Of a stretch of 64,000 nucleotides of DNA, positions 1 through 64,000 are shown in pieces (within the stretch, counting starts at the first letter, position 1; each line of letters begins with the position of its first letter). The translations under genes and the position numbers were made by a program. The stretch is from Ceratorhiza oryzae-sativae (taxonomy: Eukaryota; Basidiomycota; Agaricomycetes; Cantharellales; Ceratobasidiaceae). The notes under the pieces are model-generated. The model did not search any database, had not been told where the DNA came from, and saw only the letters and a program-made list of their open reading frames with translations. The DNA is taken from NCBI GenBank assembly GCA_030998015.1, contig JARWMV010000062.1, positions 17,704 through 81,703 of the forward strand, written 5' to 3'.

Positions 1-199
1 CTTTGATGCTGGTCTGAGAGTTTCCACATCTGGTTGAAGCCGACAAAGATCAACTGGATGATTAGGAGGAACTGGATAGCAAGTATGAGGAAGATCTGGG
101 TCGCAGGGAAGAAGAACAAATGCCTCTCAGCTTGGCAACTTAGAGATAGTTAATGCTCACTACTGGGCTCTTCAAACTTGAATTCCACGCTCTGGTAGT

Positions 200-560
200 C
201 TACACACACTCTGGGAATATGCTCAGACTCCTGAGCACCACTACCTGTTCATCAAGCTTGTCCATGTCACCCCGGCGACTTTTGGGAGGATACTTGCCAA
301 GATGCAAGAGAGTGGTGAGTTCTCTAACAGTTCAAATCATGCACAAGTACCGGTGGAGGACCTAATCGCTGTTGTGCTTTTTCACCTTGGGCGGTTTGGG
401 AATGGCGCAAGTACAGATGTGTAGCGTTCCTTGCTGGTCTTGGGCATGGAAAGAGTATCCTCTACACACAACATGTTATCAGCAAGTTGGGTGAGGTGGA
501 GGGAGTGGCCTGGCAGACTGAACTGGTTGAGGCCTATCATTGCTTCTGGAATGGTGAATG
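200..560 (+). pseudogene. Decayed PIF/Harbinger-like transposase N-terminal fragment
   Basis: One frame (about 200-424) reads LWEYAQTPEHYLFIKL, then VTPATFGRILAKMQ, then VPVEDLIAVVLFHLGRFGNGAS, and meets TAG at 422-424. A neighbouring frame carries on with LYTQHVISKL and stops near 560. The pattern (F/L-hydrophobic blocks, 'LFxLGRFGNGAS', then 'xLYTxxVI') is the helix-turn-helix N-terminal part of fungal DDE transposases of the PIF/Harbinger type. The frame change near 420 and the lack of a DDE core make it a relic. Family assignment is from memory of the motif spacing, not a search. Confidence 0.45.
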
Positions 561-3500
561 ATGCACTTCGAAAATGGTTTTATTTCATGATAGTACAGAG
601 TTCAGATAAAATACTTGAAGCAAAACACAAATAGTATAAACTAAAGTAGTGAAGACAAACCAGTGCACAAATAAAAAGGATTCTGCCCTTGTTGGCTCCA
701 TCCCCTTTCTTTAGTACACCCTTAACATGTTCTTGGGCCCCCTTCCTAGTTTGTTCACCTTTTGCTCCTGTGGGTTGATTTTCTTTCCCTTTCCGTTGAC
801 CGGGGGACTGGGGCTTGGCGAGGGTGGAAGTATCTCAATATATGATCAGTGTTGATTGGGGCTAGGGTCGGTTTTGACTTAGGAGGGACACTTGGCCCAG
901 GTTCTTCAATGTACCAAGTGGGCAAGTGGTGGAATGGTGGGGGTAGGGGCTTGAGGGATGAACTATGCGACCGTTGTTGATGTAAAACAGTGCGAGGGCC
1001 ATTTGGACTGGTTCCAGTAGTCGTAGCAATGGCTGTTTGGTTCGGACAACCATAGAAGAGCTCATAGAGACAGGGGAAGAGGGGGAAATATTTTATGATC
1101 TGGGCTTCAAATTAAATTAGATATAAATCAAGTGTCACAAAATTTACAAGAATACTTATGCCAAAGGTTCTTAACCTTGACCGTATTATTCTTACTGGGT
1201 CCAGTATTTGGGACGTACTCATCATGCTCAAGTTCACAAAGCGCCTCATGATTTGCATCATCACCTCAGCAAAATTATCCATGGATAATTGCATGTTATA
1301 AGATGTAATTTGAGTGTATTAACAAGAGGGGCTTTGTAATGGTGTAATTGGTGTAATCACAATGATATTAGCTCATGTGGACTGGAAGCGAACTCACTGA
1401 GTTAACTGTGTTCCAACATTTGTGCAAGCTTATTTTGGGTTGACTTTGAACTTGTTGGGATCGCTTTGCTTGCAAACCTCTCTAATGGGGTCTTCTTGGT
1501 AATCCCAGCAGTTTTATTTTGTACACAGGTGAGTTCAATGCGCATTGATTCAGGTGTTAGCAATTGCTCACATCGTCTGAGGACCGTTTCCCAAGCAAAA
1601 CAATATGCATCTTGTCATCCTCAATTACTGAAAGCAGCTTTTCCTGAAGCTTGTAGGACCACTTGATTGTGGACAGATGCATGCCATTACTAGGAGGAGC
1701 ATCGCCAGTGGGTGTGTCGTTGTGGGTGGACGCGTTTTGAACAACAGCACCAGCAGCCGTAGCATCTGCACGATTAACATGACGCTTGCAAGCGACTTCT
1801 GTTGTGTTTGAGTTTGCTGTATAGTGCCTTTCAGCATATGGATTAAGGAATGGACAACTTGAGGAGGGTTGTGGTGGGTGGAGGATGTGTCGTGTTTGTT
1901 TATCTTGCTGCGTTCTTGACAAACAAACCATGAGTTTGGACAATCCTCTGTTTGGACTTCCTTAGAGAAGAGTCGAATTGGACATGGGAGCAAATTTCCA
2001 TTCAGAATCTGTGCTACATCTGACGTATGTTGTATCTGCAAGATGTAAGCGTTCTTGCTCACATCTGGGGCCAATTTTGACAGGTGCTAGTCATTGAAAT
2101 CTTATACAGGGTAATGGACAATCCAATATTGTTATGCCACTCTAGCTTGATTTTAGGTGTGTCCTCTATTGTTGATAGTGGTGGACTCACTTGGGCTTCT
2201 CAGGGGGATGTATAATGCCAGCTGTCAAGGTTGTAAGGCATTCAGTTGTGAACGGCTTCAGCAAACTAAATTACTGAATCGTATATCCGAATGAAGAATT
2301 TGCGAGCTCTGAGACATGTTTGCAACATAGCAGGTGTCAGAGAATGTGTAATATCCTCATGTGTGAATAACATAACCATATTTGTATATCGCATCAAAAA
2401 TATCTTTCAACGCAAGTTGAAGAACAAGCTGTTGGAATCTGGGGAATCTACCTTGTAAGTTGAACACCATTCACCTGGTGGTAAATGCAATCTTGAGAAC
2501 TCTACCAAAGGCTAAAAATCTAGTTCTGTTGCTTAGTGAGGATTTTGTGCCCGATAATCCTTCTGTTACATCATCACTTGCCTGGAACGTCAAACTCCCG
2601 CTTGCAAGACAGCTTTTCTCAAATTGCACAACTGTGACAGCAAAACTTTTTATTTCAATTTGCCAGAATCTCGCCTGCAAACACAATCTGTGAAGGGCAT
2701 TCAGCCCATGTCAAGCACCAGAAATCCACACAACCCTCTTCCTAGAGTACGGTTGCTCTCTTATCAAGCTAACAATATGGGGCTGAGGTGCATTTTTTCT
2801 ATGAAGCTGTATTTTACAATGATACTGGCTTCATTAAATTTGAAACCAAGACGTTGCAAGTGCACTGTGTTTTTTTAATTGTGACTTTGACACACAAGGC
2901 GTACACCAACTCCTGTCAGTATTGCAGAGATAAACAATATTATATGATTTGATCTGCAAGATATTGTGCACTTGCTCATTAACCAGTTCACATAGACCTA
3001 TGCACATTTGTCCAAAATGCACTCAGCCCAGGCCAGCTGTTGAATCTAAAAGTCTGTAGGTGCCAGAATGATACTCAGTCCTGAATTCATTTTCTTTAAC
3101 CTACAGTACCACTGCGTTGTGATGCGTAGGTCAAAACATAGTTTAAATATTTGCATGATGCAAACTCTAATTTCACCAAATATTAGAACAAGCAGAGTGT
3201 GGAAATGCAAGTTTAAGTGTTTAAAGCTTCCCACCCCTGTCTTCTGAGGCTATTACGTTATTGGACAGGGTAGAAATCATTGACAACTATGCTAATTTTG
3301 GTTGCAGCATGTTGCTCTACATGACATGATGGTAGGACAAGGGAGGTCCCTTGCCTCTCTCAAGCTTCTTTGACAGTTTGGGGAAGCTACGAGTGGCACA
3401 GGCCACGCTTCCCGACATGTCAGGTTATTTGGTTGAATCACATATATATATACCATTCACAATGTCACAACACCAGTATTGTAAGTGTACCTCTTTCGTC

Positions 3501-3800
3501 TCCATTCAGAGTCATGTCAGTAAGATGAAAGCGAATTATCTGAGTCCATTTTGCTTAATAATTACCTTCATTAAACACCCATTCTAAGCTACTTGTCATA
3601 TCATCATTAGCTGTTTGCACAATTCAGACTTCTCGTGACACTATGCAAGGCTCCAATCTGAAACCAAAATTTGAGCCAACATTGAACAGGCAACTTTCAT
3701 CCCACTCACAGGTTAAGTATTGAACGTATTTTGTGAAGCTGCACTTTCAACCCCGATTACGGTTTGCTAATTGTGCGCAACATGGTGTTCGATTCTAGCA
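561..3800. other. Long stretch without a convincing gene
   Basis: AT-rich DNA. Two overlapping minus-strand frames at 1557-2074 (up to 149 codons) contain a protein-like stretch (ILNGNLLPCPIRLFSKEVQTE) but shift frame and have no recognisable domain. They could be a decayed transposon gene. I see no tRNA, no LTR ends with matching duplications and no other intact frame here. Confidence 0.4.
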
Positions 3801-5159
3801 TGCTCTGATAGGAGCTTGTGCCAGGCAGAGCCTTCAATGTATAGTTGTTTATCAAACTCCTACTCGAGCCCAATACTCCATCACGACAGCGTATGACTTT
3901 GCCCTGAATAGAGCTTCAGTCAGGCAGAGCCAAATCTGCACTGCCTTAATCCATTAGTGCAGCCAGAGAGCTTAGGCTTGGCAGAGCCAAGTATCGCCTT
4001 GACCTAGCCATGCGCGTTGAGGGTTTTTGACCATCTCACATGGCTTGACCTTGCTCTGGGAGGAGCTTCAGTCTGGCAGAGCCGCCACAAGAGGCCTGGG
4101 CCACTCAGCACAAGGTTTGATTGGCCTGCTCTGATAAAGCTTACACCTAGCAGAACCTGTGAGCAGGATGACTAGAGTCAAACTCCCAGACCTCAATCAA
4201 TAACCTTGCATCACCTGTCAGAGCTACAACCTGAACAGTAACGTCAAACACCTAAGTGGTGATGACAAGCCTATGGGCAGCGATGCCGGAGGCTTTACTG
4301 ACAACGTCTAAGGTGGGACGTGCAGTGAGGGTGCAATAAGATGCAAGGAGCTAGGGTAGCAAGTGCACTTATCCTCAAGAGGACTGGGCAGGGACTATGG
4401 ACTGGTAAGTCACACAGGTAGTAGAGGGGATACGACAGGAGGTCGAGTTCTGAGGCTTAAGGCTCTCAGACTCTCCCTTATATATTCATGGCCGAGGCAG
4501 TACAAATCAAATACCAGGACCAATAAGAAGCTAACAGTGCCACGTCACTACAGAACATTCTGGTAACACCAAACATTGAGTCAACAACAACAAGGTCACG
4601 TGACATGAAGGTAAATAAACCGCATATATCTGAATAAACAGGACTTGTCCAAAACACTGTAAAAAGGAAGTTATAAAATATAGAAAATTCATAATAAAAT
4701 CGTGCTCATGGTCTAGGCCATGACATCACCCATCTGTGCTCTGCGTAGAGCTTGAGATTGGCAGAGCTGGCAACGTAAGACCTGGACACACGTAGTGCAA
4801 GTCAAAATCCTTGAAAGTCCAATGATCCCATCGTGCGTCGTTCAGGCTTGCTCTGAGAAGTGCTTCAACCAGGCAGAGCCAACGTCAACACATCCCATCA
4901 CACGCAGACATAATCGGCATGCTCTGAATGAGCTTGTGCCAGGCAGAGCCAAATGTCACGCGAAGACCAGCCGCATTTCACCAATTGCAAAAGATCAACC
5001 AAACATGGTTGGACCTTGCTCTGAAAAGAGCTTTGGTCCAGCAGAGCCAACAACTGGGGTTCAATCAATTAGATTCAGCGAACGTTCTGGGTGTCAATAA
5101 CGTTGGTGGAAAGCACTGCTACAACCTTGCTCTGAGAGGAGCTTTGGTTTGGCAGAGCC
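3801..5159. repeat. Ten-copy dispersed hairpin repeat array, split by a solo LTR
   Basis: Ten copies of a ~31-bp imperfect hairpin lie at 3801-3832, 3900-3931, 3959-3988, 4052-4083, 4127-4157, 4737-4768, 4849-4880, 4920-4950, 5017-5048 and 5128-5159. The outer arms are GCTCTG and CAGAGC, with an AGCTT core between them. Intervals between copies are about 30 to 110 bp of non-repeated sequence. All copies are in the same orientation. The 580-bp gap between copies five and six is the solo LTR at 4216-4725 plus its flanks, so the array is older than that insertion. Confidence 0.75.
4216..4725 (+). mobile_element. Solo LTR with 5-bp target-site duplication
   Basis: A 510-bp segment begins TGTCA and ends TGACA (perfect 5-bp terminal inverted repeat with TG...CA ends). 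It is flanked on both sides by TCACC (4211-4215 and 4726-4730). It contains a TATA-like stretch near 4480 (CCTTATATATTC) and AATAAA-type signals near 4610-4700. No internal retrotransposon domain or second LTR copy lies nearby, so this is a solo LTR left by recombination. Superfamily cannot be told from the LTR alone. Confidence 0.85.
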
Positions 5160-5957
5160 CAATATAGCTTCAGGACCGGGTAGGAAAGACAATGAAACAA
5201 GGCGTTTATGTCTCCAGGGGAAAGTAACAATTGTGTTATTGGGGGGCAAATGGTGACACAGATGGCAAAATAGCCAGCTAGCAAAGTTGTGGTTGATGCA
5301 GGGAAGAAAACAACATTGGTCACATGATATACCTGTGATCTGCCTCTGATGTCAACATCTGGCATGCATGTGATGCACCCTTTTTCTTTTTCTTTTTTTG
5401 CATACAGGCATGTGACGCACGTGGTGGGAATGTTGTAAGTCCCATTGGGAAATATAAAGTCATCCACCAGCTAACAAAGCAATAGTCACTACCGAGGCGC
5501 CAAAAAAAAAGTATACATTTCCCATTCAGTTTTTGAATACCGTATATATTAGCCAAGGTGCACAATGCGTGATATTTTCTATATATTATTACTAGTTCTC
5601 TAATCACACCCTTATACGATGTTTACTATTATGCTCTTTGTCGAGGACGTATCCATGACTCCAACATACAACATTAAGTGCCTGACAACGTCTTAGCCCA
5701 ACAGTAGTCAGGAATCGACATAAAATCATGGACAAAAATGGCACTTGAAGTGCCCCATACTTATTTATCCGTCAAGAGATGTTCAACTTGGCAAGTCCAC
5801 GTGGTAGATGCAAACTGAAGTTTGGCCATGGAAAGAGAAACAGTCCCTATTCACACACTCATGTATCTCAATGGTGTTTAGGAGCCGATCCTCTGACCGT
5901 CTGGCAAATTTGGGTGGGTTATGCCAACGCTAGTTGCCGAAATGGACCTGAAGTCAC
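5160..5957. other. Intergenic, nothing recognised
   Basis: Contains a pyrimidine run near 5380-5400 and an A-rich run near 5503, and no supported gene. Minus-strand frames at 5075-5607 overlap one another and have no domain. Confidence 0.4.
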
Positions 5958-6406
5958 ATGACAACCTGGGTCAAAAGTCACATGACTGTAATGCGTTGTC
6001 GTCAGCCCCTAACTCCCCCAGTTCATCTCATCACCAATCCATTAAAAGAAATGTACCGAAGCACAAAAAATTCCAGCACACTCGCTATGATGAATGCCAA
6101 GACTCATCCAAGCCACTTTCAGCAGGTGTTGAACAGGATAGCTCGTACAACAAGGATGATTGTCCTAGGTGGGGAGTCTCCAGGCCATGGACTACCAGTA
6201 CGTCAGAGGTTCTATCTCAACTTTGTCATACTTGATATCCTGGAGTAGGGTCTTGATGAATCAGTCGACGTGCTCTATGGGGAGCAAGAGTCCAGATGCA
6301 TGGCTATGCGTACACTGATGCAGGAGCTTAAGCCTACAAGGCAGTCACCGGCTGAGAACCACAATCCTTTTGTGATCACAAGCTTCAACAAAGTCATGAC
6401 CAAGTG
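5958..6406 (+). pseudogene. Reading frame of unknown function with one internal TAG
   Basis: One frame stays open from the ATG at 5958 to about 6400 except for a TAG at 6246-6248. Before the stop it ends RQRFYLNFVILDILE; after it continues GLDESVDVLYGEQESRC and on to SFNKVMTK. The continuity of amino-acid-like sequence across the stop suggests a once-coding frame. It ends where an LTR-like segment starts (6407). No family recognised. Confidence 0.3.
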
Positions 6407-7336
6407 TTATGGATCACTAACATTTTCTATTATTTTAGTCTGCTCTGCCAACCTCAAGTGAAGCCTCTGTAATTAAATTGTGAAATACTCGAATTTGTAT
6501 GCGCTCTGAATTGTACTATTTTCTGTTCCATTAAATAGTACAAATTTCCCGCTCTCCAACGCATATTTTATTAAGTTTTTACGATAAGATCTCAGAGAGA
6601 TACAGAGGTTGCGATATTTCCTCTTATCAGGAGATATTGATTACAACATTGCACCGCTCATATCTCGGCAACCGCTTATGCTATCAGAGCTATCTTGTGC
6701 TCTATCGATAGCTAATCTTCGGCAGTATCTGCTGCCCGAAGATCGTCGCGATCCACCGGATCCTCGCGCCGGAATGGCCCGAAGATCATTAGAATCTTAC
6801 TGGACCATCAATCAAGATCTAATGACTCCAGTGAGTCAGGAGAGCTTCCCAAATTGATCCAGAAGCTTCTCTGACTCACTTTATGACTCACTGAGATGTA
6901 GCCTCCATTCATTACATGTATATACTATGATAATATGATCTACAGGCCAATAGCAGGTCTCAGATGCATCAATGCCTTCGATCCACACCCTGTCTTTACT
7001 CTTTTATCCTATACTGGGCTAGGGTGTACCCCAAGTATAGCAGTACCCTCTTTTGATGATCGCACTGGCATGCATGTATCTATTTGGTTCTGGAATGCCC
7101 TCCTCAGGGTATAAAAGGACCTCCTCTGAGGCCCTTCCAGACCACCTTCACTCCTCTACTCAACCCAGACCGGTTATTGGTTTCCTTTTTCTCTTTCTAT
7201 TTCTCTTGTCTGTGTGTGATTTCTTATATAACTAGTACTGAGGAATAAAGTACCATATTAGTTATATACTGTCTGATTCATTGTATCTTATATACAGAGA
7301 TATATAAGGATACAATATTGCCTGATTGAGCGTGAC
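6407..7336 (+). mobile_element. LTR-like segment, boundaries tentative
   Basis: Starts TGTTATGGAT and ends GAGCGTGACA. In the right order for an LTR it holds a TATA box (TATAAAAGG near 7099) and an AATAAAG signal near 7243. A 10-bp-arm hairpin around 6516-6546 (GTACTATTT ... AAATAGTAC) lies in its 5' part. I could not find a matching target duplication (CCAAG versus TTAAG), so either the right end is wrong or this is one LTR of a decayed element continuing to the right. Confidence 0.3.
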
Positions 7337-7665
7337 ATTAAGTACCAGCTATTAGAGGAAATCTAAGTACCTGTAGCTGAGGAAGTACATGCATTAGGCA
7401 GCCCACCATCTCTCCTATAAGCCATCACTTAAGCCTAGTATTAAGATTAGTATCAGTTAGTCCAAGTGACTAGGGCTGAACTACATTTAAGATATCTAAG
7501 GGAACCTGACCATAGTAGTCTTGCTCTTTATACCTATAAATTAGTCAGTTTACACTGTGAAAGATTAAGACTACCTTGAGTGTTACTTGATTGCATTGCA
7601 ACTACTTTGAGCCTTCTTACTCTAGTCTAAGAAGTATTGAGTATGATAAGTGTATACTAACATAT

Positions 7666-8450
7666 CTATATTTGCTTAAGCTCTAGATATTCAAGTGTAC
7701 CCTGACCTGTAACAGCTTCCTTCATGAGATGGCAAACCTGAAATCGACACTGCTCCAAAAACTGGTCTTCCAACATGGAATAGGATTCTTGGTTCCCATG
7801 TTTTGACACCCACCACCAGCTTCCTCCGGGATGACTCTCGGTTACAAATATTATTGCCAGATGGTAGCTAGAGTCCTTGTATAGTCTGTTACAACCAGAT
7901 GGTGTCAACTGGCTAGTAGATACCTACTGTGATTTGACTCACTGGTCTTTAAGGTGCTTCTTGTCCAGCTCAGTAAGCCCATGATGCAGCAGGCTACAGG
8001 AAACCACTACGTTCATCTGAAATACGCTCAGAAGCGCATCAATTTGTTTACATAATGCTTGCGCCGTCTCAGTGAGAGAACGAAGGTGAAATATCACGAT
8101 CATTACCCCTTCTGGGGTGCCAAGACACAAGGTCATTCTTGCTCTGCAGTTGATGACATACTACTCAGAAGCTCAGTACAAAACCTCTGGTCGACATTGC
8201 CACCTACCAGAGCACTACTAGCCTGCACCACCGCCAAGCATTCTGGGCACAGCCAAGCCTGCTCCTCTATGTCTGAAAACCCACTTGGAATTGTTACACA
8301 AGCCCGACCGGTGCTATTGTCTTGGGGTTGGCTTGGATTGTCATAGCAGAAGCATTGTTCACATATGTTGCAAACAATGACCATACCTCCGTCCTCACAG
8401 ATATAACAGTGCTGGATTTCACGTTGAGAAAAGGTTGATTTTGAAGACAT
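7666..8450 (-). pseudogene. PHD-like zinc-finger protein relic, frame-shifted
   Basis: From ATG 8450 the frame begins MSSKSTFSQREIQ and then shows a Cys-rich PHD-like block: CYICEDGG, VCNICEQCFCYD and WLCPECL, the spacing expected for a chromatin-reader type zinc finger. That frame stops at 8133. A second frame (8136-7939) with FHLRSLTETAQALCKQID and a third (to 7666) with SYHLAIIFVTESHPGGSWWW look like the continuation. The first TGA overlaps the next ATG in another frame, so either an intron or a 1-nt shift separates them. The rest matches nothing I can name. It may belong to a mobile-element-associated family. Confidence 0.35.
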
Positions 8451-9341
8451 TTTGCTCACTAGAGGTTTTCATGTTTGGATTAGTTGGTAGCAGTAACAGA
8501 ATGCAAAAAATTAGCTATCTACCCTGTGCTTGCTCCTCCGTTTTGCCTTCCATGCTGGGAACGTGTGCCAGAGTTTAATGGCAAAAAGAAACCAGGGTGA
8601 ACATGGCCAAGTCACGTGGGCGTGTGTCGATATTGCCAAGGTCAGAGCGCCGTTTGGTTGCATTTTCTGACTTCTGGAGATTGGACAGTTCAGCTAAGTG
8701 GCCTATGCAGCAAAGTAAGTCTCAGAAATAGCTCTTATATTAAAAGAGCTCATCGCGGAGCCCACCATCAAACATTTGACGCTTGATAGCACAAGGCACC
8801 ACATTTTCTCAATAGCATTTGTCCATTAAGCCCTGCTTTTAAACTCCAATTATTCGCTCCCTTAACCACTACGTCACCATGTATAGTTCTATGAAAATCC
8901 ATGGACTGCGTTTCAACAACGTCATATGGCAGGCTATGTAGAATAGATATATACAAATATATAAATATATATCGAATGTACAGAATGAACTGGCAATCGC
9001 ATGACTCATGTACTATGAATCTTGTACTTACTGTAACATTCTACAATGTACTAGAACACCTCTTTTTCATGTATACAAGGAGCTCTGTTTCTCTCTGTAG
9101 GTAGTCATCCGCACACTTCAATATAATATAGTTTTACTTGTCTTAAGCACACTGCACTACACGCATATAGCATGATATATACATATGTAAGTAGTATAGA
9201 TATCAACAGGCTAGAAAAGGTTTTTGGATTGTAGCGCCTTGCAATTCCAGTGCAACAGTAGTTGAAATATAGCATTGATATTTGATTGACATGAAGACAA
9301 ATATAGATAGAAATATACAGTACAATGATCAATGCTTTGTC
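8451..9341. other. AT-rich intergenic stretch
   Basis: Contains (TA)-rich runs near 8940-8975 and 9170-9190 and no supported gene, RNA or repeat boundary. Confidence 0.4.
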
Positions 9342-10351
9342 TTACTGCCTGCCTGTTATGCTCTGCTTGCTAGTATTGATTTGTGATCCTGCCACTGGTC
9401 TCCTAATGTGCGCCTGGGAGCTGTGGTTCAGAAGCTCATCCTCCAACAGCGGACCACCTATCATAGTGACAACATGCCCGGTGCCAGTCGTCGGAGCAGG
9501 AGTAGGAGCGGGCATTGGGACAGAAGGCGGTAGTGGGATGGGTGCAAGATCCTGTTGCGTTGAACGGTTGGGGGAGCTTTTGGAGGATATGGGTGGCACG
9601 GGATGGGTGGAACAGGAGAGAATTTGAAATCAAGACAGAGAGGGAGCCAGCGGTGCTTGCGCTATAGTGAGACCTGTGGGAGCGGTCGACGCTGTGGCCA
9701 GCAACGAAACAAGTTTGCCACATGCAGGCTCTGGCTTCCTGAGCCTGGTCTCTACTTATTCATCATTCAGTAATGGTACTTCGTGTGGGTGAATCTCATT
9801 GTATTTACTGATAGACATCGCTCTAACATGGTCTACAAGGGTCGTGGCCTGCCCAGACTCCTGATTAGCTTGATGCGCACCTATTCCAGCTGAATTGATC
9901 ACTCATGAGTTGAAACCAAGAAATGACAACTTTCAAACAGTCCGCTCACTATTAAAAGCACCCTGGTAGTCCATCATGCCTTGTCCCATGCCTCCTACTG
10001 CACTCTCCACCATGACTTGTGAACCTCTGCTCGAAGGGTCTTGAGACGATCCCAGCTTCTGCACCAATTCCATTGATCGTCAAGTTACAAGTAGAAAACG
10101 AACTGTAAAATGATCGACTCACCTCTTGAACATCCTTGCCTGACAATACGCAAGCAGGAGATGAAAGCTGGTCATCTGACCAGAGACCAACCTTGCGTTG
10201 CGTGAGCGGATCTTGAACATCTGTCTGCAAGCTGAATCGGATTGGTTTGTCCAAGGGAGGGGGACTAGCCGGGTCTCGTTGGGTGAATGGGAAATTAACT
10301 CCAGGTTGGGCTTTCTGGGGTTGCGGATGATTAAGGGGAGAATGGTTGAGG

Positions 10352-11030
10352 TGTTATGACCCGCCTAGCAGACATAACCTAACAACCGAATATTGTACAG
10401 ATTTATGGCATTTTTCCCGAAGCGGAACAAACCATAAACAAGGTCACGTGATCTCGGCGCTTACCTAACGATTAAGCGCCGGTGGTTACCCTGAACTCGC
10501 TCCAGCGTTTCTCTCCCATGTTACCTGGAGCGAGGAGTGAGTTGTCACGTGATCTCGGCGCTTATCCAGCGATTAAGCGCCGGTGGTTACCCTGAACTCG
10601 CTCCAGCGTTTCTCTCCCATGTTACCTGGAGCGAGGAGCGAGTTGTCACGTGATCTCGGCGCTTATCCAGCGATTAAGCGCCGGGTGCTTAAGTCCAAAA
10701 AGTCACATGACCCTCGGACCTCGCACGGCTCTATAAGATTCGGAGCCGCACAAACTTAAGACAAACAATTACCTAACCCATAGTACTATACATAACCTAC
10801 ACCTACTGCGGAATGTGCTTAGATAATACGTCCGCAGCCACCGCAGCCACAGGTATATATAAGGAGGATAAAGCAAGACTGGACACCTCAGCTTGCTTTA
10901 TCTCATCAACCACCATAGACCATAGCAAACACTGTAACTAGAACACTCAATACATACTGCATAGCACCAAAACCGTCAACGCAGCCACTACTTAAGTGCT
11001 CCACAAGGGAGCCTCCAGAGGGTCACGACA
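10352..11030 (+). mobile_element. Solo LTR inserted in a coding exon
   Basis: 679 bp, beginning TGTTATGACCC and ending GGGTCACGACA (near-perfect inverted termini, TG...CA). It is flanked by TGAGG at 10347-10351 and 11031-11035. It contains the 101-bp tandem repeat (10443-10684), a TATA box at about 10855 (GTATATATAAGG) and a downstream transcribed-looking region. No internal retrotransposon sequence is attached, so it is a recombination product. The host exon is on the opposite strand. Confidence 0.9.
10443..10684. repeat. 101-bp tandem repeat, 2.4 units, inside the LTR
   Basis: Units start at 10443, 10544 and 10645 (period exactly 101), each opening with GTCACGTGATCTCGGCGCTT. Within a unit, CGGCGCTTA pairs with TTAAGCGCCG, and ACTCGCTCCAG pairs with CTGGAGCGAG, so every unit can form two hairpins. 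Each unit also carries the palindrome TCACGTGA (an E-box type site). Lying in the U3 part of the LTR upstream of its TATA box, the array could act as a tandem enhancer; that is inference. Confidence 0.85.
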
Positions 11031-12719
11031 TGAGGGGAGGCAACCAATTGGCGTCCTGAGTGGAGAAACCAGGCAAGTACCCAGGCTCTGCCTCCATCTG
11101 TACCTGCTTAGTGGCCGCGCGCCTTTCCTCACTAGGAATTTGCTTTGGCGCCCTGGTAGTCAAGTCTGCCACTGATGCCACTGCCCGCACGCACTTTGTT
11201 AGAGGCTCTGGCACCTCACTCGGCAGCAGAGGCAGCTCCTTCGAGCTTCAACTATTTTGACCAACTGCAGAGGAAGATATCACTGTCCTCGTCAGCTGTT
11301 GATCGCTGTCGGACTCGGGATCTCCCCTTAAGATGATGGGCAAGCAGGCGGACACATGCTTCCATTTTTTGCTATTGGCTGCTGGGGACGAGTTTGAGGG
11401 GTCAGCGGCGGCAGGCTCAGAGGCAGACAGCTGACCTTTTGAGCTTCCAGCTTTGTCAGATGTCCGATTTTTAGCGTTCACTGGTTTGGCCAGCCAGTTC
11501 CGGTGGTGTCCAGTAGGGGGGGTAGGAGCTATAGCCTTGGCCTTCCCTTTACCCTTGGCCTTGTCAATGACAGCGCCTTGACCTGCATCATTGTTGACAT
11601 CCACGTTGTTACCTGCATCATCACCCGCATCACCACCAGCATCATCATCCCCGTTGCTATTTCCTGCACTACTGTTGTCACCTTTGTCAGTATGTCCATT
11701 GCCATTGCCTTTGCCCTGGCTGTTGTCGTTGTTGTTGTTGTTGTCATCGTCCCCTTCGGTGTGATTGTCATGCTCTTTGCTGTCGCCCTCATCCGTGTCG
11801 ACTGAAATCGACACGCCTTTCTCTGCAGCATAGTTGTTACAATCTTTCACAAACTTCTGCCATACCTTTTGGATGCCTTTCGTATTTCCTGGCACAGCGC
11901 CTCGCTTCCACCACCACTCAGGGGGCACCCAGAGTTGTTCGACCCACTTGAAGGCAGGTGATTTGACAGCTCCCAAGGCGCTAGTGGACCACATCTCCAA
12001 CACTTGATCCCAGTCCGACTTATACAGAGCTGCCAGCTGAAGAAGAGCCCAACAGCATTTTGTCCCACCATAAATCCAAAGGCCTGGGACGTTGCTTGAC
12101 ACACAGAAGAGTATGGGACATTAGGAACAATTGCTTAGCACAATACTACATCTTGAGCTCACCTGTTACAATAATGAACACTGTACTCCTTGTGTATACC
12201 TTGGATGTTCTTGATGTGGATGAGCTTAAAGGCCACTTGTGTGCTCAGGATCTCCCACCATCCAGACCATAGGTGCCATTTTGTATCCTTGGTCAGAATT
12301 GCCATAATCCCATAGACCTCAACGTTTTTGAGGAAGCTTTTGGTGCATTCCTCATAATTTGGGTGCCTGGCAGACCCTTTTGCGTCAACAAACATGAACT
12401 CCATCAAAAGGCCGATATGTCCTCAAAATAAAAGAACCTCTTAATAATCTGCTTGGCATGATTTGCATGTCACTTACAATTATTCCTTGAGAGCTTCATG
12501 GAACGTTCTTCTGGGAAGAGATAGTCCTCTTCTACAGGCTCCAATTCTCCATAGAGCGTCCTGAGCCTATTTTGTGGAAGTGGCATTGTTGGGGCCGGTA
12601 AGGTGGAGCGTGTCTGGTGTGTTTGATCAAAGTTGGTTGGACCAAACAACAAATGGAGACTCGAGTCACGTGACTCAGCCGCTCTCATATTCTTGCTTTC
12701 ATCTTTTCCAGCAATTAGA

Positions 12720-13801
12720 ATGTCGGTTGACGATTCCTGCGTTATATATACCAAATTTTTTCCTGCTGAGGAGATTGAAGAACTGGGAGAGGAAGGTCTG
12801 GGTCATGAAGTGGGAGGTAAGTATTAGTTTGGCCGTCGAGAAAAATCAAGTTTCAACTGTGTGTTTGGGTGTGACAGGTTGTGTGCAAATCCTCACAAAG
12901 CTGGAGGCTAGGATATATGGAAAACCAGAAGCCATCCCCTTGTGTATGATTTGGCCTGAAGGTATGAGTGCGCCAGTCAATAAAGATGATTCACTTGAAC
13001 TGGCAGATGGCAATATAGAGGACAGGGAGGAAGATGGAGGGGCTGGTCTGTCCCAGCGATTTGCTGGGCTTTCTCTTGTCGGCGTTGGGGCTTCACTGCA
13101 AGGTCAAGACAGGCTCAAAGCCATGTGTGGATGGCTTGACAACAGTTACGACTGGGTGTGGATAGAGATTCCTAAGGTACTATCGATTGAAACCCGAGAA
13201 GATCCTTGCTTCCATGGAGGGTAGGTCTCCTACTATCAGCGCATCCCTCAGTACATTTCACTAACTGATAACTGGTTGTAGAGCACCTTGCGTCTGGGTT
13301 ACTATGCCAGTTGCCGAATATGCACTTATGGTGCTGGTATCATCATTCATTGACCAATGGGAAAGCACCCTAAGACTACTTGATTGTCCGCTATGCGACA
13401 AATGGCCAAAAAAAGGAATGCATCCTACTTGGTGGCTGGACAAGTGTGCAGATTCCTGGCCTTATGATCAGTTGGTGCAAGACCGTTATGCACAGATCCA
13501 AGCCACTGCTGACCCTCTGGCTTTGTTGGCGCAAAATCTATCCCTGCAACCAGCTCCAGCCCCTTCGGTCTGGTGCCGCCTTGGACTGAAGGGAGATGTC
13601 CAGGTTCCGGGTAGACCGTTGCATAATCTGGGCCAGATGTCAGAATGGGTCTTGGCTCCAGATGCAGGGATACAAAGAGCAGCTAGGAACAGCAATGACA
13701 AGGGAACAAGCAGCCACAGCAGCAGAAAGGGCAAAAATAAGAGATCCATCGCCGAACCAAAGGGGGGCTCCAGCTGTGATTCCAGGCCCCGTTTCAAGTA
13801 G
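12720..13801 (+). CDS. Conserved-looking three-exon protein of unknown function
   Basis: Exons 12720-12816, 12878-13220 and 13282-13801 join in phase to 319 codons plus stop. Introns are 61 nt each with GTAAGT/GTAGGT donors and GACAG/GTTGTAG acceptors. The N-terminus is acidic (FFPAEEIEELGEEGLG). The middle contains YGKPEAIPLCMIWPEG and WLDNSYDWVWIEIPKV. The third exon has a CPLCDKWPKKGMHPTWW stretch (one CxxC) and a basic Ser/Lys-rich C-terminal tail. The open frame with good splice signals argues for a real gene. It is divergent from the disrupted gene starting at 12586 (134 bp apart), so the two may share a promoter. No family recognised. Confidence 0.65.
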
Positions 13802-16317
13802 CTTGACTGTTATGTAAGGAGGCAGACTGTTTGGCCTTCAATAAGTACCTACATCTCTGTTGTAACCCCCCCCCCCCCTGCTCTTGTTCATCTTCTCTTT
13901 CTATTTTCATTTTTCGCCCTGTGTGTAAACACAGTGTTTATACTTACACAAACAATATCACCTACACACAACAAAAAGTGCACACCCGAACGCACCATAA
14001 ACCAGACTTATAGATTCTATAAACTTACATGGTAACCGCATACACGTTCATAATTGCACAGTTCAGGCTGCATTAGGACTGGCGGATAGCTCTAAGCCCG
14101 CCCATATGAAATAAGCCACTATATGAAACACATGTCCCTTGGAGCTGTCTTCAGCATGCCCCGTATTGATAGTATTATTCAATATTGTTTATATATAGGC
14201 ATACACGTTGGCTCTATATGAATATCAAAGCCCAATCAGTTATCCTCACCATTCACAAATCACGATTGGCCTGGAGATCAAAGCACAGCTCATATACAAA
14301 AGCAAGCAGTGCTTGTCTAGGGGATTCCAAGACTGGAAAAATCTTACTGAAACTGCAGATGGTTGTATAGCCACCATGTATGATGCATCAAGTGGTTTTA
14401 ACTGCAATGGCAAATCCGCCTGGGATCATGAGCACAGAATACGCTCGTGGTTGATGACCGTGCTACGGGAGCGCTCAGGAGGACACACACTCTCTCAGGA
14501 TACAAATTTCACATGGGGACAGATCACGAGTGTATGCTACGCTGATGGTCCCAGGCGCATATGCTGGTGCAATACTCCACCATACAATCCAAAGCATTCC
14601 GAGACAACACAGCCAACCTTCCCAGTCCCACGCTACAATCCTATTCCAGCAAGTCACAAGGCATATCCAGCTTCAGCGACACCTTGACACAATACAGGTT
14701 GTGGACTCCCCAACCCACAACAATTGTGGGAAATGAGAGGAAACAGTTGCCTGTTACATGCTCAGATGCCAGCGCTTCGAATTTGCTAGATAGGAGGCAC
14801 TTGCCTCTAAGGGTATAAGTTTCTCAACCTCCCCTATCTCTTTTCCAATAAAGACTTGCTTCCTTGTATTATCAGCTATATTGGACATAGGCAATGTTTA
14901 TTGGATTTACCTGGATTGAACTCCCTTAATGTACACCTAGCACACCTAGTGTGGCCCTAGACAGGAAGCTCTCTGCATATTAGTTAGATGACTTGTCAAA
15001 TATCTCTCGCTCTCCTCCTGTTGAACAAGATCATGCACTGCCAACATTCCAGTGCATGTGTTTTGCATATATCCATGTTTCCAAGGTTTCTCACTCGTTA
15101 CTCCATTCTTGATGTATATAAACTGTGGAATTTATCTATAGTTCAATAGCGAATCTCATTACCTGCGACACCGGAGAGTTGGGTCTGCTAGCCATGTGCT
15201 TGTCCACTTCTTGCCTACTGCGCTAAGCATACTGAGGCAGCTTTCTGCTTCAACGCCTCCTTATCTCTGTTCTTGTTTTATTTCCCCCCCTTATACATGA
15301 TATACTGTCGAAAGATGAGGCCTGGCCCAAACGACAATAAAAAGTGCAATTTCTTTCATTTAAAAAAAGGAGATTTTACACATTCATCGTTGTTTATTTT
15401 GCTGGAACCGCTACTCATGGAGTTGGATATAAATGAGCATTGTTTATTCCAAGGTTTCCTGGATCATAGCGTTGTGACTCTAAATGAATTTCCATATCTG
15501 CAAGCAAACAGAATGACGGAAGTTCCATTACAACCTATTTATAGCATATTTAAGCTCAGGTCAGGCTGTACAAGAAATCCAGAGTGCGGTTTTGAAACCA
15601 TGCAATTTATGTGTATGGCCAACAAGCATGTTTCGTTTGCGCAATTGAGCCTATCCTTCTGAAAAGTGACTTTGACTACATGTCAAACAGATGGCTAGTA
15701 TGATCTCAGCTGTGCTTGCTCCTCGCCACTGTTATATTATAACCAGCGGCCAGCAGCTTGAGTGGTGAATAGTGTAGCGACAGCAGAGAGCAAATGCAGC
15801 CGCGATGATAGTGACTGTCAGTTCGACGTGTGCCAAAGTGACTTTTCAGGGGCTTTCCCAAGATTCGGTCAGCCGCTCTCGTGCAGAAGCACATTTGTCC
15901 AGTAGCCATGCCTGGATAAGGAATTAATTCCAAAGGTTTGTGCTAGGTTCTTTGCCTGTAGATTGTTGAGAATCATTGGTTTGATCTATTGATCAATCGG
16001 AATACTTCCTTTAGTTGTTCAGCCAACTCATTTTGTATTGAATGTATTGCGAAAGGCAGTCACATAAAATAGCAAGAGTGGATGATGGAGCGCGTGTATC
16101 TGTCGCCCCAATGTCTGCATTGTTTTGAGTTGGTTGGAAGTTATTTTTGCTCACTCAACAGAGGCACGATTAGACTTTATCTATGACATGCCACACAGAA
16201 CAGTTACAAGTGATTAATATATTTTTCAAAGGCAAGGAAATCGTGGAACAAAATGCAAGTCATAATAGTCCGAAAATAGAAAGAATGGTGACATCACAAC
16301 ATAAGTAGCGCCTGCAC
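13802..16317. other. Intergenic, no supported gene
   Basis: Holds a run of 13 C at 13866-13878, a stretch with promoter/terminator-like signals (GGGTATAAG near 14811 and CCAATAAAG near 14848) and several unlinked frames without domains. Those signals resemble an LTR, but I found no TG...CA ends with a duplication. Confidence 0.4.
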
Positions 16318-17885
16318 CTAATGGACTCTCTGCTTTTTGCTGCGTGCATACACTCCAGCGCCTATTCCATTTGGCTGGGTGCTAGCGTTTGAATCTTTGT
16401 CAGAGCTGTCTCCGCTGTCATCGATGGGCAAGGTGGAGCTGAGATGAGTTTCGGATAGTGCTCGCTTGTCGCCAACAGTAGCTACTGAGAGCTTTTTGTG
16501 TATATCATTATGCTTCATTTGGAGCTTGCTCAATAGGTCTGCTCGGAGTGACTCAAGCAGAAGCTCAATATCAAGGTCAGGAAGAAATTTCCGGGGGTGC
16601 TTTGGACATGGTCTCAAGAAATCGTACACATTGAGCTTGAGGGTGAATGGCCCTTTGTGCCTCTTCTTGTGTGTTTCATCAACCAGATACTGTAACAGGG
16701 ACTTAGCGACTCTGCGGAAGATGACTGAGCCATGAACATATGACAATATCTCCTCGTCTCTGAATGCCATGGCTGTCAAAGCTTGGGTCCTCCTCCAGCT
16801 CTGAATCCTGATTGAACGTTGTATCGCCTGTGTCCCTGGACATTGCAGTAGTAGAAGAACCTGGGGGAGAAGTGGAAGATGGGGAGTCCATGGGTGATCC
16901 TATCCTCCCCTTGCACTCTTCCAGGCAAGTTTGTGCGTCTGAGCTTGATTTATGCACAGCGAGGTTGGCCTTCATCTCCTTGCGCAAAAGATCCATTTCA
17001 GCACTCAATTCGCTTGGAGCATGCTTGAGCTTTAGCAGGGTGATTTTGCACGGATAATCTTGCACTTGTCAATAGGTCCTCAGTGCAAGCATTTGCTACG
17101 GTTTGGAGTGCTTACTGATCTCCTTTGATGTTTTCCTCACATAAACACATATTGTGGCTTGGAAAGGCTTGTCTAGGGTGACAGGGTTCGTTAATGTGCA
17201 ATGGATAGCAGCATGGACATTGCCATCCGATTTGCACAAGTACTCCTTGATCTTGTCCAACGCGTTCCTGTCAGGCTGACTATATGATGTCTCCAGGACC
17301 ACCCAAGGCTGACGTATGTTGACAGTCCGCTCTTGGTCATCCTCTGCACCAAAATGCAATTGAAGGTTGAGTTGCCTGTCCGGTTGCTTTTTGCCATTTT
17401 CAACCTTGGTGTTTGCTGAGCCACCTGACTCAACCACTGGAGTTCCACACTGCGCCACCTTCCTGAGCTCACTAGTAATAAATTTAGGATATTGACCAAG
17501 CCAGTTTCCTGCACACTCATGCAAGGGGCATGGCATCCGGAATGTGGTAGTTTGGTTTGTACGATCCCAATCGTATCTGATGGACTCTTAGTTGGCACAC
17601 TTAATATTAGGTCAAAGCTCACTTTATCTTAAGCCCCTGCTTACGCAGCTCTCCTTCCAAATCCCTGCTCTCCTGGAGGTTGATGTTTTGTAACCTCAAT
17701 AGCGGTGGTGAATTGCTGTTGCGGAGCCAAGCAGTGACTTCCGCAAAACTCTTCTCCAAACCCACGTGCTGAATCGTCTGCCTGGGGGTCAATAGCTGGG
17801 GGATTGTGATACCAAGTTGAAGGGGCTCAGTAGGAGTCCTGTACTTGGGATTTGAGGAAAGTGAGGTGGGGAGAATGGCAGCCAT
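16318..17885 (-). CDS. Multi-exon gene of unknown function
   Basis: Starts at ATG 17885 (MAAILPTSLSSNPKYRTP). Exon 1 runs to about 17624 and ends in a charged helix-like segment (LQESRDLEGELRKQGLKIK). A second coding block (17536-17100) contains MPCPLHECAGNWLGQYPKF and QPWVVLETSYSQPDR. A third (17050-16710) has a coiled-coil-like KEMKANLAVHKSSSDAQ and Ser/Thr-rich sequence. The last (16779-16318) has FRRVAKSLLQYLVDET, KLNVYDFLRPCPKHPRKF and a basic C-terminus ending KKQRVH, which could be a nuclear signal. Exact splice junctions did not all resolve in frame, so exon ends are approximate and decay is possible. No family recognised. Confidence 0.45.
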
Positions 17886-20800
17886 GTTGGAACACAATTT
17901 AATCACATGATTAGTCATGAAGCACTTGCTTTGTGGGGGAAAAAAAGGAGAGGTTTAGTCATGTGAGATGTCAAATGTGAATACACTGTTCTAAATGCCA
18001 GTTATCAGTTAACAATTAAATTCTCTGTCTTTATCCAGCAATGTCTCTGTATGAAAACTACCCAGCTTTTAACAAACACATGAGCAACTTAGGACCAGCA
18101 ATGATCTCACATCTGGTTGAGATGATAACAAGGTCTGATGTGACAAGAAGCACACCTTGTGATTGATTTGGCAATGAGTACTGGAGGGAGCAATGTTGCA
18201 TCTAAACTATGAAACCATTGTGGCAGAATGAGAGCACATGAAGCTTGACCTTGCATGCAGCAGAGTCCCAATGATGGCTGTTTGAAAGTCTTGAACCATC
18301 ATTGCACTGAGCACAAAAGGGTGGCCAGGCTCCATATATGCTGCTCACTCTGTCAAGGCATCCCCTTTGGACCCAAGCTGCAAGGGCAATGAGCCTGCCA
18401 ATGGTCACCAATTGCATTTTAAGTTTTGATATTATAGCTAACTATTTTTTATAATAATCAAAGCTTGAGCTGGAACAACTGGATTCTGTAGCAGCAAGGT
18501 GGTGGCAATGGGGACTTGAGCGATCAAGAGAGAACAGGAGTCAGCCGATGTGATAATTTACAATCTCACCTTCACACTCACACTCACTCTTGCTTGACCT
18601 GTTCTGGACCACCACCTGCTACTGGATCAAATTGACCCAAAGCTTTCTAACAATCATTATATGTAGATCTATTTGATGTCTTATAGCCAATTCGTTCACA
18701 ATCAAACCTTTCATTTTGCCACATTGCATCTCTCAATCTCCAGCTGTCATGTGTGTTCAATGTGAGTCCAGACCCACCCCCCAATGAGAACGTAAGATAA
18801 TATTTGGCTACAGATGGACACTCCAAACCAAACCTCCAACACTTCAGGAAAAATGTCAAAGTCTACCTTGGTCTATGTAGACATTAGTAGACCATTTATT
18901 GCTCTTGAACTTTGCTGTAGACCACACAGTTCTACGCAAGGTCCACCGTAGGTCTACAGTAGACATATTCTTAGTCTCGGCTACAGTAGAACGTAATCTA
19001 AAGTAGTGTACTGTATGTAGTATGTTTGTGTGTTCACTCTTATGCCATGGTTCAATAAATGTGTACATAAATATTTATTAAAGCTAAGGGTAATTACATA
19101 CGAAAAGATTTTTCTTAAAAAAAAAAAAAAAATAATTAAAGTTTCAGAAAAGCCAACAGAGCGGCAAGTGGGGAGCGTTGGGCTGGGGCGTGGTCAGGGC
19201 GAAAGGCAGCGCCAATGCTGCAACTATGGAGCGGCCGGGAGACAGAGTGCCGGTTCGCGGGATGAGCAATGGCATGGGCAGCCAATGTCTGTAAACAACA
19301 GTTGAGGTTGGTAAGCGACGGTTGGAGTTGGTATCGAGGTTGTGAGGCGAGGTTGGACGCATCATGGGCATGTTGATTGGGTCATCCCTTGTGTCACGTT
19401 CAGGTCAACTGGTGACTCACTGGGTCAGTCAAGTGTTGGTTGTGGTCGTGGTCATATGGTTGCCCAAGTAGTAATGAACGCAAGCGGCGGTTCCCGATGT
19501 GGATTGAACACGAAGGCGCAGGCGTTTGCTGCAACGGGTCAGTTGAGCACCCGCTGTAGTCGATGGTACAGCAGTTCGGGGCGCGAAACAGCTACGTGGG
19601 CGCTCGCGTTGACACGTTGGTCGAGGGTCGGCAATTGGTTGGGCGTCGGCAGTCCTTTCGTTTCCGATCGGTCGCGAAGGGGCAACCCGAGGGCGTGTCA
19701 TTGCCCGAGAGGTGATGGTTGTGCATGGTGGTAAGGGAGGGCGAAACAGATGGTGAGCAACGGCACTGACATCAGATGCAAAGCCAGTAACACACCTTCA
19801 TGGCGTTGCCCAGGATCGTGGACGCAAGGTGGGGCCACAACGTGCTGGCAAGCGCATCGTAGGCTCGCCGTTTGGATCAGCACTTGCGTTGCCTTCGAGC
19901 CCATTGGTCACTTACCACACGGTGGCTGTAGGGCCTGGAGAGCAAAGAGATTGTTATTAAATTGTCAGGAGCAGTGGTTGGAACATTTGAAGCTTGCTAA
20001 TTGTGGAGTGAATGTGAGTATATGCGTGACAATACAACAATTGAACCATATACCTTCCTTTCAACTTTGCGCTTCTTCAATTCCTTGGCCGCTTTTATAG
20101 CCTTCCTCTGACAGGCACGCAGCAAACGCTTGGAAACACACTTGTACTCGTGCTTTTCGCTTTTTTCTGCAGTTTGAAATGTGCAAGTTGCGCCACTTAA
20201 GCTTCATGATCAGCCTGGCAGTCAGCATACTGGCGCTTTTCCTGGATGAGCTACTCATCATGCCGAATGCACTTGAATGGCAAAGTTGTCTGTCAGAGCT
20301 TGGTGCATGGTTTACTTGGTATTTTTGTGTGACCCTTCAGCTCCAATTTGGAGGACATAGGAGCTACTGAAGCAGGAGCAGTTGTTTCGGTACACAAGGC
20401 CATGATTTCAGGCTTGCTGCCCAGGTCCTCTAAATATGTGTCAAACCTAGGTACATCCTATAAAGTAATTTGTCAATAAAAAAAACTCCAAGGCTGATGT
20501 AAATTTTATACACCAAGCTGTCCATGGGCTTGAAAAGTATAGAGCTCAGCTTAAAATGCTGTCTTGTAAAGAATTGAGTCTGGGCATTGTGAGCATTCCT
20601 AAGCGCATAATGAGCCATAGTGGATGTGACTGCTACCCCCACAAGAGCTGGAGTCGAACTGTGTGCCGACAATGGTACTGCATGCCCATCATGCCCTATT
20701 CTATGTAACTCCATTACAGGAGTCGGTCTTGGTATGTAATTTCTAATATCTGGATATGTGAATATGATAATTTACTATCTCTGAGAATGATAGCACAATC

Positions 20801-21453
20801 ACCCCGGGGTGTGGAAGATCCCAGCTGAGATCAACAGCAACGATCAGTGGGAGATATTTGCAGCAGCGGTGAAGGTTCGACTTACCACGCTTCAATTACA
20901 AAAAGAGCCTTGATATCAACCAGATAGTCTTCAAGTTGGCTCCCAAGCAAGCCATTATCTCCAGGGATCATTGTGCTTGTTGGGCATGGATTGTAACCGC
21001 TGTTTGAATAGATCACCATGTATGCGACCACTGAGTTTTAGGGTCTTAGGTTCTGTCTATTGACAACTTCAGGGAAGCATGCAAGGAGGAAGGCGCAGAG
21101 TACGAGAAAGGTGATTTTTGGGTACATGTAAATATTGGAAAGCGGACTATATGCGCTGGAATACCAGGATTGCATGACCTTGTTCAAGGCATAGTATCCA
21201 CCTAAACAGATATTGTGATTGAAGGGCTGGTTTTGAGACTGTGCACATTGTATGCAGTGAGTCCACTGGCAATTATTGTTGTGATTCTTACAAAAAATTC
21301 ACCATGTTCAGCCTCGGGCAGCACTTGGTTAGGTAAGGAGCCTGTACCGCACAAAAAGTGTATACAAAGTATGCAGATAGCACAGTACCCCAGTTTTTTG
21401 GCTGGGCAATGGGGTATAGCTGAGTTATACTGTTGATTTATAGAGAGAAATGC
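17886..21453. other. Repeat-like region without a supported gene
   Basis: Contains a cluster of six GTCTAC/GTAGAC hexamers (18861-18964), a 15-A run near 19117, and a GC-richer, G-biased block at about 19140-19960 unlike its AT-rich surroundings that has no long conserved frame. Two half-copies of the 17-bp palindrome described at 29024-30231 occur near 21239-21255 and 21358-21375. Confidence 0.4.
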
Positions 21454-21636
21454 TATGCTGGAATTCCAGCACATTCTGTCTTGCCTGCGCATCAGCAGGT
21501 TTTACTCCACTCAAGGCTTGCTGCAGACCATTCAAGAGCCACAGATAAGGGCTTTTGAACGACGTATAGTGCATAGTTAGCAGGGTAAAATTTGTGGGGA
21601 CAGGTGGGAGACAGAATGTGCTAAAATTCTGGTATG
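21454..21636. mobile_element. Foldback/MITE-like element
   Basis: Long imperfect terminal inverted repeats: the left end TATGCTGGAATTCCAGCACA pairs with the right end reading (reverse strand) CATACCAGAATTTTAGCACA. Pairing continues through ATTCTGTC and TTTTACTCC/TTTTACCCT for about 55 bp, with a short central loop. The same family is found at 29378-29575 inside the larger foldback element. No target duplication is clear. No coding capacity. Confidence 0.6.
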
Positions 21637-22036
21637 ACGTCTCTGCTGATCTGTAGTAAGGGTAGATAGTATTTAGTGTTCAAGCGTAACGAATAAATGC
21701 ACTCCAATTAATACCTAGCACAGGCGAAGGAAGCGATTTGAGCCTGTTGGATGTGAGTGGGGAGAACATCACTCTCGGTTCAGTGACTTGTGTATTTCCT
21801 TATATACAATACAACAGGAAATCTTGGACAGTACATCGGTGTGTATGCAGGAGGAAGAAAGTACAAACAGGGATAGAACATGAAATATGAGACAGAAAAA
21901 CAAAAGGGCAGTATAACATCGATATAAGTTCAATATATGCGCAGGATCGTTCAGCATTTAGCTATGGCAAGGTTCTTATAGCTAAGGCTGGGTTGGTAGG
22001 AAGTGTGTGTACAGAGTGTGCAGCTGAATTGACAGT

Positions 22037-22152
22037 TGGAGAGGGCGCCGCGGTGTGAACGAGTGAAGACGAGATGATTGTTTTAACGAGTCGCGTGTGT
22101 ACATATGGGCGCCCAGGACAGAACCCTGGCACCCGCCAGGACCCCCACTACA
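22037..22152 (-). repeat. 3' LTR of the gypsy element
   Basis: 116 bp. On the element strand it begins TGTAGTGGGGGTCC and ends GCCCTCTCCA. It differs from the other LTR at three positions only, all C/T (or G/A) at CpG. Preceded on the element strand by a G-run (22153-22163) that fits a polypurine tract. Confidence 0.9.
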
Positions 22153-22163
22153 GGTCCCCCCCC
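22153..22163 (-). other. Polypurine tract of the gypsy element
   Basis: On the element strand a G8-A run ends 2 nt before the 3' LTR. Such a tract primes plus-strand synthesis in LTR retrotransposons. Position and composition support it. Confidence 0.6.
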
Positions 22164-22377
22164 ACAAGGCCACGTCTGCCCTCAGACGGCACAACATCAC
22201 CATCATCCCAATAGCCAAATCCAAGTCCAAAACCCAACCCCTGACCCGACCATCAGACTAAGAAACTACAAGGAAATATGCATCAGGCAAGCTTAACTGA
22301 TTATAGCAAGGGTAGGGAAACGAGCGACGGAAAACGAAGAGTGAGGAATAAATGCATGACTTAACTGGGTGTGGTAT

Positions 22378-25300
22378 TTATTTAGGTTGCGTCTTATCTT
22401 CGCGAGCGAGTGGGAATCGTGATTTGGGACAAGGGGTCACCGGGAGCGTAGATGCTTCGACCGGGTCGGAAGGACGAGTAGCGGCTGCATCTCGAGCGCG
22501 AGCTTGTTGGAGGCTATCGGCGTACGCGGCCAAGGGTGTGTTCGGACGTGGGATGAACGGACGCAGAAGGCGTGCGTGGGCAGCTGAGGAGAAAAGTTTG
22601 CCGTGTAGGTCTTCGAGTTCGTACGAGTTGGTGGCCCGCGAGCGGATTCGTAAAGGACCAGACCATCGCGGGGCAAGTTTGCGTTCGGCGGCATGAGTCT
22701 CGTCCCACCGAGCATTGTAGCGTTGAACCAAGTCGCCTATCTGGAAGGATACGGGCTTGACGTGTTTATCGAACTGTCTCTTGCGGCGGTTGGCGTGTTT
22801 GAGCGCTTTCGCGAAACCGTCTTGACGAAGGGCGTACGTGAGTGCCAAATTTACATCCACCTCCTCAGAGGTGGGTTCGTTGATGGGGTGACTCAGCTGG
22901 TATCGGCGTTCCGCTTTAAGTTGACCAGTCAGGAGCTCGCAGGGCGAGTAACCTCCGAGGGAGGCGAGTGCACGGTCGTTGAGTTGTGAAACCGCCGTGG
23001 CGAGATGTTTCGGCCAGGATGCGGGGGTTGTGGATGCGTCCGCATCCTCGTCCGGGGACTCTCCGACCGTTGGAGTGCATAAGCACTTGAGTCGACCAAT
23101 AACGAGCTTGATACTGCCTTCTGCCAGGCCGTTCGTCCAAGGAGCATACGGTGGGGTCTTGAGCGGTTGAACGTTACGGCTCTGTGCCCATTCGCGGACC
23201 TCGGCACAATCGAAATGAGAGCCACCGTCCGCCATGAACGACTGTGGTGTGAGGAGGCCATTGGAAAGTCGTTCTAACGCGTTGACGGTCGATTTGCCAG
23301 TCCCGGGGCTGCGGAGCGGAGTCGCGAATATGAAACGGCTATAGACGTCGACGAGAATCAGGGCACACTTGAAGCCGCCATAACCAGCGGGTAGCGAAAC
23401 ATAGTCCCCGACTATAAGATCAAAGGGGCGGGCTCGAGTGATGGGTTGGAGCTGCGCTGACATGAGACGGGGGCCGAAGTTCTTACACCAGGGACAGGTA
23501 ATGACCGCATCTGTCATGTCTCAACGGAGGCCGGGCCAGTAGTATGCCTTTTGTAGTGCCAGAACACCCGCATCTCGCCCGAAGTGGCCACCTGCGCAAT
23601 GGATCGACATAGCCAGTTCTCGAGTCTCGGACGAAGGTATACACTCAACTTTGTGTACCAAGTTCGAGTACCTGCCACCGACTATCCACAGCTTCCCATC
23701 CTCAACCACGAATCCCTCCGCTCGATGGGCAAGTCTCTTCTGGGCTCTGAGTTGATCATGGGTGAGGCCCGAGTTGTCTCCGGAGTCGAAAAGGATGTGC
23801 ATGAGGATGTCTGAGAAGAACGGATCTTTCTCGAATCGTTTGATGAGATCTGTGGTAGAGTTGTCAGCGATCAAGTGATACACGTTGTTGATAATGCCTT
23901 GGCGGGTCTCCCATCCTGGGTCAATCGTGTCCTCACGGCCGGGAGCATCTTCGTCGGGCCGGTGTTTGTACATCCTCGAAAGGCCATTGGCAACTTTGTT
24001 CTCGGCACCTGGCTTGTGTCGTACCGCTATGATGTTACGAGCGATAATCGATTCCCGCCATCGTTTGTGCGTCGAATTCAGCTTGTCGTTGTTGAGAAGG
24101 TCGGCAAGGGCTTTACAGTCGGTCTCGAGTTCAATGGCTTGACCGTGGATGATGCTGTCGAACTCGTCCAGTCCGAACTTGAGGGCGGCGAACTCGAGCA
24201 GGAACGGTATGTATCTTTCTTCTGTGCGTGAGGTTCTTTTCGACGCAAAGGCAACCGGATACATCACCTTGCATATGACTCCGGCACCGTCTGCTTCTTC
24301 CCATTCCTGCGAGAGGACCGCGCCGAAGCCGAATTTTGAGCCGTCCGTTGTAACCGTGAACGACCTCCCATTGTAGACCGGGGATCGGGTGACTGGATCG
24401 CTTGTCAGAATCGTCTTGAGCTTGATGAACGCCTGTCTAGCCTCGTCGTCGAGCGTGACCCGTGTGTCCTTGAGGGCTTCCTTATAGGCGTTTCGCTTTG
24501 TCTGGACTTGGGGAGGTCGTACGTCTCGTGTGAGGTCTGAGAGTGGCTGTGCGATACGGGCGTAATCTTTGATTTTTGAACGATAAGATCCAACCGAACC
24601 TAGAAAACCTAAGACTTCAAGTGCAGACTTGGGTTCTGGCCATTTAAGAATCGCCTCAACTTTGGTTAAATCCGGGCGAACGCCGTCTTTCGAGCAGCGT
24701 GCACCCGCGAATCGCGCTTCTGTCATAAAGAGGACCGTTTTAGCTGGAGAAAGCGAAAGTCCGTGAGTGCGGCATTTGAGGAAGATTTTACGAAGACTCC
24801 CCAGCCCGCTGTCAAATTCGTTGCAAGGTGCTGCAACGTCGTCCATCCAGACTTCGAGATCGGTGCCGATCAGGTCGTGCATCGCGGCTGAAACAACTTC
24901 GCACCAGGTAGTTGGGGCACCGGTCAGTCCGAATGGCATGCAGAGGTACACGTAGTATCCACGTCCATCGACATGGAACCCTGTATAGGGAACGCTCTCT
25001 GGGGCCATTGGGATGGCGTGGAATCCAGCCATAAAGTCCATGACCGAGATCCACCGGTGCCCTGCTACTTTTCTTTGCATGGCAGCAAGGTCGCCCATTG
25101 GAAAGGGTCGAATCTGTGTGTGGCGATTGACAGCTGCATAGTTGTGCACTACACGGAACTTTGGCTCACTGGGTGCTTGTGCTTGTTCAGGAAGAGAGGC
25201 TTCAATGTCGGGCCACATGATCGGTAGGTTGTTAAGTCGGCATTGCTCGTTAGCCATTCTCCTGAGGTGTTCGAGGCTCGGGAGTTCGGCGCCGCCCGGT

Positions 25301-26826
25301 TTGGGGACTACGTTGGTCGGGGAGACCGCAGCTACCTCGTCTTGGGGGACTTTCGCAATGATCTTGGCGGCCTCCATGTTGTCGAGGACCTTGTAGAGCC
25401 ATTTGCGTTGAGGGTCGGTAAGTCGCTTTTGGCCTGCTTGCCTCGGGAACGACATGCCTTCCGGGATGTCCAGACGGTGTTGGATGAAGTCTACAGGGGA
25501 AACCTCCAAGAGTGATAGAGCGAACACGTCGGCAAACTCTCTCACCAGGCTCTTAACTCTCTCCTTCTGTTCCGGCAAAAGGTCGTTGCCGATTTTCATT
25601 TTGCTCAGGATCTCGGCCACTCGGTTTGCTTCAAAAGGGTTGCGACGGCGTTGGGAGTCGGCCAGTGGTGGTACATTGACTCGGCGTTGAGCTGACGGGT
25701 GTCTTTCGTCTGTGGTTTGGTTGTTGAGCATGTGGACGTCGGTTGGGCCCTTGGCACGCTCTTGTGCTTGACATGCTCGTTGGATGATCTTCAGCAGGTG
25801 GTCAACCAAGGCATCCTGTGTGGAGTCCGTCAGCAGTATTTCACGTTGCGTCTTTTCCTCCCTCCAAATGCTCGCGCGCTGCCACATCCGTTCCAGAAAC
25901 TCGTCGTCTGACTCTTCAGGCTGCCTCTCAATCTCCTTCTGCACCTGAGCTATCGGCACGACTTCTCCTGTGTTCAACTCTTCGCTCTCATGCACGCTCA
26001 TGCCTAGTGCCCGTTCCATCCTCTCCAATGCCATCTCATCAACCCAGAACGGGTTGTTCGAGTGCTCGAGCGACGACGGCTCTAGCTTCGCGAGGCGGCG
26101 ACTACGGCGGACTGGGGCTGAAACTGAAACTGGCTCACCCGGTTGTTCTGCTAGCATTTTCTCCGGCTCTGGCTCCTCCTTGGTGCTCCTGTCTTGTTCT
26201 CGAATTGGTTCGGGCTCCGGTTGCTGCTCGATCTTGGCCTTGGCATCGTTGGTCGGGGATTCGAATAGAGGGTATTCGTTGACAAGTTCGATCGGCCCCT
26301 GTGTGCCAGTGATGGTGAGTCTGTCCCCTTCGAAGATCTGGATCGCACCTGAGTCCCGAAGCCATGATTTACCGAGGAGCATTTCGAACGCCCCTCGCAA
26401 CTCGAGAACTTCGAAAGAGATGGGCAACCAGCGACCTGCAACTCCGAGGTATGCATTTCCGCGACCTGCCGATTTTTCACATTGACCGTTTGCCATTCGA
26501 CAGATCACGTTGGACTTAGCTAACAGTCCCAGGTCTGATTCGACGCTCCCCCAGTACGTGCGGTCTAAGACACAGAGCATAGCCCCTCCGTCTACCGTCG
26601 CTCGCACTGGGAAGTCATGCTTGTCGTTTTCTCTCCGGAGAAGCGCCCAGACCTGGAACGGGACTTCTCGCTTCTCGTTCGTGTCGTTTAGTTCGTAAAG
26701 TTCGACGATGTCTGGTTCAGTGACTGGCTCCTCTGCCAACGCATCCTCCGACACCGTCTCTCGGGCATCACAAGTGGGGCCAGCGGGTGTGCCACAGTCC
26801 GCCGCTGACCCTACTTGTTTTCCGAC
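22378..26826 (-). pseudogene. pol: gypsy pol: protease, RT, RNase H, integrase (one in-frame TGA)
   Basis: The frame opens at 26826, overlapping the gag end by about 16 nt in the -1 frame, with no ATG needed if frameshifted. Order: retropepsin-like protease (VDGGAMLCVLD near 26595, a DGGA variant of the active-site DSGA/DTGA), reverse transcriptase (CMPFGLTGAP; catalytic VWMDDVAA near 24840, WMDD replacing YxDD), RNase H (TTDGSKFGFGAVLS near 24350), and the integrase HHCC finger (GHFGRDAG ... YYWPGLR). TGA at 23521-23523 falls in that finger; the same frame continues with the two cysteines (CPWC). The integrase core then shows the DDE triad: GDY near 23410, ADGGSHF near 23225 and AEGSIK near 23127. 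The C-terminal GPY/F-like module ends at 22378 with no chromodomain. The stop sits where a CGA (Arg) would fit, consistent with CpG deamination (inference). Confidence 0.9.
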
Positions 26827-28550
26827 TCATAGTAGTCGGTCTCCCATCCTGCGTGTTCGTCAGTCGTCGTCTCCAACTGAAACGTATCGCGAGGACGAGG
26901 GGCCGGAGTCGGGGTGCCTGGGACCGTGCCTGCTCTGCCTTGACACTTTGCCGCTGCCCGCGGGTTGAGTATGACTGCGCGCATGAAGCGCTCACGCTCG
27001 TCCAACGGGGCGTTGGGGCACTCGACGCTGCCATGTATGCCTATACCACACCTGAAGCAGACACCCGGGCCCGGTTGAAGCGAGCCAGGCGTGAGCGGGA
27101 AATGCTCGTCCTGCGTCGGTCTACGAGTCCCGAATTTCTGGTTGTACTTGAGCGTGAGTGCTCGGTGCCGAGCCTGGTCGGCTGGCGTGTTCGGTACAGT
27201 GGGTCGGTTCGGCGTGACCGTGGCGGGCGCGGGCGTGGCAGCGGGCGTGCTGGGCATGTGGGGCGGCTGTTGGCGAACAGGAGTGGAGAAGGCTGGAGGG
27301 GGTATGGGGGGAGGGACAACCAACGCGGCAGCCGCCGGAGGCGTTTCGTCGAAGGACACTTGTGAGCCCCGCTTAGGCGTGGCTGGTGTAACCGATGGTG
27401 TCTTCGGCGAGGACGCTGCTCTAGCAGCCGCAGACAAGGCGGAGGAAGGGAAACGAGAGAGTGAGAGAGAGCTGATAGATTCCAGGAGAGCCCGATCGCG
27501 CCAAGAGTCATACAGTTCGCGATTCGAGAGCTCCCCAATATGTTTGCAAAGGAGGTCAAAGTCTTTAGCGTAGTTGCGGCCCTTGGGTAGCAGCGGGATC
27601 ACGAAGGCAGGCAGGCTTGCGTTGAGCGTGTGAAGGACTCGGTCGCGGTTCGTGCTATCGCAAGCCATTCCGCGCGCACAGTGTTGCATCGCCCACTGCT
27701 GTTGCGGGCGTTCGGGGTTTGTCAGGTCGCAGAGAATGGCCGACCAGGATTGCACATTCATGCTGCTCGACATGAACAGCGCTCGCTGGGCTTCTTCGTA
27801 CGCATCTTGGTCTGGAACTGGTGTGGGCCAACAGGCCTCGATCAGGGGCTCGAGGGTGGTCCAGTCGTTGACTAGGCCCTTGTTGGTAGCGTCCTTCTTC
27901 TGCGCCTGCAGCCAGTTGAACGCCTCGCCTTTGAACGCGAGCGAGTCGGCCCAGAGTTCAGCGCGTTGCTTGCTCGTGACCTCGCGCGTAGCTCATAAGA
28001 ACTTGTATCGCCACTCTTCTTCCGAACAGGGCTTGCCTTCGTCGTCAAAGTCTTTGACGGCGTCGGCCAAGGCTCGGCGCGCTGCTCGTAGGTCCGCGTT
28101 CGCGTCTGGATTCGTCATGGTCGTTGGACGCGAGTTACGGATGAGGGAGGCGAGGGACAGTAATGGGCGCTCAGGGAGTGAACCTCTACGCGACGGAGAA
28201 CTGGTGGCTGCGGGGGGAACAACGGATGAGCTGGCGACTCGGGGGGTGACTGGGGCGGGCTGGGCGCTTGGGCTAGGAGGAAACGGGTAACAGGCGGTCT
28301 CGTCCGCTGGACTCGCTTTCTCGCTCTCGAGGGCTATTAAAGAAGAAAGACTGGGCACGGCCGAGCTGGACGGAGAGGTCTCGACCGATAGTAGAGGTGT
28401 CGTTGAAAGCTGAGAAACCGGGGGGGTAAGGAGACCAATGGTCGAGGACTGGGGTTGGACGGTCCTCGGGATGTAGCGGCCGCGATCGTCCCGGGGTCGA
28501 GGTTCAGCCTTCTTGCGCGACAGTGTAGAAGTAGAGAAAAGGAGGAGCAA
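26811..28550 (-). pseudogene. gag: gypsy gag (capsid/nucleocapsid) with one in-frame TGA
   Basis: One frame runs from about 28550 to TAG at 26811-26813, interrupted by TGA at 27993-27995; sequence on both sides is protein-like (RYKFL before; DSLAFKGEAFNWLQAQ after). A CCHC zinc knuckle near 27040 (CFRCGIGIHGSVEC, spacing C2C4H4C) marks the nucleocapsid, which packages the RNA. The N-terminal third is Ser/Pro/Thr-rich. No ATG lies at the 5' end of the frame, so the start is unassigned. Confidence 0.8.
26817..26823 (-). promoter_or_regulatory. Candidate -1 ribosomal frameshift site between gag and pol
   Basis: On the element strand the heptamer G GAA AAC is set in the gag frame just before AAG TAG. 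Pol is in the -1 frame and is open from 26826, so a slip here would fuse gag to pol. The A-site AAC is a classic slippery codon; the P-site GAA is not canonical. Confidence 0.5.
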
Positions 28551-28730
28551 GAGAGAGAGGGAGAAAGAGGGACGGGGAAAGAAGGTATGGAGAAGGGAGT
28601 GTGGGAAAGCGAACTGCGTGTTTGCCAGATTGATAGGGTCGACGAGAGATAATCAGAAGAGAAGCTGAGTGTACTGCAGATGATAATCGGCAGTGTTGCG
28701 CGCGCTATTAGCACGCAGGTAAGGATATCA

Positions 28731-28745
28731 CCACACTCGTCACCA
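28731..28745 (-). other. Possible primer-binding site
   Basis: TGGTGACGAGTGTGG starts 3 nt downstream of the 5' LTR on the element strand. TGG matches a tRNA CCA end, but the tRNA was not identified. Confidence 0.3.
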
Positions 28746-28748
28746 CGG

Positions 28749-28864
28749 TGGAGAGGGCGCTGCGGTGTGAACGAGTGAAGACAAGATGATTGTTTTAACG
28801 AGTCGTGTGTGTACATATGGGCGCCCAGGACAGAACCCTGGCACCCGCCAGGACCCCCACTACA
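28749..28864 (-). repeat. 5' LTR of the gypsy element
   Basis: 116 bp, 113 identical to the 3' LTR; the three differences are all transitions at CpG, with the T/A state in this copy. The very short LTR is unusual for Ty3/gypsy. Confidence 0.9.
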
Positions 28865-28900
28865 CAGTGGATCAGTGCTTGAGAAATGAGCATACAGTGC

Positions 28901-29297
28901 ACCACATGGAGAGCATATACACTATGCATGGATTTCAATAGTACCTATTGTTTTAATGCTTATAACAAGATTGGCTGACCTCACGCCATATGAATTAGGT
29001 AAGCAAAGTGCCTCTGGTGGCAATGCATACAAAGTATGCAAACACAAGAGTACCTCAATCAGATGCTGGATATAACTGAGCTGTCTATCATGTAATAAGA
29101 ACAAAAAATTTGGAGCATAAAAAAAGCAGTAATAGGGATGTGATCCCACCTTGCATGGAAAACGGAACAGTGCACTGGGTGCGTACTTTGTACGCACACA
29201 GATTATGACTTGCTCATGTGGCAGCGCTGTTGTTAGGATCAGGCAGAGTATGACAAAGCATGCTGGGTTCCCAACAAGGTTGCGTACTTTGTACGCA
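28901..29297. repeat. Direct repeat, copy 1
   Basis: About 395 bp, clearly similar along its length to 29713-30106 (shared landmarks: GGCTGACCTCAC, GTGCCTCTGG, GGAGCATAAAAAAAGCAGTA, GCAGAGTATGACAAAGCATG). Each copy carries three 17-bp palindromes at matching places. No coding frame. Confidence 0.8.
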
Positions 29298-29666
29298 CAC
29301 TTCCTACAAGTTCATCCCTAGCTATATGAAGCCTGCCATGGCCAAGTATTACTCTGCTCTTGCCATAAAACACTAGAGACTGTATGCTAGAATTTCAGCA
29401 GATCTGGTCTCCCATCTATCTCTGCGAGTTTTGCTCCACTCAGCAAGCACTATACTTCGTTCGAAAGCTCTCAACTGTGGCTCTCGAATGACCCATGGCG
29501 CACATTGAGCGGAGTAAAATATGCGGAGATGAACATAAACAGAAGACACTGAAATTCTGGCATGCAATTTTGAGTGCTTTATCATGAGGGCAGAGTAGTA
29601 TTTGGCCATGGCGCATTTTATTTAGCCAGGAATGGGCTTGTAGGAAGTGTGCGTACAGGGTACGCA
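29281..29666. mobile_element. Foldback element, ~386 bp
   Basis: Arms of about 170 bp in inverted orientation. The left arm starts TGCGTACTTTGTACGCACAC then TTCCTACAAG. The right arm read on the other strand starts TGCGTACCCTGTACGCACAC then TTCCTACAAG, and the match continues through CCATGGCCAA and the inner AGAATTTCAG block. Both ends are themselves palindromes. The inner ~200 bp resembles the element at 21454-21636. Non-coding; no target duplication found. Confidence 0.65.
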
Positions 29667-29712
29667 GCTGGATTGACAGCAGCTCAGCACCTAGGCAATA
29701 AGCCTATGGTAC

Positions 29713-30106
29713 ATCACGTGGAGAGGATATGCAATCATGTGGACTTGAATAGTATGTATTATTGTAATGATTTCAACACGCTTGGCTGACCTCACTCTGT
29801 ATGGATTAAGTAAGCAACGTGCCTCTGGCAGCAATGCGTACAAAGTACGCAAACACAAGAGCACCTCAATCAGGTGCTGGATATAACTGGGCTGTCTATC
29901 ATATATTAAGATCAACAAATTTGGAGCATAAAAAAAGCAGTAATCAGGATGTGATTCTGCCTTGCATGGAAAACAGAACAGTGCACTGAGTGCATACTTT
30001 GTATGCACAGACTACAACTCACTCATGTGTCAGCCATATTGTTAGGGTCAGGCAGAGTATGACAAAGCATGCTGGGTTCCCAACAAGGTTGTGTACTTTG
30101 TACGCA
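29713..30106. repeat. Direct repeat, copy 2
   Basis: Second copy of 28901-29297, same orientation, separated from copy 1 by the foldback element. Similarity ends just after the third palindrome (30090-30106). Confidence 0.8.
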
Positions 30107-30681
30107 AAAGGTACTGTGCCATGTATGGTGCCAAGAAAAAACAAAAACTCTGATACAATACTATTCCAAATCATTGTACTGTCATTGTATGATAGTATGG
30201 GCTGTCATGTGGTGTGCATACATTGTATGCAACCCAGTCAGGAGGGACAAGTAAGGGCTTGAGGTTACTCAGGGACAGTGCTTGAAGTGACTGATTACTC
30301 ATAGCTCAGTGGCTGGGACACACCACAGGGTCCACTACACATAGCCATGCTGCTTGGTCAGCAGCAGGTCTCCCACTGTAGAGTGGTACAAAGTATGCAA
30401 CTCTATGCTTGCAGTGTACTTAGATACCTGGGTGCAAGTTTTATTCTGCCATTGAGGCAGTGTTATTTTACCAACATGATTGGAAAGCAAAGAGGACAGT
30501 GCTTAACAGATCAAGTGGCCATGTGGCAGAGCCAAGTGATTTGTCAGCAGCCAATGCCATGAAGCATATGGGTACAAAGTACGCAACTTGCCCACTTAGC
30601 ATGCCATGAGGGACCAGACTGGCATGGGGAAGAGTGCAGGCTGGAACATGGAAAAATCAGACCTACCAGCAGCCTACTACA

Positions 30682-31312
30682 CCCTAATAACCTAACCGAA
30701 CTTAACCTAACATTAATCCTAACCAGATTAAGTAATGGTTAAGGGAGGATTAGTCATCTTTGATGACTTGTCCTTTACTCTCTAGCTGACTAAGTGTCAC
30801 GTGACTCAGGGCTTATTACAAATCCCTGGTCACTTAGTCAGGCACTTCTCGGTCCTCAGGGTCTGAGTGCCTGTTCCGGCGCTTTGAGAACCCTCAGGGT
30901 TCACCGGGCAGGGTCTGGGTGGAGTTGAGTTGAGCCCTCGGCTGGTTGATCCTTGGATCGCTGAGTCCGTGGGAGCCTCGGCTTCACACAGATCAGCTTG
31001 GTTCAGACCTTGATGGTTCTTGGCGTTGGTCAGGTGTCTCCCCCTGATTGGCCAGTCGTGTGGAGGAGTGATCACATGGACGGTTACCATGCGGTCAGGA
31101 TCAGTCAGCTGTTCTTCTCCTTTGTTCGGTTAAGTCTTCTTCCCTTGGCGTTTCTCATGCCAGTGACGTGGCATTTTCGTCTGCCATGGCATAAAAAGAC
31201 ACAGTGGAAGGGCTCTGATGAGTATCTACGAAAGTCTCTCCTGGGTGATTACCTAGGAGTTCTTAGCCTTTCTTCCGCTCGTCGCCGCTCGCACTCACAA
31301 CTCCTCGCTCCA
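30682..31312 (+). repeat. PLE terminal repeat (pLTR), copy 1
   Basis: Begins in telomere-like ACCCTAATAACCTAACC, is near-identical to 34591-35238 and 35371-36017, and ends CCTCGCTCCA. Contains an inverted pair CTGACTAAGTG / CACTTAGTCAG (30787-30841) around a TCACGTGA palindrome and, near the 3' end, the ribozyme. Confidence 0.85.
31207..31272 (+). ncRNA. Hammerhead ribozyme, PLE copy 1
   Basis: Core CTGATGA at 31215-31221 and CGAAA at 31229-31233. Stem I pairs GAAGGGCT (31207-31214) with AGCCTTTC (31265-31272), one G-U. Stem II is GTA/TAC with a 2-nt loop. Stem III carries the hairpin CTCCTGGGT/ACCTAGGAG. Expected self-cleavage is after the T at 31264. Minimal hammerheads of this kind are known from PLE terminal repeats. 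Fold done by hand. Confidence 0.75.
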
Positions 31313-31350
31313 CCTAACCTAACCTAACCCTAACCCTAACCTAACCTAAC
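31313..31350 (+). repeat. Interstitial telomeric repeat
   Basis: Seven contiguous CCTAA/CCCTAA units, C-rich strand on top, so the telomere would have lain to the left. It joins the 3' end of one PLE copy to the truncated 5' end of the next. Confidence 0.9.
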
Positions 31351-32257
31351 CGCAAGCCGTTTAAGGAGCTAAACTCCCTAGTGGAGAAGTTCCATAACGT
31401 GCAGAGGGTAGTCGCTCGCCTAGGCGAGTCGATGAATAAGGGCAAGCTGCCGACGCAGGTCCGCGGGCTTAAAGAGCCTGCGTGGCAAGTGTCAAAGGAG
31501 TTCAGGGCAAACCCGCAAGGGTCGGAGATGCTGCAGACGCTCTCTGCCGCCCACACCGCCTATGTCGACCATGCATACGCGCAAGGTCGTGAACTCAAGG
31601 CCACTGAGGAAGCATTCCTCCGGTCGCAGTTGGCGCACAACGTCTGGTGCCCAACTTGGAAGCGGAAGGTTGAGGATGCCTATGTGGCACTCCAACGAAC
31701 CATTGCCCCTCGCATTGCCGAGGCCATTGAGGGACAACCTCCAGCTATCGAATATGTGGAGGACCCTTTCCGCAAAGGCGAAAAGGACCGTCTGCTTGCA
31801 GACCTCCCCACCTTTGGCACTCAGATCATTGAGATCCAAAATGCTTGCGCGGTTGCAGAGAAGGTGAAGGTGGCAAGGAAGACGGCCATCAAGGACACTG
31901 CCGACGTCGACATGGATGTCAACAATAAACCCATGGACCCTGCCGCCATCAGGGCCATGGTTGGTGCAGAGATTAAGCGTGCGCTTAATCAAAATGTGAG
32001 TATTTTCGATTGGTCGGGTAACTCGCAACCTAACATCGGCTTAGCCGATTGCCAAGCCTGTTCCCAAGGGCAAGGCTCCCAAGTTAGGCCCAATCGCACG
32101 CAAAGGCAAGGGGAAGACAGGCCACACGAGTCCCAAGACAGGACTTGCAGCCCCCCTCCACTATGACCCTGCTCAGAAACGCAAGTTCAAGGGCCAAGGC
32201 GCAAACAAGAACAAAGGCGGCAATTCCAACGCTGGGCCGAGCAGAAGATCCAAGTAA
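31345..32257 (+). CDS. PLE ORF1 protein, 5'-truncated, one intron
   Basis: The frame opens at 31345 within the telomeric run, and its first ATG is 31432, so the natural N-terminus has been lost. The first exon (to 31995) is mostly helical and charged (FHNVQRVVARLGESMNKG; KWKRKVEDAYVAL-type) and ends AEIKRALNQN. An in-phase 49-nt intron (GTGAGT ... CTTAG, 31996-32044) leads to a Lys/Gly-rich nucleic-acid-binding-like tail (PIAKPVPKGKAPKLG; ending GPSRRSK). Introns are known in PLEs but rare in retroelements. ORF2 overlaps the last 90 nt in the -1 frame. Function is inferred: RNA binding or RNP formation. Confidence 0.65.
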
Positions 32258-34557
32258 TCAGAAGCTCTGAATGGAGGTACGAACATCTGTCTAGTTATCC
32301 AGACGATATTTTGTACTTACCCATTAATATAGCCATCAAGGTCCTACTCGAACGCGTCCCGTATGAAATTAGGAGGTTAGCGAAGTTTAGGAAAGGGGTT
32401 CACGTTGGGCCAGGGGTAGTTCTCCCCAATAATGTAGCGTTTCATCTGTCTGCGGGTCTGAAATATATGATGTTTTCTCCTGTGAATCGTTCGATCGTCA
32501 GTCATGCGTGGCAAGATTTTTGCAACCGATTAAGATGGAAGTACTTCTTCCTGAACAAAGACGCTGACAATGATGCTGAAGCAGAATACCTACTGCAATT
32601 TGACTTCAAAGGAAAAACCTCAGAAGGTGCGCCTGATATGAGTCGAAACATGGAAGCAGGTCTTGAGAAAGGGCAAGCGTCTATTGAGCGTATGCTCGAT
32701 GCTATTCCCCCTCATGGATTGCCAAGAGATCACGGTCTTGTGCAGTTAAAGCCTGTTAAGGACTTCATCGACAACGGTGGATACTTAGTCCTTCCTACGG
32801 ACAAAAACCTTGGATGTGCGGTCGTAACACATGAATGGTACCTTCAGCAGTGCCTTAAAATGCTTGAATCTAAAGACTATCAAAAAGTAGTCCCATTCAT
32901 AGCATTAGGACATATGGTTAGAAAACGCGAAGCTATCAGGAAACTGGCTAAAGAAGGGGAATGGCCTGGTGTCTCTAAACAGCAACGTAAGTGGTGTGTA
33001 CACGCCATCCCTGAATGGGATCCTTGGAAAGGAATGCCCAGGTTTTATGGTATCCCCAAGATACATAAAAACCCATGGAAACTGAGACCAATCGTTCCAT
33101 GTCATTCAGCAATGGTAAATCCAGCCACAAAGATTTTCAGCCATTTACTCAAGCCTATAGTCAAGGCGCGACCTTACGTTTTAGAAGGAAGTAAGGCTCT
33201 AGCTATTGTGCTTGAAGGGGTGAAACTCCCCAAGGATCGGAAAGTATGGATAGTGTCAGGCGATGTCACGGCCTATTATCCAAATGTTCCACTCTTTGAG
33301 AGTAGGAAGATTGTGGCTACATACTGTATAGACCACTATTATCCTGAACGGTTTAATGATAATGACGAATTGGGAGAATTATCAGAAAACCAGATCCATA
33401 AGATGAAGGCGTTCTATGACCTTTTCAACATAGCTAACAACAATCTCATCTTCAGATTTCAAGACCAGTTCTACAGGCAACTTAAAGGTTTGGCTATGGG
33501 TGTAGCGTCATCCCCAGACATAGCCAACCTGTATGGTGCTTATTTTGAAGAACAATTTATACCAACTGAGGCTAGAATTTTATTCTACAGAAGGTATATC
33601 GATGACGTACTAGCTATAGTAGAGGCAGATGACCATGAAGAAGCCTTGAAGATATGTAGCGGTATTAAATTCGATGGCTGCGAAATCGTATGGTCTGCGA
33701 ATAGAGACTTCTCTATCTTTCTGGATATGTTCATATTTATAAAGGATGACTGCGTCCATTATAGAGTGTACAAGAAAGCGCAGAACAATCAAGAACGTAT
33801 CCCATGGGCGTCTCACCATCCTCTTGATGTCAAAAGAGGTACCTTCATTGGTGAAATTACCAGGATGGCTACCCTGTCGAGTACCAAGGAGTACTACGAA
33901 CTGGCCTTGAAGGATCTGCGGGATCTGTACTTGGCCAGGGGGTACCCACCTCACTGCATTAAAACATGGCTGAATAAGCATGCAACCAAACGCTGGAGGA
34001 ACCGTTTGGTTCTGAAAGATGTCACATTAGAACAGACAGGCAGGTTGCACGTCATCAAGACAGTGTTTAATCCAGTATGGGACTACGTTGACATACACGA
34101 AGTACACAACGCGATACTTAGTGAATGGAACAAAGAAACTGTTCCAAGGCAAACAGCTTGGCAGCTCACGCTGTTTGAGGTTGGGGTGGCACAGCCCCAA
34201 CGCAGAACCCGGCATTGCAAGGTTGCGCGTGTTACAGCTAACCTTGCTTCTGTGTCGGAGGTGGTTAGTGAGTCTGACTCCAATCAGGAGGAAGAAGATC
34301 ACCTACCCAGGTCCGCGCAGCTTGGAATACAGGACAGGACAGCACGCAAAAACCTTAGGACAAAGGATGATGCCCTTGCCCAACTAGTCAATCAACGCCT
34401 GATATTATCTTGCAAGCGCCCGCTGGCAATTGGGGATTTAACATCTACATGGCGAAAAATAGTTCTAGCGTACAATGAGGATGAACGCTTTGGTTTGCCA
34501 GAGTACATCTTCAATCGTGTATGGGAGGATCTTGACACAGATCCTCCATTGCATTAG
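32167..34557 (+). CDS. PLE reverse transcriptase (ORF2), endonuclease-deficient
   Basis: The frame is open from 32167, and no ATG appears before the RT-like sequence, so it is likely expressed by -1 frameshift or splicing from ORF1. From 32311 the protein is about 748 codons. Signature blocks: LPTDKNLGCAVVTHEWY, PRFYGIPKIHKNPWKLRPIV (about residue 243), VTAYYPNVP (about 317), LKGLAMGVASSPDIANLY (about 393) and the catalytic YRRYIDDVLAIV (about 428), then IFLDMFIFI and a SHHPLDVKRG motif. These are the PLE/telomerase-clade RT hallmarks. The C-terminal 200 residues are acidic/basic mixed and lack a GIY-YIG endonuclease. Intact with no internal stops. Confidence 0.88.
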   Translation, partial: PCSETQVQGPRRKQEQRRQFQRWAEQKIQVIRSSEWRYEHLSSYPDDILYLPINIAIKVLLERVPYEIRRLAKFRKGVHVGPGVVLPNNVAFHLSAGLKYMMFSPVNRSIVSHAWQDFCNRLRWKYFFLNKDADNDAEAEYLLQFDFKGKTSEGAPDMSRNMEAGLEKGQASIERMLDAIPPHGLPRDHGLVQLKPVKDFIDNGGYLVLPTDKNLGCAVVTHEWYLQQCLKMLESKDYQKVVPFIALGHMVRKREAIRKLAKEGEWPGVSKQQRKWCVHAIPEWDPWKGMPRFYGIPKIHKNPWKLRPIVPCHSAMVNPATKIFSHLLKPIVKARPYVLEGSKALAIVLEGVKLPKDRKVWIVSGDVTAYYPNVPLFESRKIVATYCIDHYYPERFNDNDELGELSENQIHKMKAFYDLFNIANNNLIFRFQDQFYRQLKGLAMGVASSPDIANLYGAYFEEQFIPTEARILFYRRYIDDVLAIVEADDHEEALKICSGIKFDGCEIVWSANRDFSIFLDMFIFIKDDCVHYRVYKKAQNNQERIPWASHHPLDVKRGTFIGEITRMATLSSTKEYYELALKDLRDLYLARGYPPHCIKTWLNKHATKRWRNRLVLKDVTLEQTGRLHVIKTVFNPVWDYVDIHEVHNAILSEWNKETVPRQTAWQLTLFEVGVAQPQRRTRHCKVARVTANLASVSEVVSESDSNQEEEDHLPRSAQLGIQDRTARKNLRTKDDALAQLVNQRLILSCKRPLAIGDLTSTWRKIVLAYNEDERFGLPEYIFNRVWEDLDTDPPLH

Positions 34558-34590
34558 ACAAGTTTGTGATAGAGTTGGTTCAAACCCAAC

Positions 34591-35238
34591 CCCTAACACA
34601 ACCTAACCGAACTTAACCTAACGTTAATCCTAACCAGATTAAGTAATGGTTAAGGGAGGATTAGTCATCTTTGATGACTTGTCCTTTACTCTCTAGCTGA
34701 CTAAGTGTCATGTGACTCAGGGTATATTACAAATCCCTGGTCACTTAGTCAAGCACTTCTTGGTCCTCAGGGTCTGAGCGCCTGTTCCGGCGCTTTGAGA
34801 ACCCTCAGGGTTCACCAGGCAGGGTCTGGGTGGAGTTGAGTTGAGCCCTCGGCCGGTTGATCCTCGGATCGCCGAGTCCGTGGGAGCCTTGGCTTCACAC
34901 GGATCAGCTCGGTTCGGACCTTGATGGTTCTTGGCGTTGGTCAGGTGTCTCCCCCTGATTGGCCAGTCGTGTGGAGGAATGATCACATGGACGGTTACCA
35001 TGCGGTCAGGATCAGTCAGCTGTTCTTCTCCTTTGTTCGGTTAAGTCTTCTTCCCTTGGCGTTTCTCATGCCAGTGACGTGGCATGTTCGTCTGCCACAG
35101 CATAAAAAGACACAGTGGAAGGGCTCTGATGAGTATCTACGAAAGTCTCTCCCAGGTAATTACCTAGGAGTTCTTAGCCTTTCTTCCGCTCGTCGCCGCT
35201 CGTGCTTGCTCCACTCACACTCACGTCTCCTCGCTCCA
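34591..35238 (+). repeat. PLE terminal repeat, copy 2
   Basis: Directly follows ORF2 after about 30 nt and is the 3' terminal repeat of the longest copy. It ends TCGCTCCA and is followed by CCTAAC. Confidence 0.85.
35118..35183 (+). ncRNA. Hammerhead ribozyme, PLE copy 2
   Basis: Stem I GAAGGGCT (35118-35125) / AGCCTTTC (35176-35183), core CTGATGA at 35126-35132 and CGAAA. The stem III hairpin CTCCCAGGT/ACCTAGGAG has one mismatch. Compensated and neutral changes relative to copies 1 and 3 fall in the stem III arm and loop. Confidence 0.72.
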
Positions 35239-35244
35239 CCTAAC

Positions 35245-35337
35245 CTAGCGTACAATGAGGATGAACGTTTTGGCTTACCAGAATACATCTTCAATCGTGT
35301 ATGGGAGGATCTTGACACAGATCCTTCATTGCATTAG
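35245..35337 (+). pseudogene. ORF2 3'-end fragment of a truncated PLE copy
   Basis: Reads YNEDERFGLPEYIFNRVWED in frame to the stop, matching the last 30 codons of ORF2 (34465-34557). It begins right after CCTAAC, so this is a 5' truncation joined to telomeric sequence. Confidence 0.85.
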
Positions 35338-35370
35338 ACAAGTTTGTGATAGAGTTGGTTCAAACCCAAC

Positions 35371-36017
35371 CCCTAACACAACCTAACTGAACTTAACCTA
35401 ACATTAATCCTAACCAGATTAAGTAATGGTTAAGGGAGGATTAGTCATCTCGGATGACTTGTCCTTTACTCTCTAGCTGACTAAGTGTCACGTGACTCAG
35501 GGTATATTACAAATCCCTGGTCACTTAGTCAGGCACTTCTTGGTCCTCAGGGTCTGAGCGCCTGTTCCGGCGCTTTGAGAACCCTCAGGGTTCACCGGGC
35601 AGGGTCTGGGTGGAGTTGAGTTGAGCCCTCGGCCGGTTGATCCTCGGATCACCGAGTCCGTGGGAGCCTCGGCTCCACACGGATCAGCTCGGTTCGGACC
35701 TTGACAGTTCTTGGCGTTGGTCAGGTGTCTCCCCCTGATTGGCCAGTCGTGTGGAGGAGTGATCACATGGACGGTTACCATGCAGTCAGGATCAGTCAGC
35801 TGTTCTTCTCCTTTATTTGGTTAAGTCTTCTTTCCCTGGGCGTTTCTCACGCCAGTGACATGGCATGTTCGTCTGCCACGGCATAAAAAGACACAGTGGA
35901 AGGGCTCTGATGAGTATCTACGAAAGTCTCTCCCGGGTGATTACCTAGGAGTTCTTAGCCTTTCTTCCGCTCGTCGCCGCTCGTGCTCGCTCCGCTCGCA
36001 CTCACGCCTCCTCGCTC
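35371..36017 (+). repeat. PLE terminal repeat, copy 3
   Basis: Same as copies 1 and 2 and ends CCTCGCTC at 36017. The next bases (TACACAGCATAT) are unrelated, so this is the junction with the old chromosome. Confidence 0.85.
35899..35964 (+). ncRNA. Hammerhead ribozyme, PLE copy 3
   Basis: Stem I 35899-35906 / 35957-35964, core CTGATGA at 35907-35913, CGAAA, and stem III hairpin CTCCCGGGT/ACCTAGGAG. All catalytic-core positions are kept. Confidence 0.72.
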
Positions 36018-36059
36018 TACACAGCATATATGCACCATAATCATTCCATCAAATTCTAG

Positions 36060-37076
36060 GATTTTATCCCTCGGGTTAAAGCACACCTGCTGGCTCGCAT
36101 TTCGGGAGGTCGGTATGAGGACGAACAATCTCATGCTGAATATGAACTTGCTCGGGTTCATTTTCATCACGATAGCATATATTCACACCAGACCCTCAAA
36201 ATTCACTATACAACCTACGATACACGTCGTGCTCAAGATACAATTAATCCTTCAACCAAAAAGCGGTTTATTATGGTTCCTTCGGACAGCTATGGAATTG
36301 GGGAAATCGGCGCTCATTGGTTCTGGTACGCACGGGTGATCGGTATCTATCATGCCAATGTATCATATAACGGATCACACCCGAAACGAATGGACTTCCT
36401 GTGGGTACGGTGGCTTTCTCGTATGACCGATGTGCCGGGAGGCTGGGACTCGTGCCGACTCGATCAAGTCGGGTACTTTCCCGATTCGGAGGAATCTCAC
36501 GCGTTTGACTTTGTCGACCCGGCCGATGTGATTCGTGCAGTTCATTTGATTCCACGTTTTGTGGGAGGGCAGACTACATGCTACCTTGAATCTATGGAAT
36601 CACGTGGGGCAGATATCGACAAAAATAGTGACTGGAAGCACCATTACATTGCAAGGTGAGTCTATCCTCGCCAAAACAATATTTTCCGTGCCTTATTCTC
36701 TTGAATAATAGGTTTGCCGACCGTGACATGCTGATGCAGTTCAGTGGGATGGCGATAGGTCATATGACCCACTCACTTTCACCCGCGACTGCTGTCGGAG
36801 TACCTTCAGAAATACTCGCCGCAGGTATTAGTTCAGCCTCGTTTACCCCTTGATCGATCTGCTCAGAGTACTAAATGTATCTTGTTATTAGGTTATGAGT
36901 ACAACGAAATCGAAGATCTAAATAATGCTGGAAGTGAGAATGGGGATGAGGCTCATGGGTTGGAGGAAGGAGTAAACGGGGGCGAGGATGATAGTGAGAG
37001 TGAGGGAGATCATTCAGACGCCGATGATAGCGATGGGATGGCAGAGGATGGTGAGGATGAAGATGTGAGCTGGTAA
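36060..37076 (+). pseudogene. C-terminal part of a basidiomycete hypothetical protein, 5' end lost
   Basis: Starts after an intron-like acceptor (AAATTCTAG) with DFIPRVKAHLLARISGG, then IHYTTYDTRRAQDTINP, HWFWYARVIGIYHA, FLWVRWLSRM, VIRAVHLIPRF and RFADRDMLMQFSGMAIGHM. Exons 36060-36655, 36712-36824 and 36892-37076 join in phase (introns 56 and 67 nt) to a stop at 37074. The tail is very acidic. This module recurs in Agaricomycete hypothetical proteins, often beside transposase-type genes (recollection, not searched). Its N-terminal part is missing because the PLE array ends 42 nt upstream. Confidence 0.65.
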
Positions 37077-37555
37077 TTGCATGTCGCTGTATCAAATTTG
37101 AGAATCAATCATACTTCTGGACATTACGTATCCTTGCAGTTTACCAACTAAGTCTCACCCTACTTACTAGATACAGTTTACAACACGGCTCATGACTCCA
37201 ACCAGGCAACCTCGGATTGCCATATAATGATATCGTGTGACATTACAGATCCCATGATCATTGTGGGCAGGACGGAATGTCATACAATCGATCTTGGCGG
37301 TAAGTAATAGTCAGCTCATTTAGTAAGTGGTCTTAATCGATCAAAATGCACTCAAATCGTCCACAAGCATTTGGAGATTTGAAATTGATGAAAACCCTCG
37401 CGCCGATTTGCCGATGAATTAGTAATTTTTTTGATATGGAAGTCACCCACGGCCAGTATATCTTCATCATTGGTACACCTATCGATACTTTGTGCGAGGT
37501 AATGTTGTCCTTCCAGAGACGGTGCGAGAACCATCATCCAGCCCCAAAACCTAAC

Positions 37556-37696
37556 CTTAACGAGATTTCTGTTCTGGTGGCGATCCTGAAGGGCTAGTAA
37601 CTGCTGGTAGACGTTTCGCAAGTTGTCATCGCCGGGAAACAAGGGCTCGGGGTCATCGAGCTGGGGGAGGGGTCGTCTCCCCTGTTGGGCGGCCAT
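37556..37696 (-). CDS. First exon of a small unknown gene (tentative)
   Basis: ATG 37696 begins MAAQQGRRPLPQLDDPEPLF and continues LRNVYQQLLALQDRHQNR to a GTTAGG donor at 37555. It lies 115 bp from, and divergent to, the UBP12-like gene. Downstream exons (37077-37555) were not resolved. Function unknown. Confidence 0.35.
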
Positions 37697-37811
37697 GGCT
37701 GAAAAGTCTTGTCCGTAATTGGCACGCGGCCGATGACATAACGCTTACCTGAGGTTTGTCGGGCTCTGCTGTCTCCCCATCCGACACCGCCGACGCGTCA
37801 CCCCCATCTCG

Positions 37812-40800
37812 ATGGTCGAGAGCAGCCCTGGATCACCGCACCAACCGAGCCTCAAACGCGCGCGGAGCGACACCGGCGCATCGGGCAGCATGTCGCCGAA
37901 GCGAGCCAACTCGGAGGTTGTCGAGGAGGACATTGGTGCCGGCGGCCACCACGACGATGACATCGAGCACTACATGAGGCTCCAGGAAGAGGGTGGCGAG
38001 GCGGACATCGGGCTCTCTTCAATGGCCGCGCTGGACGAGCCGGTGGGCGATGGGGTGCTGACGGGGCAGGAACGGTACCAGATGATCGCCAACCTCGAAA
38101 AGATGCCGCTCGAGCTCGGCGCGATATGGTATGTCGTGGACAGACAGTGGATGCGCCAGTGGGAGAGAGCCTCCATCGGGAGTGGCGATGGCCTGCCCGG
38201 GCCCAGCGAGCAAACTATCGGCCCAGTCGACAACTCGGCCCTCATCGATGCCAACGCCGGGGGGCTCCATCCAGACCTCGCCTTGGGCGAGGACTACGCC
38301 CTCGTTCCTGAGGCTGCATGGCAAAAGTTCACGGAGTGGTAGGTGGTCTTTGTGTCTCCATCGCGAGGGCTCAACTATCCACAGGTACGGCAAGCCCGCC
38401 ACATCTCTCCCTCGCGAAGTCATAGCCTATGCCCCCGCCGAGCTACGCGTAGAAGTGTATCCTCCCGTCTTCCGTGTCTACCCCCTTCTTTCTCAAAATA
38501 CGATGACCCCCACCTCGGCGTCCCGCGTCGAAATCTCCTCCCTCTTGCATCTTTCTGTGCTTGCCGCCCGAGCTGCTGCCGCCCTCCAACTCCCCACCGA
38601 CAAGCCCTATCGTGTCTGGAACGTTCCCTCACAAACATCCACTACAAACGGCATTCGCGCTTCCGACATTGAACGCGGGACTCTCGTACCCATCCCCCTC
38701 GACTCGAAAACCCCTATTAGCGATTTTGTCAAAATCAGCGACATCCTTGTTGTGGAGACCCAAATCTCCGGCCAATGGCAACTCGATGCCGAGGCCGTCA
38801 CCCTCCCAGCGGATACAGACGCCGATGCCGACACTGACGAACCTCTTTTTTCACGGAACACCGATTGGATTGGGAACATGCAAAACCGACATGCAGCAAA
38901 TGTGACCCAGAGCCCAGATACCCTGCAGCCCCCTCGTAAAAGTGCGTTCTCAGGGTTGTCCTTTAGGGGAAAGAGCCCAGTTCCAGCTGTGCAACGTGGG
39001 ACGATGGGCCTCCAAAATCTGTGCGTGTTCTGTCGTCGTGTTTGCTCGCGGCTAACGTTCCCAAAGCGGAAACACTTGCTTCATGAATTCTGCCCTACAA
39101 TGTCTCGCTCACATCCCTGAGCTAGACGATTACTTCCTCTCTGGGCTCTATCGGCACGAACTCAACCCCGACAATCCACTCGGCATGCAAGGCCAGATCG
39201 CCAATGCGTTTGGTGCCCTGTTGCATCACCTCTACCCCGGATCAGGTGTTGCTCCGCCTAAACAAGAGCGCGGGTACTCGTCCTGGGGGTTTGGCGGCAG
39301 CTCCTCGTCTTCCTCCTACGCCCCTCGTGAGTTCAAGCAAACACTCGGTCGATTCGCACCCGCGTTCTCTGGATACCAACAACACGATACCCAGGAATTC
39401 CTTGGCTTCCTGCTCGACGGTCTTCATGAAGACCTTAACCGAGTGCTCAAGAAGCCATACGTCGAAAAACCTGAGTGGCCGGAAGACGGAGGAGGGCGTG
39501 AAGTCGAAGCCAGACTTGCGAGAGAGACATGGGAAGGCTACAAGCGACGAAACGACAGTATCATCGTCGACTTATTCCAGGGAATGTATAAAAGCACCCT
39601 GGTGTGCCCCGAATGTGCCAAGGTACGCCCGTCCGAATCATCGCTTGATCTAAGCTTACCAAGTGACACAGGTATCGATCACATTTGACCCATTCATGTA
39701 CCTCACTCTCCCGCTCCCCATCACAAAAACCTGGCGACACACGATCCATTACGTCCCCTGGGACGCCAACAAACCACCCCTGGCGGTTCAGATTGAGGTT
39801 CCGAAGGACTCGAGTTACGGGCACCTCAAGAAGTTGTTTGGGCGCTGGTTCAACGTGGATCCGGACAACGTGAGTAAAGCATCCGATTGCACGGCATTTC
39901 TCTCATAGCTTGCAGCTCCTCGCTGCAGAAGTCTGGTCACACAAATTCTATAAATACTACGAAGACTATATGAACTTGACCGATCTTGCCGAGAAAGACG
40001 TTCTAGTCATTTACGAGCTTCCTATTCCAGTCAAATCCGCGGCCAAGCCGACCCCAACCCACTTCAACAAGTTCAGCAAGCTCACTGCCCCCAAACCCGA
40101 TCCCGACGCGCCTTTCGTCCTACCCGTGTTCCACACGCACACGAATCGAGCAGCGTTTGGTGTCCCATTCTTGGTTATGCTCACGCCGGCTGAGGCGTGC
40201 TCCCGCCAGGCGATTTACCGTGCTGTCGTTGACCGGGTTCAGCGGTGGACAAGACTCCGGGCCAATTTGTGGAAATACCGTGGTGCGAGGAATGAGGTCC
40301 AGCCTGAGACCGAGCTGGAGGAGGTGGTGGCGAATATTGAACCTGTCGGACAGGTGGAAGGGCAGGAGAGCGTAACCGAGATCCGCGTCGATGACACGGG
40401 CGAGGAACCCGAGGTGGCTATCATACCTGCACCCTCCCCGGCCGACGTCGATATGATCGATGCGTCACACTCGGAAGTCAGTGAGACTCTGGCATCGGAC
40501 ATTGCCCCAACTATGACATCCGAACTTGCTCCAACGATCAGTTCCGAGTCCGTCCTGCCATCAAAAGACGTCGAAGAGGAGGAGAACCCTTTCGAGGTTC
40601 TTGGTCCTCAGGACGATCTATTCGAACTCAAGATTTACAACTCGGGAACGGCCACAGCGATGGAAACAGGGTTCAACTTGAATCCGACGATGGCTAGGTT
40701 CGTAGATTGGTCGACGCGCGAACCGCGGGTATCGGACATCGAAAGCGAGGGCGAGGACGAACATAGCTGCCCTCCCAAAAGGCAGAGATCCATTCCTGCC

Positions 40801-41953
40801 AGGCCGCTGATCAAAGCATCAGACGCCCTCATCTGCCAGTGGCAACCAACTTTTGTGGACCTGTTCTTTTCATCAGAGGACAGCTTGTTTGATCGGTGGG
40901 AGCCATTCGTCCACCCCGAGGTTGCAGCTCTTCGTGCAGCCCAAACCAAATCTCGTTCAGGGAAACAGGCTATCGATGTCGAAGACTGCTTGGATGAATT
41001 TACCAAGGAGGAGAAGTTGGGAGAAGATGACCTATGGTACTGTCCTCGGTGCAAAAAGCATCAACAAGCGACCAAGAAATTTGAGCTATGGTCTGTGCCA
41101 GACATTCTCGTGGTTCATCTCAAACGCTTCTCGAACGCACGCGCAATGCGGGACAAGATCGACGCGCTTGTGGAATTCCCGATTGATGGTTTAGATCTAG
41201 GGCGGCGTGTAGGGGTGGTAGGAACCGAAGGAGAGGGCTCAGAGGCCGACTACATCTATGATTTATTCGCGGTAGATGAACATATGGGAGGATTAGGAGG
41301 TGGCCATTACCGTGCTTACGCAAAAAATCCATCGGACAGTGAATGGTACCATTTCGACGATAGCTATGTCAGCAGGTCATCCGCTGAGGAATCGGTGGTA
41401 AGTTGTCCTCTAATTACGCCATCCCGGCCTAGATTGATGCCGTTTCCCCTTCAAGAATGCCAATGCCTACCTTTTGTTCTACCGTAGACGAGGCGCTGAA
41501 CCCAACGCGGCAACCAATAAGGTCCGCGCACGTATTAGTTCTGTCAACGACTCCCCGGCCATCCCCACCGAATCGAAGCCCATAGACGTATCCTCCGAGC
41601 CGGTTGTGCGAGCTAATTCTCCAATCGACACCGAACTGCCTTCATTCGAAGAATCGACATTTGACACCCTTGTCCCCGTATCAGCGTATGATCCCAATGT
41701 TCAATATCGATCCCAGGGTTCGGAAGATCCCGATGATGACCCATTCACAAACAACAATACCCCATCGCCCGGATCGGGCTCGACAGGCTCAGCAGGCGCG
41801 ACCTATGACTCTGCTGAAGAGCGGGACTTTGCGGAATCGACGGCAGGACTTGACTCAAGGTTCGCTCTGAGCGGGCCTATAACAGAAGTCGCGGTCACGG
41901 TGATCCAGGAGACTAAACCAGATACCCATCAAGGCGACAATAATGTTGTATAG
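37812..41953 (+). CDS. ubp12: Ubiquitin carboxyl-terminal hydrolase, UBP12/USP4-USP15 type
   Basis: Cysteine protease removing ubiquitin from proteins. Six exons (37812-38338, 38385-39020, 39067-39622, 39672-39869, 39916-41397, 41456-41953) give 1298 aa; introns are 45-58 nt. A DUSP domain (about 85-260: [15 protein letters not shown] ... [12 protein letters not shown]) precedes the USP domain. Cys box [12 protein letters not shown] with catalytic Cys392; His box [11 protein letters not shown] with His1103, then WYHFDDSYV. The USP fold is split by a long insertion with a ubiquitin-like segment and an acidic linker. Zinc-ribbon pairs CPECAK and CPRCKK support the fold. The C-terminal tail is Ser/Thr/Asp-rich. 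The DUSP plus split-USP layout is that of fungal Ubp12 and human USP4/11/15. Expected nuclear/cytoplasmic, linked in yeasts to signalosome and cullin control (family knowledge). Confidence 0.93.
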
Positions 41954-42550
41954 AGAATCACAGTAATAGCTCCGATGGTCCTGTGATAGGGTAATTAATT
42001 TGCTGTGATGTCGAGTGTCATCCCGGAGATGAAGTCTTAACGGGGCTGCGAGTGTTTACATATGCATATTGTAGATTAACGTGTCATTCAAAAGCAACTT
42101 CAATTTGAGTGTGGCTGTCCAGCACAACCAGCGAAGACGTGTGTGTGAGGTGGTGGAAAGCGATGTGATTACACTACGGAGCGCACACCCCCAGCTACCC
42201 CCCTAGTCCACCAGGGTACATTGGGAAAATATTCATCAAATGACCGGCAGGACTAAGAGCTAACTTTTCAGTGTGGTGGGCGGTACTAATAAAATAAGCT
42301 AGTCATGGCGAATGGTACATCCGTATGGCAATGTTTTCCTCGTCGTCATCACTCCACTGTGTGTTTGTGACTCTGCGCTTCAAGGGTGTTCGGAGACTCT
42401 CGTAGTGGTTCTCCGAGCGCCGGATTTGCTGAGAATGCTCTTTGGGTGATGAATTGCGCCACAAGGAGTTTGAGTCTAGATAAGACGTCGCTAACCCTGA
42501 CCACCTCATCACCCTGAAATGACCCTTTAGCAAAGCCAAGTCCTTGGGGG
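41954..42550. other. Convergent intergenic region
   Basis: Between the 3' ends of the UBP12-like gene and PIF1-A. On the minus strand a frame continues beyond the PIF1-A stop to 42303 and could be an alternatively spliced C-terminus; otherwise nothing is seen. Confidence 0.4.
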
Positions 42551-45246
42551 TCATGTAACGCACCTCGGATTAGCCATCACAACCCCAGAGTGGAAGTTGT
42601 ACACTTCTAAGCCTTCGAGAGACGTACAACGCGACAACGCGACGTATGCTATATGCACATTTTAATAGCCGTGTGAAGTTCAACAACGAAACCGCACCTT
42701 GACCTGTTTCAAATGTACCTCGAAGATCAATCTTGACGCGATCCAACGTCTGCCCTTGGGATTTGTGTATCTAGTTCACCATTAGATGTCTCGCTATTCC
42801 GTTGACGAAAATATAACACTACCGTCATGGCCCAAGCGAGGATCAGTGGGACCTAAACTCCTCTTGTCAGCGCCGCTCCGGTTCCCAAATTCCTGACGTG
42901 ATACCTGGTGGCGACTCGCTTGTATTTCGCCATCCGTAATCCTCTCAGAAGTAAACTCTACTGGTCCCATTAAAATCCGGTATCCTCCTATGTACTCCAC
43001 AACTGGCCACTTGGTCATTTCGTATTGATGGTGAAGAGTCCCCGGAGATTTCTGAAGGGTGGCGGGGTCCAGCGTTCGGTCCGGCTCGAGATCTCCCAAT
43101 ATGGACGTATACGGGTAATGAGAAGTTTCCTCTCTGACTGTCTTCTGAGAATTGCGTGCCTCTATTGGGATCATGAAATCCACCACCTTCCCTATCGATC
43201 CGTTCACAAGTCGAGCGGGGCCACCTAGATTCTAATACACCATTAGGGTAAAGATTTGCTGGAGTGTAGAGTGCCGAACCTTGGTGCACATGACTTGTGC
43301 TCCAATCTACGATGCGGTATTAGCCGAGCGTTTACGATACTGATGGCTATGGAAATATGCCTTTAGCTGGACAGATCGTGGGGCAATCTTGTCTAGAATA
43401 GCTCGCCCGCGCTCCGGAGTAATTTTCCGGTTCTGGTCATCATATAGGAATCGATCCTTCGCAGCGAGGGTAACCAAATCTCCGGGCAGCAGCTCAAGGC
43501 GTCGTTTGTTAGATAACTCTACTGACCAGCGCTTTGGGTATAGCTCGGTCGGGATGATGCCATCGCTGAATGTGAGAGGTCTTGATAAACTCGAAAAGAG
43601 TTCGCAGGTTTCATCAGAAATCATTCCCACCCGCATTTCGTCGAGCAGCCTGATTAGCCCTTTGGGTGCTGAGTCAATGAACATCGAGAGCTGAAACTGC
43701 TGCTTACTTGTGTCTTTTTGGCGAAAAATTTGGGTAAGAGTCACCTGGGTAGGCACACACCTGTGCCAAGATGAAGCTTCAAAGGCGAACTTGGCACGCT
43801 TTACTGGGGCAAAGATATCCACATGCTGCTCCTCGACTGGCGGGAGCTGAAAAAAGTCGCCGCAAAGCACGAGCTGGAGCCGAGGAAATACGTGAGCTCT
43901 TGTAGATAACATCGTATCAGAGAGACTACCTGTATGCCGCCAAATGGTGCATTACTACCTCGAATTGCCCTTGCGATGGCCTCGAGAGCGTCGAACCAAT
44001 CACCGTCCACCATGGAGACTACCAATCAATCCCCATCAAATGGGCATGCCACAAATGTCAGGAAAACCCACTCTCGTCGATTACCAATGTCTTAGCGTCG
44101 CGCCAACGATCCCGGACTCGTTCGTTGTTTTGCACTCTCTTGATGAGAACATATGTTGGTTGTTTCCCGAGACCAACCCCTTATTATTGACCTCAGCTAT
44201 GTGTGGCCCGCCATGATCCCAGATTGATGAGGTGCTTACCAGCAAACGAATGCAAGGTTCGGCCGCCGATGTTCAGAGCAGCTATCCCCGTGCTAGCAGT
44301 CACGTCAACGTGCTTCCCAGGGTTTGCCCTCAAAGATGTTATAATTTCGCGCAATAGTAGAGACTTTCCGGTACCTTTGACCAAGGTTAGACGCACTCGT
44401 AGCAGTTGACAACATTACACTACTCACCTGCTGATCCTGTGAAAAAAATTCTCTCGCCTGCCATCACCTTCCGTAGAACCGCTTGCTGTTCAGCGCTCAG
44501 CGCAATCTTGGTATTCGCATAGCTTTCCGAACCTCGAGGCGGTGGAGTAAGTGGCTCTGCGGGTGGAGCCGTGGACAACGACGTCAATGATGATGACCAG
44601 CAGGCTGTTGCGGAGGAACTAGGCTCGAGCCAGTCTCGGTGTGAACTCGCGCCCCAAATTGTACGAGAGTGGGGACTTGGTAGCAAAGGTGAACTGGAAA
44701 GGGTTTGAGAGCGGATCGGAGAGGAGGGAGGAGGAGTGGGCATGTCATAATAGCACAGTTCATCTCCTCGTGGCAAATCCTTTAATGGATAGTCCTCCTC
44801 GTACGAACTCGTCGAGCCTGTACCATCCTTTTCTGTATTCGTATTGTGATCCGCGTTCGACCTCGAAGGACCGGGGACAGACGTGGTGTAAAAGTCATCC
44901 CACGCCGCGATGGACGGGTCATCAAGGGCAAAATCGTCATATCCGTAGTCCGACTCCAAGTCCGCACCATGTCGCTCAGCCGAGGTTGGCTCTTCGGGGA
45001 AAGAGCCAGGTACACGAAAACCAGCCACTTCAGACAGCGGTCTTCGAACTGTTTGACGAGCTGACCTGCGGCTTGGCGATCCGGCAATTCGGGAAGGCAG
45101 CTGGTTGGAGGGCACCCGTGGGGCACATGCGCTCGGGCGAGCTGCGGCGATCAATTTCAACAAATAGGTTTTTAAAAATGCACGACTCACTCGCCTTTCT
45201 TGGACGACTCTAGCCGATTCTTGCCAACCTTGGCTTTATGAGACAT
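42551..45246 (-). CDS. pif1: PIF1-family DNA helicase, copy A
   Basis: 5'-3' superfamily 1B helicase acting on G-quadruplexes, replication forks, telomeres and mitochondrial DNA. Twelve exons sum to 684 aa: 45246-45191, 45065-44428, 44374-44240, 44179-44072, 44018-43930, 43873-43708, 43668-43361, 43306-43280, 43231-42905, 42852-42823, 42770-42698, 42648-42551. Walker A GSAGTGKS around Lys235, [13 protein letters not shown], Walker [51 protein letters not shown] and [15 protein letters not shown] are all present in order. The N-terminal 225 residues are low-complexity (Ser/Pro/Asp-rich). The intron 43307-43360 is GC-AG. The first exon ([17 protein letters not shown]) is my best fit but uncertain. 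Tandem paralogue of the gene to its right. Confidence 0.9.
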
Positions 45247-45774
45247 ATATTTTGATCGAACCCAGCTCCAGCCTTCCGCAGCGCAATGGAACCAAGACAC
45301 CTGCGCATTGGGGTGATCTGCAAGCTTCAAAGCAGCCGCAGGAGAGGTTGGATTGTACGGAACTGCTCGAGTGAGAACGACCTACCACGCGCTCGATCTT
45401 CTCCCGGGACGTTGTGACCCAGGCGTTGACGCCGGGGGCGAAGACGGCGCACCATGGCGTATCGGACATTAGAGCCCAAGCTGTATCAGTCTAGATAGAC
45501 GACAGCCAGGCTGTGATTGGCAGCGACTGTGGTTGGGGTCAGGCATTGCCGCGACACTGCCACTGCCACATGGCCGGAGCAGGATTGTTGGGTCGAAAGG
45601 TGTGGCATGTAATTACTTCTAACGATACAGTATAAGATGCGAAATCGAAACCCAAATGGCACGCGCCCGTTCATTTCCGGTTGCTCCCTGGCTCGCTTCT
45701 CATGACTGGAGGGAAAGATATGAGGTCGCGAGACCACGCTTGAACCCTAGGAAAGTGATCAGTGCGGGACATTC
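45247..45774. other. Spacer between the two PIF1 genes
   Basis: Contains a protein-like frame (VPYNPTSPAAALKL and VSWFHCAAEGWSW, about 45370-45250) that leads into the first exon of PIF1-A and may be further 5' coding sequence of that gene through an unresolved intron. Confidence 0.35.
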
Positions 45775-48184
45775 TCACACGAACCTGGCTGCTTGCCTTG
45801 GATGCGCAAAGACGGCGTCTCTCGAAAAGTTGCGAACTTGCAGTCCCTCGAGAGATGTGCACCGAGAGAGGGCTACGTAAGCTGAAATCATCTCAGTAAG
45901 ACTAGCGACATTGGCAGTGGCTTTGAAGCACCTTGTCCTCTTTCGAAGGTCCTTTGAAGATCTACTTTGACGCGATTGAGTGTTTGGCCCTGCGATTTAT
46001 GGACCTGCACGATAGCAACTAGTTCAGTGTCCTGCCGGTAGGATCGGATATGCAACCCACAGTCAATGCCCAAGACAATATTAGCGGTACCTGAGTAATA
46101 TAAGATATGCTGCAGGATCGCGGAAGACATAATAACTTGCCTGATGCCGCTCGACCTGCTTATGCCCTTGTGGGGTAAGCGAAGTAAACTCTACTGGGCC
46201 CATCATCGCCGTGGCCCCATTCTCATATCGAACTACCGGCCAGGCAGTAGACTCGAAATCCTCTTTTTCTTGCCGGAATCGTTTGCTCTCCCGCCGGTCT
46301 TTGCGTTTTCGCACAAGCTCTGGGCCATCCTTTGACTCTGGCTTGGGTTTGCGATGAAAGCGACTGACAATCGTAATACCCTCAGCTTTGGCCTCTGGGG
46401 GCGTGATGAAGCGGATAACTCGGCCAACGGAGCCATTGACAATATCCTCATGGCGTTGATTCTGACTTAATCAGTGCCTAAACAATCACATTCACAAGCT
46501 GACACTCACTCGCAAACTCATGACCTGGGCCCCTACCTAACCAAATCATTGAATCTCGGCCTCCGCACCTATGTCCCGGCTTACTTACCTTCAACTTTAG
46601 AGTGGATGGTGCGACCATTTGCTTGAACAACTCGGCCGCCCGTGCGGGACCAATCCTTCTCTGCCACTCGTCACGATAAGTACGATCGATTGACTCGAAT
46701 TCGAAGGGCTCTCCAGGCAGTCGTCGGAGGTGCCTCTGGTTGGAATCTTCTGCCATCCAGCGAAGCGGCACGATTTCCGTTGGCACGATTCCATCGTCGT
46801 AATTGACTTCCCGGCTCAAACTTTTAAGCAGGGCGACAGATTCGGGTGATACTTGCCCGACGCGCATGTCGTTGAGCATGTCAATCAGTTCTGCCATTTG
46901 ATCAGACCGATTTCGATGCTACGTTGAAAAAAGAGGCTCACTTGGATCCTTCTGTCTAAACACTTGGGTGAGCTTGACTTTGGTTTTAATGCATTGATCC
47001 CATTTCAAGGCGTTGAATGCGAACATGGTGGGATCCTCGGGTCGTTCCGGAACAGGTGGAAGCTGAAAGAAGTCTCCACAAACGACGAGCTGGTTTTTTG
47101 TCAAAGCAATCCTTCAGACAGAGAGAACCGATTTCTCACTTGGATCCCCCCGAATGGCTTAGCTATATTTCGAACACGGCGTGCTACCTCTTCAAGAACG
47201 TCAAACCATTCGCTCGATACCATCGAAACTAAGGAACAGTTAACCAGCTATATACCTTGACGAAAAGGCTAACGTACCCTCGTCAATGATCAGCGTTTTG
47301 ACCGACATCCACCGATGTCGAACGTGTTTGAGATATTTTGCCTGGTTAACGAGTTGGTTAATGGGTTTATTGCCCAAACCAAGACCTATTCAGAGTTAAA
47401 GTGTGCTCGCCACATCATGCCCAGAACTCACCAGCCCAAGAATGCAGCGTCTGTCCCCCAATATTGATAGCAGCGATGCCTGTGCTACCTGTCACCACCA
47501 CGGAATCGGACGGGCCACCCAGGTCCTTAATGATGGCCCGGAGCAAAACAGACTTGCCAGTGCCTGTGTGCGTGTTGGTCTCGGAGGCCTGGTTTGAATT
47601 CATTTTTGCTCACCTGCCGAACCGGTGAAAAATATACTCTTTCCCTCCCTAACCTTGTGCAATACTTGCTTTTGCTCGTCAGAGAGATCCTCATACGAAG
47701 GTGAAAACGAGACAGCCGAAATTGGGTCGTCAAAACCGCCAAGGGGCGACAATAATGGTGGTTCCACGAAGGCGGTCAATGGGATGGGCGGCGCCGCAAA
47801 TGAGTCCCGCTGGTTGATTTGAATAGTACGTGAGACCGGGGTTTCGAGGTCCGTGGCTTCAAGGGGAGACGGCTTTGTTTTGAAAACTTGACCTGGCGGA
47901 CATTAGATAACGCTAGACCAAGACACCAGAATAAAGGGACTTACTGGAAGGAGTGTGAGAGGAAGTGAAACTACGTATTCCTTTGCTTATCCAGACACGA
48001 TCCGACAACGGTGTACGATAAGCGAACCGAGTGACAACTGAGCAACGGCTGGCGAGCGAACCGAGGCGGACAATTGTGTTCCCTTGAAAAACCGCCTTGC
48101 TGGTACTTCACAATGCAGGTGATTATAATTTTCGCGAGAATATTTAACGTGCAAGTATCATACGCACCAGAATATCGAGCTCAT
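45775..48184 (-). CDS. pif1: PIF1-family DNA helicase, copy B, probable mitochondrial targeting
   Basis: Thirteen exons join in phase to 597 aa: 48184-48168, 48105-47945, 47892-47614, 47563-47432, 47385-47278, 47228-47140, 47089-46942, 46890-46589, 46536-46510, 46461-46141, 46090-46061, 46004-45932, 45881-45775. The N-terminus ([14 protein letters not shown], then [12 protein letters not shown] and more Arg/Ser, few acids) looks like a mitochondrial presequence. Helicase motifs in order: GSAGTGKS with Lys156, [69 protein letters not shown]. The intron 46091-46140 is GC-AG (CAG/GCAAGT). The 27-, 30- and 73-nt exons match those of copy A, showing a tandem duplication. Confidence 0.92.
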
Positions 48185-48528
48185 TCGGACAGCGGCCCAA
48201 CGCCCACATGAGGGTGACTGTCGATCACTCCAGTTTTTCCTGCACAGCCATGGCGATCGACGAGATAACACGTCCAAACACTTATCAAGAATCACATTAT
48301 CAAGAATCCCATCGCCTCATGGATACAAGTACCTTCCCTCTGGAATTTTCTAAATTACAATAACAATCCCTTTAAAGAGTTGTTTCCCTGACGCATCCAT
48401 ACTCATTCTATAGATCACCCCATCCCACCTGGTTCTTCGTCTGATGAACGAACCTAGCGGATTCGGCCCGAGTGAATCTGCAAAGCAAGTCAGCATGCGG
48501 CCAGCGAGATATTCTATACACTCGCCAC

Positions 48529-49995
48529 TTACTCTGCGCGTGTCCCTTTTATCTTCATTTCGGGCTCCCGAATCGCAAACGGGTTCAAGTCCTCAGTCTG
48601 CTTCAGATTGGCCAGACTATGATTCACGAATCGGTGGCTTGATTCATCTGCCCGTACGGCCTTGACGACGTCAAGCAGAGTTGCGTTCCGGGGAAGGCGC
48701 CAATAATCAATTGCGATCCTAGGTGCTGGTTCGACCTTCCACTCGGGCAAGCGACCTCCTTCAATCTCAGCGATACATTTGGTACTGGTGAGCCATGAGC
48801 ATTTCAATTGACAGCATCGTCACTACTTTGAGCACTCACTATGTCGCCACGGCTTCCTCCTCCAGAAATCCGACAAATCTGTGAGCAGACTTGGGTGAAA
48901 TTATATACCCCAGGAAAAATGCGTTGTAAAAGACCCCTTGTGCCGCAAGGATAAGTGTCCTGAACCAAATGGAGGGTTTCTAGCACCGATCCGGTCAGCT
49001 TTACAAACAATGCGCCATTGTAGAGCTTTACCTTTAAACTCATAAATGTCATTAGGTGCATCCGTTCGTTTTCAGCTTCCTCCAGAAGCGTGTGGATCCA
49101 CCCAGCATCACGTCGCTAAATCCCACGGCTGGCAATTAGTGCACAATGGCCGCGTGCAATGATCTATACCCACCATCAATCTCAGACTCCGTAAATGCCG
49201 AACGGTTGCCGCAACCATACCCGGGACTCCAGCAATGGTCTCGAGAAAGACAATTCGCTATATTATATAAGCTTCATGCGGCTTTTTCGATGACACTCGA
49301 TCGAAACGTACTGTCAACCACTGCGACTCGGTCATTATATATTTTCCAGTCCGAAGCTCGGCTATCGTCATGTTCGATCCGGTGGGAATAGGCTTGCTCT
49401 TGTATCCCGACAACACGTCAAACCCCCATCTGTGTACCCATTAGCTGGAGTCAGCCTTGAGATGATGAGCACATACCGGCAAAGTTTCACCATTTTCAAC
49501 GCAACTCTATCACCTAGACAGTCCGGCGCTCGATGAAGCACATCAACCTGCTCAAGTTCCTCTTTCGTGTATCTGTTGACTTTAGTATCAGGGGGCTGTA
49601 TTCTATGGTGACTTTGTATGACTCACACTGGGACCGCCCAGTCTCCTGATGGCTTTCGGTCCATTTCACGCGGCGAGTGAAACTCTGTAACAGAGGTTTT
49701 CGGGCCTAGCGAGCGATCTGGGCAAATATCATGAGTACTCGTGAAGAATGTCTCAGCATATATCCTACGACTGACCGTAAAGATTTGGTCCCTCCGCGTA
49801 GCTACCTTCTGGGCCCCTGCTTCTAAACGCAGAATCCCTAATCTCGAGACTATACGGTCGATTGGCAAGAAGACACTCCGAGTTTGAAAACAATCGTCGA
49901 CCCGGATTTTTCATCAACCGCAGACGAATGTGAGCTCCAGACTTGGTGTTAGTCGCTGTGCGGGTTGCTCCCGATCGCAGATGGATGAATGCCAT
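48529..49995 (-). CDS. aox1: Mitochondrial alternative oxidase
   Basis: Di-iron ubiquinol oxidase of the inner membrane that passes electrons from ubiquinol to oxygen, bypassing complexes III and IV. Eight exons (49995-49776, 49717-49627, 49572-49477, 49429-49312, 49257-49174, 49115-49032, 48979-48840, 48784-48529) give 362 aa, normal for fungal AOX. Iron ligands are all present: Glu181 ([11 protein letters not shown]), Glu220 and His223 (ENERMHLM), Glu in [11 protein letters not shown] (271-273), Glu325 and His328 ([12 protein letters not shown]). The first ~60 residues are Arg/Ser-rich ([15 protein letters not shown]), a mitochondrial presequence. Two hydrophobic helices flank the ligands ([20 protein letters not shown]). 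Divergent spacing of 344 bp from PIF1-B. Confidence 0.95.
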
Positions 49996-50696
49996 AGTTT
50001 CGTGCAAGGGTATACTGGGCGAGCCAACGAGACACCTTCAGGATTTATGCATTGGCTTAGGCCCGATAACGCCCGGAGCCATTAACGTGAAACTAGACTG
50101 ACTCGAATGGAGTCAATGTGTGATGAAAGGGTGTTCCTGATACTTCCGAGCTCTCAATTAGTACTATGGCAGTAGGGAGAAGGCTCGCATCCTAATACCA
50201 ATGATGTGCAACCCAAGGATAGGTTCATGACGCAGCCGATTCGCCCGAGATCGCCCGAGTGCGCTGCATGCCTATCAGCCTAGGGCCTTTGAAGACGATG
50301 CAATTGTAGTTATTTCAGTAAGGCGCATATGTCCCAGTCAAACAACCAGTTTCACATGATTCATAGGGCCCGAAAACCGGGATTTGTCTAATCCCGGTGT
50401 ATTCTATTTGATATTCAGCCCTCACAAGTAATTCATCAACGGTCTATCATGGGCCAATGGTAGCCGTCTCAACCAGTGCCAATATCGCCGATACATCAGG
50501 CATGGTACACCTAGAGAAAACCTTCGTGGTTTTTAGCTAGCTAACCCACTTTTGCCAGGGTAGGGGAATTTTCCAATGTTAAGGATGAATGAATATGTTT
50601 TTTCTCCTTAGAGCTTAGCTTGAGTATGGTATCGTACGCTGACGATAATAGCCCACCAAGACGGAAATGCTCGACTCCTGCACTACTCTTGAGAAT
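49996..50696. other. Upstream region of AOX
   Basis: No gene. It lies between the AOX start and a MITE and presumably holds the AOX promoter; I could not identify specific sites. Confidence 0.4.
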
Positions 50697-50846
50697 GGAT
50701 GACTTCCCGTAAGAGCTAAAACTATGCTAAGCTACCCTAAAGTCTGGATGACATCATTATTCATTAATCCCTCATTACTCCACATTGTAATCACTCCATC
50801 TTTAGGATAGTTTGGCTTTCGCTTTAGCCGTTACGGGAAGTCATCC
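50697..50846. mobile_element. MITE with 3-bp AAT duplication
   Basis: 150 bp. The left end GGATGACTTCCCGTAA is exactly repeated, inverted, at the right end (TTACGGGAAGTCATCC), and the inverted arms continue imperfectly to CCCTAAAG / CTTTAGG for about 46 bp. AAT flanks it at 50694-50696 and 50847-50849. No coding frame. A 3-bp duplication is typical of PIF/Harbinger-mobilised MITEs, but the AAT target is not the usual TWA. Confidence 0.75.
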
Positions 50847-50922
50847 AATACTGTCGAGAGCTCGCTTAAATAGGAAACAGGGATGATGGAATAACATGTG
50901 AATCATGAGGCTATTCACGCTA

Positions 50923-52943
50923 TCAAGAATCGGACCCTACACAGCGATTGCATGTGAACAGCCCCTTGGGGTCCACCTTCTTTTTTATCTTCAACAAACG
51001 ATCGTAATGCGTTCCAAAAAATGCCTTTTTCCACAATGGCTCTTGCCTATGGGCGTCATCAGATTTATCTCATCGCCCACAACAGTTCTAAATAAGACGT
51101 ACGGGTCTGCTTCGTTGAAATACCCCGCATGATCGAGTCCTGCAATCTCACCAAGCGCTTGGGTATAATTGGTAGTCATTCTTTTAATGCTCTCAATCGT
51201 CTCTGGCGGCGTGTCGTCCATCCAATTGGCTCCAAAGTTCCAACTGATCAACGCATCATCCCGCCATCTAGGATTAAGACCGTGGACTTTGGATCAGCTT
51301 TACTAACCGCCCCACCTCCAACTGTATTTCAACCCTTGAGCGCGATTAAATTGGATCAACGACTGGGATAGACATACCAAGGAGCATACTAGATGCGATA
51401 TATCTCCCGTCAGTCAATACTAACTTTGCCAAATCTCTCGCTCGACTCTTCATCGCTTTGCCCGAGACGAGTCGACTTCCAATCCAGGTGGGTATTCCGA
51501 TGCTCACGTCGGTGCTGATCCAAAACTTGAACAGATCAAAGAACGTAGGATGAACGTTACCAAACGAGAAGGCCTGTGTGTCTCGGTTGTCCGCGACCCA
51601 ATCCCAAATAGGGGACAATGTTCGATTTGTATGCTCAACCGACGGGCTGTTGGGGTGGAATATGACAAGCGAGAAAGTGACGCGAGCTACCCAAACACCG
51701 TATCCACGGACACCTAAAACAGGAATTAGAGAGAGCTAGACGAGCGTGCAAGTTATACTCGCCCTGGTCAGACATTCCTGGAAAGGCACGCAAGAATGTC
51801 TCTGCCATGCTTGCGAACTTTTCCGGACTGGTAAAGTTCATTGTGATGCCTATTCCGACAATTTGGTCGAGCGCAGGATGTGTCTTGTATGTCACATCCA
51901 AAGTTACCTATGCAAATGTGAGCATGCGGTACCCCGGCAACCAGGATAACACTCACTCCCCAGGTACCTCCTCCACCTCCTCGTAGTGCCCAAAATAGAT
52001 CCTGATTTTGGCAGTTATTTGCCGTCGATTTTGCCGTCGGGTTTTACGATCGTAAATTGCAACACGTCTGAATGAAGCTTGTAAGCTTCATGAGACCATA
52101 TTGGATGATGCGACTTACTGTCGACACCCATACCATACAGCCCCCCGAGAGGACTATGCCCGCCACCTTGAACCCATCCACCCGCGGCACCAACGCTATT
52201 TGCCGCACCTCCGGTGATCGTCATGTTGCGCTGATCGGCAGCGGCGTACACATCTGGCCAATGGCAATGAGCACTCGGTCCTCACCAAAATATACCTCCT
52301 ACCTCGCCATTGCTCCGCCGCTCCGAGCGTAACCGCAGAAACCCCAGTAGTCTTTTTGGAGCAGCCAATAGGAATAAACGAGTCCGTAAATTTCATACCC
52401 TTGAGTCGATGCGTCCAGATACTAAAGGAGCCCTTGGCGCTAGACCGTCCAAGACTAGAGAGTGTATGAGCAAGTGTCTTGTACGAGACAAGAAACTCAC
52501 TAATCGTGACCAGTGTTTTTAACGACGAGCCGAAGCCGATACTTTGAAGCGAATTGAACGGCCTTGCTGACGTCTTGAGCGCTCTCGGCTGCGACTGCAT
52601 ATGTTGGAACAAATCCCTGGCCACAGGAGGTGTTTCGGGGTGTGGCAATACTGCAATCGGGGCTCTCCCAAATGGGATCTTGCATCCCGCCCGTCTGATC
52701 GGCCCTCCAGAACGAGTTGTTCCAGTTGGACTTGACCTGCTGGCAAGCAGACTCGTCATAGTTGGGATCGTGGCACGGCCAAGCCGGAGGCCGGGGGGCG
52801 AGGAGACGACCGCCGACGGACGCGTTGAACTGAGACCAGATGTCGGATGACGGCCAGCACTTTTGGGATGCCGTGCAAAGTTCCCGTGCCAAGGACCCGG
52901 ACAGCGAAAGAAAAGCAACGGTCGCCCCTCGGGAGAACCACAT
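50923..52943 (-). CDS. Secreted FAD-linked oxidase (VAO/BBE family, isoamyl-alcohol-oxidase-like)
   Basis: ATG 52943 begins MWFSRGATVAFLSLSGSLA, a signal peptide, followed by a Cys-containing mature start. An FAD-binding PCMH domain follows: VPTYAVAAESAQDVSKAVQF, VKNTGHDYLGRSSAKG (intron between GHDY and LGRS), TITGGAANSVGAAGGW, GGGHSPLGGLYGMGVD. The middle part includes NFTSPEKFASMAETFLRAF. The C-terminal BBE motif is GYFNEADPYEPLWKKAFFG then HYDRLLKIKKKVDPKGLF, ending at 50923. Multiple short introns; only some were resolved. The NTGHDYLGRS form is that of fungal isoamyl alcohol oxidases rather than plant berberine bridge enzyme. Substrate unknown. Confidence 0.88.
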
Positions 52944-55900
52944 CTCGCACGGGGTTGCTGCCCTCCAAGTCGATGGCCCTCTGCTTTTGAACTAACCAGG
53001 GCGGTTCGAGTCCGCGCCCGCAGACCGAGAGAACATCGGCGGAAGGTCGAACACGAGTTGTAATGTCAATCATTCAACCAAACCACCGAAAAGCACTCGG
53101 CGATCCAGCTTCGGCGCAGCCGCTGCACAGGCTCGAAGCCCCACTCGGTCACGTGCAGCTCTTGGCGTGCAAGCGAATGCGAGCCCGGCGAACGCAACCC
53201 AAGCACACGACTCGTCCTTGTTTCGGTACGCTAAAAGCTGAAATAATCCATTATAATCACGTGAGACCTAATAAAACTCAGTTTAGATTATCCGAGTTGT
53301 CGAGGTAAAAAAAAATAAGCGTGATACTGGTGAGTATGTCAGGTTTCGGCAAGCCTCCATTCAAGCCGACACGCTCGAGAGCCAGCCAGGGCAGTATTCG
53401 GGATACTCAGATAACTCTCATCGCTCGCTGAAATGTTGTGATGTTCAAGGGCTCGCTGATACTCGTATTTTGAAGTGCTGGATCCGGTCTCTCACGCCTA
53501 CACGCCAAGTCGACCAACACCCCCGTCTTCTAGTGTATATATGCGGGGTCCCATGTACCATCTCGTTCAATATATACAACAGTTCCGTATACCCCTCATT
53601 ATACTTGGCCGCTTACATACTACAATCTCGCCTCCTCCTCAGAGTAACACGTTTCGAAGCTATCAACCCCGCATAGTATTCTGGATCGAGGAGCAAACCC
53701 TCTGCGGTTCTCAAAAGATTCTGTCGATCGAAAAACAAACGCCGAAAAAGCAAAAATCCTGTTTCGACGAAAATACCAGGGATACGCCAAAGTTTGAAAT
53801 TTCAATGGTAACACCGTATTCGCTCAAGTTTGGCGATCGCTTCGATGGCCTATCACTGAAATAGCACCACTTTCAGGCACGCACTAGTTACGGGGGTAAA
53901 CCCCGACGTGTATGCCAACCAATATAAGTACTAGTGTTTGAATTATATAAAAATACACGGAAAAAATCTGAAGGGCCTCTGCGCAAAATGGCATGCTATG
54001 GCAAGGGCGCGAGATATGTGGGAACTTTCTCTTGGGCCGTTCCCTTGGGCTGCTGCCTCCGTGGTACCCGCCCATCTGATAAAAGCCGATAACATGCAGT
54101 TTTGCGCAGAGACTCTTGATAAATGCCCCTTGGCTTTGTATCTTTTCATTATTAGCACTTGCCTTCGCTGACTCATCGTACAGGTACATCCGTCTAATAA
54201 GCTGGGTGGTTGGACTACTATTTCAATCATATGTGCATGGAAATGGTCGCCAAATTAGGCGGAACGAGGTCTTATTAGCGAAGCATCAACAGTTGTCGTA
54301 TTCAGGGTGCTTTCCTCGAAACGCTCTTTTCGTTTTTTCGGCGTTTTTTTTCTTTTCTTTTCTTCTATTTTTGATTCAGCCGCAATAGACACCAGGGCTT
54401 TGTGACCCCCTACAACCACAAACCTGTTATCATTCCGATTCTTCATTCACTTCAAAACGGCCCAATGGAAGCTTTCAATTACCGGGCTTCTTCATACTCC
54501 CAATTTGTCAGGTCTTTGAACCTCTCACGACGCTTGGCCGGGGCTCGAAGCAGCCACTAACCGATTCCCCCGCTAGGTGGGATCTTTTCGGCACGGTAAT
54601 AACCGAGTTTGAATCATCAACAGAAAAATCCGTCAGTCGTATGCGAAGACTTGCGTCAACTAGCACGATGCTCGAAATGATTCACTATGAGTCATCGAGC
54701 TTGGTCATCATCAGCAGTCTACCACCCGAGGTCATTTCTTGTGAACTTTAGTATGCTGTCGTCGATTCGGGCTGGTGCTCGCCACACATGATCCTCTTGG
54801 AGCAGTTGCAACTAGTTTGCGCTTGGTGGGGTAAAATGATGCTCGGTATCCCGTGTCTCATATTGTTATATTTCCTGGATCAAATGCTGTAACGCTGCTC
54901 GCCTCTGGGACGCTCTCGAAAGGAGCTCGTCTACAAGTCGAGCGAACTAGCATAACTCCCCTCTATCCCCAATTTAGTATAGACCCGGGCCGAGATCGAA
55001 AGCCGAGACTCTTGCCCCGCCGCAATGATACCTACCCAGCGACATTTGGGTAGCCATTACATTGAAGAAACTGCCGCTGCCTGCTAGCTACTTTCGCTTT
55101 CGAAATGAATGAGTCGCTCCGCGCTCGCGTACGGTATTTGCGGGATCGCGTATTTGAAACCAGACGTTAACGATGCTATCACGTTGCCCCGGACTTGACT
55201 TTCTTATTATACCCGCGGGTGTTGGGTTTGGTTACTCTAATATGAGAGGGGAGTCCCTGATCGATTCACCCCATCTGGAAGTGTTCCATATCCCGTTCGG
55301 TTTGGGACTCAGCTATCCACCTGTGTGGCCTGGAACAGGTGCTGGAGGACTAGACCTGCAATTCAACATGACTCGAGTTGGTTGTCCTTGACGAGTGTAT
55401 TTCCTGTTCACATGTCAAGTCGTTGACGCTGGACTAGGGCTACGACGCTCCCAATTTCACGTATATAAACGCGCTTGTCTCTTGTGTACTAGATCTTGGG
55501 GTGCTCGTTCTAAGATGCTCTCCTAAATATCTGAAACTCTACATGGCTCGTTCTCAATTGTTTGCCCGTGATGAGGCTGTCGTGGCCACATGGCAACCAC
55601 ACATAAAGGCATTTGGGTATATGCTGCCAAGGGCTCTCACCATGACGGGATCACACCATGGGTTGAGAACATCGTGGTTGTCCAGGCTTTCAGCCTGGCA
55701 GCGACCGCACAAGGTCAAAGCGAGAAGCTTGGCCATGAGCTGCGGGCATGGATGGCGAACCGGGGCGGGATTGCGAGGACCCAGTCGTGTTGCTCTTTGG
55801 AATCCGAGCGAGGGAGATGGGACTTGTCTACGCGAGGGGTGTTTGAGACGTCTGCGTATGAGTGAATAAAGGCGCCGCTGGGGTGTTTCTCTTGGAACGG

Positions 55901-56366
55901 GGGTGCATCCGACATGTCGATGGAGCGGGGCCGATCCGTGAGGCGTGGGCAATTGTCCAGTGACGACAGCGACAAGGCACACTCGAGGGCGTTGGCAGAT
56001 CCTGGGCGTATCCGAGGCGCGCCACGGCGAGATGCCGGGGGCGCGGATTGGGCCGGGGTTGGCCGGAGGCGAGATGAATTGGCAATGATCGCCGGCCTAG
56101 AAGACAGCGACAAAATTTGTGCGGCGGGTCTGGGCCGAGTGCAGGGCCAGCACGCTAGAAGCTGTGGCAACAGCGGGCGGCGTGCCAGCGCATACAGCTG
56201 GGCCAGACGGGCGTGCGGCGCTGGGGGCGTGGCGGACAGCGAACAGCATCCGAGCCGAGCGGCCAAGGGCGGTCCCGGATGTGTCATCGGATCAGCCAAA
56301 TCGCGAGCGAGACCAGAGTGTTTACGACGACGACGAGCGGTGCCCTGCCCTGAACAGGTCGCGCAG
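52944..56366. other. Long intergenic region with repeat traces
   Basis: No convincing gene. An 18-bp inverted repeat (53978-53995 and 54093-54110) encloses a ~100-bp spacer. Two diverged fragments related by inversion lie at about 53735-53770 (CGCCGAAAAAGC) and 54318-54348 (TTTTTCGGCG). A short minus-strand frame from ATG 55915 (MSDAPPFQEKHPSGAF, stop 55715) is protein-like but alone. 55920-56366 is GC-rich and is the likely promoter of the next gene. Confidence 0.4.
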
Positions 56367-59300
56367 ATGGCCAACCGGCTTTTCGCCAAGTTTGCGACAC
56401 ACTCGGCCCGCACTCCCCCTCCCCAGCAGACGCGCACCACCAGCGAGTGGACCGTCAGCGACCGCCCGCCCGCCACCATGACCCCCGGCCCCCTCCCCGT
56501 CGTCTCCCGCAACGACCCCATCGCCGACATCGACGAGGACTGCATCATCTGCGGCGAATCCCTCAGTTTTTCCTTTCGCCTCCCCGGGGAGAAGCCACAT
56601 ATCGTCCCCGAGTGCGGCCATGCGCTCCACGAGGTGCGTTGCCTGGTTGTTATTGTCCGGGCTGGTTTGCTCACAGACAGCCCAGGCGTGCTTTACGGCG
56701 GTCTACGGACCCCTCCCGTCGTCAAAGATGGGTGTATTGCCGCGCAAGAATCTGGGCGTGTGCGGAGTGTGTCGAAAGCCCATCCGGGTCGGCGACGGCG
56801 ACAGCGGCAAGTCCAACAGTGAGTCATTCGTCGCTGCCGTGCCCTCCGCCGCTCATATCGTCCCAAGAACTCGCCGCGCTGACCGGCATGGGTGATAAAA
56901 CAGCGACCGGGGTCTATCCCGGACGCGAAAGCACAACCGTGGCCGGCCCCTCCCGGTTCACCCCCACCCCCCGCGCCGCTGCCACCCCTGTCCCGCACGA
57001 CCCTACAGACGACGACCCAATAGAGCCCCCGGTGTCGACCAATGCGAGCATCCGCTCTGGCGGCAGCAGCAGCAACAGCTCCGACTATGTCGTCGCCCCC
57101 GCCATCTCTGTCCGCTCCGAGTTTCCCTCCATCACCCGTGTCCACGAGCCCACGCAGAGCATCACTTGCCTCATTACCGTCGAACTCCCCAGTCGGCGTG
57201 GGAGCGCACCCGTTCCTGGACCCGTCATTGCCGCCAACCCAGCCGCGCAGCAGCCTCAGCGATACGCCTCTCCGCCTCCCCCCACCCCAGATGATGTACC
57301 AGGACCTTACAGCTACAACCCTACCCCGCCCGCCAATGCCAGATTCACCCGTGTGGCTGAAGATCTCCAGAACCGCCTCGTCGATTGGAAGGGCCACCCC
57401 ATGGCCGCTCTCGGCCCGCTCCAGATGTTCGATATCTTGAGCGTTCGGCGCGATTCGCTCGTCCGCGAATTTTACGTCTATCTGTTCAAAGAGGCCATTA
57501 TCTGCGTCCTCGAGGAAAAGAAAAAGTCGCTCGGACGCCTGCTCGCGACTGGATCGGGTACAGGCGCGTCATTTGATGCAGCCTCGCTCGCATCAGGCAC
57601 GTCATCCCCCGGGCTCAACTCGAGCAAGTCGGTGCTCCGCCTCAAAGGCCGGATATACATTCGGCACATCAAACGCCTGTTGGACACGAGCGTCGCTGGC
57701 GAGCTCTCCCTGACTATCGATATGGAGGACGAACGACTCGAATCGTTTATCCTGATCTTTCGCGACCGATCCTCGCTTGAAGAGTGGCGTGCGGCCATCC
57801 AATCGCTCGTCAATGCTCAACACGCTGCGGGCAATTTCGCCATCCAAGATCTGGTCGAATTTGGAGGCCAGAGCCAGCCGGGACGGACGGCCACCGTCGC
57901 AGGTCGGACAAGGAGCGCCGCACCACAGCCTCCAGCCTCGGCGCTGATTCTATATTGCATTCCGGCCAGCGCTCGACCGTGAGCTCGAACTCGTCTGGGA
58001 ATGCGCAGTACGTCCGGTCGCCCGAGCCCCCGCAGCAGCATTACCTGGGTCCATCCCCGCATGTGTCGCCCCATGTTTCCACTGGCCCATCCAACACCCT
58101 GCCGCCACTGCCCCACGCACCGATGGACTTGATTGCCGTCATCTCCCTACCTCCGCCCAACGCCCACGCGTCGACCGCCCAACTCAAGCTTCGCGTCATT
58201 CGCACCACGCTCGATTTCCTCGTGGCTAGCCTCAGTTCGCGAGATCGACTTGCGCTTGTGACGTTCCAAGCCGGGAAGAATGGTCGCGTGCGCAAAACCC
58301 CGTTCCTGAGTTTGGGCAAACCAGGAAGCGTGGCCCGGCTGAGCGGGTTTATCGAATCCGTCTCGGTCGCAAACACTAATCCCGAAAACTTCAACGACGG
58401 ACAAGATGAGTTTTGGGTCAAGACTGGCAAGGACGAGATTGTCGATGTCGTCACGGCTGTCAATCACGGTCTCGACTCGGTTCTTCAGCGCAAACAAAAA
58501 AACCCGATCAGTGGCATGGTGCTCGTGTGCGACACCTCCGATTCCTCTCGCAAGCCCCAGATGGACTTGCTCATGGCTCGAACCGAGGCAGCCAATCTGC
58601 CTATTCATTCCTTTGGCTTTGGACGATCGCACGACCCCGGACCACTGTGGCTCATCTCCAACGCTACTGGCGGAAGCTACACCTTTGTCCGGGACTGGTA
58701 CGAGCTGCGGGACTGTGTGGCCGGATGTGTGGGCGGGATGATGAGCATTGGGGTCATGAACATGCGGATGCACGCCAAGGTCCTCGACGACGCACGATTC
58801 CGGATACGAAAAGTCGCTGGTGTGAGCGGTGCGGTTGTGGCCCGGGATGGGATGAATGTCGATGTGGTCCTGGGTGCACTTCATTTCGGCGAACGACGCG
58901 AACTCATTGTCGAACTCGAGCTCGATAATGGGGCTCAACAGGCCCCGGTGCCCTCGGTTCTCGAAAACGCTCCACCTGGTCAGTCGCTTGATGCGACCGA
59001 CGCGTTTGTCCAACGGATGGGCTTGGACGCGCTCAGTTTGAGCGATGCGGCGCTCGGAGAAGGCATGATGGATGCGATGATTGATGAGGCGCCCGTGTTC
59101 GAGGTTGATGGCGCGTTTTTCGACCCTGGTGCAGGCAAGACAGTGTCGAGGCTTGCTCATCCTGTGCTGCTGACCCTTGCGATCCACCCGCCTGCTGTGC
59201 CCTCGTATCCTCGGGGACAAGGCCCGGCACAAGGGGGATCTCAAGGCGGAAACGGCCAGGGCTGGAGCGACCCGACGATCGTCCGTCGGCGAGCCGAGCT

Positions 59301-59761
59301 GCTGAGTCACCAGATGATCATGCGCGCCATCGTCTTTGTCGGACGACGAGACTATGCGCACGCTGTTCAGCTCTTGGTCGGGACTCGGACTGCGTTGACC
59401 AACATTCTCAACACCTCGCTGCCGCCTCCAACATCGAGGCAGACACGCAAAGAGCTGTTGACCTTGGCCGCGGTTCGGACGATCCAGAGTGTAATGGGGG
59501 ATGTCCAGGTCTTGATCGATGCGCTTGAGGAGAATCCGGATGGGTTCAACAGAGATTGGAGGCCGTTTGGTGCACAGCAGGTGAGTTGGGTGGCATTTAG
59601 GGGATGGTTCGTGGTTAGGTACTGACAAAGTGATGGCTTAGGCAATGGTCCTACGTGATCAAATGAGCTGGACAGGTCGAACAACAACTGAAAAAATTTT
59701 CTGGTGTGCAGACAATTCGATAGAGCTGTTTGGTAGGAGTAGTGATTGGGCGACGTCATAG
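56367..59761 (+). CDS. RING-PH-VWA scaffold protein, Ste5/Far1-like
   Basis: Five exons by hand (56367-56633, 56677-56818, 56868-57853, 57913-59580, 59642-59761) sum to 1060 aa. RING-H2-type finger at 59-121: Cys59, Cys62, Cys83, His85, His88, Cys94, Cys118, Cys121. PH domain about 305-455 (FYVYLFKEAIICVLEEKKKS ... LEEWRAAIQSLV). VWA-like domain about 535-730 (MDLIAVISLPPP ... DRLALVTFQAG ... GMVLVCDTSD) without a MIDAS DxSxS. The linkers are Pro/Ser-rich. RING then PH then VWA is the architecture of the pheromone-MAPK scaffolds Ste5 and Far1 and their relatives across fungi, so a role in mating or MAPK signalling is a reasonable inference. The intron 57854-57912 is inferred from the change of frame; a sequencing frameshift is the alternative. 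Confidence 0.75.
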
Positions 59762-61047
59762 TTTTCTTTTTCTTTTTTTTTTTATCTTTGACCCTCCTTG
59801 ATACATGTTCCAGCTATCGTGTCTCTCCTTTTTTTCCAGTTGTTAGCTTTGTTAGTACTTGTTTCTCAGCTACGCTTTTCTTGCCGACTTTGTTTTTCGG
59901 CCTTCTACCTTCTACACACTCACCACCTTTTCGGCGTGGTGTAATTCGTCGTCTCGATCTCGCTGTTTTATCTGCTCGTTCTGTACTTTTTTTGAATTTG
60001 TGTGGTGATATGATATGGTATATATGTGGTGCCTCAGTTTGCTGGCATCAAGATGAGCATAATCGAAGTCAAGGTGGCAAGATCACGTGGTCTTGTGGCT
60101 ACCCACGATCATGGTGACGTCCGCTCAAATGAATTTTGATGATAACGTTATTTCGATTCATCTGTCACGCTCAAAAAAAGACGTTAACTTTTAACACCGG
60201 AGGCCTCATCCGAGAAATGTCTCACTTTCGTTTGTGGCCGCCCTGGGTCACCTTCCCGCTCGTTGTCATTGTGAGGGTTGTGCCGCGCGCACAGCCGCGG
60301 AAGTTTATCTTAACTACGATACATTCATTACCCCTCTCATTATATTATATTCGTACTTTTACGCTTGTCCCACACGTACATAAAGCCTTTTCTGTATGCA
60401 GAGATGCGACTCTCTTTCGAACATGAGACTTGGGAAAGTACTTGGTACTCTTCACTTCCTACTATCCCCTCCACGCCTCCTGTCCAACCGGTTCAGACGC
60501 AGTCTACACACATCGCTGTTTGACGGAAATAAGAGGCATGGTAATCTATATGAACAGGGCTTCTCGACACTCTTGTGTCGTGGTTTAAGCGGGTGGAAGA
60601 CCAATAGAACGCGGATTTTGGGGGCAAATGGCACATGTTAATAGCATATACCCTACAAGACCTACATAATCGAATATTCGGAAACCCGACTGGGATCGGC
60701 TCCCGAGCAGCATTTCGACTTGCTTCAGTTATGTGTTAATGGGGCGCAAATTCATACCTGCGTAGTATCCTGTGCGAATTATCGTAGCGTCGGGAGGTCA
60801 AGGTCAGCGAAGACGTTTACACCCTCGAATTTAAGCAATCGTAGAGACCCAAACAGTCTTAGGGATACCTTAAAAACAAGGGGGGGTGGCTTTCATGTCA
60901 TAAAGATTTACTTTAAAATTACATGTCTAATTATCAACCCGTACATACCGCACTGAAGTCTTGTCGTAATGTTCCAAGACTACATCGGCTCCAACGCCAT
61001 TTACCTGCCAGTGTAAACGTTCCAATGGCGACAGCCCAAACCACTTG
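59762..61047. other. Intergenic region
   Basis: Starts with a pyrimidine-rich tract (59761-59785) downstream of the scaffold gene. Otherwise several short unrelated frames; nothing supported. Confidence 0.4.
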
Positions 61048-64000
61048 CTAATTTACCGCTTGACGAGGCCCAATACTCTTGGTTTCTCCGAGTTTCGTCG
61101 TGCCAGAAATGCCAGCGATGATCGTGCAGCGCATATACACTCTTCTGGGTAACGATCGATCCGCCCCTGGCTCTTGGTATAGCGTTTCCCACCGATACCC
61201 TCGTCTCGCTCTCATAATCGAGTCGCTATGGCTAGTACCTGCTTTGATCCCACTCGACGTTGTAACGCCAGCTGTATCACCTGATTGTTCACCCGACGGC
61301 TTTAGTGAAACTATCCGACTCTTTTTGTCAATGTCTAATAAATCGATTGATGAAGCGTTGTCGCCGAGGTGAAGGTGAATTTGCTGAAAGAGGAATCGAA
61401 TTTCATATTATCGTAGCTATGAGAATGGCATTTACCTTTGAGGAACTGGCGAAGGCGACCCAGTTAAGATGGAAATAGACCTATTGTTTGAACGTCAAGA
61501 TGGAGCTTCTCGAGCGGTACGCAACATACCTTGTTAACGAGGCCAGTAGGAAACCAGAACCAGTTTCCATACCATTTGGGTGTGGGTGACCATAGACCAC
61601 GTTGCTTCAAAAATGCTTCTAATGCCGCTCGAGGTAGTGGGTTATATGCGATAGAGCAAGCGTAATGAGGATCAAAGTCGGGCTGATAGATTGTGAGCCC
61701 AGAGATAGTCGCTTTGTTTCGTCTCCAAAAATCGTCCTGCACCACATTGATAAGCAATCGTATGATGAGGCCAAGGATAAATATTCACCCAGAATAGATA
61801 CCACCATGCTGCGATTGTACTCCTACCTACATAACTCATGCGCTCGTCCATCACTTGAAACGTGTCTTCGTATCCTACGGCCAGGTCACGAACCCGAATA
61901 TCCTGCTCGGTTTCCTTTAGAGTTTGTGCCACCACTTCTGGGCTTGTCGGGTGAAAGTATATCAAATCAAGAATGTCGTACGAGAGAGTCGTGGCCTTTG
62001 TGATTGCCTCTTGATGGGCATGAGCACGGTACGTTCTTAGAGATTCCAAGTAGTTCGGTAGATTCTTGTCAATGGTGGGTTTATTCAAGAGTAGAAAGCG
62101 GGCCAACTGCGGAGTGAGATGAAGAGCATCGTTTAGCCCGATGAAACTTCCATCAAGCACCACATTCCGAGCATAACGCAGGGAGATTCCGAATCCGCTC
62201 GCCAAACTCCAGTTTCTCCAACGAAGGATGCCATTCCTCTGCACGGAAAAAGCCGCTTCATAGTAGTCTGTCGAACGATATGCCTCGTAATGCCTTCCAC
62301 CGACCCAACGGAACCGGCCTCCAACCAACTGGGCGAGCGTGAGAAGACGAGACGGTAGTTCACGGTCAACATACCTCTGAGTGTGTATACGGCCATTTCA
62401 CGCGTGTATCATCAAGACATCTCAATGCGGTTCGGATTTCCCTGCGCTTTTCGGTCTCACTAGCCTCGTTTTGTTGAATAAAATGCTCCAAATCACCGGG
62501 ATTGGTGATACAAGCCACTGAGCCGTCGTGGTCGTACCGAATAACTACCGTGAGCGGAAATGGAATACACCAGGCATTGCCGAAATAGGCGGCTGCACGC
62601 GAGTGGGCTCCGACTATCCCGGCCGGACACCAGAATGCATCAGGGCCAACAATCTGTCCTAGAATCTTGTCCCGAAGCTCTATTGTGCGTAGTCGGTCGT
62701 GTCGGTTCATTCGAAAAGGCCGCTGGTATGTCCGTGGTCCGACTTCTCGAAGTATCTAGAGTATATACTTCAAAAAGACTAGAAGAGAATAATGCCACCC
62801 CACATACCTTGAGATTCTCAACATGTCTCTCCGCTGGAGAACCTGAGAAGTTCAATAGATATGGTGGGGCAAGTTTTTCCGAAGTAACCTCGATGCCGTC
62901 CGCAAACATCAACTTCTGGAAAGTAGGCATTCTACACTGAGGAGCCGCAAGCAGTAAGGTTGTCAGAGACTCTTGCCATATCCGCTGTTGGAGGTGCTTC
63001 GATGAAGGAGATACGTCTAGCCTGGCCCCCCGTGGATCCATCAGAACTTGTTCCGGGCGTCGGCGATGCAAGCTCACCGTGGGGAAAAGATGTCGATATC
63101 TATCCAGCTATAGGGTTAACTTGGTATATCCAACCCTCGAATCAGACGTACTAAAATCAACCCTCCGAGTGATTCCTGAACATGAGGAAGTTTCAACAGT
63201 ACAGTTTATCCGAATAGAACAACACATACGCTTGATAACTCTGTGCATCCAATTCCAATTGACGACCGTGAAATCTACGCAAGGTTTTCACATGGGTCAC
63301 CGCGAAATAAGATTCAAGCCCCAAACTCAACGCACAAAGAGTTAGGCCGTACGTTACGATATAGACGCTGCCGCTTAGAGTAAGCACGGGATATCAACTC
63401 GCGCGAAGCACCCACGCGTAAAGAGCCCATCCGTTCCAGAAGGTTTGTCCAGATACATCCAATGCAACAAGCAAGCCGAGTAATGACGTAAGCACAAAAT
63501 TCATCCGACTTGTCCATTCGTTTGCATTGCTAACTGGATCTATGAATGGCGCCGCACAAGTCTGCAAGATGAGGAATCCGGTCATGGCACCCAATAGGAT
63601 CGCTTGCCGTGTTATGGCGAGGGTGCCCCTAGATATGTGGTTCTTGGCGAGGGAAAGCGCAAGACAACTATCTGGAGATACGAGTGTCACAATAAGCAAC
63701 GAGGTGAGTTTAACTCCAAGGTAAACCGCCTTGCTGCAGAAAACATATCAGCATGGGGCCAAAGAAGATGATATGCTTAATTACTATGATCCCCATTTCC
63801 GGTTGTACTCTGCAAGACCGTTAGATTGACGAGATCAAACCAGTAGAAACGCATCTACCGTTGTACAGAAAATTAAACGGGCTCTTGTCTCGTTCGAGGA
63901 GCCTTTGGTATTCTACTTCCAACTCGTGTTCCGACCTCTTTTGACCAAGAGAGTCATACGGTTCGACGTGCGGTAGACTTTTCTTGATAGTTTTGGAAAG
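61048..64000 (-). CDS. Large multi-pass membrane protein of unknown function, N-terminus beyond the window
   Basis: Runs leftward from the right edge to TAG at 61048-61050. Hydrophobic segments at about 63700-63400 (AILLGAMTGFLILQTCAAPF; FVLTSLLGLLVALDV; FWNGWALYAWVL) indicate membrane helices, separated by FIDPVSNANEWTSRMN. A cytosolic-looking region follows with NRHDRLRTIELRDKILGQIV, FWCPAGIVGAHSRAAAYFG, GFGISLRYARNVVLDGSF and STIAAWWYLFWVNIYPWP, then NPLPRAALEAFLKQRGLW and a basic tail ending PRQAVN. At least six short introns interrupt it (for example a GTATGT donor after FPTGLVNK near 61530). I recall similar uncharacterised proteins in Agaricomycetes; no function known. Confidence 0.65.

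Follow-up and report, generated by a model that had tools for sequence, protein, structure and literature searches.

The endonuclease-deficient Penelope-like elements (PLEs) of telomeres include fungal relatives that are known as Coprina. In the bdelloid rotifers, the Athena elements encode a telomerase-like reverse transcriptase (RT) without the GIY-YIG nuclease, and are confined to the chromosome ends, where their truncated 5' ends are followed by telomeric repeats, and priming occurs at deprotected telomeres or breaks (available text of PMC3846280). The terminons of Adineta vaga form head-to-tail and interspersed telomere arrays, with reverse-complement telomeric repeats at the 3' end of the RNA and truncation associated with telomeric repeats (available text of PMC6431247). 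Penelope elements have also been described at the chromosome ends of Agaricus bisporus (available text of PMC7473861), and the HeT-A, TART, and TAHRE families at the telomeres of Drosophila (available text of PMC12477314).

The locus described here lies in a window of 64,000 nucleotides (the whole stretch of DNA analyzed) on contig C62 of Ceratorhiza oryzae-sativae, and was compared with the 48.8-Mb assembly. It contains three stacked copies (A, B, and C) of a PLE that resembles the Athena type in its RT without a recognized GIY-YIG domain, its location at the ends, and its telomere-capped 5' truncations, but differs in the TTAGG unit of the host, the single open reading frame (ORF) of about 1,150 aa, and the concentration of truncations in an internal telomere-like stretch. 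The head-to-tail and interspersed arrays and the reverse-complement telomeric 3' ends are shared with the terminons, although these reach up to 40 kb, whereas the present unit has 4,134 bases and is not a giant one, its hammerhead is a weak candidate, and its long partner, the repeat E2, has no recognized coding sequence in the seven of 72 ORFs tried. The Agaricus elements are similar in being basidiomycete PLEs linked to telomeres, and stacking with other end-joined families is not described in the available text of that study. In Drosophila, as here, several families alternate at the chromosome ends, but in the present case, short telomere repeats are present and the RT is of the PLE type rather than the non-LTR type. 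The available sections of PMC13412209, PMC7952879, and PMC3411680 contain no report of PLE stacks. Telomeric PLEs, in rotifers and mushrooms, and TTAGG telomeres, in Rhizoctonia, are already known; the multi-family array and the truncation hotspot are new.

Structure of the stack and its telomeric joints

Features are on the forward strand except where stated. The three copies of the 4.1-kb element lie head to tail on the same strand and have a common 3' end, as proposed in the first-pass annotation, with a similarity of 96% over 300 bp, and 85–94% over the last 189 bp. Truncation points were read by alignment to a full-length copy (4,134 bases) of this genome. Copy A (30,689–31,311) is truncated at about reference base 3498, copy B (31,351–35,237) lacks about the first 240 bases, aligning from reference base 238, and copy C (35,245–36,017) is truncated at reference base 3363, with its 3' end on non-telomeric DNA. 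The joining of the truncated copies B and C to CCTAA-type units was likewise borne out. The A/B joint is a CCTAA/CCCTAA telomere array (31,312–31,351) of 7.6 CCTAA-type units, two of which are CCCTAA, while the short telomeric B/C joint (35,238–35,247) consists only of CACCTAACCTA, and overlaps the start of C. Copy A does begin in telomere-like sequence, as had been claimed, but the source of this sequence is CCCTAATAACC, the fixed terminus of the neighboring repeat E2, followed by the internal telomere-like stretch of the PLE itself. The right joint of copy C, the copy nearest the old chromosome, reads CTCGCTC followed by TACACAGC, with no telomere repeat, and is one of four such exceptions among 52 free PLE 3' ends.

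The nearest relatives of the three tails are on other contigs, with 19 differences in 559 positions between A and C244, 16 in 574 between B and C50, and 17 in 573 between C and C72, which led to the rejection of local tandem duplication as their origin. The interpretation of A as a mere pseudo-LTR of B was also rejected, because the telomere array and the loss of some 240 bases separate the two.

At least 58 PLE matches were found in the genome. Among the fetched copies, ACCTAAC abuts 48 of the 52 free 3' ends, so this is not a family found mostly at internal sites without telomeric joints, as would be expected if the initial reading were wrong. Two or more units are present at 32 of these ends and a single unit at 15, and this single ACCTAAC may be encoded by the element, given that the pseudo-LTR joints read CCACCTAACCC. 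The tetranucleotide TAAC is found at the joint of 34 of the 48 truncated 5' ends, and 21 of these 48 truncations fall within one 75-bp, largely telomere-like stretch of the element (reference bases 3481–3555), which corresponds to 34,583–34,657 in the 3' UTR of B, where the first 55 bases are telomere-like, to 35,363–35,437 in C, and to 30,689 to about 30,746 in A. Outside this hotspot, TAAC is present at 21 of the 27 truncated 5' ends, compared with 2.1% of random windows of the element. The element thus has the hallmarks of telomeric PLEs, with 3' ends on reverse-complement telomere repeats and truncated 5' ends capped by telomere repeats.

The telomere unit had been given as CCTAA/CCCTAA; the CCTAA type stands, while CCCTAA/TTAGGG is not the main unit, since TTAGG predominates and TTAGGG is rare. 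The possibility of TTAGGG as the host telomere was rejected because (CCCTAA)4 is absent from the assembly, CCTAACCTAACCTAA has 63 overlapping matches, and contig C66 ends in TTAGG units. Nor is the TTAGG telomere a new discovery, since the available text of PMC7884421 already describes (TTAGG)n at the ends in Rhizoctonia JN, LY, and XN, although its methods name TTAGGG/CCCTAA. For Rhizoctonia (Ceratobasidium) cerealis, the available text of PMC12144256 names CCCTAAA/TTTAGGG as the telomere unit, and in its Table 4, all 50 non-zero telomere lengths are, by the present count, multiples of five.

Stacks of the same make terminate three contigs. Contig C66 terminates in a truncated PLE followed by (TTAGG)16, the expected product of the proposed addition at the end. 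The end of C79 is a truncated PLE tail that bears CCTAA-type repeats, and the terminal CCTAA-type units of C148 hold a scrap of PLE tail. With the contig ends standing proxy for chromosome ends, the orientation of the PLE (3' end inward) agrees with the nearer end in 28 of 36 clusters (P = 0.0006), and in 19 of the 22 clusters whose contig measures 100 kb or more (P = 0.0004). Where the PLE-bearing contig is 0.9 Mb or longer, all seven clusters lie no more than 100 kb from an end, and 15 of the 16 contigs with several PLE hits have a single orientation. By this proxy, with 8 of 36 clusters misfitting, the PLE is confined to the chromosome ends, with its 3' end inward. The cluster of the window, which is nearer the right end (27,983 bp) of the 81.7-kb contig, is one of the eight, and this counts against the best explanation.

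The flanking sequences

The left flank is occupied by E2, a subtelomeric repeat, the 3' part of which (28,864–30,681) contains tandem units about 811 bp apart, and its last base is the 3' end common to the family. The telomere-complementary terminus CCCTAATAACC (30,682–30,692) follows, as it does in each of the 13 E2 copies that a pattern search identified. The upstream part is placed provisionally at 1–22,036, and holds other inserted repeats; positions 7,720–22,035 are co-linear in pieces at C18, with parts at C75, C95, C242, and C250, while positions 1–6,400 are found in parts at C74 and C45. A Gypsy-like LTR retrotransposon with 116-bp repeats (22,037–22,152 and 28,749–28,864) is inserted in E2 on the reverse strand (22,037–28,864), and C95 and C242 join 22,035 straight to 28,864. 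The repeat is common to several ends, its long copies being 3–4% different from that of the window, and no Pfam match (E up to 0.1) was obtained in the seven ORFs tried, out of 72 of at least 75 aa. The proposal that the bases to the left of the stack were joined later agrees with the probable joining of E2, although this flank is itself a subtelomeric repeat with a telomere-complementary 3' end. Overall, repeats of ten families adjoin the PLE at joints, and eight of the ten families end in TAACC or AACC.

On the right lies the 3' part of a gene (36,018–37,416) that is repeated and apparently has several exons. It is cut off at 36,018, and in C19 and C247, the gene extends further upstream. 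The 3.4 kb that precede the gene in C19 have no match in the window or in C62:1–17,703, and no empty, PLE-free site, which would have indicated a simple internal insertion, was found in this genome.

Further to the right, 37,499–43,434 (no strand assigned) is common to C135:1–5935, with 99.8% identity. In this homologous end, the sequence shared with the window starts only at 37,499 and extends to the right, and the PLE stack is a different one. As the window and C135 differ over 36,018–37,498, the exact old end is not fixed; the first-pass view that the bases from 36,018 rightward are the old chromosome is consistent with the cut gene, but is qualified by this uncertainty and by the non-telomeric first joint. 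The inner PLE of C135 differs from copy C at 25 of 771 bases, compared with the 99.8% identity of the adjoining DNA, and the two were thus rejected as a single insertion. The inner copy of C135 is, nevertheless, also without telomere repeats at its inner joint, and its 5' cut (reference base 3351) is only 12 bases from that of C (3363), a coincidence that is unexplained if the two are independent. Both similarities count against the best explanation.

Formation of the stack

The stack most probably arose when the PLE was added three times in succession to a broken chromosome end that faced left, and was then buried by the joining of E2. The telomeric joints, the cut gene, and the contig ends that carry stacks of the same make all support the three rounds of PLE and telomere stacking at a left-hand end that were initially proposed. 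The copy structure, truncation points, telomeric joints, their recurrence at dozens of joints and contig ends, and the cut gene were observed directly, and from these we infer the steps of priming, early termination, and capping. An exposed DNA 3' end would prime the reverse transcription of the PLE RNA, the 3' end of which would carry the telomere complement CCACCTAACC. The early stop of synthesis would leave a 5' truncation, and telomerase or the next element would cap the new end. Copy C would be the first addition, at a non-telomeric break inside the gene, B would then be added on the short telomere left on C, and A on the array now at 31,312–31,351. The repeat E2 would join the outer end of A through CCCTAATAACC, either primed in the same way or through recombination between chromosome ends, the latter being a good account of its arrival.

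A far more tentative suggestion is that the telomerase-like PLE enzyme may also copy unrelated, largely non-coding RNAs with telomere-complement 3' ends (e.g., UAACC) onto the chromosome ends, with the telomere-like block of the PLE tail serving as a spare landing pad when the true telomeres are lost. If this is true, the RNAs of the PLE, E2, and families b, d, e, and i should end in UAACC or ACACCCUAAUAACC, mixed retro-addition would lengthen the chromosome ends in parallel with telomerase, and a selfish, telomerase-like enzyme would be building subtelomeres, with a bearing on the relationship between telomerase and the telomeric retroelements.

The whole stack, or E2 together with part of it, may have formed elsewhere and been copied here by break-induced replication through shared subtelomeric sequence, although this seems unlikely. 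Several ends share E2. The 1,200 bp of block i compared at C9, C24, C31, and C72 are identical, beside PLE bodies that differ by 3–4%. Five places with block d, compared over up to 219 bp, show 0–1 differences, and three of the five adjoin PLE tails with 22–25 differences in 580. Given these near-identical blocks beside differing PLEs, the material distal to the PLEs either also spreads after insertion or has been collapsed in the assembly. The two-tail layout of C135, with its nearly coincident inner start, is similar too. Against copying of this kind, the set of truncations and joints of A, B, and C has no second instance among the other fetched copies, their nearest relatives are spread over three contigs, the inner PLE of C135 is distinct from C, and the homology at many E2 and PLE joints is limited to a few bases.

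An assembly artefact, in which unrelated pieces of chromosome ends were joined into a chimera, is less probable still. Contigs C9, C24, and C31 all break off at exactly the same base, and their final kilobases are identical, so repeated blocks may have been reused or collapsed, but the same architecture recurs with differing truncation points at dozens of joints, and the 3–4% divergence of the window's E2 from the long copies indicates that it is not a reused block. The most improbable explanation is that a tandem PLE array with pseudo-LTRs was inserted internally in the ordinary way, for while PLEs are commonly partial tandem repeats with pLTRs (available text of PMC11167929), and four copies (C66, C148, C44, and C100) have tail-body-tail continuity, the tails of those four pass directly into CCTAACCCAATTGAG, whereas A and B are parted by the telomere array and the 240-base loss, the front of the gene cut at 36,018 is missing from the other side, and Pfam detects no GIY-YIG nuclease.

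If the stack grew by successive addition at a chromosome end, some fifty joints in one assembly offer a stepwise reading of fungal chromosome-end growth, in a genome with recent, open PLE copies. The PLE 3' end matches the five-base telomere of the host, so that the mutual fit of element and telomere can be put to the test.

Coding capacity and activity of the element

Copy B contains an N-terminal coding fragment (31,381–32,166), its frame being interrupted, and a 748-aa ORF (32,311–34,557) for a PLE-type RT with the motifs GDVTAYYPNVP, GLAMG..SP..ANLYG, and YRRYIDDV. The RT catalytic motifs are invariant across 16 aligned proteins. In a Foldseek search with a model of the RT (pLDDT 68), the top six matches were telomerase RTs (TERTs), with low TM-scores (0.25–0.36 on the query in the first ten), and group II intron and LINE RTs close behind. 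Motifs and predicted fold thus point to an RT of the PLE/telomerase type. The C-terminal GIY-YIG domain of the canonical, endonuclease-containing Penelope/Poseidon elements was found neither in the ORF of the window (E up to 1) nor in a 1,233-aa ORF of C66 (E up to 10), as judged by Pfam alone, which also missed the RT in both proteins.

Some 60 nt before the 3' end lies a hammerhead-like motif (31,202–31,280 in A, 35,113–35,191 in B, and 35,894–35,972 in C), which is a weak candidate. Its core is conserved and 96.2% of the cells pair, compared with 40–61% when the motif is slid, but 436 of 500 shuffles reach this 96.2%. The alignment has no covariation, the lowest-energy folds of A and B differ from the hammerhead fold, and an Rfam search returned nothing at E up to 1.

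The open frame of about 1,150 aa is intact in three of the nine full-length copies, all on contigs other than that of the window, and the full-length copies of C44 and C148 differ by only five substitutions and five gap columns in 4.1 kb, which suggests recent activity of the family.

Telomeric joints of the stacked elements

The three PLE (Penelope-like element) copies A, B, and C (window 30689-31311, 31351-35237, and 35245-36017, respectively) were again observed in the sequence in a single orientation, with a common 3' end, as described in the first-pass annotation. The full-length element is ~4.1 kb long, as defined by nine complete bodies elsewhere in the genome, and the reference adopted here (4,134 bases, C44:4586-8719, the C numbers being contigs of the same assembly) begins with CCTAACCCAATTGAG and ends with CTCCTCGCTC. 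Copy B lacks ~240 first bases of this reference, copy C starts at base 3363, and copy A at ~3498. The spacer between A and B consists of 7.6 CCTAA-type units, and that between B and C reads CACCTAACCTA. Over the last 574 bases, the nearest relative of A is found on C244 (19 differences), that of B on C50 (16), and that of C on C72 (17), which suggests three separate events, given that the copies are not each other's closest relatives.

The joints were counted in 68 PLE-family alignments in the fetched stretches, in which 56 of the 3' ends were readable. Four of these ends run into a PLE body, forming a pseudo-LTR structure, and 52 are free. The motif ACCTAAC directly follows 48 of the 52 free ends, with at least two units in 32; the four exceptions are C135:6795, C233:80243, C79:70712, and copy C of the window. 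Where only one unit is present, it may belong to the PLE's own sequence, since the pseudo-LTR joints read CCACCTAACCC. The set of truncated 5' ends (n = 48) leaves out nine starts of full-length copies, as well as 11 ends at a fetch border, a contig edge, or an internal insertion, and TAAC is present at the joint in 34 of the 48. The fairer count omits a hotspot that itself contains TAAC, leaving 21 of 27 joints with this motif, vs. 2.1% of random 14-base windows.

Telomere units together with a PLE tail are found at three contig termini: (TTAGG)16 placed directly on a truncated tail in C66, CCTAA-type repeats on a tail in C79, and CCTAA-type units with a scrap of the tail in C148. Genome-wide, at least 58 PLE matches form 36 clusters on 30 contigs, and their orientation fits the nearer contig end in 28 of the 36 (19 of 22 when only contigs of 100 kb or longer are counted), the window's own cluster being among the eight that do not fit by distance. 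A single orientation per contig is found in 15 of the 16 contigs with several matches, and where a PLE-bearing contig is 0.9 Mb or longer, its clusters (seven in total over these contigs) are all located less than 100 kb from an end. On the 916-kb contig C250, a minus-orientation PLE (C250:95278-97993) is located 95 kb from the left end, which itself has a plus copy, and may possibly represent an internalised or inverted end.

The telomere unit across the assembly, as at the right end of C66, is TTAGG, not TTAGGG. PMC7884421 already reports TTAGG ends in Rhizoctonia, and the R. cerealis T2T paper (PMC12144256) names CCCTAAA/TTTAGGG, but 50 of 50 of its non-zero telomere lengths are multiples of 5.

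The flanks of the stack

The window (C62:17704-81703) takes up the right part of a contig of 81,703 bases, and the assembly comprises 48.84 Mb in 253 contigs. A DUSP domain (37812-38339) lies in a host gene at window 37812-41487, and an ORF that follows resembles, by motif, a ubiquitin protease, so that the host genes start ~1.8 kb from the stack. For a conserved host protein (57781-59622), the nearest database matches are from Ceratobasidium sp. 370 (88%), sp. 414 (86%), and UAMH 11750 (91%, over half its length), ahead of Rhizoctonia solani, which marks the host as a Ceratobasidium-like basidiomycete.

The stretch 36,018-37,416 belongs to a repeated gene, whose copies on C19 and C247 continue upstream with common sequence, while that of the window does not. 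Neither the window nor C62:1-17703 contains a match to the missing front (C19:184500-187878), from which it follows that the gene was cut at 36,018, and not split by an insertion. This supports the earlier proposal that the bases from 36,018 rightward are the old chromosome, to which the left side was joined later.

Contig C135 matches window 37,499-43,434 at 99.8%, and beyond the shared DNA has 859 different bases, followed by two PLE copies with (CCTAA)5 between them. The inner of these copies lacks a telomeric 3' joint, as does copy C, and the 5' cuts of the two (C62:52948, equivalent to window 35245, and C135:7577) are only 12 bases apart, a coincidence for which two independent insertions give no ready explanation. 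A single shared insertion was rejected, given that the two differ at 25 of 771 bases and that other copies are closer to the one on C135. The simplest reading is that the window and C135 are two homologous ends, allelic or duplicate, which were broken and then rebuilt separately.

On the left, the base before the terminal joint of A (30,681) is the common 3' end of E2, a subtelomeric repeat family, and this end is reached at 14 places, including the window. A pattern search of the fetched stretches recovered 13 copies, all of which read CTACTACACCCTAATAACC, followed by 13 different sequences, which are either PLE pieces with different cut points or other DNA. E2 is cut (window numbering) at 8305 (C250), 17598 (C75), 29768 (C31), 30313 (C79), 30363 (C51), and 30458 (C36), with a PLE 3' end and CCTAA units on the cut at the first four of these sites, and absent at C51 and C36. 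To the left of the window, at C62:13,996, there is one more PLE 3' end, which has three CCTAA units.

The longest co-linear match of E2 (C18:163944-183079) corresponds, in pieces, to window 7720-22035 and 28885-30681, and parts of window 1-6400 are found again on C74 and C45. Together with other repeats, E2 carries a Gypsy-like LTR retrotransposon (22037-28864) with 116-bp terminal repeats that are 97% alike, whose empty site is kept on C95 and C242. The seven ORFs tried gave no recognisable coding domain belonging to E2 itself. A 1.3-kb repeat within E2 (6404-7714) also separates the two parts of a PLE copy on C147, and is located near PLEs on C250 and C62. Window 10443-10684 is a tandem repeat with a unit of 101 bp, present in 2.4 copies that match at 97%.

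Nine further families (b, c, d, e, f, g, h, i, and j) have fixed end points, with two to six copies each in the fetched stretches, at least one of them beside a PLE. Seven of the nine terminate in TAACC or AACC (not d or j), and the 3' end of family b is reached at eight places genome-wide. Four ends share block i without a difference over 1,200 bases, with the PLE divergence starting at the joint, and block d behaves similarly. As these blocks are alike at ends where the PLEs diverge, their sequences point to the copying of distal DNA onto the PLE ends after insertion. The identity of block i may alternatively reflect reuse in the assembly, in favor of which the right ends of C9, C24, and C31 (stretches L066-L068) stop at the same base, ~15.05 kb beyond the PLE matches, with identical last kilobases; this common stop would result either from repeat reuse in the assembly or from a very recent exchange.

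The hotspot and the proposed mechanism

The telomere-like hotspot (PLE reference 3481-3555), which consists of CCAACCCCTAACACAACCTAACCGAACTTAACCTAACGTTAATCCTAACCAGATTA and the 20-odd bases that follow, represents 1.8% of the PLE, and holds 21 of the 48 truncated 5' ends and 12 of the 38 distinct positions. The enrichment of distinct positions (binomial P 2e-12, or 9e-7 within the tail alone) refers to bounds set after seeing the data. Eight copies begin at reference 3529 (TAACCAGATTA), and their distal neighbours include families as unlike as e and c. Between copies of family e, the differences reach about half of the alignable positions, as against 2-13% in the PLE tails there. The hotspot is read here as an internal telomere mimic, reused repeatedly as a joining site; start sites of short tail RNAs, or stops of the reverse transcriptase (RT), would be alternative sources of the clustered 5' ends.

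The stack would have formed through three rounds of addition at a broken chromosome end, and would then have been buried by E2. The part of this process that is directly observed comprises the truncations, telomeric joints, orientation, and terminal examples. Elements of this type are described, in PMC3846280, as priming at deprotected telomeres or breaks, followed by the addition of telomere repeats to the truncated 5' end. Arrays of the same type are described for rotifers in PMC6431247, and telomere-linked PLEs were already known in basidiomycetes, according to PMC7473861, with fungi being mentioned in this context in PMC3846280 and PMC12477314. The listing in PMC12144256 gives zero Penelope elements for R. 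cerealis, and the open-licence papers searched on Penelope elements in Rhizoctonia, on Ceratobasidium telomeres, and on Penelope elements at basidiomycete telomeres yielded no description of stacked PLEs for this group. The multi-family array and the hotspot are what is new here.

Coding capacity and recency

The 748-aa ORF of copy B contains PLE-type RT motifs, which are invariant across 16 aligned proteins, and has 968 homologues, with Lentinula edodes being the sole species name among the 120 listed. Pfam RVT_1 gave no score for this ORF or the open frame of C66, and scored weakly in three of four relatives; no GIY-YIG domain was seen by Pfam in either frame. The six best PDB matches of the AlphaFold model of the RT (pLDDT 68) are telomerase RTs, with low TM-scores; the RTs of group II introns and LINEs come next.

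A single open frame of ~1,150 aa is intact in three of the nine full-length copies, and the PLEs of C44 and C148 are separated by only five substitutions and five gap columns, yet have different neighbours, for which reasons the copies elsewhere in the genome look recent. Within C44, and likewise within C148, no difference separates the 5' tail from the 3' tail over 574 bases, as expected if both derived from one RNA. In the full-length PLE near the end of C66 (L024 3579-7277, L024 being a stretch of this contig), a 1,233-aa frame begins with an ATG inside the upstream tail, and the pseudo-LTR may thus supply the start of the protein.
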